Notes under the pieces: model-generated
The model's input: the letters and a program-made list of their open reading frames with translations, nothing else
The model's database searches: none
What the model was told of the DNA's origin: nothing
Made by a program: the position numbers and the translations under genes
Source of the DNA: Liolophura sinensis
Taxonomy: Eukaryota > Mollusca > Polyplacophora > Chitonida > Chitonidae
DNA: 64,000 nucleotides
Reading direction: 5' to 3'
Assembly: GCF_032854445.1 (NCBI RefSeq)
Contig: NC_088307.1
Span: 25,183,953 to 25,247,952 of the forward strand
Shown here: positions 1 to 64,000 of the stretch, in pieces
Layout of the letters: each line of letters begins with the position of its first letter
How positions within the stretch are numbered: position 1 is the first letter of the stretch

Positions 1-156
1 TCAATACCTGATCAAGTTTTACCACAGTCCAAATCCCATGGGTTATGCATATAGTGTCATTTGTCTGGAAACTTTCATATCATTGAACTGTTATTTCATG
101 TTTTTCATCTCTAAAAATAATATGTACTCGTCAGTGACAATACATCCTGTCTGTAT

Positions 157-333
157 AGTATATTAGCCAGAGCTATCAGACTAATTATATATAGTATATT
201 AGCCAGAGCTATCAGACTAATTATGTATAGTATATTAGCCAGAGCTATCAGACTAATTATGTTTAGTATATTAGCCAGAGCTATCAGACTAATTATGTTT
301 AGTATATTAGCCAGAGCTATCAGACTAATTATG
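157..333. repeat. 36-bp tandem repeat, 5 copies
   Basis: Five head-to-tail copies of a 36-bp unit beginning agtatattagccagagctat start at 157, 193, 229, 265 and 301. They differ by only a few bases near the unit end, so the amplification looks recent. There is no coding content. Confidence 0.95.
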
Positions 334-687
334 CATTGTTCTTCACAGAATATTCAAATTTTTTTCATGACTTTTTATAAAGGCTGCATTAAAGTTTTGT
401 AATTCTTATGTCGGTAATGTGTTTTGTTGTTTATCAGATATTGCAAATATTCATTGTTTGTTTTATTTCTTATCATTGCTTGTCATAATAAAACTTGTAA
501 TGAAGGAACAAGTTTATAGCAAATTTAGGGACTGAATCAACTTGTTTGGCCAATTATTTCTGTATCTGATTTGTCTTTGCAATGTATGACGATTTCATGA
601 TGATGTCTTCATGGGTCAACGGTTGGCCCATGTATTTCGTAGCACACAAACCAATACCAGTAATATGAAGAAGTCTGGTTGGGGGAG

Positions 688-845
688 CCTATGACCCAAG
701 AGCCTCTCACCAATGTGGTTGCTACGAGTTCAAGTCCAGCTCATGCTGGCTCCCTCTCAGGCCATACGTGGGAAGGTTGGTCAGCAAACTGCAGATGGTC
801 ATAGTTTTCTGCTCGGTTAATTCCTTCCACCTTAATGCTTCGGGC
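688..845 (+). mobile_element. tRNA-headed SINE, type A, diverged fragment
   Basis: The segment atgacccaagagcctctcac, then a B-box-like block and ggccatacgtgggaaggt, matches the better preserved type A copies at 30413 and 17543. The 3' tail is degraded. It is an old insertion in the region upstream of the kinase gene. Confidence 0.75.
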
Positions 846-1209
846 AATCCAGTTTTCTCCACACACAATTAACACTGATGCCTATTGTACAAGGAAAAAG
901 TCTTCTGTTTGAGCAAATAGAACCTGACATGTCACATTGTCATATATTCATCCTGATTGATCGCGATAGCAACGCTGAAATATTGCTGATGAGGAGTTGA
1001 GCCATAAATCTGTCACCGATAGGTTGAACGTAGCCCCATGCTGTAAATATGTCCGGTACTATTAACTGTGTGCATTATTACCTGTCATCACCCGTTGTGA
1101 ATCATCATTTATTCTGACTGATCCAGAGTATGAGGAAGGTAAAGTGTTATTACCCAGGATGACTTATCGTCATTGTTGGGCAGTCAGTATCAACAGAAAA
1201 CTACCAGTC

Positions 1210-1310
1210 ATCAAGGGTGCAGGATGTAGCCCAGTGAGAAAGATGCCCAACTCCAACCCACAAGACAAACAAGATGGGGTTCAAATCCAGCCCTAGGAAA
1301 GGGAATTTCC
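1210..1310 (+). mobile_element. possible tRNA-derived SINE head, type C
   Basis: The block ggggttcaaatccagccc resembles an RNA polymerase III B box. It is followed by aaagggaatttcccc. Similar blocks lie at 20375 (ggttcaaacccaatcttgg) and 42418 (ggggttcaatcccggcag), each followed by a 'gggaattt' or 'ttccccgg' segment. The boundaries are not visible. Confidence 0.4.
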
Positions 1311-1332
1311 CCCACAAAACATTCCCGGCTCA

Positions 1333-1458
1333 ACTACGCGGTCGCTGTGAGTTGAAGAGCAACTCTTGCTGGTTTCCTCTCCTGTCATATGTTGGAAGAT
1401 CTGTGAGGAAAATGCAGATGATTGTGGGTTTCCACCCACCATAATGCTGATTCCTGGG
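1333..1458 (+). mobile_element. SINE type A fragment
   Basis: The segment runs from cgcggtcgctgtgagtt through gatgattgtgggtttcc to ccaccataatgctg, in the order of the type A consensus. The head and tail are missing. Confidence 0.7.
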
Positions 1459-4400
1459 ACTCTCACTGCTAGTCATGAGGCCATGGTATGACAAGAAGTG
1501 GTCAATGACGTGGATGTTGGCACATCCAACCATTTATTAAAAGAGAACTCGTCTTCCACAAGCATCTGGAAGTGCAGTTGAAATATTTTATTCCAGGTCA
1601 GTCTGGTAAACGTTCACAGTTTTGTCCTGGATTCTGTCAAATCAAAACGCCATAGCTCAAAAAAGGTGTTTTTTGAGCTCTGAGCTCTTGACACTCAGTA
1701 TACAGGGAATATCTCATGTCTTCAGCATGTTGTTTCACTGAGACTGCATTAAAAATAAAAAACCCTTCCAACTCATCCTTAGAAACTATTGCGAAAGATG
1801 TGTTTAAAAGTGACACAACCTAATATGCAACTACCTGTAAATACAGTATTTATTTGATAAACTTTGAGCTGCTTTATGAAACACTCTTGTGTGGATGAAG
1901 CTTTGCAAACAGTGAAAATTACAAGTGCAGTTACTGAAAACTGCGCCACTGAACAGACTAGTGTAATCTTTACAGGATGAGGACGAAAGAGAAGTAGAGT
2001 TTCTGTGCGGAAGTTGATGGCATCAGAGTCGTGAAAACATTGTTTGTGTGCACTTGAACTGACCGGCCAGGGAGTGGAAGGGAGATGGTTTTCATCAAAC
2101 ATAAAATACACACTATACCAATATTGTCATCAAACATAAAATATGCAATAAAATACGCATAATATACCAATAAAATCTGCCAAATGGGAAATTAATTAAG
2201 GTAGAACAAGAAGATTCATTCATCAATCATATATATCCCTGCATATATCATACATTCACGAGTCTATGCACAGTCTTGATCCCAACTTCCTTCACCCAAT
2301 ACCAAGATGACGAACAGTAGTCCATCAATGGGAAATTTCTCGAACAAAATATCTAGATCTAGAAGTAAATGCCTTCTATGACAAAAAGCTATATTATGGT
2401 GTAGTTAATTTAAATTATTTGGCCTACTTCAAATGACTTGAACGCCATAAAACACCAATCAAATCAAATCAAATGACTTGACCATCGTTGAATACAAGTT
2501 ACATGGGCTGGGTGGGACTTAACTGAAGTTAGGTACGTACGACCCTCGGACACTATATGATTTGTCTAGGTTGGCCATATTCCATTGAAAGAACGTTTCT
2601 TAAAACTGCTTATAATATGCTGAGGTGACTTCCTGCATTTAAAGGTAAATTACGTCTGTGCTTGAAGACATACATGTATATGGGCCTAGGCCTTCATGAG
2701 CACGATGTGACCTTAATATGTGACATATATACACCACACGACCTACCTAAGTGCTGTGAAAAAGCCGCTGATATGAGGGATACATATGTATTTGGTAAAT
2801 AGCTACAGCACACGCCTGCCTCATCGCCACAGTGTGTATGATAACATAGTATTATGTTGTTGTTGCATTGTCTATATGCACCACGTGAATGAATTCATTA
2901 ATCGGTTGTATTAAAACTGATTTATGTATGCGAGGGTTTTATCTTTATGAAAGCGGATCTTGAGACAACTGAAACCGAGTCCAAAATCGCTGGTCTTGCC
3001 CTTTAATTTACTTGACAAATAGGCTCCGAGGGCTATACGTTAAATCTCCATGCTTAAACCGGTACCCGCCGCAACTAATTTATACAGGTATTAACGGCTC
3101 TGTTTACCCCTCAGCAATCGTGTGCCATTCTTATATATGTGCACAGCAAGAATTTGGAATTTCATTTCTTTTGTACCAAAGTGTACAGATTTCATTCCTG
3201 TCCGATCGAGACAACCGAAACTGAAAGTTTTTCGGTCCCCTGTCATTTCGGTCTCGTGCTTAAACGATAACGTACGGTAAATCACGAGATTCAAGATGTC
3301 TGCCCCCTGGTGAAAGCCTGGAAACTTTCGAAAAGTTTGTATTTTGTTGGCTACTTTAGATAGCATTTGTTTTTGTACTCTTCACCGCATAAGAACACTC
3401 TGTTATTCATTCATTATGCGATTTACTACTTTGGAGGTGTTATTTTATCACAATTTGGCTTTTCCCACACCCATGTTTGTAGTAGCACTCGGCAGACTGG
3501 TCACAAGTTAAAAAGAGTCATGACAGTAATATTCGACAGCACAGAGTTACAGCAATGTATTTGTCAAATTAGCTAGCTAGTAGACGGCTTTGACGAATGT
3601 TTTGCTAATAAATCAAGTCAAATCAAATTTTCTCTACTGAATTTTAATTAAGCTTTGATAAAATGGTCATACACATTTAAGTACTGCATTTGTAGCCTAA
3701 TGAATTAGACCGTGTCAGCTAATGATACAAGGCCTAACAGAGGTTCCTTCCCAAAACGCTGGGTATTTTCCTGTCTGTACTTAAACCTTCATAGCGTTTA
3801 CATGCTGATAGTTTCTGAATCACCTATCCCTAGTATCCGAAGAGATCGCACTTTTGTTAGACCCAAACCGAAGTCTGCTATGTTCAAATCAGTTCGTTTT
3901 AGATGGAAAAAGCAACAAAATTTGAACAGGCAGCCATGTATACCTTCTTGATGCTTTGCCAAGTATTCTTCATGATGGAAGCTTTTCGCCATGCAGATGC
4001 CTGTTGTTGACAGATAAAAATCGTCCACTGTTTGTGAGAAATTGTGAATAGTACACACTGCACCATGGTCATGCGCGCACAGACTAGAGATGGCGAACAG
4101 GTCTGCCTCTTCGAAATTTTTCTGGGTCATGGACTAAAAATGCTCAATTTAATCGTCACCAAAGCCGATTGTGGTCCAATAAAGGTGTGACCCTCTCGGC
4201 CGAGGACAGCTGATTCTGATGCATTTGGGAAGGGAGCTCTGTTAGATGTTGTGTCGCAAGCATACAAAATCTAACTCATTAAACTAAGGCATAAGAAGCT
4301 TAATTTCCAGTATAATTAAGTAAGATCAGTGCTATAAAATGAAGATCACTGGTTTCCTTCAACCATACTTTTGGCAGTCGTTGTACAGGTTAAATATTCT

Positions 4401-4562
4401 TGACTAGGCCCAAGGCATAAAACACAACACAAATAAATAATTTAAAATGTAAGTGAAGAATTAATGGTTTGTATGTATTCATACAAGAACTTGACAAAAA
4501 ATCTCACGAATAATTGTTTTTGTTTTTTTAATTTTTACAATTATCACTTTAGACTATTGCAG
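1459..4562. other. upstream region of the kinase gene, no supported gene
   Basis: This is about 3.1 kb of mostly AT-rich sequence. Short reading frames occur on both strands, but none has a recognisable domain. Transcription of the kinase gene must begin here or further upstream, because its first coding exon has a good splice acceptor just before it (cag at 4560-4562). I see no convincing TATA box. The GC-richer patch near 4170-4215 would be my first guess for promoter DNA. Confidence 0.5.
3947..4130 (-). CDS. possible divergent first exon, unrecognised protein
   Basis: On the minus strand, a frame opening with ATG at 4130 runs about 60 codons to a plausible donor (gaag|gtatac near 3947). 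If unspliced, it continues to a stop at 3798 for 110 residues in total. The sequence starts MTQKNFEEADLFAISSLC and has a mixed, protein-like composition, but I recognise no family and found no partner exon downstream on that strand. A head-to-head gene sharing a promoter with the kinase gene would explain it. A chance open frame is equally possible. Confidence 0.2.
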
Positions 4563-4657
4563 ATCCTGATATGATTTTAAACTCATATGTGGAAATGCTC
4601 GCAAATACTGTGAAGAGATGGGGAATTACAAATCCAGGCCAACAAGTACTTGTGCGG
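4563..4657 (+). other. TNNI3K: first coding exon of the kinase gene with 5' UTR
   Basis: A pyrimidine-rich stretch ends in attgcag at 4562, so 4563 is the likely exon start and an upstream non-coding exon is expected. Translation starts at 4618. The exon encodes [13 protein letters not shown] plus one base, and the next exon at 5355 completes GAC, the Asp seen at this place in vertebrate TNNI3K. The donor is gtatgg. The coding part is too short for an ORF scan and was found from its conserved peptide. Confidence 0.9.
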
Positions 4658-7600
4658 GTATGGCTGTTATTTCTTCATGATTTATACAGTTTTGGTGTTG
4701 CCCCAATTCTTCAACCTTTTCAACCACCTCTGCAACCAATATTTTGAAACATTCTTCGAGAACAATTGAGAGTAAAGAAATAATTTGCACAGTTAAATGA
4801 AGCTTGCATCTTTAATGAGTCAAACAAATAATTTTAGCATCATTTTGAAAATATTTCTATGTGCAAATTCCATTGAAAAGGTTGAAGATTTACAGCACGT
4901 CACTACAACAGGGTGACGACGTAGTTCCAAACGACATCACTGCTTTATGGCATGAAGTAAATTTCTTATCAGAATTCATGTTAAGACAAAACTATGGACA
5001 GAACATTATGCTTATCAAAGAACATATTTCAGAAGATTAGTCCAATCCTGTTTAATAGCGGTCCACATTCTATATATATCACACCATATTAAACTTGGCA
5101 GGCAGACCCTACTGTGCCATGAAACAACCTTGTGTCTGAAAGCGGCGTCACTGAAAGGGACATTGTCAAGATGTTTTATCTTGAAATATGTTTTAATCAG
5201 GAGTGAAAAATACAAGTAATTAAATCATGAAGGCTATTGTTCTGTGAAGGGAAAAAGTTTGATATCAAAAATAAAATGCAAATAATGTTTTGAGAACTTT
5301 AATGTTGATACTTATAGTTCATTTAGGTGTATGTATCGTACTTTATGTTTTCAGACGAACTGAAGAAAAAAATCAGTGAGAGTTATGCTTTGTTCAGGTC
5401 TAAGGCCATAGAAGATCTGCGTCCTCGGGAAACGGATTGGTCAGAGCTTCAGCTTGCCTGCAGGTAAATGTGTATAGACATGTGCCATGTGAAATTGTGG
5501 TTATCTCCCTTTCATTCAAAAGTGGAGCTGAAGAGCTTCAAACTAAGAGGAGATAACTATACCTCTTTTTGGATAGGATTTTGGAGGTCAAAGGTTAACG
5601 GCAGATACACACCAAGTACTTGCATATTGGCTTGTGAAGTAGAGGCACATGTATAAGACTTTCGAGTTGTAGGCCACAAATAAATAAGTCTTGATCAGTT
5701 GGCCACAAATACATGAATAATTTTGATGGGTAGGTCACATATTTATAAGATTTTTGAAGGGTACATGACTTTTGAGTGAAGATTTGACAAATCTACAAGT
5801 TTCATTTCCAAGGCTGGGTTTACTTTGAGCCAACACTTTATGTGTTTTAGCAATTAACATACAAACATCACCATTTAAGCATGAGGTGCACCTACCATTA
5901 GCCAGTAGGCCAACTGAAAAGGATTCCCGATGATAAAGACTGTGTAAAGGAGTTATGCTCCTTTTTGTCACATATTTCTTTTTCATGCAGTTTTACTTTT
6001 AAATTTTGGGTGCAATTGTACCTACAGTTGGCTCAGAAGTCTACTGATAATGGATTCTGACAGGCATAAGTTGAGGTTCCGAAATCTTTTTTTACTTGTA
6101 TTTTATGGATGTTTTCTGTTTTTTTTTTCTTTTCGTTTTATCCAGCCATGGAGACATTCACAGAGCGCGGGAACTGATCACCACAGAAACAAGCAATGAG
6201 AGAACGGAGAGTGGTCTATCCTTGATACACATCTGTGTGATAGCAGGAGGTAAGGTTTGCACAGAAGTGAAACTTTCACTGCAAGTTTTTATTCACACAG
6301 TTTTTGCACAGTACTGAATACATGTGGCAAGGTCCCCAAAAGAACCTTTCAGATTTTAACAGATGGTACTATTCATCAATAGATTATGGTTTCTGCCAAT
6401 AACTGTACGAGTTGTAAGTGCTGAAAACTGTTCCACAAGGAGAATTTTCGCAGTTACTGGTTGGGTCTGAGCTGTTTACCACAATGAGGGAAGATAATTA
6501 CAGGATTTCATCCAAACCTTGGACTTGAGCGGTGCACAGTTTTACGTTTTAGACAAAATAATAAGAATTTAAGTTTCAGCTCCTTCTGTTGAAAACCATC
6601 TGTTAATATATCGATGTCTAAAGTTGTTTTTCTGTAATACCTCATTATTACTGTATGTTACAGGCTCCACCGCCAGCGACCTGGTGTCATTGTTATTACA
6701 GAATGGCGCCAAACCGAATTGGTTGAGTAAAAACCAGTTCTCTCCCCTTCATTTGGCTGCATACAAGGTAAGATAAGGCAAGAGGGCATGTGCTTATGCT
6801 TTATCTGAGATTTGTCAGTATCAAAATTTATTTATATCCGTACTTATTGATAAATAAGTCATGAATATTGATAAATTTATATTGTATATTAAATATTTTA
6901 TAATATTGATTAATAATCTTTTTACAGTTGTCAGCAAATGAATTATCAACATTTATCAATATCTATAATTCGGGATTAAATGTTCAATGGACTCCAACAG
7001 GCTGATTTATGTTTGTCCTGAAGTTTTGTATTCATTTCTCTCGTACAGCCATGTAAATGTGATGATATCCAGATGGTGTATTTGTGCGTTGTGATCTGTG
7101 ATGTTGCAGGGGGATGTTGATGTGGTTAGTGCCTTGACAGAAGGACATGCTGACCTAAATCAGGCAGGAAACAGTGGAGTTACCTCCCTTCACATTGCTG
7201 CCATGTGTGGCCACCAGGAGGTAACATAGTAAATATAGTGTAAAGGGAATAATTTCACAAGGACATTATTATCATTAAATCTCAACATTTGAAGACATTC
7301 TGCATTGTGATTTAGAATGGTAAAATTATTTGTTGATTTTAAGTCGTTTTGAGCTTATTGTTAATAAGTGCAATAAGAACTGTAAATTTGTTTCCAGTAT
7401 AAAATATTCCAGCGTACATTTTCAGTTGGTCTGAGACTACTATTTACTATAAGTTTGTTTTTCGGAAAATCACCTGTAATTTCATGGAGTTTTTCACCAG
7501 CTGCTTATTTATTTGATTGTTTTGTTTATGATGTGGTCAAGAATATTTCACTTGTATGACATCGACCAGCATTATGGGGAGAGGAAACCGAGCAGAAACC

Positions 7601-10600
7601 CGTAGTCATCCACAGATTGCAGGCAGACCTTCCAACGTATGACTGGAGACGCATTGGCGAGAGTCTCCAGGGTCATTGCACTGCGTTGGTGTGCTGACCA
7701 CCTCAGTCACGGAGACCCCCCCCCCCCCATTATGTTCAATTTTACGTGATTTACAGTAAACAACGTATCCTAAATCTTCAACTTTTTCAACCAATATTGT
7801 AAAATATTCTGAGGGAACTTTGGGGTGTACAAAAATAATTTGTACAGTTTAATGAAGCGTGCATATTTATCAACACAAACAAAACATTTTTAGTGCCATC
7901 CTCTAATAATTGTATGCATTAATTTCACTGAAAATGTGTTGTAGTGGTTTGAAAAATCTGAAGATTTACAGTAAATGCATGTGATTTTTCCTCATCTAAT
8001 CATCATTCTTTACTACAGCTCATACAGCAAGGTAATTTGTGAAAAATTCCATTATGAATTATAGGTGATTCACCGTGTTGTTAGATCCATGGATTACCAT
8101 ATTTCCTCTAAAGTTTGGTATGTGAGAATGAATTACAGGTGATTCACCGTGTTGTTAGATCCATGGATTACCGTATTTCCTCTAAAGTTTGGTATGTGAG
8201 AATGAATTCTGGGTGATTCACCGTGTTGTTAGATCCATGGATTACCGTATTTCCTCTAAAGTTTGGTATGTGAAAATGAATTCTAGGTGATTCACCGTGT
8301 TGTTAGATCCATGGATTACTGTATTTCCTCTAAAGTTTGGTATGTGAAAATGAATTCTAGGTGATTCACCGTGTTGTTAGATCCATGGATTACTGTATTT
8401 CCTCTAAAGTTTGGTATGTGAGAATGAATTATAGGTGATTCACCGTGTTGTTAGATCCATGGGTTACCGTATTTCTTCTAAAGTTTGGTATGTGAGAATG
8501 AAGTATAGGTGATTCACCATGTTGTTAGATCCATGGATTACTGTATTTCCTCTAAAGTTTGGTATGTGAAAATAAATTATAGGTGATTCACCGTGTTGGT
8601 AGATCCATGGGTTGCCATATTTCCTTTAAAGTTTGGTATGTGAGAATGAATTCTGGGTGATTCACCGTGTTGTTAGATCCATGGATTACCGTATTTCCTG
8701 TAAAGTTTGGTATGTGGAAAAGCACTTTTAGAAGCACATAAGGGCCGTAAATTATTATTTAATACGGAAATTTAATCGAGAATAATTTTAAAAATCTGAA
8801 TTGGCTGTATAAGGTGGATGACTCAATCGGGGACCAAGCAAAATGTGGTGTTTGAAAAATGCAAAACTTGTTTACTAATTACTGTATAATAAACAGATGG
8901 CTTTTTGCAGATATATGTACAGAAATCTTCAAAGTTTTTTAGTGCTGTTTTTTTTTTGTTGTCAGGTTGCCAAACTCTTACTGAGTAAAGGAGCACAGAT
9001 AGATGCCCCAGATGCTGTTAGATTCTCTCCCCTTCATCTTGCTTGTTACTTTGGTCATGAAAAGGTAGACAGAATCAACTTTTCTCCTGTCCGTTTACAG
9101 TACTTTTACTGTAGTGATGAACTGTATACTATAATACTTCCAATTCTTACCTCCCCTTACGAAGTAGGGAGAGGTATTGTGAGAGGAGGATCAGATGCTG
9201 TCGGTGATGGTGTCCAGTTTGATGAAAGTTTTTTGCCAATCATAGGGTTGCAGTGGCCACTCATAGTAAACATTTAGCCAATCATCAGTAGCGATTTGCA
9301 TATCAGAGACCAAGCAAGTCTTACTACCTAGCTCAAAATTTGCTCAGCTATTGCATGAGTTACATGAGTTGCAGTTGCGTCCTATATGACATGGATTGCC
9401 AAATACAGTTCACAATTTACATATGAAATACCTCTGTGGTAAATTTGTGTACTAACTCCCCACGGTGTCTTTTACCACCACAATGATTTACAACTCCATA
9501 ACATATGAAGTCACTACCCTGAAATCCTTCTGCATATGATACGTAGTAATAGTTGTGACAGTATAATGATTTTTTGCCTTTTCTGTTCATTTAATGGCAA
9601 GATCTCAGCACTGTATAATTAGAGGATGATGTCAGTGTGTCAATCATTCTATTTTGTTAAGGGTTAGAGGTCAATATTTGAATGTATCACATGACTTTAT
9701 GATGTTTTACAAACTGCTCAAACAGGCGAGCTACCGGTATTCTCTGAATGCCTTGTTGGTGACATCTTGTCAGCTCCTTTTGGCCAATTTACATGTAATT
9801 ATAACAGGAATACTCAGTTCCTCTTTCTTCACATGATTTGTCCATCTAATGTACAACATTTACATGTACATATCATTCCTTACTTGTCTGAAATAAATGA
9901 AAGAGGAATGTAATTTTTTGTCTTCTGCAAATGTCTAATCTAGCTAATATCTGTGCCAAGAATTAGAATATGAAAGTGATATAAGTGTTATTAACCGCAG
10001 GGGCAGGTACCTGGCAAAATGTCAGTGGTTTATACAAGATTAGAACATTGTTACAGGCTAACACATCGAGTAAGGCAGTTGTACTGGAATGACGTCATGC
10101 GCGTTGGAAAGTACAAGGTCATTTGACGTCAAGTGTTCTAGCACGATGTCACACCAGGCAAAACAGGAAACAGAAAACTTTTGTTTCCATGTTGTCCTCA
10201 CAAACTAACAACAGCCGCTGTAATGCAATGCATTTTTTTTTTTGCCGTGTAAGAAAATAAATCCATCTGTCTCGATCCTTATCATTTAGCCTTAATTTTA
10301 AGACCTACAAGTCTTGGCACTAAAGTAACCGTTTAAAGGTTAAAATAGTCCTACTGTATAATGTGATTTGTGAAAAATGTTAGGCAACTTTTGATGAAAT
10401 GTTCACAAACATTCAGCTCCTCTTTTTCTCCATCATTTAAATACTCTAAGTTACTTTCTGTGGAACTTTTTGTTTGGACGCCAATTTTACAGTAGGTGTT
10501 ATCAAAAACGACTGCCTAACATTTTTGACAGGTCACGGGGAGCAGTACAACCTTTGTTTCCTTTGACGATAAAATAGTTTAAATCAGAAACTGCCCTGTT

Positions 10601-13600
10601 GGCCGTGTCATTGAAATGTTTGCATGTTGACAGACAGTGGAGGAGCTGATCAACAATGGGGCTGACATAAACATCAGTGCTGGTGTCGGAGATCGCCCCA
10701 TTCACCTGGCCTGTGCCCGGGGCAACCAACAGATTACACAACGGCTTGTTCAGGGTACTAACACCCAGAAGGCAGATGGTATGGCACCTGTTAAAATTAC
10801 TTTAAACTTCACAGTTTGTTAGGGTGATACTGTGATTCTTCAATCTTTTTGCATGTTTCTTCGGTGTTTTTTTTTTTTTTTTTTGGTGTTTTCTTAGGTT
10901 ATTATTATAGTTACACTAATAAAGTTTTACTTTTTGTGAAACCCTTAAATTAGCTGACCCAGCCAATGTAGATACAAACGTCTTTTGCATGATATCCACT
11001 TCTTGAGCTCACAGCCTTTTTTGCCAGTGTAATTCTGAATCCTTAGAAGCCTGTTTCTGTAATGTGGCTCAGTTGTGATTCCACCAGGAAGCAAGGGAAA
11101 GAAAAAAGAACAAAAAATAAGTTATTTTGTTGTGCATATTTTATATGCGTATATATAGTAAATACAACTGTGAGACCTTTGACCAAATGGGGTCACATGC
11201 TCAAGTTGAGATCACACTGACTTGGATATGCACGTAGCTTAAAGTCAGGAGGTTTGTCAGTTATTTGCCAAAGGGCAGTGGTTTTAGTCCAAGCTCTCCA
11301 TTTTTCCTCCACCCTAAAACTGGACCGCTACAACATAAGTGAAGAAGTCTTCTCTGTGGCATTCATCAGCAATCGCAACAAATACATCAAATGAATTTAT
11401 TAAACAAAAGTTTGATTGTTTCTTTGCTGACAGTAAATGCCAAAGATGATGAGGAACACAGGCCCTTGCATTTCTGCTGTAAAGGGGGTCACTTGGGGGT
11501 TGTGAATTACCTCTTACAGCAGCCGGTGGAGCCCCACGTGACCAATATATATGGGGACACGCCTCTGCATTTGTAAGTCTGCAACACTCTGGAAATAGTG
11601 GTGTGTAAAAAGAATCTTTAAGTTTGTGATTTGCTAGAAATGAGAAACTTGAAATATATATAAAGTAATTTGGGAAAAAAGTGAAGAGGAAAAGTGTTCC
11701 ACGGTGAGGAATAAGAAATAGTGAACAAGCATTAAAACTTCAGTAGAGAAAACAAAGGGTGTAAAATAATGAAGTCCATGAAACAGGAAAATAAAATAAA
11801 ATTTTCAAGAAATTTCAGTACATGCTGACATTAATCCCTTCATTCAGATCATCTTTAAAATGGGTATGGTGGCTTCCTCTTTGGTAGTATGTGGGACGGT
11901 CCGCAGCAACCTGCGGATGGTCGTGTGTTTCCCCCGGGCTCTGCCCAGTATCCTCCCATCATAATGCTGGCCACTGTCGTATAAGTAAAATATTCTTGGG
12001 TATGGCCTAAGACACCAAATCAAATGAAGTAAAATGAGTAAATGGCATTCAAATTCTGTATACATGGTTTGCTGAAGCTTACTTTTATCAACAATGTAGT
12101 TGGATACCATGTACTACCTTCCAAACAAATATCAAAATGCCTTTCGAGGATTGATAGAACTCTCAGAAACCTGGACTTAATCGTAAATGAAAGTTTAGAT
12201 CATTTTATACAGTAAATGTGTGTGTGTTTTTATCATTAAGATTTGTGAAAAATATTTTTCATGGATGATTACATTAAACATAATTATGTTTAGATGAAGT
12301 TTAATCGTGATTAGTCAAAACAGGTCTGAATGACATGAGTCTTTGAAATATTGTGAAGTTATATCTTTTCTGATTTCAGAGCTTGTTATCATGGGAAAAT
12401 AGAGGTTGCTAAGCAACTGGTGTCAAAGACAGGTCCAGAGAGTTTGTCTATGGAAAACATTTTTAGTGAAACTCCTTTACACAGGTATTAAATGATGGTG
12501 ATGACAGTTCCTTATGGATGTCTTCCAGAAATCAGAATATATACTGAGTTTATGATCTCTCTGTAACTAAACTGAAGCAATTCATGATCGTACCGTGAAT
12601 ATTTTTTTTCATTTTGAGAAACACATCTTTATTGTATTAATGAATTGATGAGAGTTTAGGATGCATTTTTAAATGATGCAAGTACATCAAAAAAGAAAGA
12701 AAAAAAAAAATTAAAAACATAATCTAAACATGGTTATGAGTTTGTTCAAAAATATTACTTTGCAAATTTTTGTTTAATTTTCCCTCAAATTACTGGTATT
12801 ACAAGCAACTGTCAAAAAGCGTATGAATTCAGAGAATTATTTGTGCTTTCTATAGACAGCGTGTGCACCCGGTTTGCTGTACCAACACAGTGCTCTCCCT
12901 TTGTTCTTCCTCAGTGGTTGTAGCTATGGTCGCAGCATAGATCTGGTGAAGTTTTTGTTGGATCAGCCTGCGGTGGACATCAACTACCAGGGAAAAGATG
13001 CCCACACAGGTATGCTTGTCCAGGCTTTGCATGGGCCTGAGAAACCATTGAAAATGAAAAATATAACTGGGGCTGCAACAGTCATGAAAAAGCCTTCTAA
13101 GTCCTGAGTACAATTCCCTGTCATAAACGGTCATCGAAAAGTGATGAATTTTACTTTCTGAATGTTATCGTATATACCTATGACTTTTGTTAAAATTAGT
13201 CCAACTTTTCATATGCCTGCCTTTTCCCCACTGTATTGGATAAACATCTGCCCTATATCTCTTTTGTTTTCAGTATTACATTTCAGTTGATTAAGTATTT
13301 TTGGACTTCCCAAAGATAAACATGTAGAGACCGTCTTTCATTTAGTTTATTTTAGTAGTGCAGAAAGCAAAGAATTGTATTATGTATCTCCGAGTTTTTC
13401 TGAAAAATAAAGATATGAATATTTGTCCATGAGATGGACTAATTATGTGGAAAAGGAGAAACTAAATATTTCTGCTACAGATATATGTATATTGACTAAA
13501 AAGAGCAGACCAGTTGTCCCAAAAATTAAGTGCGTGAATTTCTAACTGTGTGAAGGTCATTTTTTTTTTACATTACCACTAATTGTTCACTAAACTTCTG

Positions 13601-16600
13601 AATTTGACTGAATCAGATTCTATTCATCTCAGAAAGATGTTTTAAGGTTTGGCTGGGAGGGGAGGGCCTCTGTGGCCAGGGGGTGTAGAATTACGCCAAT
13701 GCAGCGTAATGACCCAGAAGCCTCTGTCGTATAAGTTACACATTCTCTTAAAACACCAATCAGATAATAAAAATATAAAGGGTTTGGTTGGAACATACGT
13801 GTAGGATGATAATTTTGTGGAAAAATATGATTAAGCCTTAAAAAATGTATTTTGTCTTGCAAATTTTTGGGGGCAAATGCAATATTTTGCGTTCATTTAA
13901 AAAAATCCAGCTTAAACACATGTATTGTTTTTGTCTCCAGCTCTTCACAGTGCCTGTTACCATGGTCACATCCGACTGGTGCAGTTTTTGCTGGAGAACG
14001 GTGCCGACATGAACCTGGTAGCTTCTGTCAGCGATCAGAATGGCGGCAGTGAGAAGAAGGAAGAGCAAACTCCTCTCATGTGGGCGTATGAGCGAGGTCA
14101 GAGGTCAATCTTGAACAAGTGCTCTATATGAAGTATATCTGTGCAATAAAACTTTTTTTGAAGATTTAAAAAAAAAAACACTGTAAGCTTATGGAGTATT
14201 GGCGCAATGTGTCGTCACCATTGCAAGAGAATATACAGTGTAGCTGACGGCCATATTGGAAGTATATTAGCATTTGCTGGTATAGCAGTATTTCTCCAAC
14301 AAGAGCTATCGAAAGTAGGTCCAATATTATAAGCTGTAACCAAAAAATCTGAACTTCTCCTGCATCACAGAAGATACTCCCTTTTAATTGGTCACTTTGG
14401 GAATGCATATATTTCTGAGCTCATCAACTGATGTCATCATATTTCTGTTACCCAGGTTATCGTAATTCATTCGGCTTTCAAAATAATGGCGTCACTGAAG
14501 TGATCAGCCAATACAACGGCCTTCTGTGCTTTGTTTGTTTCAAGGTTATTCACTGACTGGATAACATGTAGCCAGCATGAAGGTTACTAGCCTGAAATAT
14601 ATACATATTTTGTCAGTGACCATTTATTTACTTGACCGGTGTTTTATGTTGTACTCAAGAATATTTCACTTATACCAAGGAGGCCAGCATTATGGTGGGT
14701 GGGAGCAGGGTAGAGCCTGGGGGAAACCCATGACCACCCACAGGTTGCTGCCAGACCTTCCCACAGCCGGAGAGGAATCTAGCATAAGCTGGACCAATGT
14801 AACTAATCATGTCATATTATATTTATGTGTATTATGAAAATACGACATTGACAGGCTTTGAAAATGTACTTGGGATAATATATCAAAAAGTGATAAATTG
14901 TACAACTGTTGTAGCTTACAGTTTTTGTTTTCACACTTACATGTGAAGACAGGGAACTCTCCTGCTCTCACTCCTTGAGGGGCCTTGCCGACCATAAGCT
15001 GAAGATGACGCTTGTGTTTCCATTCTGTAGACATCATTTGTCTGTCCCTAATAATTGTACAGTGTTTATATCTGTATGTTACATGTGGGAAAGCTCATCA
15101 GTGACATGCTAAAGGTCTGTGGTTTTCCATGGGCACGCCAGTTTCCTCTTCCCATGAAAGCGACTGCCATCATATAATTTTAATGTTCCTAGTTACGCCG
15201 TTATACAACAATCAAATAAATAAATAAATAAATCATGTTTCCCTGACGATGTCTGGACCTATTATTTGCAGGTCACGACTCCATAGTGACGTTGTTGAAA
15301 CATCACAAGCGCCCGCAGGATGAGTCCGCATGCGGGGACTACACCCAGCCAGGGGGTGACGGCTCGTACGTCTCTGTCCCCTCCCCACTTGGCAAGCTAC
15401 GCAGCATCACAAGAGGTATGGAAAAGTTTCAAGCAAGCATGTAGTCATGGCGTTGTTGCAAGGACAATATGCTAATGCAGGTCTTCTTTCAGTGAGTTGT
15501 AAACGGTGTGACTTCTCTAAAAAAATCAGCCCACGTAACTGGTCATTAGGTTACAGACAGAATCTTTGCCAATAGACCAGTAGTCTACAGGTAATTGCGA
15601 GGTGTGAAAGTCAAATGGTCAGTTGGGGCTTTGGTCCTCTTTATGCTTCTGTTACTTGTCCATCATTGTGCTCGGAGTAATTTGGTATTGACATTATGAA
15701 TGTCACTTCTGACCGCAGAGAAGATTGACGTCTTACAGCTGCGTGCCAGCCTCCCGCACCAGTTCCACCTTCTCATCACAGACATGGAATTCCAGGAGGT
15801 CATTGGCACTGGATCCTTTGGCAAAGTCTTCAAGGGAAAATGTAGAGGAAAGACAGTGGCTATTAAACAGTGAGTTTGATTATATTCCTCGATAATTGTG
15901 TTAAGTTGGAGCGAAGGTGCTCTCAGCTTTTCTACTGGATCTTTTGAAGTTTTGATTTATTTATTTGATTTGTGTTTTATGCCGTACTCAAGAATATTTC
16001 ACTTATGCGACGGCGGTCAGCATTATGGTGGGAGGAAACTGGGCAGAGTCCGGGGGGAAACCCACGACCATGTGCGAACAGCCGGAGAGGAAACCAGCAT
16101 AAGCTGGACTTGAACTCAGAGCGACCGCATTGGTGAAAGGCTTATGGGTCATTATGCTGCGCTAGCGCGCTAACCAACTGAGCCGCTTGAAGTTTTGAGG
16201 TTTGTGACATTAAATTACTGTAAAAAATCATGTTTTTTATTATGTTTCAGCACCAAAAGTAATATATTAAAAAAAAAACAAGCAAACAAACAAATAAAAT
16301 AGCTATCTTCTGTTTAACTAGGTACAGGGCCAGCTCCTTTGGTGCGAAGTCAGATGTGGACATGTTTTGTAGAGAAGTGTCCATCCTGGCCAAACTCAAC
16401 AGTTCTTATGTTATAAACTTTGTGGGGGCGTGTTTGGATGATCCTAGTGTGAGTTCATTTACTGATTTTATTTGATGAAGGTGTTGTTTGTTTTATAACA
16501 TACAGTCTTATTCCCTGATCCACTAAAGGTTATGACACCAGAATAACCCTCATGCCTTAACCTTTCCACATGTGAACTTTCAGTGTAATTTATGCGCATT

Positions 16601-19600
16601 GAAGTTTTGATTTTGAGAACAAAACCACAATTGTTGGATTGGCCGGTTTCAGGGCTTTACAAGAAGTATTATTTTATCAGTCAGCACAGAAAAATGCCTT
16701 CAGAATGTGCTTGAATAAACACCTTGAAAGCATGTGAAAAGGTTGAAGAATGACATTACGTTAAAGTTATAGTATTAAATGTTTTGTCAGTTCAATTTTT
16801 GATAAATATATATCATTTTGGCTGTCATCATAATATTGAGGAAAATTTTTGTTGTTAATTTACTACCATTGAGTATGATGATGGTGAAATTCAGTATTGA
16901 ATTAGTGAGGAACTCTCAAAACCCGCATAAAGTACCAATCAGATAATGAAATGATGAAATCTGTTTCAGCAATTTGCCATAGTCACACAGTTCGTGTCAG
17001 GTGGATCGCTCTTCAGTCTTCTTCATGAACAAAAGAGGTAATTAACCTGTAATATCTTATCTAACATGTTTGCTTTCGAAAAGCTTACAAATATACATCA
17101 AATTTCATTGAAATGTGTTATTTAGAGCACCTTAAGGCACTGTTCCGGCTATACGTGGAAAGGTCTAGCAGCAACCTGCAGATGGTCGTGGGTTTTCTCC
17201 TGGCTCTGCCCGGTTTCCTCCCACCATAATGCTGGCTGCCATCGTATAAGTGAAATATTATTGAGTACGGCGTAAAACACCAATCAAATAAATAAATGAA
17301 TTAAGGCAATGATAAATAAACCCAAACTGCATGACAAAGTTATACATTTTGCATGATTATGACAGTTATATTGATCTTAGAAAGGTGTGTTGAGATTTGT
17401 TTGGAAATTGAGGTGATATCCTATCGCTTTTCAGCACCAAAAGTGATATTTTATGACAATAATTGCATCTAAAGACTCACTTTTTGGGGCGAATCTTGAA
17501 GTCTTTTATTATACAGTATAATGAAATGGGCCTCAGAGTAACACGCGAGCATAGCGCAATGACCCAGGAGCCTCTCACCAATGCGGTCGCTGTGAGTTTT
17601 AGTCCAGCTCATGCTGGCTTCCTCTCCGGCCAAATGTGGGAAGCAACCTGTGGATGGTCGTGGGTTTTCCCCGGCCTCTGTCCGGTTTCCTACCACCAAA
17701 ATGCTGGCCGTTGTCGTATAAGTGAAATATTCTTGAGTACAGCGTAAAACACCAATAAAATAAATAAATGCGTATTATATAGTATATATATCGTAGTACC
17801 AAAGGCTACTCAGAGGCACAGGTAGTGATTATCAGACCCTTGACCAATTTCTTAATTAAATGAGTGAGTGAGTGAGTGCTTGGGGTTTAACGTCGTACTC
17901 AACAATTTTTCAGTCATATGACGACGAAGGAATCATTTGGGTGCATGCACGTGTAATGTGCCTCCTTGTTGCAGGACGGATTTCCACCGCTCTTTTATTT
18001 AGTGCTGCATCACTGAGACGACTTACCGAAGGCAAGTAAGCCGCCCCGCCCGAGCCATTATACTGATACGGGTCAACCAGTCGTTGCACTATCCCCTTCA
18101 TGCTGAACGCCAAGCGAGGAAGTTACAACTTCCTCTTTTAAAGTCTTAGGTGTGACTCGACCAAGGATTGATCCTGGATCTACCGGTCCCGAAGCGGACG
18201 CTCTACCAACTGTGCTATCCGGGCCGGTCTTAATTAAATGAAGAAGTAAATTTAAACTTACATGTATTCTGTTGGTTTTAGTTTGATGTGAAAACTTTTT
18301 TGGATCTGTTGTTAGAAGCATGATTTGATTTAGTTTGCTGCATGTCACGCCACTCTATAAATAAATCAGCAGGAAAAATGTTTGGAAAATCATTAGTTTC
18401 TAATGCCATTGTCTGCCAACTGCTGAACATTAATGCATTGGTTTGACAGGCTGATTGACTTACAGTCCAAGCTAACGATCGCCTACGACGTGGCCAAAGG
18501 CATGGAATATCTTCACAATCTACCTCAGCCAATTATACACAGAGATCTCAACAGCCACAACATCCTGTTGGATGAAAACGGACACGCCCTGGTGGCTGAC
18601 TTTGGAGGTTTGTTCTATTTGTGTAAGATATCCTAGCCTGCAGTGTGTTAGTACTTAAATTTCCAAATTTTGTCCTCACTTTTTTAAATGGGTCCTTTTT
18701 TGAAAATGTCCTTGTCTAATAAGCAGAAAGTTCTGATTACATGTACATTGTTGATAATTTGTAATGAAAATCCCAGAAGATATAGCTGCATGTATACATG
18801 TTAATATAGGTTGCCTGGTTGTGGACCAATTTGTATGCGTATGTCAGCAACCTGTGGATGATCGTGGGTTTCCCTTGGGCTCTGCGTGCTTTCCTCCCAG
18901 CATAATGATGGCCATGGTTGTATAAGTGAAATATTCTTGAGTATGGCGTAAAATACTAACCGGATAAATAAATAAATAAACTATAGATGGAGCCTGTATT
19001 AAAGGAGAAGAAAACTTTAAAAAATGACACAATAGGCTGAAAAGAGCACATTTTTTTTCTATCTGGTGGTGCGTGTTGCATAATTTGGCGATTTTTCCTC
19101 ACTGTACATGTAAAGACTGAAAATGGCAAAGCTGGCATAAATCACTTAGTCCATCGCGTCCTCCATCTTCAGCACCCTGTAATTAATTCTGGGGGTGTGT
19201 TTCCACTCATCCAATGGGAGTAGTTAAAACTGCCGGCTTGTTCGTGTAAACTGGGAACCCACATCCAACATTCCTGATCGTCAAGTTGTAAACGAACTGT
19301 ACCGTTCGCTACCTTTTGGGAAGAAGAGTTCCACCAGAAATGCACTTTGGCTGTTTCCGACGGCAATTCTCCTAACACACAAGACTTCAGGACTAGTTCT
19401 TAGGCAAAATGGAGTGGCCCACAGTGGATTTTGGCGCTGACTTTATTTATAATTTATCAATTTGAAGTACATATTAGATTTTTTTTTATGGCACGCACCT
19501 GCGAGGAAATGCATAATCTATTTGATGGTATTTGATTGACATTTAAATTTTCTTCTCCTTTAAAGAAACCAGTATTAAGTACTCACTGTAAATTGTATAT

Positions 19601-22600
19601 TTTGTCAGAATCCCGCTTTCTGAGGTCTACGGAGGAAGATAACATGACCAAACAACCTGGGGTGAGTGACGTGAAAAATTCTCAGTTATTACCCTAAATG
19701 GGGATAAATTTCATCCATGACTTAGCTGCCCCTTTTTCTTGATTTTTAGAGTTCTGTTGATTTTAGAAAGGTGTTTTGAGGTTGGGAACATGGGATGATA
19801 TGCGAATAAAAAATTTTAAGTTTGAGTACGAAAAGTAATATTTTGTGACACTCATGCCTCTGAAAATGTACTTTTGTGGGCGAAATTTTAGCTCATTTAG
19901 GGTAGACATCTTATTTATTGATTAACTTTTATGTTATTTATTTATGTACTTATATACTTAGTTATTTGTTTATGTGTATATTTATTTGATTGGAGTTTTA
20001 TGCCATACTGAAGAATATTTCACTAATACAACAGCAGCTAGAGTTATTGTTGGGAGAAAACTGAACAGGGCGGCTGGGAAACGACCAGAGAGAAAGCCAG
20101 CATGAATTGTGTAAACTCACAGTGACTGCATTAGAGAGACCCCTGGGTCAGGCTTCCATTCTACTGTGGCATGCCAACAACTAGGCCTTGGAGGCTCCCT
20201 CTACTGGTAGAGAAGTGTTGCTGTTTGCCAAGTTGGCTCAGATGCTATGGCATGTGTTCTGTTGTGCCATTGTGCTAGCATCAGACAACTTGTAGGAACT
20301 TCAAAACATAATCGGAAAATCTCATGGTTCTACCATTATAGCATATATGTTAAGCTGGCTCTCCATGAGGTTTGGGTTCAAACCCAATCTTGGACAGAGG
20401 ATTTGTAAATTCCCCGGCTGTCAATGCATGTGGTGGCCTTGGTAACAATATAAATCAATCAGTGAGCCGTGTTTGGCCGTTCGATCGTTTTGTCTTTCAG
20501 CAGTATGTTATGCATGTCTAAATGTCACAAGTGGGAAGGTTTGCCAGTAAATTGCCAAAGGTCAGTGGTTTACTCAGTGCACTCCAGTTGCCTCCACCTA
20601 TAAAACTGAATGCCGTCTCTTAAGTGAAAGTCTTGAGTATTGCAGTAAGGAAACAATCAAACAAGTAAATAAATATATCAAGCTTGCTCATGTGATTTTG
20701 CACACAAATGTTTTTTGAGCAATGCATTTAAAAAACGATGAAATAAATAATTAAATCAGTGGATAATAAAATGGTTCCAAAAATTGCAGAACCTCCGCTG
20801 GATGGCTCCTGAGATCTTTACCCAGTGCACCAAGTATAGCATCAAGGCAGATGTGTTTAGCTACTCTCTGTGTCTGTGGGAACTTCTGGCGGGAGAACTG
20901 CCCTTTGCTCATCTCAAGCCAGGTGAGTCAGTGTAGCATCAAGGTGGATGTGTTTAGTTACTCCCTGTGACCGTGGGAACTTCTGGTGGGAGAACTGCCC
21001 TTTGCTGGTCTGTAACCAGGTGAGTCAGTGTAGCCACAAGGTGGATGTGTTTAGCTACTCCCTGTGACTGTGGGAACTTCTGTTGGGAGAACTGCCCTTT
21101 GCTCATATCAAGCCAGGTGAGTCAGTGTAGCGTCAAGGTGGATGTGTTTAACTACTCCCTGTGTCTGTAGGAACTTCTGGCGGGAGAACTGCCCTTTGTT
21201 CATCTCAAACCAGGTGAGTCAGTGTAGCGTCAAGGTGGATGTGTTTAACTACTCCCTGTGTCTGTGGGAACTTCTGGTGGGAGAACTGCCCCTTGCCGGT
21301 CTCAAACCAGGAATCAGTGTAGCGTCAAGGTGGATGTGTTTAACTACTCCCTGTGTCTTTGGGAACTTCTGGTGGGAGAACTGCCCTTTGCTGGTCTCAA
21401 ACCAGGAGTCAGTGTAGCGTCAAGGTGGATGTGTTTAGCTACTCCCTGTGTCTGTGGGAACTTCTGGTGGGAGAACTGCCGTTTGCTGGTCTCAAACCAG
21501 GTGATTCAGTGTAGCCACAAGGTGGATGTGTTTAGCTACTCCCTGTGACTGGGAACTTCTGGTGGGAGAACTGCCCTTTGCTGGTCTCAAACCAGGTGAT
21601 TCAGTGTAGCATCAAGGTGGATGTGTTTGGCTACTCCCTGTGTCTGTGGGAACTTCTGGCGGGAGAACTTGCCTTTGCTGGTCTCAAACCAGGTGAGTCA
21701 GTATAGCATCAAGGTGGATGTGCTTAGCTACTCCCTGTGACTGTGGGAACTTCTGGTGGGAGAACTTGCCTTTGCTGGTCTCAAACCAGGTGAGTCAGTG
21801 TAGCATCAAGGTGGATGTGTTTAGCTACTCCCTGTGTCTGTGGGAACTTCTGGCAGGAGAACTTGCCTTTGCTGGTCTCAAACCAGGTGAGTCAGTATAG
21901 CATCAAGGTGGATGTGCTTAGCTACTCCCTGTGACTGTGGGAACTTCTGGTGGGAGAACTTGCCTTTGCTGGTCTCAAACCAGGTGAGTCAGTGTAGCAT
22001 CAAGGTGGATGTGTTTAGCTACTCCCTGTGTCTGTGGGAACTTCTGGCGGGAGAACTTGCCTTAGCTGGTCTCAAACCAGGTGAGTCAGTGTAGCCACAA
22101 GGTGGATGTGTTTAACTACTCCCTGTGTCTGTGGGAACTTCTGGCGGGAGAACTGCCCTTTGCTGGTCTCAAACCAGGTGAGTCAGTGTAGCATCAAGGT
22201 GGATGTGCTTAGTTACTCCCTGTGACTGTGGGAACTTCTGGTGGGAGAATTGCCCTTTGCCGGTCTCAAACCAGGTGAGTCAGTGTAGCATCAAGGTGGA
22301 TGTGTTTAACTACTCCCTGTGTCTGTAGGAACTTGTGGTTGGAGAACTGCCCTTTGCTGGTCTCAAACCAGGTGATTCAGTGTAGCATCAAGGTGGATGT
22401 GTTTAGTTACTCCCTGTGTCTGTAGGAACTTCTGGTGGGAGAACTGCCCTTTGCTGGTCTCAAACCAGGTGTCAGTGTAGCATCAAGGTGGATATGCTTA
22501 GCTACTCCCTGTGTCTGTGGGAACTTCTGTTGGGAGAACTGCCCTTTGTTCATCTCAAACCAGGTGAGTCAGTGTAGCGTCAAGGTGGATGTGTTTAGCT

Positions 22601-25600
22601 ACTCCCTGTGTCTTTGGGAACTTCTGGTGGGTGAACTGCTCTTTGCCGGTCTCAAACCAGGTGTCAGTGTAGCATCAAGGTGGATATGCTTAGCTACTCC
22701 CTGTGTCTGTGGGAACTTCTGTTGGGAGAACTGCCCTTTGTTCATCTCAAACCAGGTGAGTCAGTGTAGCATCAAGGTGGATGTGTTTAGCTACTCCCTG
22801 TGTCTGTGGGAACTTCTGTTGGGAGAACTGGCCTTTGCTGGTCTCAAACCAGGTGAGTCAGTGTAGCATCAAGGTGGATGTGTTTAGCTACTCCCTTTGT
22901 CTGTGGGAACTTCTGGTGGGAGAACTGCCCTTTGCTGGTCGCAAACCAGGTGTCATTGTAGCGTCAAGGTGGATGTGTTTAGCTACTCCCTGTGTCTGTG
23001 GGAACTTCTGGCGGGAGAACTGCCCTTTGCTCATCTCAAACCAGGTGAGTCAGTATAGCATCAAGGCCGATGTGTTTAGCTACTCTCTGTGTCTGTGGGA
23101 ACTTCTGGTGGGAGAACTGCCCTTTGCTCATCTCAAGCCAGGTGAGTCAGTGTAGCATCAGGGTGGATGTGTTTAGCTACTCCCTGTGTCTGTGGGAACT
23201 TCTGTTGGGAGAACTGCCCTTTGCTCATCTCAAACCAGGTGAGTCAGTGTAGCGTCAAGGTGGATGTGTTTAACTACTCCCTGTGTCTTTGGGAACTTCT
23301 GGTGGGAGAACTGCCCTTTGCTGGTCTCAAACCAGGTGAGTCAGTATAGCATCAAGGTGGATGTGTTTAGCTACTCCCTGTGACTGTGGGAACTTCTGTT
23401 GGGAGAACTGCCCTTTGTTCATCTCAAACCAGGTGAGTCAGTGTAGCATCAGGGTGGATGTGTTTAACTACTCCCTGTGACTGTGGGAACTTCTGTTGGG
23501 AGAACTGCCCTTTGTTCATCTCAAACCAGGTGAGTCAGTGTAGCATCAGGGTGGATGTGTTTAGCTACTCCCTGTGTCTGTGGGAACTTCTGGCGGGAGA
23601 ACTGCCCTTTGCTCATCTCAATCCAGGTGAGTCAGGGTAGCATCAGGGTGGATGTGTTTAACTACTCCCTGTGTCTGTAGGAACTTCTGGTTGGAGAACT
23701 GCCCTTTGCTGGTCTCAAACCAGGTGAGTCAGTGTAGCATCAAGGTGGATGTGTTTAGCTACTCCCTGTGACTGTGGGAACTTCTGGTGGGTGAACTGCC
23801 CTTTGCTGGTCTCAAACCAGGTGAGTCAGTGTAGCATCAAGGTGGATGTGTTTAGCTACTCCCTGTGACTGTGGGAACTTTTGGTGGGAGAACTGGCCTT
23901 TGCTGGTCTCAAACCAGGTGAGTCAGTATAGCAGCAGCTAATAAGAGAAAAGGCTTAAGTTTATTAGAAAGATATTTTTACGGAATGTGTGATAACACAG
24001 ATCAAATCAGGTGTTAACCAGGGTGTGAACTAGTCCGGTGAATTTCAGAGAAATTGATTGAGAATCCCACACCCGCAGTCGTGTAAGTGAAAAATTCTTG
24101 AATACAGGATAAAACACCAAGTGATCAAATACAGGTACCTGTACTTAGTTATGCTTTCCTGTATTTACTGTTGTTATTTTGTTGCATTACAGCTGCAGCC
24201 GCTGCTGAGATGGCGTACCACACAACGCGACCTCCGATCGCCATAACCTTTCCCAAACCTCTGCTTGCTCTGCTACAGAAAGGTTGGAATGCCAACCCAC
24301 AGGTAAGATGAGGAATCACCTGTTATTTTAGTTCCTAATATTGATCGAGACAAGGAACGGTGTAATGTGATCCAACAAAGAGGTTATCATGGAATTGTTA
24401 CTTATGTTGCAGTTGTTGAAATTTGCTCTTTGAGGAGTAAGGAAGTGTTGCAGAATACTGCAGTTGTTGAAACCTGTTCTTTTAGGAGTAAGGTAGTATG
24501 GCAGAATACTGCATTTGTTGACACCAGCTCTTTTAGGCGTATGGAAGTGTTGCAGAATACTGCAGTTGTTGAAACATGTACTGTTAGGAGTATGGAATTG
24601 TGGCAGAATACTGCAGTTGTTGAAACCTGCTCTTTGAGGAGTATGGGAATGTGGCAGAATACTGCAGTTGTTGACACCAGCTCTTTTAGGAGTATGGAAA
24701 TGTGGTAGAATACTGCAGTTGTTGAACATGCACTGTTAGGAGTATGGAATTGTGGCAGAATACTGCAGTTGGTGACACCTGCTCTTTGAGGAGTATGGCA
24801 ATGTGGCAGAATACTGCATTTGTTGAATCCTCCTATTTTAGGAGTACGGAAGTGTGGCAGAATACTGCAGTTGTTGACACCTGCTCTTGAGGAGTCTGGA
24901 AGTGTGGTAGAATACTGTTGACACCTGCTCTTTCAGGAGTGTGGAAGTGTTGCAGAATAGTGCAGTTGTTGAAACGTGTACTGTTAGGAGTATGGAAGTG
25001 TGGCAGAATACTGCAGTTGTTGACACCCGCTCTTGAGGAGTATGGAAGTGTTGTAGAATACTGTTGACACCTGCTCTTTCAGGAGTGTGGAAGTGTTGCA
25101 GAATAGTGCAGTTGTTGAAACGTGTTCTGTTAGGAGTATGGAATTGTGGCAGAATACTGCAGTTGTTGACACCTGCTCTTGAGGAGTATGGAAGTGTTGT
25201 AGAATACTGCAGTTGTTGACACCAGCTCTTTTAGGAGTATGGAAATGTTGCAGAATACTGCAGTTGTTGAAACATGTACTGTTAGGAGTATGGAATTGTG
25301 GCAGAATACTGCAGTTGTTGACACCTGCTCTTTGAGGAGTATGGCAATGTGGCAGAATACTGCATTTGTTGAATCCTCCTATTTTAGGAGTATGGAAGTG
25401 TGGCAGAATACTGCAGTTGTTGACACCCGCTCTTGAGGAGTATGGAAGTGTGGTAGAATACTGTTGACACCTGCTCTTTCAGGAGTATGGAAGTGTTGCA
25501 GAATAGTGCAGTTGTTGAAACATGTACTGTTAGGAGTATGGAAATGTGGTAGAATACTGCAGTTGTTGAAACATGCACTGTTAGGAGTATGGTTGCAGAA

Positions 25601-27974
25601 TATTGCATTTGTTGAAACCTGAACAAAAAAAAGAAAAAAAATGAAAAATAATAAAAGTTGATTTAGAGTACAAAAAGTTGCAGTTTGATATCAGCCTTTG
25701 CCCTGTGAGATTTTATGTTGAAATCCATTCAGGTCTGCGGGCATTCAAAGTTTTCAACCAGGAATGATAAGCCTAGATATGGTTCAGTCGACCCACTAAT
25801 TCTGTCCAAAACATGGATAACATGTCTGATCTCTGTCTAATTTCAGGAGCGTCCAGAGTTCAGAGAAATTGTCCCTATTTTGGAGGAGTGTCGGCACTCA
25901 CAGGCTGTGGCGTTGCTAAGCAACAGTATAAGCACTCAGTCCGAGTTTAACAGTGGGCTTAGTGTGCTGACTGAGCCTGTGCTGGAAGAAGAGGACGGGA
26001 GGTCAACTCCCCCCCTCACGGGTATGGTGACTGCCATGAGGACACGCTGGGAAATGGAAGCCTCCAGAAATAAGTACGCTCACATTTATGTAAACGACAA
26101 CAACAGTAACTAAATAACAACATAACAACAACAACAACCGTGAGAATGGTCACATTTCTGGCCTGTTTAACCAACAACAGCAACAACGACAATAAAAACA
26201 ACAATTTATGTATTGTATTTCACATAAGGCTAACTTTCTTCAAGTGACACATTTCATTTAATTATAATCCACTTTATGGGCCACGAGAGTTTTTTTTTTT
26301 GTGAAGTTTGAACAATTTCCTATCAGAAGAACATAACCAGTGAAGAAATACATTTGTTTCACCACCCATTTCACCAAAATCCACCTGGATTTAAATATTT
26401 TGTCTTTTTTGAGATGGTCGTAAACTTTGCAAGGAAACATTTCTACATGTACATGTCCAGATGTAAATGAAATGGTATTGAGGAAGATATTATGAGTGAA
26501 ATAAATTCAAGTTTTATGTTGACAAGTAGTGAGAGGAATATTGTTTATAACTACCGGTATTAAGATATTAAACTGGTATTAATTCCTCTGTACATTTACA
26601 GTACAAATCAAAGATTTTACAGTACATTTACAGTACAAATCAAAGATTTTACAGTACTTTACAGTACATTTATGACTTGTTTCAGTGCTGTGTCGTCTGA
26701 AGAATTTCGTCGCAGGTTTCCTTATGCACAGTTGGATAAAAATGGTTTGTACATTTTGCATGCAGATTTTCAACAAAAAAATCCCACATAACTGTATTAC
26801 CATTGATTGACAGGTAGGCTTCAAATTGAAAAGTGGAATGTTAGACAACATGCTGAAACTGTTTGGGATTTGGTATGCTGTTTAGAAAATTTTTATTTAG
26901 GATGAACTGCATTTGTTTGGGATGATTTTGTATTCAAATGACAGGGTGAAATATTAGACTTTTGGGCTTGTGAAACGAATATTTTATGCCTGTTTCAAAA
27001 TTCTCTTTGAAAGCGAATATTAAAACAGAAATTTCTGTTCATATCTTTTGTGTGGAAAGCATTCTGTTATCAATGCTTTAAAGTCCAATGAGTGTGAAAT
27101 CAAAATGTGTTTTCTTCTGTAATATGTGTGACCTGTCCACAACTATTTTTTTTAAAGTTTGAAAATTTTGTCATATGATTTTTTGAGATGTAGTTACAAT
27201 AATCATCAGACAAATTCCATCAACCCCATAATTTTATTAAGTATAATTAACTTATTACCTAAGTATGTGTACAGGAAGTGTTTGAGCTCGGACTTCTTCC
27301 ACCCATAGCTCATGCTGGCTTCCTCTCTGGCTGTAGGTGGGAAGGTCTGTCAGCAACCTGAGGATGGTTGTGGGTTTCGCCTGGGCTCTGCTTGTTTTCG
27401 ATCCACCATAATGCTGGCCGCCGTCATATAAGTGAAATATTCTTGAGTACGGCGTAAAACACCAATCAAATAAATAAATACATCTTCCACCCCTAAACGT
27501 TACCCTAGTCCTATAACTGACAACTTCTTGAGTACAGCATTAACCACCAATCAGATAAATAAATAAATAAATAAATGAATAAATGTTTATGCTAGTGTTC
27601 TGAGTGATGTCTCCAAAAGTATTTGCTAAATACTCTCCAGGTTTACAGTTACACGATGAGATATAAGAATGTGTCACGGCCGTACATTGGAAGGTCTGAC
27701 AGCAACCTGTTTCTCTTGGGCTCTGCCCAGTTTGCTCCCTCCATAATGTTGGCTGCTATCATATAAGTGAAATATTCTGGAATATGGTGTAAAACGCCAA
27801 TCAAATAAATAGATAAGATAATTACAATTTGCCTTCCCATTGCCAGGTTATGTGACCGACCCACTCAGCACCCTGGGGATTCCTGTCTCTCTGCCCCTCC
27901 CCCCACAAGCCTCTCTCAGCACAGAAGATGAGAGCCACCTGCTGGTCACTAGGCTCCACCACCTGCAACTGTAG
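4618..27974 (+). CDS. TNNI3K: TNNI3K-type ankyrin-repeat serine/threonine or dual-specificity kinase, complete
   Basis: There are 22 coding exons: 4618-4657, 5355-5463, 6146-6249, 6664-6767, 7110-7220, 8966-9064, 10634-10778, 11434-11572, 12380-12484, 12915-13009, 13941-14096, 15272-15415, 15719-15869, 16322-16448, 16970-17037, 18450-18607, 19609-19661, 20790-20922, 24193-24302, 25847-26073, 26686-26744, 27847-27974. They total 2565 nt, giving 854 residues and a TAG stop; human TNNI3K has 835. An N-terminal MGNYKSRP matches the vertebrate start and suggests N-myristoylation. A short basic helical segment follows, then ten ankyrin repeats (about residues 66-420) and a TKL-group kinase domain. 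Visible kinase residues are the glycine loop GTGSFGKV (480-487), VAIK Lys500, helix-C Glu519, HRDLNSHN with Asp598 and Asn603, DFG Asp616 and APE Glu644. A Ser/Glu-rich tail ends in exons matching the vertebrate C terminus (YVTDPLS). In vertebrates the protein binds cardiac troponin I; its invertebrate role is unknown to me. All catalytic residues are intact, so an active kinase is expected. Confidence 0.95.
4704..4895. mobile_element. short inverted-repeat element, type M2 (MITE-like)
   Basis: It begins attcttcaaccttttcaacc and ends ccattgaaaaggttgaagat, so the ends are inverted copies of each other. The interior (ttgcacagttaaatgaagct) recurs at 7768, 43830 and, inverted, 42815. At under 220 bp with no coding capacity it is non-autonomous. 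It lies in intron 1. Confidence 0.7.
6838..6965. repeat. AT-rich imperfect inverted repeat
   Basis: Segments like ttgataaataagtcatgaat and attatcaacatttatcaata face each other around a very AT-rich core in intron 4. It could fold as a hairpin, but low complexity makes this weak evidence. Confidence 0.35.
7504..7735 (-). mobile_element. SINE type A, near full length, minus orientation
   Basis: Read on the minus strand, it runs from a tRNA-like head through the central block to the tail. On the plus strand that tail appears as ttatttatttgattg followed by caagaatatttcactt. A run of about 13 C at 7714-7728 replaces part of the head. It lies in intron 5. Confidence 0.85.
7768..7980. mobile_element. 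type M2 inverted-repeat element
   Basis: It starts cttcaactttttcaacc and ends in ctgaagatttacagta. The interior ataatttgtacagtttaatg matches the M2 copy at 4704. It directly adjoins the SINE at 7504 in intron 5. Confidence 0.65.
8055..8720. repeat. 74-bp minisatellite, 9 copies, intron 5
   Basis: The landmark gattcacc recurs every 74 bases from 8067 to 8659 with no length change over nine units. Units differ by a few substitutions only. The array ends about 245 bp before the acceptor of exon 6. Confidence 0.95.
11236..11350 (+). mobile_element. SINE type B, diverged
   Basis: It contains gtcagttatttgccaaaggg, then cagtggtttt, a cctccaccctaaaactg block and a degraded tail. The same order is seen at 20523 and 35772. 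It lies in intron 7. Confidence 0.6.
11866..12035 (+). mobile_element. SINE type A, 5'-truncated
   Basis: The central block (gcaacctgcggatggtcgtg) and the tail (cataatgctggcc, then gtataagtaaaatattcttg) are present. The tRNA-like head is missing. It lies in intron 8. Confidence 0.85.
13625..13860. mobile_element. M1-like element split by an internally deleted SINE
   Basis: The flanks tcagaaagatgttttaaggt (before) and ggttggaacatacgtg (after) resemble the middle of M1 elements. Between them, at about 13658-13777, lies a SINE with head cgtaatgacccagaagcctc fused directly to the tail tcgtataagt...aaacaccaatcag, missing its centre. This suggests a SINE inserted in an older element in intron 10. 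Confidence 0.5.
14622..14797 (-). mobile_element. SINE type A, minus orientation, head truncated
   Basis: The plus strand shows the tail first (ggtgttttatgttgtactca), then ccagcattatggtggg and ggttgctgccagaccttccc. It stops at agcataagctggacc. It lies in intron 11. Confidence 0.85.
15075..15232 (+). mobile_element. SINE type B
   Basis: It contains gttacatgtgggaaagctca, then tcagtgacatgctaaaggtc. After a degraded middle it ends in acaatcaaataaataaataa. It lies in intron 11, just upstream of exon 12. Confidence 0.65.
15957..16186 (-). mobile_element. SINE type A, nearly full length, minus orientation
   Basis: It is one of the best copies. Read on the minus strand, it starts with the tRNA-like head that appears on the plus strand as gcgctaaccaactgagccgc. 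The unique centre and a tail ending in AAATAAAT repeats follow. A short gap is present in the central block. It lies in intron 13, between the exon carrying VAIK and the next kinase exon. Confidence 0.9.
16552..16758. mobile_element. short inverted-repeat element, type M4
   Basis: It begins cttaacctttccacatgtga and ends catgtgaaaaggttgaaga, which are inverted copies. The interior (gagaacaaaaccacaattgt, cagtcagcacagaaaaatgc) recurs at 40905 and 54280. It lies in intron 14. Confidence 0.65.
17138..17300 (+). mobile_element. SINE type A, 5'-truncated
   Basis: It starts within the central block (ggctatacgtggaaagg) and keeps a complete tail, gtacggcgtaaaacaccaat, plus AAAT repeats. It lies in intron 15. 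Confidence 0.88.
17365..17505. mobile_element. M1 element fragment
   Basis: The segments gatcttagaaaggtgtgttg and caccaaaagtgatattttat follow the M1 order seen at 19690. The terminal repeats are not preserved. It lies in intron 15. Confidence 0.5.
17543..17770 (+). mobile_element. SINE type A, nearly full length
   Basis: The head starts near gcgagcatagcgcaatgacc, followed by the B-box-like region, the central block and the tail aatattcttgagtacagcg with AAAT repeats. It lies in intron 15. Confidence 0.9.
17864..18227 (-). mobile_element. SINE type D with intact target-site duplication
   Basis: On the minus strand it opens with a tRNA-like head (A-box-like tagcacagttggtagagcg, B-box-like region near 18160). 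A central block follows, and the end is ttgttgagtacgacgttaaa plus (CACT)n. The insert is flanked by the 14-bp direct repeat tcttaattaaatga at 17850-17863 and 18228-18241, as expected of LINE-driven insertion. The perfect duplication marks this as a young copy. It lies in intron 15. Confidence 0.93.
18840..18982 (+). mobile_element. SINE type A, 5'-truncated
   Basis: It begins at cagcaacctgtggatgatcg and ends with the A-type tail and AAAT repeats. It lies in intron 16. Confidence 0.85.
19690..19904. mobile_element. M1 inverted-repeat element (MITE-like)
   Basis: It starts ta-ccctaaatg and ends catttaggg-ta, so the terminal inverted repeat CCCTAAATG is flanked by TA on both sides. The interior includes gttgattttagaaaggtgtt. 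Related copies lie at 31544, 31928 and 52849. TA target duplication with short inverted termini is typical of Tc1/mariner-like non-autonomous elements. It lies in intron 17. Confidence 0.75.
19977..20198 (-). mobile_element. SINE type A, diverged, minus orientation
   Basis: The plus strand reads tatttgattggagttttatg, then gaatatttcact and a degraded centre. It ends with a head remnant, caactaggccttggaggctc. It lies in intron 17. Confidence 0.75.
20340..20450 (+). mobile_element. possible type C SINE head
   Basis: The block tttgggttcaaacccaatct resembles a B box and is followed by aaattccccggctg, like the blocks near 1260 and 42420. The boundaries are unclear. Confidence 0.4.
20523..20672 (+). 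mobile_element. SINE type B
   Basis: It contains aagtgggaaggtttgccagt, then caaaggtcagtggtttactc, a cctccacctataaaactga block and a tail, agtgaaagtcttgagtattg, with AAAT repeats. It lies in intron 17. Confidence 0.75.
20790..20922 (+). other. TNNI3K: kinase exon 18 (APE motif to helix G), parent of the tandem array
   Basis: The exon encodes residues 637-680 plus one base. It starts [10 protein letters not shown] and continues through [16 protein letters not shown] to LKP, with the conserved Asp657 of kinase subdomain IX. Acceptor: attgcag at 20789. Donor: gtgagt at 20923. The last 89 bases, from gtatagcatcaag at 20834, form the exonic part of the first unit of the 97-bp array that fills the intron. 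Confidence 0.97.
20834..23925 (+). repeat. 32-copy, 97-bp tandem array made of an exon end plus its splice donor
   Basis: Each unit is 89 bp of exon 18 sequence (starting gtatagcatcaag) followed by the first 8 intron bases, gtgagtca. Counting unit by unit gives 32 copies. Six units are 2 bp short (units 5, 6, 8, 17, 19, 22), and 32 x 97 - 12 predicts exactly the observed end. Unit 1 is the functional exon; the other 31 are intronic. Of 32 donor sites, 24 read gtgagt, 3 gtgatt, 3 gtgtca and 2 have lost GT. All units read through the donor meet TAG after PGESV or the like. No unit has its own pyrimidine tract, so they are not extra exons. Confidence 0.96.
24065..24128 (+). mobile_element. SINE tail fragment
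   Basis: The segment cagtcgtgtaagtgaaaaat, then tcttgaatacaggataaaac, matches only the 3' end of the A and B SINEs. It lies in intron 18, between the 97-bp array and exon 19. Confidence 0.6.
24400..25620. repeat. about 50-bp minisatellite with higher-order periodicity, intron 19
   Basis: About 24 diverged copies of a roughly 48-52-bp unit are present (core ggagtatggaagtgtggcag followed by aatactgcagttgttgacac). Large blocks repeat every 146 bp around 24840-25170, showing a three-unit higher-order repeat. Long open frames on both strands are by-products of the repeat and not genes. Confidence 0.92.
26105..26215. repeat. CAA-rich microsatellite region
   Basis: Interrupted CAA/ACA triplet runs lie in intron 20, directly after the exon 20 donor at 26074. 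If this donor were skipped, the frame would end within 40 bp. Confidence 0.75.
27305..27481 (+). mobile_element. SINE type A, head truncated
   Basis: It runs from agctcatgctggcttcctct to an intact tail, gagtacggcgtaaaacacca, plus AAAT repeats. It lies in intron 21. Confidence 0.88.
27485..27577 (+). mobile_element. SINE type B 3' fragment
   Basis: The segment ccacccctaaacgttaccct, then cttgagtacagcattaacca and AAAT repeats, follows the preceding SINE directly. It probably inserted into the A-rich end of its neighbour. Confidence 0.6.
27676..27815 (+). mobile_element. SINE type A with central deletion
   Basis: It contains ggccgtacattggaaggtct and cagcaacctg joined to tttctcttgggctctgcc, then the tail. 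It ends 31 bp before the last exon of the kinase gene. Confidence 0.8.
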
Positions 27975-28079
27975 GCAGTCTTCATCCAGCCACAGACTGT
28001 AACTTGTTGGCCGTCATGGCTCCAGCCACAGACTGTAGCTTGTCAGCCGTCATGGCTCCAACATGTGGTACGTTTAGGT

Positions 28080-28162
28080 TATGCAAACATCTGACATGAG
28101 CCGTACATCTGACATGAGCCGTACATCTGACATGAGCCGTACATCTGACATGAGCCGTACAT
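28080..28162. repeat. 18-bp tandem repeat, about 5 copies
   Basis: The unit catctgacatgagccgta is repeated almost perfectly within the probable 3' UTR of the kinase gene. Confidence 0.9.
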
Positions 28163-28249
28163 CACACCAGTTTTCCTCTGTTAGCACGGCTTCCAAAATT
28201 AGGTCATGCAAAAGTACATGTATAATATGAACTATATGTTACAGCAACA

Positions 28250-28445
28250 TGGGTGCGTTCAGGGATTCGTTCATGAATACATTCATGGATGCGTTCATGG
28301 ATTTGTTCATGTATTCGTTCATGGATGCTTTTATGGATTTGTTCATGGATTTGTTCATGTATTCGTTCATGTATTCATTCATGGATGCGTTCATGGATTT
28401 GTTCATGGATGCGTTCATGGATTTGTTCGTGGATGTGTTCTTGCA
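28250..28445. repeat. 12/24-bp tandem repeat (ttcatggatgcg/ttcatggatttg)
   Basis: There are about 16 units of 12 bp with alternating variants. Because the unit is divisible by three, open frames appear in several phases (for example FMDAFMDLF). No start, splice or homology context supports translation. It lies in the probable 3' UTR. Confidence 0.9.
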
Positions 28446-28573
28446 AACTTCTGGATTTGCTGCGTATTAGGTTAAAACTACTCCAATATGGCTTCCAGAA
28501 TCAATCTGTCCAAGTGGAAAAACTGACCTACAAGAACATGTTTGTCAAAACAGAAAGTGAAGAAGCTGTGTTC

Positions 28574-28579
28574 AATAAA
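28574..28579 (+). terminator. candidate poly(A) signal of the kinase gene
   Basis: AATAAA about 600 bp after the stop codon, followed within 40 bp by the GT-rich stretch ctggtaaaaggtgtac. Confidence 0.5.
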
Positions 28580-28599
28580 AGGAACATCTGTTGACTGGT

Positions 28600-30412
28600 A
28601 AAAGGTGTACTTCGCGACTGGCTGAATTTCTGTTGGTAAACATTGATTTGTAAAACAGTACTGCATAGAGCATAAGACACAAAAAGAGCAGTGTTGAAAG
28701 GCCGTTGTTGCTCTATGTATTGATTCAGCTCACAGCAGAGTACCAGATCAAACTGTGTAAACAGCCATGACCTTTACTCACCTCACTATAAATCAATCAG
28801 AAATCTCTCCTGTCTTGTTGCAGAGTGACAAGATTGTACTTGGGGTTTCACAAAAATGAAAAACATGTCAGATCAAGACAGAAACTTTGACAGAATGCAT
28901 TGTTGACATCAGGTTGGTCCATTTGACTGTTACCAAAAATATAACTGATGTTAAGGTGCTAGTTCTTAAATCTGTACACATGTGTAAGTTACCTGTGGAA
29001 GTTTGACAAATTTGGTTAATTTTGTTTTCACCTTGTAGTCCACTCTAAAAGAATATCTGGCCTACACACTTTAATTTTTATTAATTTTATTGTTTTTATT
29101 TCTTTTTGATATGTTATTCTTTTTGATAAAAAAAAAAAAACTTTAATAAGTAATTCTGCAGCAGATAAGAAAATTAAGTTAAAGGAAGTTAATATCATGA
29201 CCATTTAATATAGGGGACGCAAAGCTGTTCTAGGCTCTGCTAAAATGTTTGGGTGCGATGCTCGCCTAAAATCGGGCTTGTGATACTCACGTTGTTACTG
29301 GTGTGGTATCTTGAAGTACATGTGGTAAGGTCTTACATGAATAATTATATATTACGTATATAATGTATTAAAGTGGACTCTAACGAATGAGCCGTTCTCA
29401 TCTGGCTTGGTTACTCAGTTGGCAGAGCAGTGATAACCTTGCCCTTCAAATGTGTTTTCCATTCAAACTATAAACGCACAAAGAAGTTTTTACATTGTCT
29501 CCCTGAATATTAAGTAACATGTTTACTCAGCTGTTCGGGTAAGTATTCATTATCAGTTGTGACTTCAATTTCCATTTTGGAACAATAATCGAGGTGCTAT
29601 GGCAGCGTGAAGTCAGAGTGGTCAGCATCCACAGGTGACAGCACTCAGTACTGAGTGTGTCCACCATGAAGAGCATGAACTGTGATTACCCACACACTGC
29701 CATAGCTTCTGGATTATTGTCGTAAAATGTGAAAATCTTTGGGAAATTGAAGCCACAATGGCAATCTCGAGAATCGATATACAGACTGACCAAATGACGG
29801 TAGAACGCATCGTTTTCTTCTGTGACGTTGCAGTGCATGTGTACTTCATGTATGTTTTATGAGGACACATACACCGATAATTGTGACGTAATATAGGAAA
29901 GAACAAATGAGTTCACAGCTTTGAACCACCCTCATACAGATGGGAAGGAGTTTTACGAGTTCCCCATTAATGATGAATACTTACCCTTATTAACACATTA
30001 TTTAATTCTGAGAGAAAACAATATAAAATGGCTTCCTGCGTTTATATTTTTGATGAGTATAGTTCGCTTGATGGGTTAATTTGTCTGCTAAAATGGCGAC
30101 ATCAGCAAACATTAAGTATACCCATTGACAGATGTAGTATTTTGACATGCAGTTGCAGTTGTTTTGATTATTTTGATTGATTAAAATAAAATCGGTCAAT
30201 TTAAGGTAAGAGTTATTTAAAATATTCGAATGAGACAAGCCTCTTCAGTCAGCAATACCACTGGACATACATGTAGATCTGAGATCAGGTTTTAGTGATT
30301 TTTTTTATACCCCACCCCCAACAAAATTTTGTGGTATGTGACATTTACCTGAATCACTATGTCAAACATGATTGTGATTATGAAGTTTATGTCGTCAAAT
30401 TATGTGTAATAG
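28600..30412. other. intergenic, no supported gene
   Basis: The sequence is mostly AT-rich and unique. A short tRNA-like stretch (cagttggcagagcagtg near 29418) may be an old SINE head. Reading frames are short and featureless. Confidence 0.6.
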
Positions 30413-30642
30413 TTGGTTAGCGCGCTAGCGCAACGTAATGACCCAGAGGCCTCTCACCAATGCGGTCGGTGTGAGTTCAAGTCCAGCTCATGCTGGCTTC
30501 CTCTCCGGCCGTACGTGGGAAGGTCTGACAGCAACCTGCGGATGGTCGTGGGTTTCCTCCCACCATAATGCTGGCCGCCGTCGCATAAGTGAAATATTCT
30601 TGAGTATGGCGTAAAACATCAATCAAACAAATAACTAAATAA
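30413..30642 (+). mobile_element. SINE type A, best full-length reference copy
   Basis: The tRNA-like head is ttggttagcgcgctagcgca. The B-box-like gtgagttcaagtccagctca, the central gcggatggtcgtgggtttcc and the tail aagtgaaatattcttgagta follow, ending in CAAATAA-type repeats. Part of the usual gggctctgcccggt block is missing. Confidence 0.93.
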
Positions 30643-31424
30643 TTATGTGTAATAAATGTTAATGTACCTGTGAATGATACATAGCCTATGCAACTATACC
30701 CTGTATTCACAGGCCTGTCTTACAAAACTGTTGCTATGCTACACCAAGTTCAGTTACCATGGTGATGTATCTCTTCACTCTGTTCATGGAAGTTTACGAC
30801 TGCTTGGTAAGATCGGCCCAGGTTTCAGTGAGAACACCTGTACAATGTATTATAAACTTCAAATGTTCTCCACATTTTTTGTACTCATTTTTACAAAATG
30901 TTCTCCACGTTTTTTAAGGTAAAATATTAAAAAATAAAGATATCTTTTTCGGTAGTTGTTCATGTATATGTATTGATTTACAGATGATTGTCTTTCATAC
31001 ATGGTGCCAAAGATCTGATCTGTTTACAACTGGTGTTAGTAGAGTGATATTAAATATACTAAGTTTAATTATTACATTACAGTCACATTGTTCATGGAGA
31101 ATGGGTTTGAATGTTGGTTTTGACTTAGTGACATGTAGTCAAGCAATCTTTATATGTACCATATTAATATGTGTACAAATTATTAAAACAGCATCAGCCA
31201 GTAAAGTTTTTCTTTCAGAACTGTTTATTTTGTATACCATGATTACGTATTATGATTTCCTTCAAACTTGATATATTTTATATCACATTGTGTGATATCA
31301 CATTGTGTGATATCACATTTATTGTAACACTTCGGGGTACAATAATCTTTGGTCAGGGAAAACTTTTGATATAAATAACAAATAAAAATATGGTATATTT
31401 CATGGTTAAGTGGGTTATCTAGTC
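30643..31424. other. intergenic, no supported gene; small 15-bp repeat
   Basis: Nothing gene-like is seen. At about 31283-31320 the 15-mer tgtgatatcacattg repeats about three times, and each copy is itself palindromic (gtgatatcac). Confidence 0.55.
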
Positions 31425-31543
31425 TATTGTACCACAGAACCTCAAACTGATATCTTGTATCAAACATTTGTTATTTGTCATGGACATTACATTTCTTCCT
31501 TTTTAATGTATGGTATATGGTATCTATGAATCTGTTAGCTACC

Positions 31544-31762
31544 TACTCTAAATGACCTAAAATTTCGTCCATGACTAATTTGCTCATTTTTACAGATTCT
31601 GGGAGTTCTGTTGATTTTAGAAAGGTGCTTTGAGAGGTGTCAGGAGGGTAGAGTGTTGTCCTACTGGGAAAATGTTGATTTTGGCACTAGAAGTAATATC
31701 TCATGACATTTATTTGCCTCCAAGAATGCTCTTTTGTGCTTGAATTTGAGGTCATTTAGGTA
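31544..31762. mobile_element. M1 inverted-repeat element
   Basis: It starts ctctaaatgacctaaaattt and ends gaggtcatttagg. The interior is gttgattttagaaaggtgct, like the copy at 52849. Confidence 0.75.
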
Positions 31763-31927
31763 ATATAGGTCGGGGAATAATCCCAGTTTTTGTACTTATG
31801 TATTATACAGTGCTTTAGGTTTTAGTTCTTTACTGTTGTGTGATGTTTGAACTTTGAAGAGTCAGTCAAAAAAAAATCAAAATTGTCACATATTTGTGAC
31901 AAAAATGAAGCTCCGACTCTTTTGAAA

Positions 31928-32148
31928 TACCCTAAATGACCTGAAATTTCACCCACAAAAATGCATTTTTAGAGGCAAATAAATGTCACAAAATATTATT
32001 TTTGGTGTTAAAACTTGCATTTTTTCAAGTAGAATATCGTCACACGTTCCAAGCAAACCTTAAAACACCTTTCTAAACTCAATAGAACTCTCAGAATGAG
32101 GAAAAATGAGCGAGTGACTCATGGACAAAATTTATGGTCATTTAGGGA
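31928..32148. mobile_element. M1 inverted-repeat element, opposite orientation
   Basis: It starts ta-ccctaaatgacctgaaat and ends atggtcatttaggg-ata. The interior is the reverse complement of neighbouring copies (cacctttctaaactcaatag). Confidence 0.8.
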
Positions 32149-32717
32149 TATACTGTCTTTGTGTCATGGAACCTCAAACTGATATTATGTATCAAACATT
32201 TTTTTAGTTGTTATGGGCATTAAATTTTTTTCTTGTTAATGTACTGTACTGTATACGGTATCTGTGGGATCTGTTGGCTACCTGTATAGTTCAGTGAATA
32301 AGCTGTGGCCTGTGTGTTAGTTCTTTACTGTTGTGTGATGTTCGAACTTTGAAGAGTCAGTCTTGCCAAAAATCCAAATTGTCACACATTTGTGACGATG
32401 ATGTAAATAGAGCACAAAGTCCATGAGGCATGTGATGTTTTAACCTTTCTACTTATTCCACTCAAATTTGTCTTAGAACTGGTCTTATGTTTATGTTTTT
32501 TTGAATTGGTGAGAGTATATGCATAGTAAACACTCATCATAGCATTGAAATCTGGGCATTCAATGTCCTTAAAGTCAACTTGGTTGACTCCGCACTTTCA
32601 GTTTATCTCGCCCAAACTGAATGATGAAATGGTTACTGAGTCATCCAATGTCTTTATATGTAGGTCAGTATGAATTTTGCCAGTAAGAATGTATGTTTAA
32701 ACATGATCCTCAATACA

Positions 32718-32798
32718 TGTGTATTTCCTTTTGTATACATTTCCTTTAGTATACATTTCCTTTTGTATACATTTCCTTTTGTATACATTTCCTTTTAC
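32718..32798. repeat. 16-bp tandem repeat, 5 copies
   Basis: The unit ttccttttgtatacat repeats in an AT-rich stretch. The surrounding 32400-33600 shows no gene. Confidence 0.85.
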
Positions 32799-33603
32799 GT
32801 TATTTATAGTTCTAGATCTTTCACAGTTTCTCTCCAGTATATGTAAATTTAGGTTTAGAATAATCTATCTTTTTCTACCTGTGTTATTTTTTGCAGGTTT
32901 TTTTTTTCATTTTCTGATACCACATTTTGTTTTTTGTACATGTCATGTTAACTTATTTATGTTCGTAGATCTTTCCACTATTTCTCATCAGCATATTTAA
33001 GATTAGTATCAAATAAACCTATCTGTGTACCCCTGTGCTTTTCTTCACTTTATTGCCACGTTCTTTTGATTGTGTTTGTTTAAATTTTAGTTTTGTTGTG
33101 AATGTAGTAAATATTAAAGGCGGAACTTTACATGAGATAACAGGGGAAGGTCAAATTTTGAATACATGCTAACTAACTGTTAGGTCAGTGTTCAGCAATT
33201 TTAACTTACAACATGTATGAAATTTTAACTGCCTCCCAGGATCATAGTTGCACATTGAAAGATTTAAAAGTTCCTTTCAACATTACTTTGATAATTATTT
33301 ATTACGTTCAAAGATAACAGAGATCAACAGAGATAGCCAGGATCATTTTGTAAAAATTATAGTTATCATTTCTGTATTTTCTAAAAGGTATTGATAATAA
33401 TCAGTGAGTACTGGTAAATTATTTATCTTCTGAGAGGCCCTTCACTATATACCCCTAAATTATCCTAATGAAACTAAATAAATCTAACACAGAAAAAAAA
33501 AGTTACCACTTACATGTACCTTACCTTTCCTTACAAGGTTGGGTTATTGCCAGTAAAAGTTTTTTGAAAGCTGGCCTCGCTGGTAAGGACATCATGTTTG
33601 GTG

Positions 33604-34860
33604 TCATGTAATATAATGTGACTGACTGGGTGTCATGTCTTGTGTCATACAGTATACCGTGAATGGGTGGGTGATCACATCTGGTGTCATATAACATACC
33701 GTGACCCGGTGGGGCGTCCGGTCTGGTGTCATACAATATAGCATGATTAGGTGGGGTGTCATGTCTAGTGTCATACAGTATAATGTGACTGGGTGGACAT
33801 CATGTCTGGTGTCATACAATACAGCATGACTAGGTAGGGTGTCATGTCTGGTGCCATACAATATAATGTGACTGAGTGGGTGTCCTGTCTTGTGCCATAC
33901 AACATACCGTGACTGGGTGGGTGATCATGTTTGGTGTCATAGAATATAGAGTGACTGGGTGGGGCATCATGTCTGGTGTCATACAATATAGCATGACTAG
34001 GTGGGATGTCATGTCTGGTGCCATACAATATAATGTGACTGGGTGGACATCTTGTCTGGTGTCATACAATATAGCATGACTAGGTGGGGTGTCATGTCTG
34101 GTGTCATACAATATAATGTGACTGGGTGGACATCTTGTCTGGTGTCATACAATATAGCATGACTAGGTAAGGTGTCATGTCTGGTGCCATACAATATAAT
34201 GTGACTGAGTGGGTGTCCTGTCACGTGCCATACAACATACCGTGACTGGGTGGGTGATCATGTTTGGTGTCATAGAATATAGAGTGACTGGGTGGGGCGT
34301 CATGTCTGGTGTCATACAATATAGCATGACTAGGTGGGGTGTCATGTCTGGTGCCATACAATATAATGTGACTGGGTGGACATCTTGTCTGGTGTCATAC
34401 AATATAGCATGACTAGGTAAGGTGTCATGTCTGGTGCCATACAATATAATGTGACTGAGTGGGTGTCCTGTCACGTGCCATACAACATACCGTGACTGGG
34501 TGGGTGATCATGTTTGGTGTCATAGAATATAGAGTGACTGGGTGGGGCGTCATGTCTGGTGTCATACAATATAGCATGACTAGGTAAGGTGTCATGTCTG
34601 GTGCCATACAATATACTATGACTGGGTGGGCATCATGTCTGGTGTCATGCAACATACCAGTTCTATGGCTGGCCTCACTGGGTGGGGTGTCTGGTGCCAT
34701 GTAATGGTCTGACCAGGTGGGGTATCATGTCTTGTGTTATACAATATACTGGTACTATGCCTGGCCTCACTGGGTGCGGTTATCATCTCTGGTGCCATGT
34801 AATAGTCTGACTGGGTGGGGGTATCATGTCTTGTGGTATACAATATGCTGTGGCTGGGTA
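33604..34860. repeat. 41-42-bp minisatellite with 250-bp higher-order units
   Basis: The core is tgtctggtgtcatacaatat followed by gnatgactgggtgggg-type sequence, about 30 copies over 1.25 kb. Two long blocks (around 34010-34225 and 34260-34475) are near-identical at 250-bp spacing, about six units. Unit lengths not divisible by three make open frames of up to 99 residues on the minus strand, which are repeat artefacts. Confidence 0.92.
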
Positions 34861-34874
34861 AGTTTTCTAAGAGA

Positions 34875-34982
34875 CTATCATCCCATCCCCCAGGCAAACC
34901 TCAAATTACCTTTATAGAATCATTACAATCAGAATCAGGAATCAGTTTGTCAAGGACGAAATTTATGGTCATTCAGGGTAAT
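34875..34982. mobile_element. M1 element end fragment
   Basis: It contains gcaaacctcaaattaccttt, then caaggacgaaatttatggtc and attcagggtaa, i.e. one half of an M1 element in inverted orientation. It abuts the 41-bp array. Confidence 0.6.
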
Positions 34983-35187
34983 TAGGCCTACTTATAAAAG
35001 CTTTGTGTGTATACTTTGCTGTATTATATGATTTAATGGTGAACATCGTGCTATATTTAGTCCTCTAGGAAAAGTCACACACAAAGTGGTACCTTACTGG
35101 CATTATGCTCTTGACATGCACTCTCATTTTACCTGAAATCAGTGAGGCAGTGGTATATTTCAGGCACTCCATGGTTTTCTTTATCTA

Positions 35188-35490
35188 TAGACCATTCCTT
35201 CTATAGACCATTCCTTCTATGGACCATTCCTTCTATGGACCATTCCTTCTATAGACCATTCCTTCTATAGACCATTCCTTCTCTAGACCTTTCCTTCTAT
35301 AGACCATTCCTTCTATGGACCATTCCTTCTATGGACCATTCCTTCTATAGACCATTCCTTCTATAGACCATTCCTTCTGTGGACCATTCCTTCTATAGAC
35401 CATTCCTTCTATAGACCATTCCTTCTATAGACCTTTCCTTCTATAGACCATTCCTTCTATAAAACATTCCTTCTATGGGCCATTCCTTCT
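35188..35490. repeat. 16-bp tandem repeat, about 19 copies
   Basis: The unit ctatagaccattcctt has variants at two or three positions (ctatgg, ctctag, ctgtgg). It is not coding. Confidence 0.95.
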
Positions 35491-35771
35491 GTGGAATGGT
35501 GTTTAACACCAATCAAATAAAAAATATACATTTGTCAGGAATATAGCAAGATTCCCTAGCTGCTGCCAGGGCATTGTTCTCAGGGATTTAGTGGTATTAA
35601 ACTGTTTTGTGTACCCTTACATAAAGTTTGCTGGAGTCTCCTGGATCAACACGTCCGCCAGTGTGACATGTAATGTAGTGGCTTACTTAATTGTTTGTGT
35701 GGAAAAATTTGCCGCCGTAATTCTGATTAAAAATTCTGATTGTCTTACGTTCACTGTCTTCCACTTGTGTG

Positions 35772-35895
35772 GTGTGCATATCTGTCTGTTACACGTGGAA
35801 AAGTTCATCAGTGACTTGCCAAGGGTCAGTGGTTTACTCCATGCACTCGGGTTTCCTCCACCCATGCCGTCTGACTGATGGTTTAGACGGAAACT
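35772..35895 (+). mobile_element. SINE type B
   Basis: It contains ctgttacacgtggaaaagtt, then catcagtgacttgccaaggg, cagtggtttactcc and gtttcctccaccca. The tail is poor. Confidence 0.7.
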
Positions 35896-36840
35896 TCTTT
35901 AGAGTAGACCTATGTGTGCATGGCAAACATACAACAATATGAAAATAAAAAATTAAAAATGATAAATAATAATAAGAAAATATTCAGCACCTATACTACT
36001 ATACTACGGCTGCTATAGTGGACATTATATAAAGGCCATTATAAATGCAGAAAGATGCACAGTTAAGCTTTAAGTTATGAATGCACAAAAATGCACAATT
36101 AAGCCTGCTGGTATACCAGTGTGAGTGCTTTTTTTATTATTAATAGCAGACCCAGAGTCATGTCTAAATTGTCAGCTGCAGTCTACATCACATGTAGGTC
36201 ACTGGCCCGTCAATCACCATTGAAAAGAACAAGTACTTTCACTTTGAAATTGTACATTTTTAATAGCTCCAGTATGTTATGTATAGAAAACAAAGCCAAA
36301 ACTGCCCGCCAGTGGTCCGTGTTCGCTTTCTTGTCCCATTTCACCCGATAGGATTGCGCCAAATACGCGCTACGACAGCAGTGTGCAAACCACTGGGGGG
36401 AAAACACGTCTTATCTGTCGATTTGAAGTATACCGCTTCATTCGGCGTTTACTCTGGCCTGAACGCTCAGTCTACTTTTACTGGGTTTGCTCGCCTAATC
36501 GTAAAGCTTGGACAGCAGCTGTCAGTAAGTATATCTGATTTAGAATGGGCAGAAGCAGCTATTTCTTCAGCACTGTGTATTATTTCTGCTTGAGGCTTAT
36601 GAGTTTTATGAGCTTAGTGTAAAGTTGTTTTAAATATGCTTCTTCGCTGCTTGGTGCGGTTTTTTTTTCACCTTCGCCTGTTTGATTTATATGATCTAGT
36701 GATGTATATTCTCAACAATTTCCGTAATTCAGCAAAGAAAAAGTCTGCCCTCATTTTCCTATTTTGATATTTTTAATATGTCGACGCATCTCACTGAGAT
36801 TCTCAGTCCGAATGTCAAGATACTGGTAAAAAAAAAAAGA
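35896..36840. other. intergenic, no supported gene
   Basis: Short open frames on both strands around 36121-36593 show no domain, codon bias or splice context that I recognise. Confidence 0.55.
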
Positions 36841-36849
36841 TCAAAAATT

Positions 36850-37035
36850 AAAAAATATAACGTTACAACACTCAGTGTAAAACCAGGACTGAGCGTAAAA
36901 ATAGAACTGAGTGTAAAACCAGAGCTGCAACGATGATGTGATACCTGACAAATGGTCACACGTAACAGGTGAAATACGGCTATAGCATAGAGAGTAAAAC
37001 CAGAGCCGTAACGACGATGTAATTATAAAGTTGTG
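36850..37035 (-). repeat. dispersed repeat E, copy 1
   Basis: The segment ggtcacacgtaacaggtgaa, then atacggctatag and gtaaaaccagagc, is the reverse complement of 62829-62905 (cgtatttcactggttacgtg, gctctggtcttac). A short internal repeat (gagtgtaaaaccag-like) is also present. The nature of the element is unknown. Confidence 0.6.
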
Positions 37036-37039
37036 ATGG

Positions 37040-39470
37040 AACATGCCAGGCAGATGTACAGCGTATTTAATTATAATTTTATTATCAATCCTATGAACTC
37101 TGCAATGAACTCTGACTGCGGAATGCTAACATGTTTTTTCACTTCAGACTAGCTCTGTACAGAAAGCTGAAAAAAATATTTACTTTTCTCTTCTGAAAAA
37201 AATCTTGTGATGATGACATTTAAGTTCAAATTTGGTTTGATGATACAGGTGGAAATCTCAGGATGTCTGGTGTCATTAGTGAAGCGTGAAGGCACAAGCA
37301 TCATTTGTGCACTCAAATGAGATTAAATCCTGCATGAGATATATTCAGAGATCAGATTTAAATCCCTTAATTTAGATTGATCATGACGGTGGATTGGTTT
37401 ACCAGGTGTCATGCAGATATTGATTTCCACTTATCCATCAGTTATGGTACACAGCTTTAGAGATATCTCAGTGACAGTTGTATTGTAATATGTCCATGGC
37501 TGAAAACTTTATCCTATTGACTGGAGCGGGGTGGTGGTGGGCACGTGTTCATGATGTATTGGGGATAAAGTTGACTAACACTGGTTTAGAACGAATGATT
37601 ATGGCTTAGACGACACCAGCTTTATTTGATTTTATTTCACAAGCCAGCCGGAACTGAAATATCAAAAAATAAAATAAAAACAAAACTGACAACGTATTTA
37701 TTTTGTCTGATGTTAATGTATTTAGTACATATTTTCCACAAATTAGATGATTTTCAAGTTCTATTTTTATACCCTCCTCTGAAATAGATAAAAGATTTAT
37801 TTCACCCGTAAAACGACAATTAATCCTGGTGTGGCCTCAGTGCCACCTTTGTGGGGAGTGATTAAAGACAGTCTAAGGTTGACAAAAGGAAGTACAACTT
37901 TGTCGACTGAGGGTAAGCTAGTTTATCATGAGATCAGAAACTGCTTTTGTACACCACACTGTGCCTGGTATTGATGATTTAAATGATTGACACTGGCTAG
38001 AGTGTATGTACCGTACAGACGGATCCTACCCATAAATCCCCATGGTGGCCTGATGATACACTGACGGTCGGCCCATGATCAGCGTACAATACGTAGGCCA
38101 TTGTACGAGGACCCTCAGCCGACGATTGGCGGACCATCCACCCATGATCATCAATTGTTTAATGCTAAATACAGACCGTTTTCCTGTAAACCCTCAGGTT
38201 TGTTATGAACATCCTGATGGCTCACAGCATATTTACTTGAACACGAATTTTGCACAAATTACCACTCGGTTTCACTTCGATCGTTCACCGCAACAGCTTT
38301 CGATTTTTCTCCAGAATTATCCTCCCCTTATTTAAACTCACAATGCCAAAATAACTAGTAACAACCATATGGTCTCCGCTACAGCATCCATAGAAACAAT
38401 GAACCAAATTAGCCTCCCGCACCAAAAACATATTCCTCATCATGGAAACCGCTTCAAAAGCTTGGGAAGGCTAATGTTTGGACCCCGTACTGTTTTGTTC
38501 CATTACTCGTATACACCCTTCTCGTGAGGACAGGGGATTCAAGTTTGTACTGGGTATCTTGAATATACAATGTTTTGTTTTATAAATTACTTCAGTAAGT
38601 ATTAAATAAAAAGCCTATGTAGAAGCATCTGAAGTCCGCGCTGTACATGACGTGGCAGTGTTTCAGAATTTGGAAATGGACTTGAGTTCTTTGGATTATC
38701 AGTAAAATTTATCACGGTTTCATGTTGGATACAAAATTAAACAGGAGTATTTGATTTTATTGTCTGATGTGTGTCAGTCAGCGTGCTTATATACGCTTAA
38801 AAAACCTCTATTGAAAATGTATATGTAATGAGTCATATTGGTACAATACACACAAGGCCTACAATTTATAAAATTCGAACCACTGACTCGTATAAATGTC
38901 AGCAGGTTAATGTTTTTCCCTTTAATCTCGACACCCTAAACTGTATCCCCAATTCACAATTGTCGATCCTGTCATTTATTAATTTCTATAACCACAAAAA
39001 TGTGTCTATTGTAAGATGAGTACAATCATATGCATCCTGAATCTTGCATAAAATCAAGCTGTAAATTATTTTACATATTTTGAGAATATTCCGCAACCTA
39101 TCCATGTATAAATTATGAAAATACATCAAAGAAAGTAAAAATCAAATCTGGAGGTTTTGGGACCAGTTAAAAGAAATCTGTTAGCACAATTTCAATCCAA
39201 TTTTTGCTGTTACTTTAGAATAGCCCAAATAATTAGCTTCCATGAAATACCAGGCTCGTCCATGCATGTGTCATGTTCAAAATCAGTAATGAAGTTCTAA
39301 AAATCTATAGAGAAAGTGTCTTGCATAATACAAGGCGTACAGTGACGACATTTTTGATCAGGGTCTGGCCAGGGTCAGCGTACAGTTGGGGTATAATATA
39401 CGGACCATCCAACCACAATGGGCGTTGGACTGATGGTTAGGATCCAGCTGTACTGTAGATCTACATGTAA
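37040..39470. other. intergenic, no supported gene
   Basis: Unique AT-rich DNA. The 86-codon frame at 38075-38335 has no recognisable domain, and I treat it as chance. Confidence 0.55.
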
Positions 39471-39477
39471 TGGTCTC

Positions 39478-39842
39478 AAAGTACCATGTTTCACCTAAAG
39501 TTAGCGTTTCCCCAAGTGACATACTGGTATTTTTCTTGACACATAGGGCACAGTGTAGAACGATAGGTTTTCTTTTCTTTCTTTTTTTCTGGGTTATGAA
39601 AAAGATTGGCATTTTACAGAAGTAAAACTGAGAAGAAAAAAAAATAAACAGATAAAATAAAATAAATTCCATTAACCGCCAAATAAAAACCTTTGAGTAA
39701 CCTAATTCTTTAACCTTTTCAACCGCCTCTGCCACCAATATTTCGAAACATTGCCATGTTTCGAAATTGCCAAGTAAGGCCTTCATGTGCTCCTGAAAGT
39801 GCATTTTTATATTGCAAAGTTTTGGGGGAAATACAGTATGTA
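39478..39842. mobile_element. M3 element with a nested M2 piece
   Basis: The ends are ccatgtttcacctaaagtta and gggggaaatacagta, matching the M3 copy at 44465. The block ctttaaccttttcaaccgcc at 39709 is an M2 terminus inside it. The inner segment around 39595-39700 (ggcattttacagaagtaaaa) recurs at 40035-40110. Confidence 0.55.
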
Positions 39843-40904
39843 TGCAGCCAGCTTTAGAATTACGTCTTACACTTTACTTTCTTATATCTGGAAATATTCC
39901 CTTTTTGGCTTAAAATTCAAAATGAAAGACCATCCTTAAAAAATTCTTTGTTGGGAGTAACCCAACCCTATCAGAAAAATAGGATACATTGTAGGATGAT
40001 AGGTAATGTTTTTATTCTGGGTAAAGGAAAAGGTCGGCATTTTACAGAAATAAGACTGAGAGAAAAAAAATAATAAATTCCATTAAAAGTCAAATAAAAA
40101 CTTTGAGTAGGTCCCTTTTTTGAATGGTCAGTCAGCCGACCCCCTAAAAACATTTAAGGGCCTAAGGTTATGATTGTCACATTGATTAAATGCAACCACT
40201 ATTGAGCATGCATTAAATTTTTCAGATTGTTTTTTTTTTTTTTAAATTATAAAATGATTCGTCATTCAGGAGGAATGTTCTTAATGTGGAAAATTCTTCG
40301 GTAAGGGATTAGACAGGGATTATTCCAGGTACGACTTTTGCTGTATGTGATTATTTCTGTTCACTTTTAGAAACACTTTTCATTTTTTTAAAGTTTACTC
40401 CTGTTCTGAATTGTTATCGTTTTTACTAATCGTGTGAATAAAAGCAATGTATGAATTACGGAAACTTGTGGCCATGCAGGAACTCAAATTTCATTGTCCA
40501 TGGCACACCCCAAAAAAACTTTGGAGTTCTTTGGTTTATAGAGATTCTGCAGTTGCCTGGATTGTGTGTGTTAGTCTGAAATGGGGAACCTTCCCATCTA
40601 AAGTAATTTGGGCCAAATTTGTGTAGTCTGTTTTTCAAATTCTTATTTTACAATGATGATTTGCTGGAAAACTGGTAGCCTAGTATCTATGTATTACAAG
40701 AAAACAGTGGTCAGCTTGGTTTAGGCTCAAGTCATTGTTACACAGGAAATACTACTTCACTGGATGACAGTTTTGGGACGTTTAAAAATAGATATAATAT
40801 ATTTGCCATGTGAACTGGAGTAATTTTAGGGAGTGATTTCATAAAATTGGGAGTGCAGAGGACTATTTTTGCACTCCAGGCTGTCGTGAGTGCAAATTAC
40901 TTAC

Positions 40905-41192
40905 CCTGATTTTTCAACTTTTTCACATACAAAAGGGCAACTTTTTCACGTAGAAAAGGGCAACTTTTTCACATCACAAAGAGCAACTTTTTCACATAGC
41001 AAAGAGCAACTTTCATTGCGACTTACAGCTAGTATGCACCTTTCAAATTTGATTTTGGAGACAAAACTACACTGGTTGGGTTTTCCAGTTTCAGGGCTTC
41101 ATAGATAATTTTATCAGTCAATACAGAATAAAGCAATCAGATTATGCATGAATAAATGTCTTTGCACACATGCGAAAAGGTGAAGACTTAAG
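40905..41192. mobile_element. M4 element with its own terminus amplified in tandem
   Basis: The 3' part (gatttggagacaaaactacact-like, cagtcaatacagaataaagc, gcgaaaaggtgaagact) matches M4 at 16552 and 54280. The 5' terminus, caactttttcacat, is repeated four times as a roughly 25-bp unit at 40914-41013. Confidence 0.65.
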
Positions 41193-41917
41193 TACAGAGT
41201 GTGTATTTCTGCAGCTGTTGATAAATGACTGAAAGGGATAAATGCATGAGTATGTATTGACATTATCCGTAGATGAGATGCCACAGATTTTAACCAGGTG
41301 GTTATCAGCTCAAAGCCCTAATACATACTCAATATCTAGTGATCTTCACAGGGAAACATGTGTGCGTTAAATTTTAGATCGTAAATAAGATACATGTAGG
41401 TGTACTTAACGAACAATACATGTAGATTTATAATTGATAATGGAGAGATTGAACATTTAAGTGGCTGGAAAATGGGATAGGGTTGATTTCACCTGTGGCA
41501 TATGAATATCTGCAAAGCATCTGTTACCACATCAGTGTTGTGCATGATACAGCAAGCTAAATCCAGCGTGAATTTAGACATGAAGTACATTAAAAGACAT
41601 GAAGTACATGTGTATATGTCAAATACGGTAAATAAATCATTTTATTCGTTCTTTTGGAATGAACTAGTCTGTAGATTTAAAAGAGCCCCCTTCACACATA
41701 TCACAATCATACTTTCTTTTTCATAATGTTGTTTTTCAACAACAAAGACAGTCGTGGCTTGTGGACCATTCAGCTTCTTATCCATTTTATTTGTCAAAAA
41801 TTTATGATTTGCACGATCGTTGGGCTTAAAATCTCTGTGTAAAATTGGTTTCTTTATCCGTTTAAATGTCTGTGCTTTTTTCAGGAAGAATGTTTCAATG
41901 AAAAGGGTGTATACCAA

Positions 41918-42155
41918 ACAAGGCGTTGTTATGGATATACAACGTCTTGGTTTATTAACATGACGTTTTGATGTAGTTACTAACATCGTTACCAAGGGAA
42001 TGTCACTTAGTAACTACATCGAAACGTCGTGTTAATAAACCAAGACATTGTATGTCCATAAGAATGCCTTGACATTCACTTGGTAACGATGTTAGTAACT
42101 ACATCGAAACATCGTGTTAATACACCAAGACGTTGTGTATTCGTAAGAATACCTT
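41918..42155. mobile_element. fold-back element with long inverted arms
   Basis: The left arm at 41918-41980 (including caacgtcttggtttattaac) is the reverse complement of 42010-42070 (gttaataaaccaagacattg) with few mismatches. The loop is about 29 bp. A second reverse copy follows at 42072-42155 and includes the loop sequence. The arms are over 60 bp, so a strong hairpin is expected. Confidence 0.85.
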
Positions 42156-42383
42156 ATTCAGTGTACTATCATCCCAACTTCTAAATGCCACTCAAACAAG
42201 TTAACAGGGTGTATGAAGATGGAATTGTGGTTGGATGAAACAGACAAATCTTGACTTAAACAATGCAACTTCTCGCCCAAACTGAGTAAAGAGTGTAAAA
42301 GAAATCATACATGCATATACAGCAGACATAAATCCCGCATGGTATTACTTTATAGGGGGGAAAGTCTGATCGTGAATGATTGG

Positions 42384-42505
42384 TAAATGTGTGGTCTTTT
42401 CACGCTCTAGAGTTCACAAGGTATGGGGTTCAATCCCGGCAGTGGACGGGGAATTTGTGCATTCCTCTGCCCTCATTGTTCTTGGAGCCAGTTCTTGGTG
42501 ACAGT
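42384..42505 (+). mobile_element. possible type C SINE head
   Basis: tatggggttcaatcccggca resembles a tRNA B box and is followed by ggggaatttgtgcattcctc. A similar order is found near 1260 and 20375. Confidence 0.45.
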
Positions 42506-42540
42506 AAGCAATCAACAACACTAGTATTACTACCTTACTC

Positions 42541-42785
42541 ATTTATTTATTTGGTTGGTTTTTACAACTTCTCAAGAATATTTCACTTATAGGAAGGCGG
42601 CCAGCATTATGGTGGGAGAAAACTGGCCAGAGCCCAGGGGAAACCCATGACAGTCCACAGGTTACTGACAGACCTTCCAATGTACGGTCAGAGAGGAAGC
42701 CAGCCGGAGCTGGAACCGCATGGGTGGGAGGCTCCTGGGTCATTGCGCCATGCTGGAGTGCTAACCTGCTAGACTACGAAGGCCC
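42541..42785 (-). mobile_element. SINE type A, full length, diverged
   Basis: The plus strand shows the tail (catttatttatttggttggt), the centre (ggccagcattatggtgggag) and the head remnant, which ends in ctagactacgaaggcccc. Confidence 0.88.
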
Positions 42786-42814
42786 CTCTAACATACTGTC
42801 AATCTTTGTCCTTT

Positions 42815-43012
42815 TCAAGCACTGAAGCACTTTTTCCAGAGAAATTGATGCATGTAATTATCATGAAAATTCAGCTAAAAATGGTTTGTTTGCGTCGCTA
42901 AAGATGCAAGCTTCATTAAAATATGCAAATTATTTCATTACATTATTTAAGTTCTCCCAGAATGTTTCCAAATATTCGCCGCAGTGTTGATTGAAAAGGT
43001 TGAAGAAATAGG
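42815..43012. mobile_element. M2 element, inverted relative to 4704
   Basis: It contains gatgcaagcttcattaaaat, the reverse complement of the M2 interior, and ends gattgaaaaggttgaagaaa. Confidence 0.6.
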
Positions 43013-43063
43013 ATAACCCTTGAAAACGACTTGTATTCTACCATATATTTACTTATATTATAT

Positions 43064-43205
43064 ATTCGATTGGTGTTTTACACCGTACTCAAGAATATTT
43101 CACTGATACGACGGCGGCCAGCATTATGGTGGGAGGAAACCAGGCAGAGCCAGGAAAACCCACAGCCATTCGCAGGTTGCTGACAGACCTTCCCACGTAT
43201 GTCTA
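43064..43205 (-). mobile_element. SINE type A, 5'-truncated, minus orientation
   Basis: The plus strand reads attggtgttttacaccgtac, then cggcggccagcattatggtg and ctgacagaccttcccacgta. A plus-strand type B SINE follows at 43222, so the two tails point away from each other. Confidence 0.88.
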
Positions 43206-43221
43206 CCATATATGGGGATCA

Positions 43222-43365
43222 TATGTGCACGTCATATGTGAAAAGTTAGTCAGCAACTTGCCAAAGGTGGGTGGTTTATTCCGGTTTCGTCCATCCATAA
43301 ATATGATCGCTGTCAAGTGAAAAATTCGTGAGTATGGTGTGAAACATCAATCAAATAAATAAATA
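43222..43365 (+). mobile_element. SINE type B
   Basis: It contains gtcatatgtgaaaagttagt, then cagcaacttgccaaaggtgg, and a tail, tcgtgagtatggtgtgaaac, with AAAT repeats. Confidence 0.75.
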
Positions 43366-43659
43366 AAATTTTTGTGAGGTTATGAAATGTTCAGATAGGA
43401 TCATGATTTGTCATATAAAACTGATAGTGACTCTGGAGTAGAATAAGACCAAGATGTTTTGACAAGCAGCAAGTTGATTAAAGATACCTATTGGGGGTTG
43501 AATGTTCGTTTTGTAGGGTTTATACCCTATTGTATTACTCTGACTATAATTACCAGACAAATTAGAAAGCCGTTTTGAAAACTGCTTATACTTAAATCAC
43601 TTTGGGGGAGTTTGATAGTTACATCCTTTTAAAAGCTACAGACAATTTGTGACATGGGC

Positions 43660-43760
43660 ACCCACAGCAGCGAAACATTTGCCCACAACAGCTAAGCGCA
43701 TGCCCACAGCAGCTAATTGCATGCCCACAACAGCTAAACACATGCCCATAATGGTAAGAC
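43660..43760. repeat. 21-bp tandem repeat, about 4 copies, upstream of POFUT1
   Basis: The unit catgcccacaacagctaagcg recurs with small changes about 360-460 bp before the POFUT1 start codon. Confidence 0.8.
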
Positions 43761-43829
43761 TGGTGCCTACAATGTTCCACTGAATGGATGGCCACAACAG
43801 GAAGTTAAAATATCCAGTATGGATGTACC

Positions 43830-44050
43830 CTTATTGTTCAACCTTTTCAGCCACCTCTGCAAGCAATATTCTATAAGATTCTGAGGAAACTTGGTAGGTG
43901 TAGAGGAGTAATTTGCACAGTTTTATGAATCTTGCATCCCTAATAACTCAAATTATTTCAGCACCAAACCATTTACATACTAATTACTTGGATAAATTCC
44001 ACTGAAAAAGGTGCTTTTTTCAAAGATTGAAAAGGTTAAAGATTTACAGA
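43830..44050. mobile_element. M2 element next to POFUT1
   Basis: It runs from ttattgttcaaccttttcag to attgaaaaggttaaagattt. It ends about 50 bp before the splice acceptor of the first coding exon of POFUT1. Confidence 0.7.
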
Positions 44051-44100
44051 AGGTGTTGGTATATTGAGCTGGTAAAACAAAAAGCATATCCTCTCATTTC

Positions 44101-44121
44101 AGACTTGCCCTGGCCAGCAGG
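44101..44121 (+). other. splice acceptor and 5' UTR before the POFUT1 start
   Basis: The sequence tcctctcatttcag ends at 44103 and resembles a good acceptor. Only about 18 bases separate it from the ATG at 44122. An upstream non-coding exon is therefore likely, and the true promoter is not located. Confidence 0.55.
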
Positions 44122-47100
44122 ATGACTTGCAGTTTCTTGTTGTACCCTGGGGTCTTGCTGACAGTCCTGGTCGTCCTCAGCCTGGGGGTACTTCCTGTGG
44201 AGGTGGACCCTAATGGGTACATACTGTACTGCCCCTGTATGGGTAAGGCTGCACACTGCTTGTCATGAGCAGAAAAATCATGGTTTAGAAAGAAAAACTG
44301 AAACAAAGAACACAAAAATAAACAAAGGATTTTTTTAGGAGAGGTGAAGAGGTGTAATGAGCATGTTTGGTAAAACGCTTTTGGAATCAGTCTCCAAAAA
44401 TATTCTGATCCATGCGGCTTTCTTCATCACCCTCTGAAAAACTGAACAATCACCATATAACAGGTACCGTATTTCACCTAAAGTTTCACAGTTTTCAAGT
44501 GATGCATTTTTTGCTTGATTCATCCACCTTATTCAGTAGCTTGGCAGATGTTTGATTAATTTCTTATCAGAAAAACTCAAAAAAAAAAAATCAAAAGAGG
44601 CCTTTATATGCCTCTGAAAGTGCATTTTTACACACTAAGCTTTAGGTGAAATACAGTATGTTTCATGAATTCTGTAATAAAGTATTAATGTAAGTGTAAA
44701 GCTCTCTTTTAGCCATTGGCTGCTGTTGTTGTTGTTGTTGCAGGTCGGTTTGGGAACCAGGCAGATCATTTTTTGGGGTCGCTAGCATTTGCACGCTCCC
44801 TCAATCGTACGCTGGCGCTTCCCGCCTGGGTGGAATTCAGAAATCATGCTCCCAGATCGGTAAGCCTTCATCATTTACACCTCTGCATACGTGTATCTGG
44901 AAAGATTTGAAGGAAAAGACAACTCAAAGTTAAAGTAAACATAGCAGTTAGAAATCTAAAGATGCTAAAAAAAAAAAAAAAGTCCAGCTTTATTTGAAGG
45001 TTCCTTACAATTTTAGAATTCTGAGGGCCTTACAGACTAGCGACATACTGATTGTGTCATTATAAGGATTAAAATCATGTGCAAGTATGTGTAAGAGGAT
45101 GCAGATGTGACACTGATTATACAGTCCAATGAGTACAGCTTAAAAGGACACAGAATCATTTCTGATTGGTTGTTGTGAGAGGTACGCTTTGTTCAGCCAT
45201 AGTTGAATTTTATGGATGGGAAGGGTGACCAAACCTGGGGAGTTTAAGGCAGGAAATCCTATCTCTACCTTAAACCAATCAGCAGCAAGTCTGTATCCCT
45301 TTAAGACACCAGTGGGGGAGTTTCCAGTTTGAACTCTTTTGTTGTCACTGTCTGTTGACATCAATTTACTGATCACTTATCTCACAGTGTTCCAGTGGCA
45401 CAAATGACACCTCTTTCAAGTTCACGACTTTAACTTCATTTAGACACCCATTGTAAATGTGGCTAATAATAGATGCCTAACATTTTTAACAGGTCACATT
45501 ATACAGTGGGACATTTTTTCTTTTGGTGACAAAAGAGGTAACTGGAAATTTCCCTATTAAAAATCAAATCAATGAAATAACCAACCAGTAAACCACTTTG
45601 CTGTTACAGACGCAGATTCCATTTGACACATACTTCCAAGTAGCTCCTTTACAAGAGTACCACCGTGTGATAACAATGGAAAAGTTCATGAAAGAATTGG
45701 CACCAGAAATATGGCCACCTGGGGAGAGAACGGGTAGGAACTGAATTTGTTTGTGGGTCCTCATTGGCTCTTTTGTTTAAAGAGCTACTTCATTTTCAAG
45801 ACCTATATATCTTAAAAGCATAATAAACTGATTGGGGTGGATAATCTCAGTTGCTTTCATGAATTGTTAGTTTTGAATGATAATAGTTTCCTGTAATTTC
45901 CGATTTTGCCTGGTGTAACGTCTTGTAAGAACCCTGGGGATCACCCCTCCCTGACGTATAGCCACAAATGATGCTGTAAATTTAAACACGCATGAAGTCA
46001 TTCCAGCGTCAATGCCTCATCTGACGCCTCGTCTTCCTGATTCACCTGCATCAGATAAGGAATATTATCACATCACATCAGGGACTTTTATCGAAACTGC
46101 CAAAGATTCACTGATTGGTGTTAATGGTGCTATTTTTGAACTGTGCTGGTAGCTCTGTTCCATAGGGTATCCCGCACATCATCTTCCCATTTCTGCCTGG
46201 TTTCTCTTCAAACTGAAGTAGCACTTTAAATTGCGCTGTGCGCTATAGATTAGAGCTTTTGTGAAAGAGAAGAAATATGAATTTGACCTAACCCGTACGT
46301 AAGCTGTGCACGTTTAGTATGAGATTTAAAACCTGAATTATCGTCTGCATAAATCATTTGTGTTACCCGTTATGGGAAACAAGGGAGACAATCTGTTAAA
46401 ACGTTCATCCAGATTTTCACCATATTTTTCAAACTAATTTTATTCCATTTGTTGGTGATCCTTTTGTGTTCTCAACTATGCAGAACCGGGGAGACAATAA
46501 TATTGACAGGCTAATTATCTTAGTTTTGATTTACTTCTTGATGACTATTTTTGCTGTGTACCATGGGGAATAAGGGGGACAACTCACTAAATATTTTCAG
46601 GCTAAATTGCACTATGTTTTCTCAACTTAATCTTGATTACTTTAATACCATTTGTTTATAACGGTTTCATTTATGAACCATAAGGAACAAGGGAGACAAC
46701 TCAGTAAATGCATCCAAGCTAAATTGCACTGTTTTACAGTTTGATCTTGGTTGATAATTGTTTCTTGGTTGATAACTATTTTGGGTTTCTCAGTTTGATC
46801 TTGGTTACTTTAATACCATTTCCTGACTATTTGTTATCCACCATGGGGGAGGAAGGGAGACAACCTAATAAATATATCCTTGGTAAATGGCATTCTGCTT
46901 CTCAGCTTGATCTGGATTTAACATTTCTTGGTCACTATTTCTGTTTATGTACCATGTAGAACAGGAGAGATAACCCAGTGAATAAGTCCAAAATTCCATT
47001 ATGTTTTCTCAACTTTAACGTGAATACTTTCACATTGTCTTGGTGACTGCTTTTGTTAGGTACTAAGGGAAACAAGGGAGACAACCCAATTTATTCAGAC

Positions 47101-50100
47101 AAACGTTGAACAGTCTAACATTCATTGAAGGTCTCTTACTTTTCACCAGTGTAGTACATCATGTGTGGAAAAGCATGTCAATACTTTAATTCTTCTAATT
47201 TTTGCGACAGATGTTAGTAGTGGTGAAAGTAGAATATTACATTTCTTTACCAGCCTTTTGGAAAAGATATGTAAAACTTCATTTATTTTTTTATGTTTTA
47301 TCCAGCTTTAAGTGAAAACATAGCTATTTGTGTTTAAAAAGACTCACAGGTCTTGATAGCTAGTGAATGCCTCCAGTATTGTTTCAGTGTTCTGCTATTC
47401 CAAGAGAGGTAACTCTGGATGTGATGCTAAGCAAGGCAATCCATTTGGACCATTCTGGGACACTTACGAGGTGGACTTTGACCACTCAGAACTGTATGGC
47501 CCCCTCTACTTTGCTCCGCACAGTCAGTTTGAAACAAAAAGATGGCTTGATAAGTATGTGCAATTTATTTGCCTGAACTTAGTATTTACTTCTTTTTTTT
47601 TGCTTTCAGTCATGTTAAAAGTGTGTTAGTGAATGCTGAATGAGAGCATAAATTTTATTTTTTGATATTTTCCTTTTATTTTTTTTTTTGTGTTATTTTT
47701 ATTATTTATTTGGCTGTGTGTTCTAATTGACTTTCACTGAAGACCACAAGGCTTTGGCCAATGAGACACATTTGCATTTCAGACCGATGCCATTTTTTCA
47801 CGCAGAATACCATGAGTTCTTCCTGCATCAGTATGGCAGCTGGGTGCTGATTTTCACTTTACAGCCGATTGCTTAACATTGTGACTGCATGTTTACAACA
47901 GTAAATGTCCATTTCATTGAAATTCTGCATCGCATTCCCGTTTGTAGCATCTTGTAGTTAAAACAAAGGTGGAACTAAAAATACCAACTAAAAACTGTTA
48001 CTTTGAAGTGTTTGCTGCTTTATTGGCCATTAAAAGCAGCTGAAGTCTCAAAGGTCTCGATTGGGTGTTAATTTGAGCCCTTTATAAAATTGCATTGTCT
48101 ACAAGTATGATGAGATCAGTAGAAAACAATACTTAGCTATGACTCATGACAGAGGTAGGCACAGCGCCATCTGGATGTGGTGTAGGGAATGATAACTCGG
48201 TGGTATAATTCAGTGAACTAAGTATCACTGAGTAATGGACTATGTCACTCAGTTATCCCCCCTTAGAGAACATCCAGATGGCGCTATGCCTATATTGGTC
48301 AAGGGTGATAACTGTGTATGGTCTCCCATTATTTTACTATTGTGTTTCTAGATACCCACCTGACAAATACCCAGTCATGGCTTTCACAGGAGCTCCTGCA
48401 CAGTTCCCTGTGAACCCCGCAGATGCTCCTCTCCAAAAATACTTAAAATGGTCCAAAAACATTGAAGCAAAAGCAACAAAATTCATCAAGGAAAACGTTG
48501 AGAAGCCATTCATTGGTTTACACCTGCGGAATGGGATTGACTGGGTAAGTGTGTAAGCAGTGTAGTTGTAGTGATCATTGGGGAAGATTTAGGGAGGGCT
48601 TATATTCCCCATTTAGTAGTCACCAAGGTAGGATCAGGTCACTGATTCATGCTGTGATGGGGTTTACCAGCATGGGATTTGAACCAGTGATGTCTGGGTT
48701 CTGAATCTAGACCTGAATCACGAAACTAAGGGGGAAATTCCCCTGTTACCAGGCATTAAGGACTGCTTTCAAACAAACATGCACAGACCTTACACCAATA
48801 AGTACGACAAAATTTTGGAAAAAGTCATGTTCGCCGTCGGGCTCCACTGTCATGTGACTTAGGGATGGATTCTGTCTTGAAACAAGATGAGCTGTCAGAA
48901 TATGCAAAACATCATCGTTTCCTGTGACAGAAAATTAATTATTGCGCAAGATTTGAGTCCAAACCTTGCAGAATAACGTACACAAAATTAAAAAAAGCAC
49001 AGATAACTCTGTTGACTGGAACTGAAGACTGAAAGCTTAGTCTGCAGACTCATTATTTGTTCATCTATGCCAGGTAAGGTTAATAGTCCGGGTTTTGTGA
49101 TGGGAAAGAGGGTTTATCCTGAATCACAGCAGGGATGGATGAAGTTGACCAGCTCAATACGGTAGTACATTGCTAAATCTGCTGTCAGCTTCATTCATAT
49201 CGGCTTCAGCTTCAAGTATGAGAATGAACACTTGCCTGTTTGAAGATTTGGTTTGCATTTCGATATGGTTATGCTTTCATATCGTCATGGGAATACGTTC
49301 ATGTTTTCATAGGATGCTTGCACATCTGAACAGATGTTTGTTTGCATATCTGAAGGTTTTGGTTGCACATCTGAAATAAAATGTTATAACATGTCTGAAG
49401 AAATTGCTTGCATATTTGAAGAAAATGATTGAATGGATCACAGAGGATGCTTTTCAGACACAAAGAAAGAGGATTGATGATTCCAAATTTTCTTGCATAT
49501 CTTTGGAGAATGCTTGCATGTATTGCACAGTTGCAATGTTTTATGTATGAACTGGTAACAAGGAAAATAAAAATTTAATTTCCAAGTGACATGGTGTAAG
49601 AATATGAATTTCTGTGCAGAGAAATGCGTGTGACCATGTGGAGCAGTCTCCTCAGATGTTTGCCTCGCCCCAGTGCCTTGGACAACGTGGAGAAAATGGT
49701 CCTATGACATACGAGCTATGTTTTCCGTCCGATAAAACCATCATAAGACAAGTGAAAGAGGCGGTGAAGAAGTACAAGGCCAAAACAGTTTTTGTGGCAA
49801 CAGACCAGAGAGACATGATGACAGAGCTGGGCGATGCGTTTAAGAAAAAGGTGAGAGGGATTTCTTTGAACTTCTGCAAATTTATGGGAAGATGTTTGGG
49901 AAGAAGTGCATGACACACAAGGTGTAAGTTCAGTCTCGGCTTGGAACAGGAAGTTGGGATATTCCTTGTACATGTACTTGTTGTTCAGGAGTCCTGGCGG
50001 ACAATAAGCTGAAGATTGTGCTCTAGTGGCTGTAAACACACAATAATATGTGTTTCAGACATGGGCAACACACTTATGTAAACTTTCACATGCTAGGATT

Positions 50101-51200
50101 ACAAATTACTACATGCCAACGGAGGGTTATGAAAATTAGGCAAACAGCAATCTTACATCATGTACAACAAGGCCCGATCAGATTTTACTCACAAATTTCT
50201 TGGCAGGTTCACCGGCTTTTACTAACCCCACCTCAAACTTCTGCAGCTGTCTGTCATCCTTCTCTTCCTACCAAAACCTGAACCTACATGTAGCTCAAAT
50301 CATAAGCGAAAAGGGACTCTCATTGAAATGTTTGTAAATCCACATATACCCTCAACAAATTAAACAAAAGCATCAGTATCAGTATTTCTGGCAGTAGGTG
50401 TATGCCACACGTGAGAAAGTTCATCAGTAACTTGCCTAAGGTTAGTGGTTTACACTGTCCTCCCAAAAAAAACCTTTTAAGTAGAAAATTACACACCTGT
50501 CAAATCAGTAAATGATTTGCTGTGTTTTAAATTGTATTTCATGACCTGACTTGCTAAGGATAGCTGTGACTGTCACGTCCTTGACCATTGAGGTAGTGTG
50601 AACCCAATTCTCGCCTTTCCGCTTGTGGTTTTAAGTCAGGAAGCTTGTCAGATACCTGATGAAGGCTAGTCGTTTACTGGCACCTGGGTTTTCTCGGCTC
50701 ATGCACCTGAAATAATGATCTCAAAAATTCCTTCCCACTGGTGAACACCAGAAAAAAAAAGGTGATGTGACGTCAGAGTTCCTAGATACCATCAGTATGG
50801 CTCACACAGCCCACCATAGTTTTCTAATATTTGAATGCCTTTAAAAAATGTAAATAAATAAATGAAAGTATTTTAACGCATAATTTTTGTGTATGTTGAA
50901 CCTTACTTTATATTCTAGCTTTCTTTCACTTTAAAGCGAAAAATTCTTGATTGTGGCATTTAACACCATTCAGATGAATAAATAAACCAAAGTGTTGTCT
51001 TGCAGGTGAAGCTGGTAAAATTTACCCCCTCAGATCCTCACGTTGACTTAGCCATTCTTGGAAAAGCCGATTTTTTTCTGGGGAACTGTGTCTCAACCTT
51101 CACGGCTTTTGCTAAAAGAGAGAGAGATGTTAATGACTTGCCATCAGGGTTTTGGGCTTTCCCAACCAAATCCAAGAAAAAAACCAAGGAAGAACTTTAA
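44122..51200 (+). CDS. POFUT1: GDP-fucose protein O-fucosyltransferase 1, complete
   Basis: There are seven coding exons: 44122-44242, 44744-44859, 45610-45733, 47388-47553, 48352-48544, 49620-49850, 51006-51200. They give 1146 nt, 381 residues and a TAA stop; human POFUT1 has 388. The family (GT65) moves fucose from GDP-fucose to Ser or Thr of EGF-like repeats, Notch included, in the ER lumen. An N-terminal hydrophobic stretch (residues 12-24, [13 protein letters not shown]) is the expected signal peptide. The hallmark [15 protein letters not shown] follows (residues 36-50), with a conserved glycosylation site at Asn61 (NRT). GNPFGPFWD lies in the middle, and HLRNGIDW holds Arg235, equivalent to the essential human Arg240. 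The C-terminal part has [16 protein letters not shown]. The last four residues are KEEL, a KDEL-like retrieval signal where human has RDEF. All junction phases agree, so the gene looks functional. Confidence 0.97.
44465..44659. mobile_element. M3 inverted-repeat element (MITE-like)
   Basis: The ends are ta-ccgtatttcacctaaagtt and agctttaggtgaaatacag-ta, an inverted repeat of about 17 bp flanked by TA on both sides. The interior is AT-rich. It lies in POFUT1 intron 1. Confidence 0.8.
46330..47110. repeat. degenerate array of about 7 copies around GGGAGACAAC, POFUT1 intron 3
   Basis: Segments such as gggaaacaagggagacaa, ggaataagggggacaactca and ggaacaagggagacaactca recur near 46372, 46485, 46565, 46682, 46845, 46955 and 47065. 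Between them are versions of ttttctcaacttaatcttga and actttaataccattt. The period is about 110-160 bp and the copies are old. Confidence 0.75.
48150..48300. mobile_element. inverted-repeat (fold-back) element, POFUT1 intron 4
   Basis: Left arm ggcacagcgccatctggatg and right arm catccagatggcgctatgcc are near-perfect reverse complements. A second inner pair is gataactcggtg / cactcagttatc. It ends about 50 bp before the acceptor of exon 5. Confidence 0.8.
48655..48735 (-). mobile_element. tRNA-like remnant, probable old SINE head
   Basis: gggatttgaaccagtgatgt is the reverse complement of a B-box-like motif. A related block lies at 55150-55228 (aggatttgaaccagtgatct). They may be two copies of one SINE type; I see no intact cloverleaf. 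Confidence 0.45.
50393..50986 (+). mobile_element. cluster of type B SINE fragments, POFUT1 intron 6
   Basis: Head-like pieces are at 50393-50470 (cacacgtgagaaagttcatc, taaggttagtggtttac) and 50632-50735. A tail-like piece is at 50930-50986 (cgaaaaattcttgattgtgg, then AAAT repeats). They are diverged fragments, not one intact copy. Confidence 0.55.
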
Positions 51201-51629
51201 AATGAAATGTTGTGGACTTGGTGTTTAGCAGAATATTCTTCCCCCATCACCTTTTAAAAAATTGGTTGCTTTCAAATGGAACAAAAGCAGAGATCAGTTG
51301 AACATGAATTCCAGTTGTAGTTTGTAGTGAATTTATTTATTATCATTATATACACAATTCCAGTTTTAGGTTTACATTTTTTGTTTCCCTGATGTAGTGG
51401 TTTACCAAAGGTATCATTCCAGCTTTTTGTTTTTAAATGTAGTTTCCCCCATTGACCATTTTATACTGGTTTATACTAGTTCAGTATTGTGTACAACTGT
51501 AGGAATTCAGACCGGGGATATCACATAAAGTACCCTGTTTTCTTGACCTTTTCTCACTTTCTCATTCAGAAAAAATTTTGAGAAACTTTTTTTTTTGTCA
51601 CCATGTGTACCAAGGGCCTGTGCTGGCTG

Positions 51630-51635
51630 AATAAA
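51630..51635 (+). terminator. candidate poly(A) signal of POFUT1
   Basis: AATAAA about 430 bp after the stop codon, with a T/G-rich stretch following. Other signals further on (for example near 55887) cannot be excluded. Confidence 0.5.
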
Positions 51636-51696
51636 TTGATTGTTAATCAGTAAATCACCCAGACCTATCAAGGTGCAGCATATTTGGCAGTGCCAA

Positions 51697-51895
51697 GGGG
51701 GCTAGCCCCCGCTCGGTGCAATTACTCAGGAGCCTCCCACCAATGTGGTCGCTGTGAGCTCAAGGCCAGCTCATGCTGGCTTTGTCTCCGTCTGTAAGTG
51801 TGGATGATCATGGGTTTCCCCATGGGTTTCGTATAAGTGAAATATTCTTGAGGACGGGGTGAAACACCAATCAAATAAATTAATAAATAAGTAAA
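51697..51895 (+). mobile_element. SINE type A with shortened centre
   Basis: It contains head-derived tactcaggagcctcccaccaa, then gtcgctgtgagctcaaggcc, a shortened centre, and the tail gtgaaatattcttgaggacg with AAAT-type repeats. Confidence 0.85.
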
Positions 51896-52848
51896 TCATG
51901 GTTTGCACAATATATTTCTCCAAAAATCTTTTACGTTTTGTTACAAAATTAGTTTTTGAGTTTTTTTTTTTTTTAAATTTTATTTGAATACATTACACAT
52001 ATGTGCCAGGCAAGATTGTAGCACCTACTGGGTTTTACGACAGCTTTAATTCAGAAGTTTGGATGGGTTAGATGATCTTTTTGAGAATGGCGTAAAACAC
52101 AGCTTACCAGAGATAAATGTGTACCAAAAATGTATTTTTAGGTCTATACATAAAATGTGTGATTAGAATCATTCCATTGACTTTTGTGTGTGGAGAAAAG
52201 GTCAGGGAACCAGGTTCGATTCTACAAAGCCAATTTTGACTTAAATCAAAGCTTAAAATACTTTTTCAGGGCTTGTTATTCAGCCCTTCGAATGAACATT
52301 TTGATGACCCTGTCAGTGTTATCTTCAGACAACTGTGTTAGAATTTCAAGTTCCATTACCAAAAACTAAGCTATGTGGCAAGGTTTTAAATTTTGACTTC
52401 AGTCAGAATGCTGTCTGTGGAATCAGCCCTAGGGTTTTTTGCTGATTTTTAAAAAAGGTCTGTTTTCTGAGAAGTTGTATGATAGATTTCGCCCCCATTC
52501 CCTCGTAGTTTCCAAAAACAATGAATTGTTTTAAGTAGACATGCGACACCCACTGGTTTTTTGTTCCATGAGAATTGTTGTTGTTAAATACAGATTTATT
52601 TTTCAGGTTTGTTGAAATAGGCACTGGGCCACTGGTAATGTGATGCCTCAGTGAAGCGATCGTTGATTATTAACGATACATTTTTTGATACTTCAAGCTT
52701 TTCTCCAAGGAGTAAAATAAGTAGCATTAACTGTCTTGTTGATGTCTTTATTAAAAAATAACTGTACAAAGATGTTAAGCGAAGACCATATGCCTTTTTG
52801 CAATGATGTGTGTTATTGTGTGTTATTTTTTAGACACATTTTATATAT
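51896..52848. other. intergenic, no supported gene
   Basis: AT-rich sequence with homopolymer runs. No reading frame shows a recognisable domain. Confidence 0.55.
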
Positions 52849-53046
52849 TACCCTAAATGACCTAAAATTTCGTCCATGACTAAGTTACTCATTTTTCCAC
52901 ATTCTGGGTGTTTTGTTGATTTTAGAAAGGTGCTTTGAGAGGAGCTTAGAAGGATACTCGACTGCCAGAATGTAAATTTGAAATTTATGATATTTATTTG
53001 CCCGAAAAATGCTCTTTTGTGTTCGAATTTTTGGGTCATGTAGGGT
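52849..53046. mobile_element. M1 inverted-repeat element
   Basis: ta-ccctaaatgacctaaaat at the left and gggtcatgtaggg-ta at the right. The interior (gattttagaaaggtgctttg) is close to the copy at 31544. Confidence 0.8.
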
Positions 53047-53789
53047 ATCAGTTTTGTCTGTACATAATACCGTATCATAGAAATATTGAACTGTTTCATA
53101 AAGCACTAGGAGAAATTTTGTAAGCTTTGCCATTCAGGGTGCAACTTTGTGTGTATTAGAATTTTGTGTATTAGAAAATGATCTGTAATGGCTTGCCCAG
53201 GCTTTACCACTTCTGTTAAAAATTGTGAACTTCAGCTTTCATGTCCTACCCCCCATAGCCCTCCAAACACCGCCCCCCACCCACTGCTTTCAACCTCTGC
53301 ATTATTCATGTATTTTTTACGACCTCTCTTCAGATTGGTTAAATAAGTGCAAATGATGGTGCCTTGTTTACTAGAGATCATGTAGCAGAGTTGCCAAGCG
53401 TCTTCTTCTAATGCGCAATGCAAAACAGCAGCCTATTGTAATTTGTAACAAACTTTGTTAGAATTTATTGAAAGGAAAGAAAAGTCGTAACACTTCTTGT
53501 ATTTCAAGTTTGGTACTACATGATGATGTTTGTATTTTAAATTAGCTGTGTTACTCCATTATCACTGAATAGTTCCGATCTTTCAGACCATTTGAATATA
53601 ATCTTTAATAATAATATTCAATCTGGCCATCCAACCCAAACAAGTTGCAACCAGTTTGAAGAGCTGTTTAGGAAGATTAGAATTCGGCACAATTTTATTG
53701 ATCTAATCCGCTAATGATAGCATCTGCATTGGATTCCAGCTATTATTTGGGGAAAGTAGTCTTAATATTTGTTATGCACCCTAATATAA

Positions 53790-54155
53790 ATGCTTTCATT
53801 AAGTGCAAATAACAACAAAAAATATTATTTTTGTGTTGTGCAAATGAATTCCAATCTTAGACTTGTCCAGTTAACATGCAGGAGTAAAGAGATGAAAATA
53901 CATGACTGGCTACAGAGGTGCACTTTACAAAAACAACCTAAGTAATGTTGAAAGTCATGGTAAATCCCACATAAATAAACCAGTCAAGTAAGCATTCAGT
54001 GGACTACAACCAAGGCACTACTGTTAAAATATTAGCCAACGTTTTCTCTACCACAAATGCTTTCATTAAGTGCAAATAACAACAAACAATATTATTTTTG
54101 TGTTGTGCAAATGAATTTCAAATCTTGTCCAGTTAACATGCAGGAGTAAAGAGAT
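53790..54155. repeat. dispersed duplication, copies 1 and 2 of a composite block
   Basis: Block x (atgctttcattaagtgcaaa to catgcaggagtaaagagat) occurs at 53790-53893 and again at 54055-54155. Block y between them (gaaaatacatgactggctac to gccaacgttttctctaccac) recurs at 56360-56530. The copies are over 85% alike by eye. Confidence 0.8.
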
Positions 54156-54279
54156 TAATATAACAATGCGCTTATTATACAAGTGAATATGCATATTCAT
54201 AAATTTTGAGCATTCAGATGTGCTAAAATGGGTGAAATGATGTTTTTTTGTTGAGTTTTAAAGTTTAAAGTACTACCCT

Positions 54280-54485
54280 AATTCCTCAACCTTTTTGCAT
54301 CTGAAGGAGCAGCTTTCATTGCAAACGATGCAGGTTTTAAATTAATTTTGAAGACAAAACTACATTGGAGCGGTTGGCTAATTTGGTGTAAGAAGCATTT
54401 TGTCAGTCAACACACCAAAATGCCTGCGGAATGTGCTTGAGTGAACACCTTGCAAACATGCGAAAATCTTGAAGAATTACAGTAT
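54280..54485. mobile_element. M4 inverted-repeat element
   Basis: It starts attcctcaacctttttgcat and ends catgcgaaaatcttgaagaa. The interior gaagacaaaactacattgga matches the copies at 16552 and 40905. Confidence 0.7.
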
Positions 54486-55149
54486 TGGAAACACTGAAAT
54501 TATCATATTTGAGGGCTGGGCACATTATGATTACTTTTCCAGAAAGAATTTCTGCCTTAATATTCTTATTTTTCGTTTTTCATGGAAAAAACATATTCAA
54601 GGGTTCTGTCGCCTGCATTAAATTTGTCACATGACCAAGGAGTGTGTTGCTGATTGGTTGAGAGCAGCTATGACATAGCTGCAAAGGTACATATATGAAT
54701 AATAGTCAGTTATAGAATTGCCATGCATTACTAAACAATTTGGATAGGAAATAGCACAATCTCTTTATTTTTATGTAAGTTCCTTTATTTTCATTTTTTG
54801 ACTGAGTTTGTTTAGGGTGCTATTTTATATGAGTTATTTTATGATATCAGCTATCTTCTATCATATACATCTTATACTGACTGTGAAATGACAATTGAAG
54901 TCTTCATATTTTCATCAAGTTTTTATTAGTAAATTAGTGCTTAAAAATAAATCATTTTCAGTGTTTCATTTTGTACAACGCATGTTTAAAAGGCTGGTAC
55001 TTTACATCTGCTGCTTGATATCTTGTAGAAAGATGTGGCTCAACCAGTGCACCATTCCTTTAGAAAATTTAAAGTGTCTGCTTTAAGTCAAGATGATGGA
55101 ATTAGGTACCGCTTATAGCTAAGCAGTGTCAAGTGTATTGAGAATGTTA

Positions 55150-55228
55150 CTGTGACCCTGTTAGGATTTGAACCAGTGATCTTTGGGACCGTAGCCTACA
55201 ATCCTATGACTAGACCAAAATAAACTTC
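55150..55228 (-). mobile_element. tRNA-like remnant, probable old SINE head
   Basis: aggatttgaaccagtgatct on the plus strand is an inverted B-box-like motif, related to the block at 48655. Confidence 0.4.
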
Positions 55229-55229
55229 C

Positions 55230-55435
55230 CATTACCCTTTAAGCAGTGATCCATTACCCATTAAGCAGTGATCCATTACCCTTCCAGCAGTGATCCATTA
55301 CCCTTCAAGCAGTGATCCATTACCCTTCAAGCAGTTATCCATTAGACTTCAAGCAGTGATCCATTACCCTTCATTCAGTGATCCATTACCCTTCATGCAG
55401 TGATCCATTACCCTTCAAGCAGTGATCCATTACAT
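55230..55435. repeat. 22-bp tandem repeat, about 9 copies
   Basis: The unit gcagtgatccattacccttcaa repeats with small changes. Its cagtgatc core resembles the cagtgatct of the adjoining tRNA-like remnant, so the array may have grown from it. Confidence 0.9.
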
Positions 55436-55439
55436 TATA

Positions 55440-56359
55440 TATTGTCACATTAGAATTGTCTGTTACTGTGTTTGGCTTATCAACTGAATAAAAATAATGG
55501 ATGCAGGACGAAGATTGTGAATTCAGTCTCTAGTTCTGTTGTTGATAGACATTGTCAGGAGCACGATAGATTGAGATCTGATCATGATCAATACAGGAAG
55601 TATATCTCAAACAAAGAAAAGAATTTTGCTAACAGAGTTTGTCGAGCTTGCTGACAGTAGACTTATATGAAAGCCCAGAGAATAGTGAATCATTCTTTGT
55701 CAACTACACATGTGTAAAATATATGGAGTGCATTCAGTTGAAAAGGGATATGATTTTTGGTATAATGTACAACTATAGGCCTTTGTCATGATATTCATCA
55801 GAAGGGTTCATTGTAAACATGAAGTGCCTTTATAAACTGTGTGGTACATTTGCTGTTTGATTTCACAGGTTTTGTTATGAAATAAACCCAAATGAATGCA
55901 AATCAGCTTTCTTGTGTTATATATATTCTGTAGAGAAATTTTAATGTACCGGTATGGCATAATTGGGAATTGGTAAGTAATTTTCTTAATATATTATTCT
56001 CTAGAAAGTCTGTAATTATGAGTTATTAAAGGATGCAGAAAGTTTTGTTTTTACGATGTCTTATGTGTTTAGATTGCTTTGAAGCCTTGCACCAGAGAGG
56101 TCAGTGGCTCAAATCCTACTCTTCCCATTTTTCCTCCAGACAACACAGAAGCCTTACTGTGTTAGCTTAGAAATTAGGGCAAATGAGAATGTGTGTACCA
56201 GTATATACATCCCTATAGTAAGAAGAGTTCATTGATTGGCTTATCTGAGATATGGTCAAATACAAGAGCAGCGGAAACTGGGCTAGGGGAAAAGTATTGA
56301 ACACCCCCAATTCCCTGGCTAGGCACTTAGAACACGGGAATAAGCCAAAAGCTCCATGC
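55440..56359. other. intergenic, no supported gene
   Basis: A 60-codon open frame at 55472-55654 has a plausible composition but no recognisable domain or splice context. An AATAAA-like signal is near 55887. Confidence 0.5.
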
Positions 56360-56545
56360 CTATGAAAATACATGACTGGTACCAGAGGCGCACTTTACAA
56401 AAATAACCTAAGCAATGTTGACAGTAATGGTAAATCCCATATAAATAAACCAGTCAAGTAAGCATTCAGTCTGTGGACTACAACGAAGGCATTGCTGTTA
56501 AAATATTAGCCAACGTTTTCTCTACCACAGATGCTTTCATTAATT
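56360..56545. repeat. dispersed duplication, second copy of block y
   Basis: gaaaatacatgactggtacc through gtaagcattcagt to caacgttttctctaccacag matches 53895-54070. It ends with atgctttcatt, the first bases of block x, so the two blocks travel together. Confidence 0.8.
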
Positions 56546-57602
56546 TGTCGAGAGTTATTCCCCCTGAGCATACTCACCATGGCGATCATGTAAACAGTTC
56601 ACACTCCAGGTTGTCGGTAAAATGTGATACTTCACCTTCTTATGAGTCAGCGTGTATTTCTTTTTAGGTAAGTTTATACAATGGCACATTTTCCGATGTT
56701 GGGTGCAATGAAATTCGAATTTTACTCTATTAAGGATACGTTTTGCGTTGGAGACCTTTTATGCCTCAGATTTTCACAACAACAACAACAACATGTGTCA
56801 TTTCTTTAGCCCATGTAAAGCGCATAAACATTAGGTTGCCCGTACCAATTTTTTGTACTGCTACTTATCAAAAAGTTATTGTTTTCGTTCCCTACGGAAA
56901 CAGACCTAAGCTATATGATGATAATAGTTATATGTAACGCATGCTATATAATACTCTTTATGGGACGTCACGAGTTTTTACATACGGTAATAATTTCAAG
57001 GTAATTGAGGCAAAAAATAATTGTAGGTCTATAAAACTTTGTGTTAAAGGTAAACTTGTTTTCAACATAACTTGCATTTGAAAGTGAATCACTTGCTTGG
57101 TTTATCTTAGTGGTTGTGTTCATAGTACCGTACACTAGCCTGTATTTTATTTTATTTCCCGTCACAGGGAAAACAGTGCTTCCAAATTGGTTATGTTCAG
57201 CAGTAGTGTCAAAGGTGACCTTATAATGGCAAACACATAAATGTCTTTCCTGTCTGTAACACAGCGTGATCCAAATCTATGAACTCTTTTGTTCATTCTT
57301 TTATTAGATCACAATTATTGGTGTATTTGTGGTCATAAAATACCTTGTATAGAATATAGAAGAAAATGCTGTGTTCTACTGCGATTTGGATTTTTTTTGT
57401 GTCTTTTTCATCTTTGAGTCTCTAATTGTTAAGCAATCAGCAATGAATAATTCCAGATTTTTCTTTTGTCTAAGTTTGCATGCATTTAGAATTTTTATAA
57501 TTTACTATATGTACTCTGGAATAGGTGTACACCCATTACCAAACTTTTGAGGATGAGTATGCTGTGACAAAGTGACAGATTACATGTACGTCTCCCTTCA
57601 AC
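56546..57602 (+). promoter_or_regulatory. region upstream of TTC16, promoter not located
   Basis: About 1 kb with no gene. TTC16 transcription must start here or further upstream. I see no distinct core promoter motif, only AT-rich DNA and a short CAA run near 56775. Confidence 0.3.
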
Positions 57603-60600
57603 ATGGAAAACGGTGGTGATGACAAAACCCAGCATGGGGGCAGTAATTCAGTGGTGGCTGGAGGTGACCAGAGCAGTGGCCCAGGATCTTCTCCTGACCA
57701 GGCAGATGACCATGAAGATGTGGTCAATGTCCACCAGTTCTATCCTGAAATCGACATCTTGACATCCACTGTCATATCGGACAGCAATGTGGCAGAGACG
57801 GAGGATTACAGGTTTGGTATTGAAGAGTTACCTGCCCGCAGCTCTGCGTCACCCAGTCATGAATTAGTCCCAGTAAGTGAGACTAATGAAGACAATGAAA
57901 ATGGAACAAAAAAGGCAGACGAAAGTGAGGCAGAATCGCAAGATGTTGACCAAAGAACTGCTGAGAAAGAAGATGAAGGCAGATGTGGTACCAAAAAGAA
58001 TATGGATTTCTTTGGTGGTTTGGTGGAATATACGGCCAACGCTGTGGATGACCACAATAATTCTGCTGGCAGGTCAAAGGTTAGTGTGCTCTTAGCTTCT
58101 GACTACATACATACCCGAGAACTCTGAGTGCTGAGCAGCTTGTAATCCACATAGCAGTGTTAAGTATGCATGGTACATCCACATGTTAGTGAGGATATCC
58201 GACAACACAGTTCCCTTTGTTAAAGCAGTGTAAACCAACAGTGCCCTCTGTAAGTTTTCTACGTCTTATGTGAACCTTTTATCTCATCTAACTTAACAAT
58301 GACTCAAGCGTAGTTTCATATCAAAGACTTTAATAATTAACTACACTTCATATCTTATGTCTTGATATCCATAATGCTGGCCATGTATTAAGTTTTATAT
58401 TATTATTATTATTTATTATTTATAAGTGATAAAATTATCATTTGTTTTTAATTGTTCATTTGCAGGCTGGTCGTGTAGATAGGTTCCCAGCCACACAACG
58501 TTTCCAGGAGTTTGAGGAAGTTGTGGGTACAACAGAGAGATATACCTCCCCTGACCTGGACATGGCTCTTATTATCAACACCAAAGCTGAAGAACAGTAA
58601 GAGTGCAGTCATCTTGTCATGTATTGGTGTGACTCTTGTTATACTCAGGATATACACAGTGTTCAGTAAGAGTGCAGGCATCTTGTCATGTATTGGTGTG
58701 ACTCTTGTTATACTCAGGATATACACAGTGTTCCGGCATTTTTCATACCATTGTGAGGAGTGTATATTTTATGTCTCTGTTTTTGGTCATTGATTTTTCC
58801 AGTACTGACTACAATGTGTCAAGTAGGTTAAAATTTGCTTTTCAATGGGGCCCAGTGTATTTTTTAATCTCGGGCTAGGTGGCGCCAGTGTGAAGCAGGA
58901 CTTCAAGCCATGGTTACGTCAAGAATGGACTGTAGCGTAATGTCTACACTGTTACAATGTATCAGTTTGTAGTGTAATGTCATACTGTCTTTAATGTGAC
59001 GCCATTATGATGAGCTGGGAAAAGATCATATGACATCAATATGTCACGCAATTGAAGAATTGCAGTACATGTATATGCATTGGAACCTTCACTTGGAGCA
59101 AATTCTTTGTGGAACCGTGTTTGATTAAATTCTGTTGGATTCCCGCAAAGCAAATGTACATGTAAGGGAATCAGACTAGATTCTGGTAAAAATGGATGAT
59201 GAAAATAAAGGCGTGTCACACACGGCAATTTTTTCAGTTACATGCTATAAGCTAGTGTTTTATTCTAGACACTCACCCATTACAGCAAGTTTTGTTGAAC
59301 AGTTAAACTATTCTTGAGAATTCTGTTGAAAACAAATCAGTCATTCAGTCAGTCAATCAACCTGTCTGTCAATCAGTCAGACAGTAGGCTTGTTATTTAA
59401 TCAGACAGTCAGTCAGCCTGTTAGCTGATTAATCAATCAGTCTGTTAGTTAATCAGTCAGTCAATCAGCCTGTCATTTAATCAGACAGCCAATCAGCCTG
59501 TTAGTTAATCAGTCAGTCAGTAGGCTTGTTATTCAATCAGACAATCAATCAGTCAATCCATTGTTTCAGCTTCATGAAGGCCATGCAGTGTAAGGAGGAA
59601 GGAGACCTCCAGCGGGCCATCCAGTTGATCGGCAAAGACATGATTCTTCAGCGTGACCAGCCTCGCCACTTTGTGGAGAAAGCAGAGATGTTCCTCGAAC
59701 TCTGCGACTTCCAGTCCGCCATTCTGAACTACAAGAAGGCTTGTTTTCTCGAGCCTAACAACACAGAGTTCTACAGTCGCCTGGCATTCATCTACTACTT
59801 TCAGGGACAAGTGTTTTTCGATCAGCGGTTGTACGCGGAGGCACTGGAATCCTTCTCGAGAGCTTCAGAAATGCTACCAGAGAAAGTCGGTTTTCACACT
59901 AGAAGGTACGTCTGTGGTATGAACCAAGCAGTTATGCAATTAGCTCACCACCAGTACTCTTGTATCAGGCTTCTAGTGTTCCATGGCCCTTGTCTTCATC
60001 ATTTGGACACCAATAACAGGCTTGTAGCATTCCACTACCCTTCACCTTGTATTCATCAGTAGCACACTAATAGCAGGCTTGTTGCATTCCACTACGCTTC
60101 ACCTTGTCTTCATCAGTAGCACACTAATAGCAGACTTGTAGCATTCCACTACCCTTCCTCTTGTCTTCATCAGTAGCACACTAATAGGAGACTTGTAGCA
60201 TTCCACTACCCTTCACCTTGTCTTCATCAGTAGCACACTAATAGCAGACTTGTAGCATTTCATTACCCATCACCTTGTATTCATCAGTGGCACACTAATA
60301 GCTGACTTGTAGCATTTCACTACCCTTAACCTTGTCTCCATCAGTAGTACACTAATAGCAGACTTGTAGCATTTCATTACCCATCACCTTGTATTCATCA
60401 GTGGCACACTAATAGCTGACTTGTAGCATTTCACTACCCTTAACCTTGTCTTCATCAGTAGCACACTAATAGGAGACTTGTAGCATTCCACTACCCATCA
60501 CCTTGTCTTCATCAGTTGCACACTAATAGCAGACTTGTAGCATTCCTCTACCCTTCACCTTGTCTATATCAGTAGCACACCAATAGCAGGCTTGTAGCAT

Positions 60601-63600
60601 TCCACTACCCTTCACCTTGTCTTCATCAGTTGCACACTAATAGCAGGCTCGTTGCATTCCACTACTCTTCACCTTGTATTTATCAGTTGCACCCTAATAG
60701 CAGGCTTGTAGCATTCCACTACCCTTCACCTTGTATAATCGTCAGTAGCACACTAATAGCAGACTTGTAGCATTCCACTACCCTTCACCTTGTATTCATC
60801 AGTAGCACACTAATAGCAGGCTTGTTGCATTCCACTACGCTTCAACTTGTCTTTATCAGTAGCACACTAATAGCAGACTTGTAGCATTCCACTACCCTTC
60901 ACCTTGTATTCATCAGTAGCACACTAATAGCAGGCTTGTTGCATTCCACTACGCTTCACCTTGTCTTCATCAGTTGCACACTAATAGCAGACTTGCAGCA
61001 TTCCACTACCCTTCCTCTTGTCTTCATCAGTAGCACACTAATAGCAGACTTGCAGCATTCCACTACCCTTCCTCTTGTCTTCATCAGTAGCACACTAATA
61101 GCAGACTTGTAGCATTCCACTACCCTTCACCTTGTCTTCATCAGTAGCACACTAATAGGAGACTTGTAGCATTCCACTACCCTTCACCTTGTCTTCATCA
61201 GTAGCACACTAATAGCAGACTTGTAGCATTTCATTACCCATCACCTTGTATTCATCAGTAGCACACTAATAGCTGACTTGTAGCATTTCACTACCCTTAA
61301 CCTTGTCTTCATCAGTAGCACACTAATAGGAGACTTGTAGCATTCCACTACCCTTCACCTTGTCTTCATCAGTAGCACACCAATAGCAGGCTTCACTACC
61401 TTTCACCTACATATATCCTTCATCAGATGTATAGTGACCTCCATGGCCTGTGGATATCGGATGGCCAGCTAATTGAAGCACAGTGTCTTTGTTACCCTGC
61501 ATGTATTCCATGGACCTATCACAGGTAAGCCGCCAGCAAACCATTGGCAGGCTATTAGTTCAATCACAAGTGCCATGTTATCATTTCTGTCTGGGTATTG
61601 TTTGCAGGTTACTTCTCTAACCGGAGGATGGGCCTGTTTCCACTCATGTCACCTGGGGTACGACATCATGTTTGTGGTTGCTCTAACATGACGCATCCCA
61701 TGACCTTCTCATTAGAGACTTTTTGTTATCTATTCTTCTAACTGCTTGACCATTACACACTCCCTTGGCTATAAATGAACCGTCTATCTCTTTCCAGCAT
61801 TGCCTGCTTGGCAGCCTTACAGCGACACGGGGAGTGCCTGTCATTGGTGAATCGTCAGTTGGAGGTGGACAAACAGAACCCCGACCTGTACGTCATGAGG
61901 GCCAGGCTTCATGAGATGTTCAATAATGTAAGTAAGGATGACTGCTAAGAAGTGTTCTTCCTTTTCAGAGGAATTCCTCGTTATTATTTATTCAAAAAGT
62001 CATTACACAAATTCTCTGTATTTAGGTTAGAAGTAATTTCCTCTTAATTAACCCACCCGTACAAAGCTACGTAGCTTATGTTGTACCCTGATCCTCAGCA
62101 TTGGTGTCCTATAATAGGGAAAGCTCAGGGTTTGCACACATCTAGAGCACAGTAACACAAGGTGGATATTCTATTGTTGATTTGATGTGTGCTTATTATA
62201 TACTGTAAATTACCAAATCCCTGACTTAGCATATTTTGTATTAGAATTAATGTTAAACAAAATGTTAGGGATGGTATCTCAAAAGTATAGCATTTTTTAA
62301 CCTGAAGTTTTTACATGCATGTAAAGTACAGTGACACATCGCCGATGCTATTCATGCATATTAATTACCATAAATTACCAAATTCATGACGCCAGGACTT
62401 GAAGTTTTGCATTCATGTCTCTCTACAGGCGAGCTCTTTGGTAGCCCTGCTATCAAAGCTAAGTTATCTTGTCTGAGACTGTAAGGCCACATCAAACATG
62501 CCACTAAGGTGACCAGATCATACCAGGGCATTTCATTAAGAACTGACATATTCTGAATTGATGTTAATGTTGTTCAAAGGAAACAAAGAAGATCATTGGC
62601 TAGCGGGACAAAGTTAACCTTGTCATTGTGCTTATATAGGACTGACATATTGCTTGACTGAGTAATTCTAGACCAGTGACGTATAATAAATTGCAGTTAC
62701 CATTTTGCATATTTCTTTTTATCATATTCTGCTTAAACCATGGTGCTTGGCGGCATGTGAATCGCTGCTGTTCATGCATTTACATGAACAGTTGGAATAA
62801 AACCCTGACTGAGGTAAATTGACAAGCGGCCGTATTTCACTGGTTACGTGTGACCTTTTGCCATCTATCACACTGTTGTTGTTGCTCTGGTCTTACTCAC
62901 TATGCTGTACATCTTTTAATATATATGAAATAATTTTTATACGTATGCACATGTGCCGTAGATGTGTTGATAACAGCAGACCTCTTGCCGGGATACAACC
63001 TTTTGCTTGTCACGGTGCTTCCCGCTGAGCAGGGGGCTTTCACAGCAGGTCTCTGACCACAGCCAGAGGACGGTAGATCTGCTATCGTGTTCTAAAAGAC
63101 AGTTTCAACACCTGAGGTTGTTTTCTGCAACTGAAGAAAACTGTGGATGAGAAAATGGTGGATGTGAATGCTCCCTAAATTATATTTGTTATCCCGGACA
63201 CGACGATCATTTGTTCTAAAAAGTATCAAAATATGATGTGTTGGTTTGTCGTCGGCTTTAATGACTGTTCATGTGGATTGAAGTTATATTTGCTGTGAAT
63301 TATGACACAACTAATATTGTAATTGACATGTACTTTTGGACAGCCAGTGTCAGATGTCCAAAAATAAAAAGAATTTCTATTTATAAATGGCTTTTGACCT
63401 TCAGATGACCTTGTGCTATTACGATGTGAAGGACGCTCTGGCTCTGAAATCAGATCATTCTGAAGCTCTTGTGCTGAAAAAGAAGCTTGAGGAAAAAGCT
63501 GAAGAAAACAAGCTACAATCCATGCAGCTGAGTATTATGGGAAAGCACAGAGAGGCCCTCCAGAAGATGTGTGTTGCCATGGAAATGAACCCAGCTGTGG

Positions 63601-63619
63601 CAGAGTATCATGTACTAAG
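57603..63619 (+). CDS. TTC16: TTC16-type tetratricopeptide repeat protein, 5' part; continues past the window
   Basis: Five coding exons are seen: 57603-58079, 58466-58596, 59570-59905, 61798-61927, 63405-63619. They give 429 codons plus two bases, all in matching phases, and the last donor (gtagat) shows the gene continues. Residues 1-159 are acidic, rich in Asp, Glu, Ser and Gln, and probably disordered. From about 204 tandem TPR helices begin: FMKAMQCKEEGDLQRAI, then AEMFLELCDFQSAILNYKKA, GQVFFDQRLYAEALESFSRA and LCYYDVKDALALKSDHSEAL. The order and motifs (LCDFQSA, FQGQVFFDQ, LCYYD) match vertebrate TTC16, which has LCDFSSA, LQGQCLFEQ and LCYRD at these places. TPRs bind partner proteins. 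The molecular function of TTC16 is not known to me. The start was chosen as the first ATG of a long open exon with a fair context (caacatgg). Confidence 0.9.
58595..58732. repeat. 69-bp direct duplication containing a splice donor, TTC16
   Basis: The 69 bases starting ca|gtaagagtgcag at 58595 are repeated from 58664 with one or two changes. The copy begins with the last two bases of exon 2, so the 5' splice site is present twice. Using the second donor would read into a stop (TGA) within the first copy. Confidence 0.92.
59330..59560. repeat. degenerate TCAGTCAATCAG-type repeat before TTC16 exon 3
   Basis: Loose repeats of cagtcaatcagcctgttagt, about 30-40 bp long, run up to the acceptor at 59569. 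The polypyrimidine tract of this intron is therefore poor. Confidence 0.8.
59948..61420. repeat. 57-bp minisatellite, about 24 copies, TTC16 intron 3
   Basis: The unit gcacactaatagcagacttg followed by tagcattccactacccttca and ccttgtcttcatcagta is 57 bp. The array starts in degenerate form about 40 bp after the exon 3 donor (59906). Variants such as aggaga, agctga, catttcattaccc and the tattcatcag ending alternate in blocks. Confidence 0.94.
62820..62905 (+). repeat. dispersed repeat E, copy 2
   Basis: ccgtatttcactggttacgt, then gctctggtcttactca, is homologous to the reverse complement of 36900-37020. It lies in TTC16 intron 4. Confidence 0.6.
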
Positions 63620-63904
63620 GTAGATGTAGCTCCAAGACTTTTTACTTCTACACAAGATCTTTTTCTGGTTAATAAAGTTTTAGTATCACTTTGGCATGTT
63701 ATGACTGTGATCGCAATGTATTTAAAAGTCAAACCGCTTCAAATAAAGATTTCATATTTGGTATGCAGACTCATACTGAGGTGAACGAGGTAGCTATTTA
63801 ATCTGTGGCTGTTTCAATCAAATTTCTGGTTTCCATGACCAAAAAAATTGATTTTTTAGGTAATAGAAGGCACATTACATGCACTCTAAGGATTCCTTTG
63901 TTGT

Positions 63905-63965
63905 CACATGACTAAAAAATTGTTAAGTACGACATTAAACCCTAGCAGTCCCTCACTCACTCAGG
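63905..63965 (+). mobile_element. SINE type D tail
   Basis: attgttaagtacgacattaa followed by ccctagcagtccctcactca matches only the 3' end of the type D SINE at 17864. It is a strongly 5'-truncated copy. Confidence 0.75.
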
Positions 63966-64000
63966 TTCAAATGTTTTTCACTCTCAAATTCTGAAACCAA

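Follow-up and report, generated by a model that had tools for sequence, protein, structure and literature searches.

In the TNNI3K gene of the chiton Liolophura sinensis, a minisatellite runs across an exon/intron boundary: its unit of 89 exonic and 8 intronic bases is found 32 times in tandem at the end of exon 18. We consider this array, with a probability of about 0.8, to be a 'mirage' that was born by microhomology, is near neutral and leaves the first donor as the one chosen in splicing. The window, that is, the whole stretch of DNA analysed, has 64,000 nucleotides, and all positions below refer to its forward (+) strand. The array amounts to a classic splicing experiment carried out by nature, with 24 identical donors at and in one intron, each preceded by nearly the same 89 exonic bases, and only the first of them giving a working protein. 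It thereby offers a natural setting in which to see how cells pick the right splice site and how far exon definition protects that choice; if neutral, it shows the tolerance of splicing for strong decoy sites.

Structure of the array and its host gene

Fitting of the splicing to the NCBI TNNI3K protein gave an intact gene of 22 coding exons and 854 amino acids, whose translation is equal to the NCBI L. sinensis TNNI3K protein at 854/854 residues (0 mismatches), in agreement with the identification made in the sequence-only reading. The best PDB sequence match of an 80-residue query from exons 18-19 was TNNI3K (4yff, 1.8e-38). Exon 18 (20790-20922) encodes part of the kinase domain and supplies, with its last 89 bases, the exonic portion of the unit. 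Intron 18 (20923-24192) has 3,270 bp and is the longest of the 21 introns, yet it comes to 275 bp without units 2-32, which take up 2,995 bases of it (91.6%); the earlier description of this intron as nearly all array is therefore accurate. When all 22 exons were compared with the window by blastn, exon 18 was the sole repeated TNNI3K exon, with 31 extra matches; five other exons gave one match of 20-22 bp each and the remaining 16 exons gave none.

Tandem Repeats Finder places the array at 20833-23933, with period 97, 32.1 copies, 92% matches and a score of 5068. Splitting by an anchor yielded 32 units, with a length of 97 bp in 26 and of 95 bp in 6, so that the composition first read from the sequence (32 units of 89 exon bases plus gtgagtca) is upheld, with 6/32 units at 95 bp. 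The 32 units (20834-23925) comprise the real end of exon 18 and 31 copies of it. Unit 1 (20834-20930) consists of 89 exon 18 bases plus gtgagtca and holds the real exon end and the real donor, CAG/GTGAGT, at 20923, while units 2-32 (20931-23925) are the downstream copies; 25 of them measure 97 bp and 6 measure 95 bp, and 23 of the 31 keep CAG/GTGAGT intact. The exact copy number is an assembly figure and represents one haplotype.

No second boundary-spanning array was found in the window, part of whose genes were modelled. A 57-bp array at 59988-61393 was considered as a second case and rejected, given that it starts about 80 bases past the GT at 59906, the donor-like site of a TPR exon, and, as read by eye, excludes that exon.

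Origin and turnover of the copies

The 9-bp sequence AGTATAGCA is present in exon 18 at 20833-20841 and again in the intron at the distal end of the array, at 23925-23933, where it shares one base, its first, with the end of unit 32. We propose these as the 5' and 3' arms of the founding microhomology. The chance of a run of at least 9 bases at a fixed breakpoint is 4.6e-5, and because AGTATAGCA is exact at both ends of the array, a microhomology-mediated duplication is its likely start. A trimmed last copy would also be able to mimic the 9-bp arm. The origin by tandem duplication put forward in the sequence-only reading is retained. The seam offered there as the clue to the start (gtatagc against gtgtagc) is not: the G of gtgtagc is derived, the A of the exon being still present in 4/31 copies, and this seam is outdone by the exact 9-bp match.

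The ancestral intron 18 would have been short, approximately 275 bp, with AGTATAGCA in the exon and again directly past the donor. Between these arms, 97 bp may then have been duplicated, either by slippage in replication or by microhomology-mediated repair, after which the intronic duplicate would have been altered at about eight positions and then amplified by slippage and unequal exchange, as the patterns among copies suggest. Capture of a boundary by an array is of little surprise. Placements of a 97-bp unit in TNNI3K cover at least 10 bases on either side of a splice boundary in 13.6% of cases (9.8% for a 74-bp unit and 5.8% for a 51-bp unit), and since there are seven arrays in the gene body, including some whose units are far shorter, somewhat under one boundary-covering array is expected before selection.

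The copies differ from each other at a mean of 7.4 of 89 sites. Adjacent units are alike (lag-1 p 0.009 and lag-2 p 0.002 in 5,000 shuffles), two unit pairs at lag 2 are identical, and units 6 and 26 are the same over all 89 exonic columns despite a distance of 20 units. These patterns, from one haplotype, are signs of exchange among units and bear indirectly on any length instability between alleles. Unit 24 (23053-23149) is the nearest to the exon, with 2/89 differences, against 6 to 13 for the remaining 30 copies, so that it is either an early copy or one converted by the exon at a later time. At the two sites that would be read as Val and Gly in the unit consensus, the exon encodes Ala and His, and these are kept in 108/108 homologues (of the best 120 of 6,316, 108 fitted the sequence pattern and 12 did not), implying that the exon represents the old state.

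Diversity among copies at codon positions 1, 2 and 3 is 0.086, 0.091 and 0.074, so the array units show no sign of coding selection by this measure. The donor 9-mer is intact in 23/31 copies, compared with a mean of 19.7 (sd 4.9) over 81 exonic 9-mers, and 24 of these 81 are preserved at least as well. Given this even divergence over codon positions and donors kept like the rest of the unit, the array looks neutral.

Donor sites and the choice among them

A perfect CAG/GTGAGT is found in 24/32 units, whereas three have GTGATT, three GTGTCA and two have lost the GT; the earlier statement that the unit carries its donor therefore applies to most of the array and not to all 32 units. Donor 18 is the sole 9/9 match to U1 among the 21 TNNI3K donors, and a sample of 1,120 further GTs from the introns of the gene includes none that matches at 9/9 and two that match at 8 or more. 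Use of any donor after the first brings a TAG stop (20934-20936) into frame, and the protein would end in ...AHLKPGESV. The same premature stop, after ...LKPGESV at residue 684, results for 31/31 downstream unit ends, including the two without a GT, and a working protein accordingly needs unit 1. Use of the unit 1 donor agrees with the NCBI protein, which is its sole support.

Following the gene model, exon 18 is most likely recognised by the spliceosome as the stretch between its upstream acceptor and the first donor that follows, in unit 1, and the other 31 units would be removed with the intron. The array would then be close to neutral and devoid of coding function, and we propose that it persists because it does not block the choice of the first donor. 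Among donors of equal strength, however, proximity to the downstream acceptor can decide the choice, so neutrality of the array is not automatic.

One rival, which we regard as unlikely, is that the 23 perfect downstream donors act as decoys that compete for U1 snRNP, copy number setting the amount of functional TNNI3K, while the transcript with the premature stop is destroyed or yields a kinase truncated within the C lobe. The stop shared by all 31 downstream unit ends and the singular U1 match of donor 18 both speak for such tuning, as does the use of downstream repeats as donors in human IFI6, described in the part of that report consulted (PMC4526556), which is also a counterpoint to neutrality. 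However, the donor is no better kept than the rest of the unit, the extended exons would run from 230 to 3,128 nt, and amphioxus mirages are reported, in the portions of those papers drawn on, to leave splicing undisturbed (PMC3087553, PMC3902484). Quite improbable is the further proposal of a length-variable splicing rheostat, in which the 23 extra donors compete, every wrong choice leads to the same stop, and the level of working TNNI3K, perhaps in heart and muscle, follows from natural variation in copy number among chitons. An assembly error in which the array is real but its copies were collapsed or expanded is very improbable as well. The copy number is known from assembled sequence alone, but the copies differ and show local order, and the published L. 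sinensis assembly, from which we infer the window to derive, uses PacBio HiFi reads (mean 8,347 bp, 14X, according to the portion of the paper used; PMC11068029) longer than the 3.1-kb array. A wholly artefactual array appears unlikely because most units differ and the array is internally ordered.

Two readings that give the seams or the copies a role in splicing are in our view scarcely credible. In recursive splicing each CCAG/GTGAGT seam would serve as acceptor and next donor, removing the intron stepwise with the mRNA unchanged; AG/GT is indeed present at 29/31 downstream seams, but the acceptor scores of the 31 seams range from -1.2 to 5.2 (14 at 0.6) and none attains the median of 7.0 for real acceptors (leave-one-out over the 21 of TNNI3K), although this test is weak, given that 2/21 real acceptors score about -2. 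In the birth of an exon or intron, a TGG to TAG change in units 4, 16, 17 and 30 would create an acceptor-like site and, with the unit donor, a 44-nt pseudo-exon. These four sites score 7.1-7.6 against the same median of 7.0, mirages have been proposed as a source of intron gain (PMC3087553, in part) and a potato intron arose by tandem duplication (PMC4974935, in part). Nevertheless, an intact CAG/GTGAGT accompanies the site in just two of the four, units 4 and 30, and four of the 208 AGs of the array represent no clear excess, because scores of this height are reached by 1-5% of 950 AGs elsewhere in the introns (95th percentile 5.8, 99th 9.6). The gene model, which reproduces the NCBI protein, contains no such exon and no new intron or exon from the array.

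Comparison with known systems

The sequence-only reading held the array to be unusual; it is rare, but its kind is already known from amphioxus mirages and human IFI6. Our literature search, which covered open-licence papers including those on molluscs and chitons and drew on parts of their texts, found no molluscan boundary-spanning minisatellite. An abalone gene carries a minisatellite of 27 bp in its third intron, for which the portion of the source used makes no mention of a splice site, and the terms 'tandem repeat' and 'satellite' are absent from the main texts of two genome papers, one on L. sinensis (PMC11068029) and one on five chitons.

The comparisons that follow rest on parts of the cited papers. 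Mirages are minisatellite-like tandem duplications of exon/intron boundaries in the amphioxus globins BflGb6 and BflGb9, Adh3 and troponin C, and amphioxus PGBD5 has similar duplications (PMC3087553, PMC3902484). Like the chiton array, with its boundary-spanning unit and intact host gene, they have units made of part of an exon, a splice site and part of an intron within an otherwise regular gene, and their units diverge and homogenise (PMC3087553, PMC3902484). The BflGb6 haplotypes have 6 and 3 units, whereas the chiton has 31 extra copies and belongs to Mollusca (PMC3087553); in amphioxus splicing was checked by RT-PCR and two haplotypes were compared, while the chiton array is known from the sequence of one haplotype.

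Human IFI6 (6-16) has a minisatellite with multiple donors (PMC4526556), and in both genes the tandem units carry splice donors, 24/32 of the chiton units having CAG/GTGAGT; two downstream units of IFI6 serve as mRNA donors, whereas downstream use in the chiton would give a stop. Primate-specific human genes also show minisatellites at exon-intron boundaries that are able to change splicing, but with 30-bp units, 4 repeats on average and a location in recent paralogues, compared with 97 bp, 32 copies and a conserved gene in the chiton (PMC2812944). The potato RdRp gene shares a tandem duplication over an exon-intron boundary; it gained a new intron, whereas the chiton gene model adds none (PMC4974935). 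What is new in the chiton, as far as our literature search goes, is the phylum Mollusca, together with more copies than the amphioxus globins have and a uniform penalty for the wrong donor. The array also brings molluscs into the range of boundary-spanning minisatellites, and its proposed origin by microhomology is open to test.

Host gene and structure of the array

When roughly joined exon translations were used as a protein query, the best match was P0001, the NCBI 'serine/threonine-protein kinase TNNI3K-like [Liolophura sinensis]'. The model fitted to this protein, in which every intron is GT..AG, has 22 coding exons spanning 4618-27974, and its translation agrees with P0001 in 854/854 residues (0 mismatches), as expected from the sequence-only reading of an intact TNNI3K. 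The same kinase came up independently in the PDB, where a stretch of 80 residues encoded by exons 18 and 19 matched 4yff by sequence (1.8e-38). A published assembly of the chiton L. sinensis (Mollusca, Polyplacophora), from which the window presumably derives, is described as built from PacBio HiFi reads (mean 8,347 bp, 14X), originally under the name L. japonica, which was later corrected.

Tandem Repeats Finder placed the array at 20833-23933, with period 97, 32.1 copies and 92% matches. Cutting at the start base of the sequence-only reading (20834) reproduced the 32 units it had counted, twenty-six of 97 bp and six of 95 bp, and unit 1 indeed consists of the genuine last 89 bases of exon 18 (20790-20922) plus the eight intron bases gtgagtca. 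In five of the six short units a 2-bp deletion falls within this 8-base intron part; one form is common to units 17, 19 and 22, and units 5 and 6 are alike, which makes two deletion events probable. Intron 18 (20923-24192; 3,270 bp) is the longest of the 21 TNNI3K introns (median 807), and minus units 2-32 it would measure 275 bp, shorter than all the others (next 303).

Origin and growth of the array

Both ends of the array are marked by the nine bases AGTATAGCA, which stand once within the exon (20833-20841) and once more within the intron (23925-23933), directly behind the gtgagtc of the last unit; a match this long would be expected at a fixed breakpoint with a probability of 4.6e-5. On the simplest account, gtgagtcAGTATAGCAgcagc would have been the ancestral intron sequence, and the 97 bp would have been duplicated by slippage or repair that joined the two AGTATAGCA arms. 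A founding duplication through these arms is likely, although a trimmed last copy would leave an identical picture. The intronic gtgtagc, previously taken as a sign of how the array began, is instead a later change, the exon's A being retained in 4 of the 31 copies.

Compared with the exon across the 89 exonic columns, the 31 copies carry 2 to 13 differences each (mean 11.3%); two copies differ on average at 7.4 sites (8.3%), and the consensus of the copies departs from the exon at eight sites. Because the exon's residue at two changed sites, the Ala of KAD and the His of FAHL, is kept in all of the 108 homologues, among the 120 listed, that fitted the pattern, the exon is the source and the copies are derived. 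Neighbouring units are more similar than under shuffled order (p 0.009), as are next-but-one units (p 0.002); two unit pairs at lag 2 match completely, as do units 6 and 26 over 89 columns despite a separation of 20 units. This pattern points to local duplication with occasional exchange.

Unit 24 (23053-23149) lies mid-array among diverged copies, yet is nearly identical to the real exon end, with 2 differences in the 89 exonic columns; it clusters with the exon in a FastTree tree (support 0.988), and may be either a relic of an early or first duplication or the product of later conversion by the exon. Units 23, 25, 27 and 29 come close to the exon as well, with 7, 8, 8 and 6 differences.

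Splice sites within the array and their possible use

Merged into 24 intervals, tandem arrays account for 15% of the window, and seven arrays fall within the TNNI3K gene body. A unit of 51 to 97 bp placed at random in this gene would include a splice boundary in 6% to 14% of cases. One boundary-taking array among seven is therefore close to the expectation from mutation alone, which favours an ordinary origin and a fate that is tolerated and mostly neutral. Diversity among the copies is spread evenly over codon positions 1, 2 and 3 (0.086, 0.091 and 0.074), which gives no sign of coding constraint. The donor 9-mer is neither kept nor purged: 23 of the 31 copies retain it unchanged, and for the 81 exonic 9-mers the mean is 19.7 (sd 4.9), with 24 of them equalling or exceeding it. 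A neutral boundary-spanning minisatellite of microhomology origin is our best reading, with a probability of about 80%.

The most interesting rival remains that the downstream donors may act as decoys competing with that of unit 1. These donors are strong: by our own U1 match rule, which scores G as fitting at +3, donor 18 alone among TNNI3K's 21 donors reaches 9/9, and none of 1,120 sampled intronic GTs outside the array does (two reach 8). It is not the strongest by every measure, ranking sixth of 21 (9.6, best 11.2) with a weight matrix from the other 20 donors. Splicing from any unit end past unit 1 would lead to the TAG at 20934-20936 (31/31, including two without GT), with 684 as the last residue (...AHLKPGESV), so that the working protein needs unit 1, and mRNAs from downstream donors should be decayed. 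Intron-defined choice would favour the donor at the far end; unit 1 presumably wins because the exon is defined from the acceptor close by (20789). Recursive splicing, with downstream seams serving as acceptors, is made somewhat less probable by the scores of the 31 seams (-1.2 to 5.2, 14 of them at 0.6), which stay below the leave-one-out median of real acceptors, 7.0; the acceptor model was built from 21 sites, however, and two of these themselves score near -2. A TGG to TAG change in four units yields an acceptor-like site (7.1-7.6) on a par with the median real acceptor, joined in units 4 and 30 by an intact donor, which could provide raw material for a 44-nt exon; however, set against other intronic AGs, 4 among the 208 of the array do not clearly exceed the usual rate. 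For the neutral minisatellite that we favour, the main interest is whether its 23 perfect decoy donors are ignored by splicing.

Other features of the window

A second large minisatellite (24408-25621; 51-bp unit, 24.4 copies) lies in intron 19, beginning about 100 bp past the exon 19 donor and including no exon sequence. The arrays at 55229-55433 (22 bp) and 59988-61393 (57 bp) have unlike periods and a similar unit core (CCATTACCCTTCA / CCACTACCCTTCA), as if related. A dispersed element, at most some 180 bp long, is present at 17118-17300 and recurs in both orientations within TNNI3K introns and elsewhere, at 71-90% similarity; blastn gave 20 further matches (E up to 1e-5, some just 45-60 bp), for example at 43058-43200, 27326-27479, 17642-17770 and 15952-16075, and it looks like a short interspersed element. 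Likely forward-strand exons of a GDP-fucose protein O-fucosyltransferase (PF10250) lie at 48236-48553 and 49608-49910, and one of a TPR protein at 59505-59905.

Comparison with known boundary-spanning repeats

The array is real, striking and well preserved, and belongs to a known kind in a phylum for which we found no earlier report. Our open-literature searches, both general and naming molluscs or chitons, returned no molluscan case (their coverage lay largely outside subscription journals). The kind of repeat is already known from published amphioxus, IFI6 and human boundary-repeat cases. A 1995 paper by Turri reportedly concerns the IFI6 minisatellite with multiple splice donors. In human IFI6 the minisatellite is described as supplying several donors, two downstream units of the repeat being used (PMC4526556), and boundary tandem repeats in human genes are reported to give rise to novel introns (PMC2812944). 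The amphioxus account describes tandem duplications across exon/intron boundaries of globin genes, with splicing seemingly undisturbed, puts them forward as a route by which new introns arise, and recalls earlier Adh3 cases termed 'mirages' (PMC3087553); troponin C and PGBD5 are added to these cases in PMC3902484. Compared with the amphioxus globin BflGb6, for which that account gives 6 and 3 units in two haplotypes (PMC3087553), the chiton array has the higher copy number, with 32 units.
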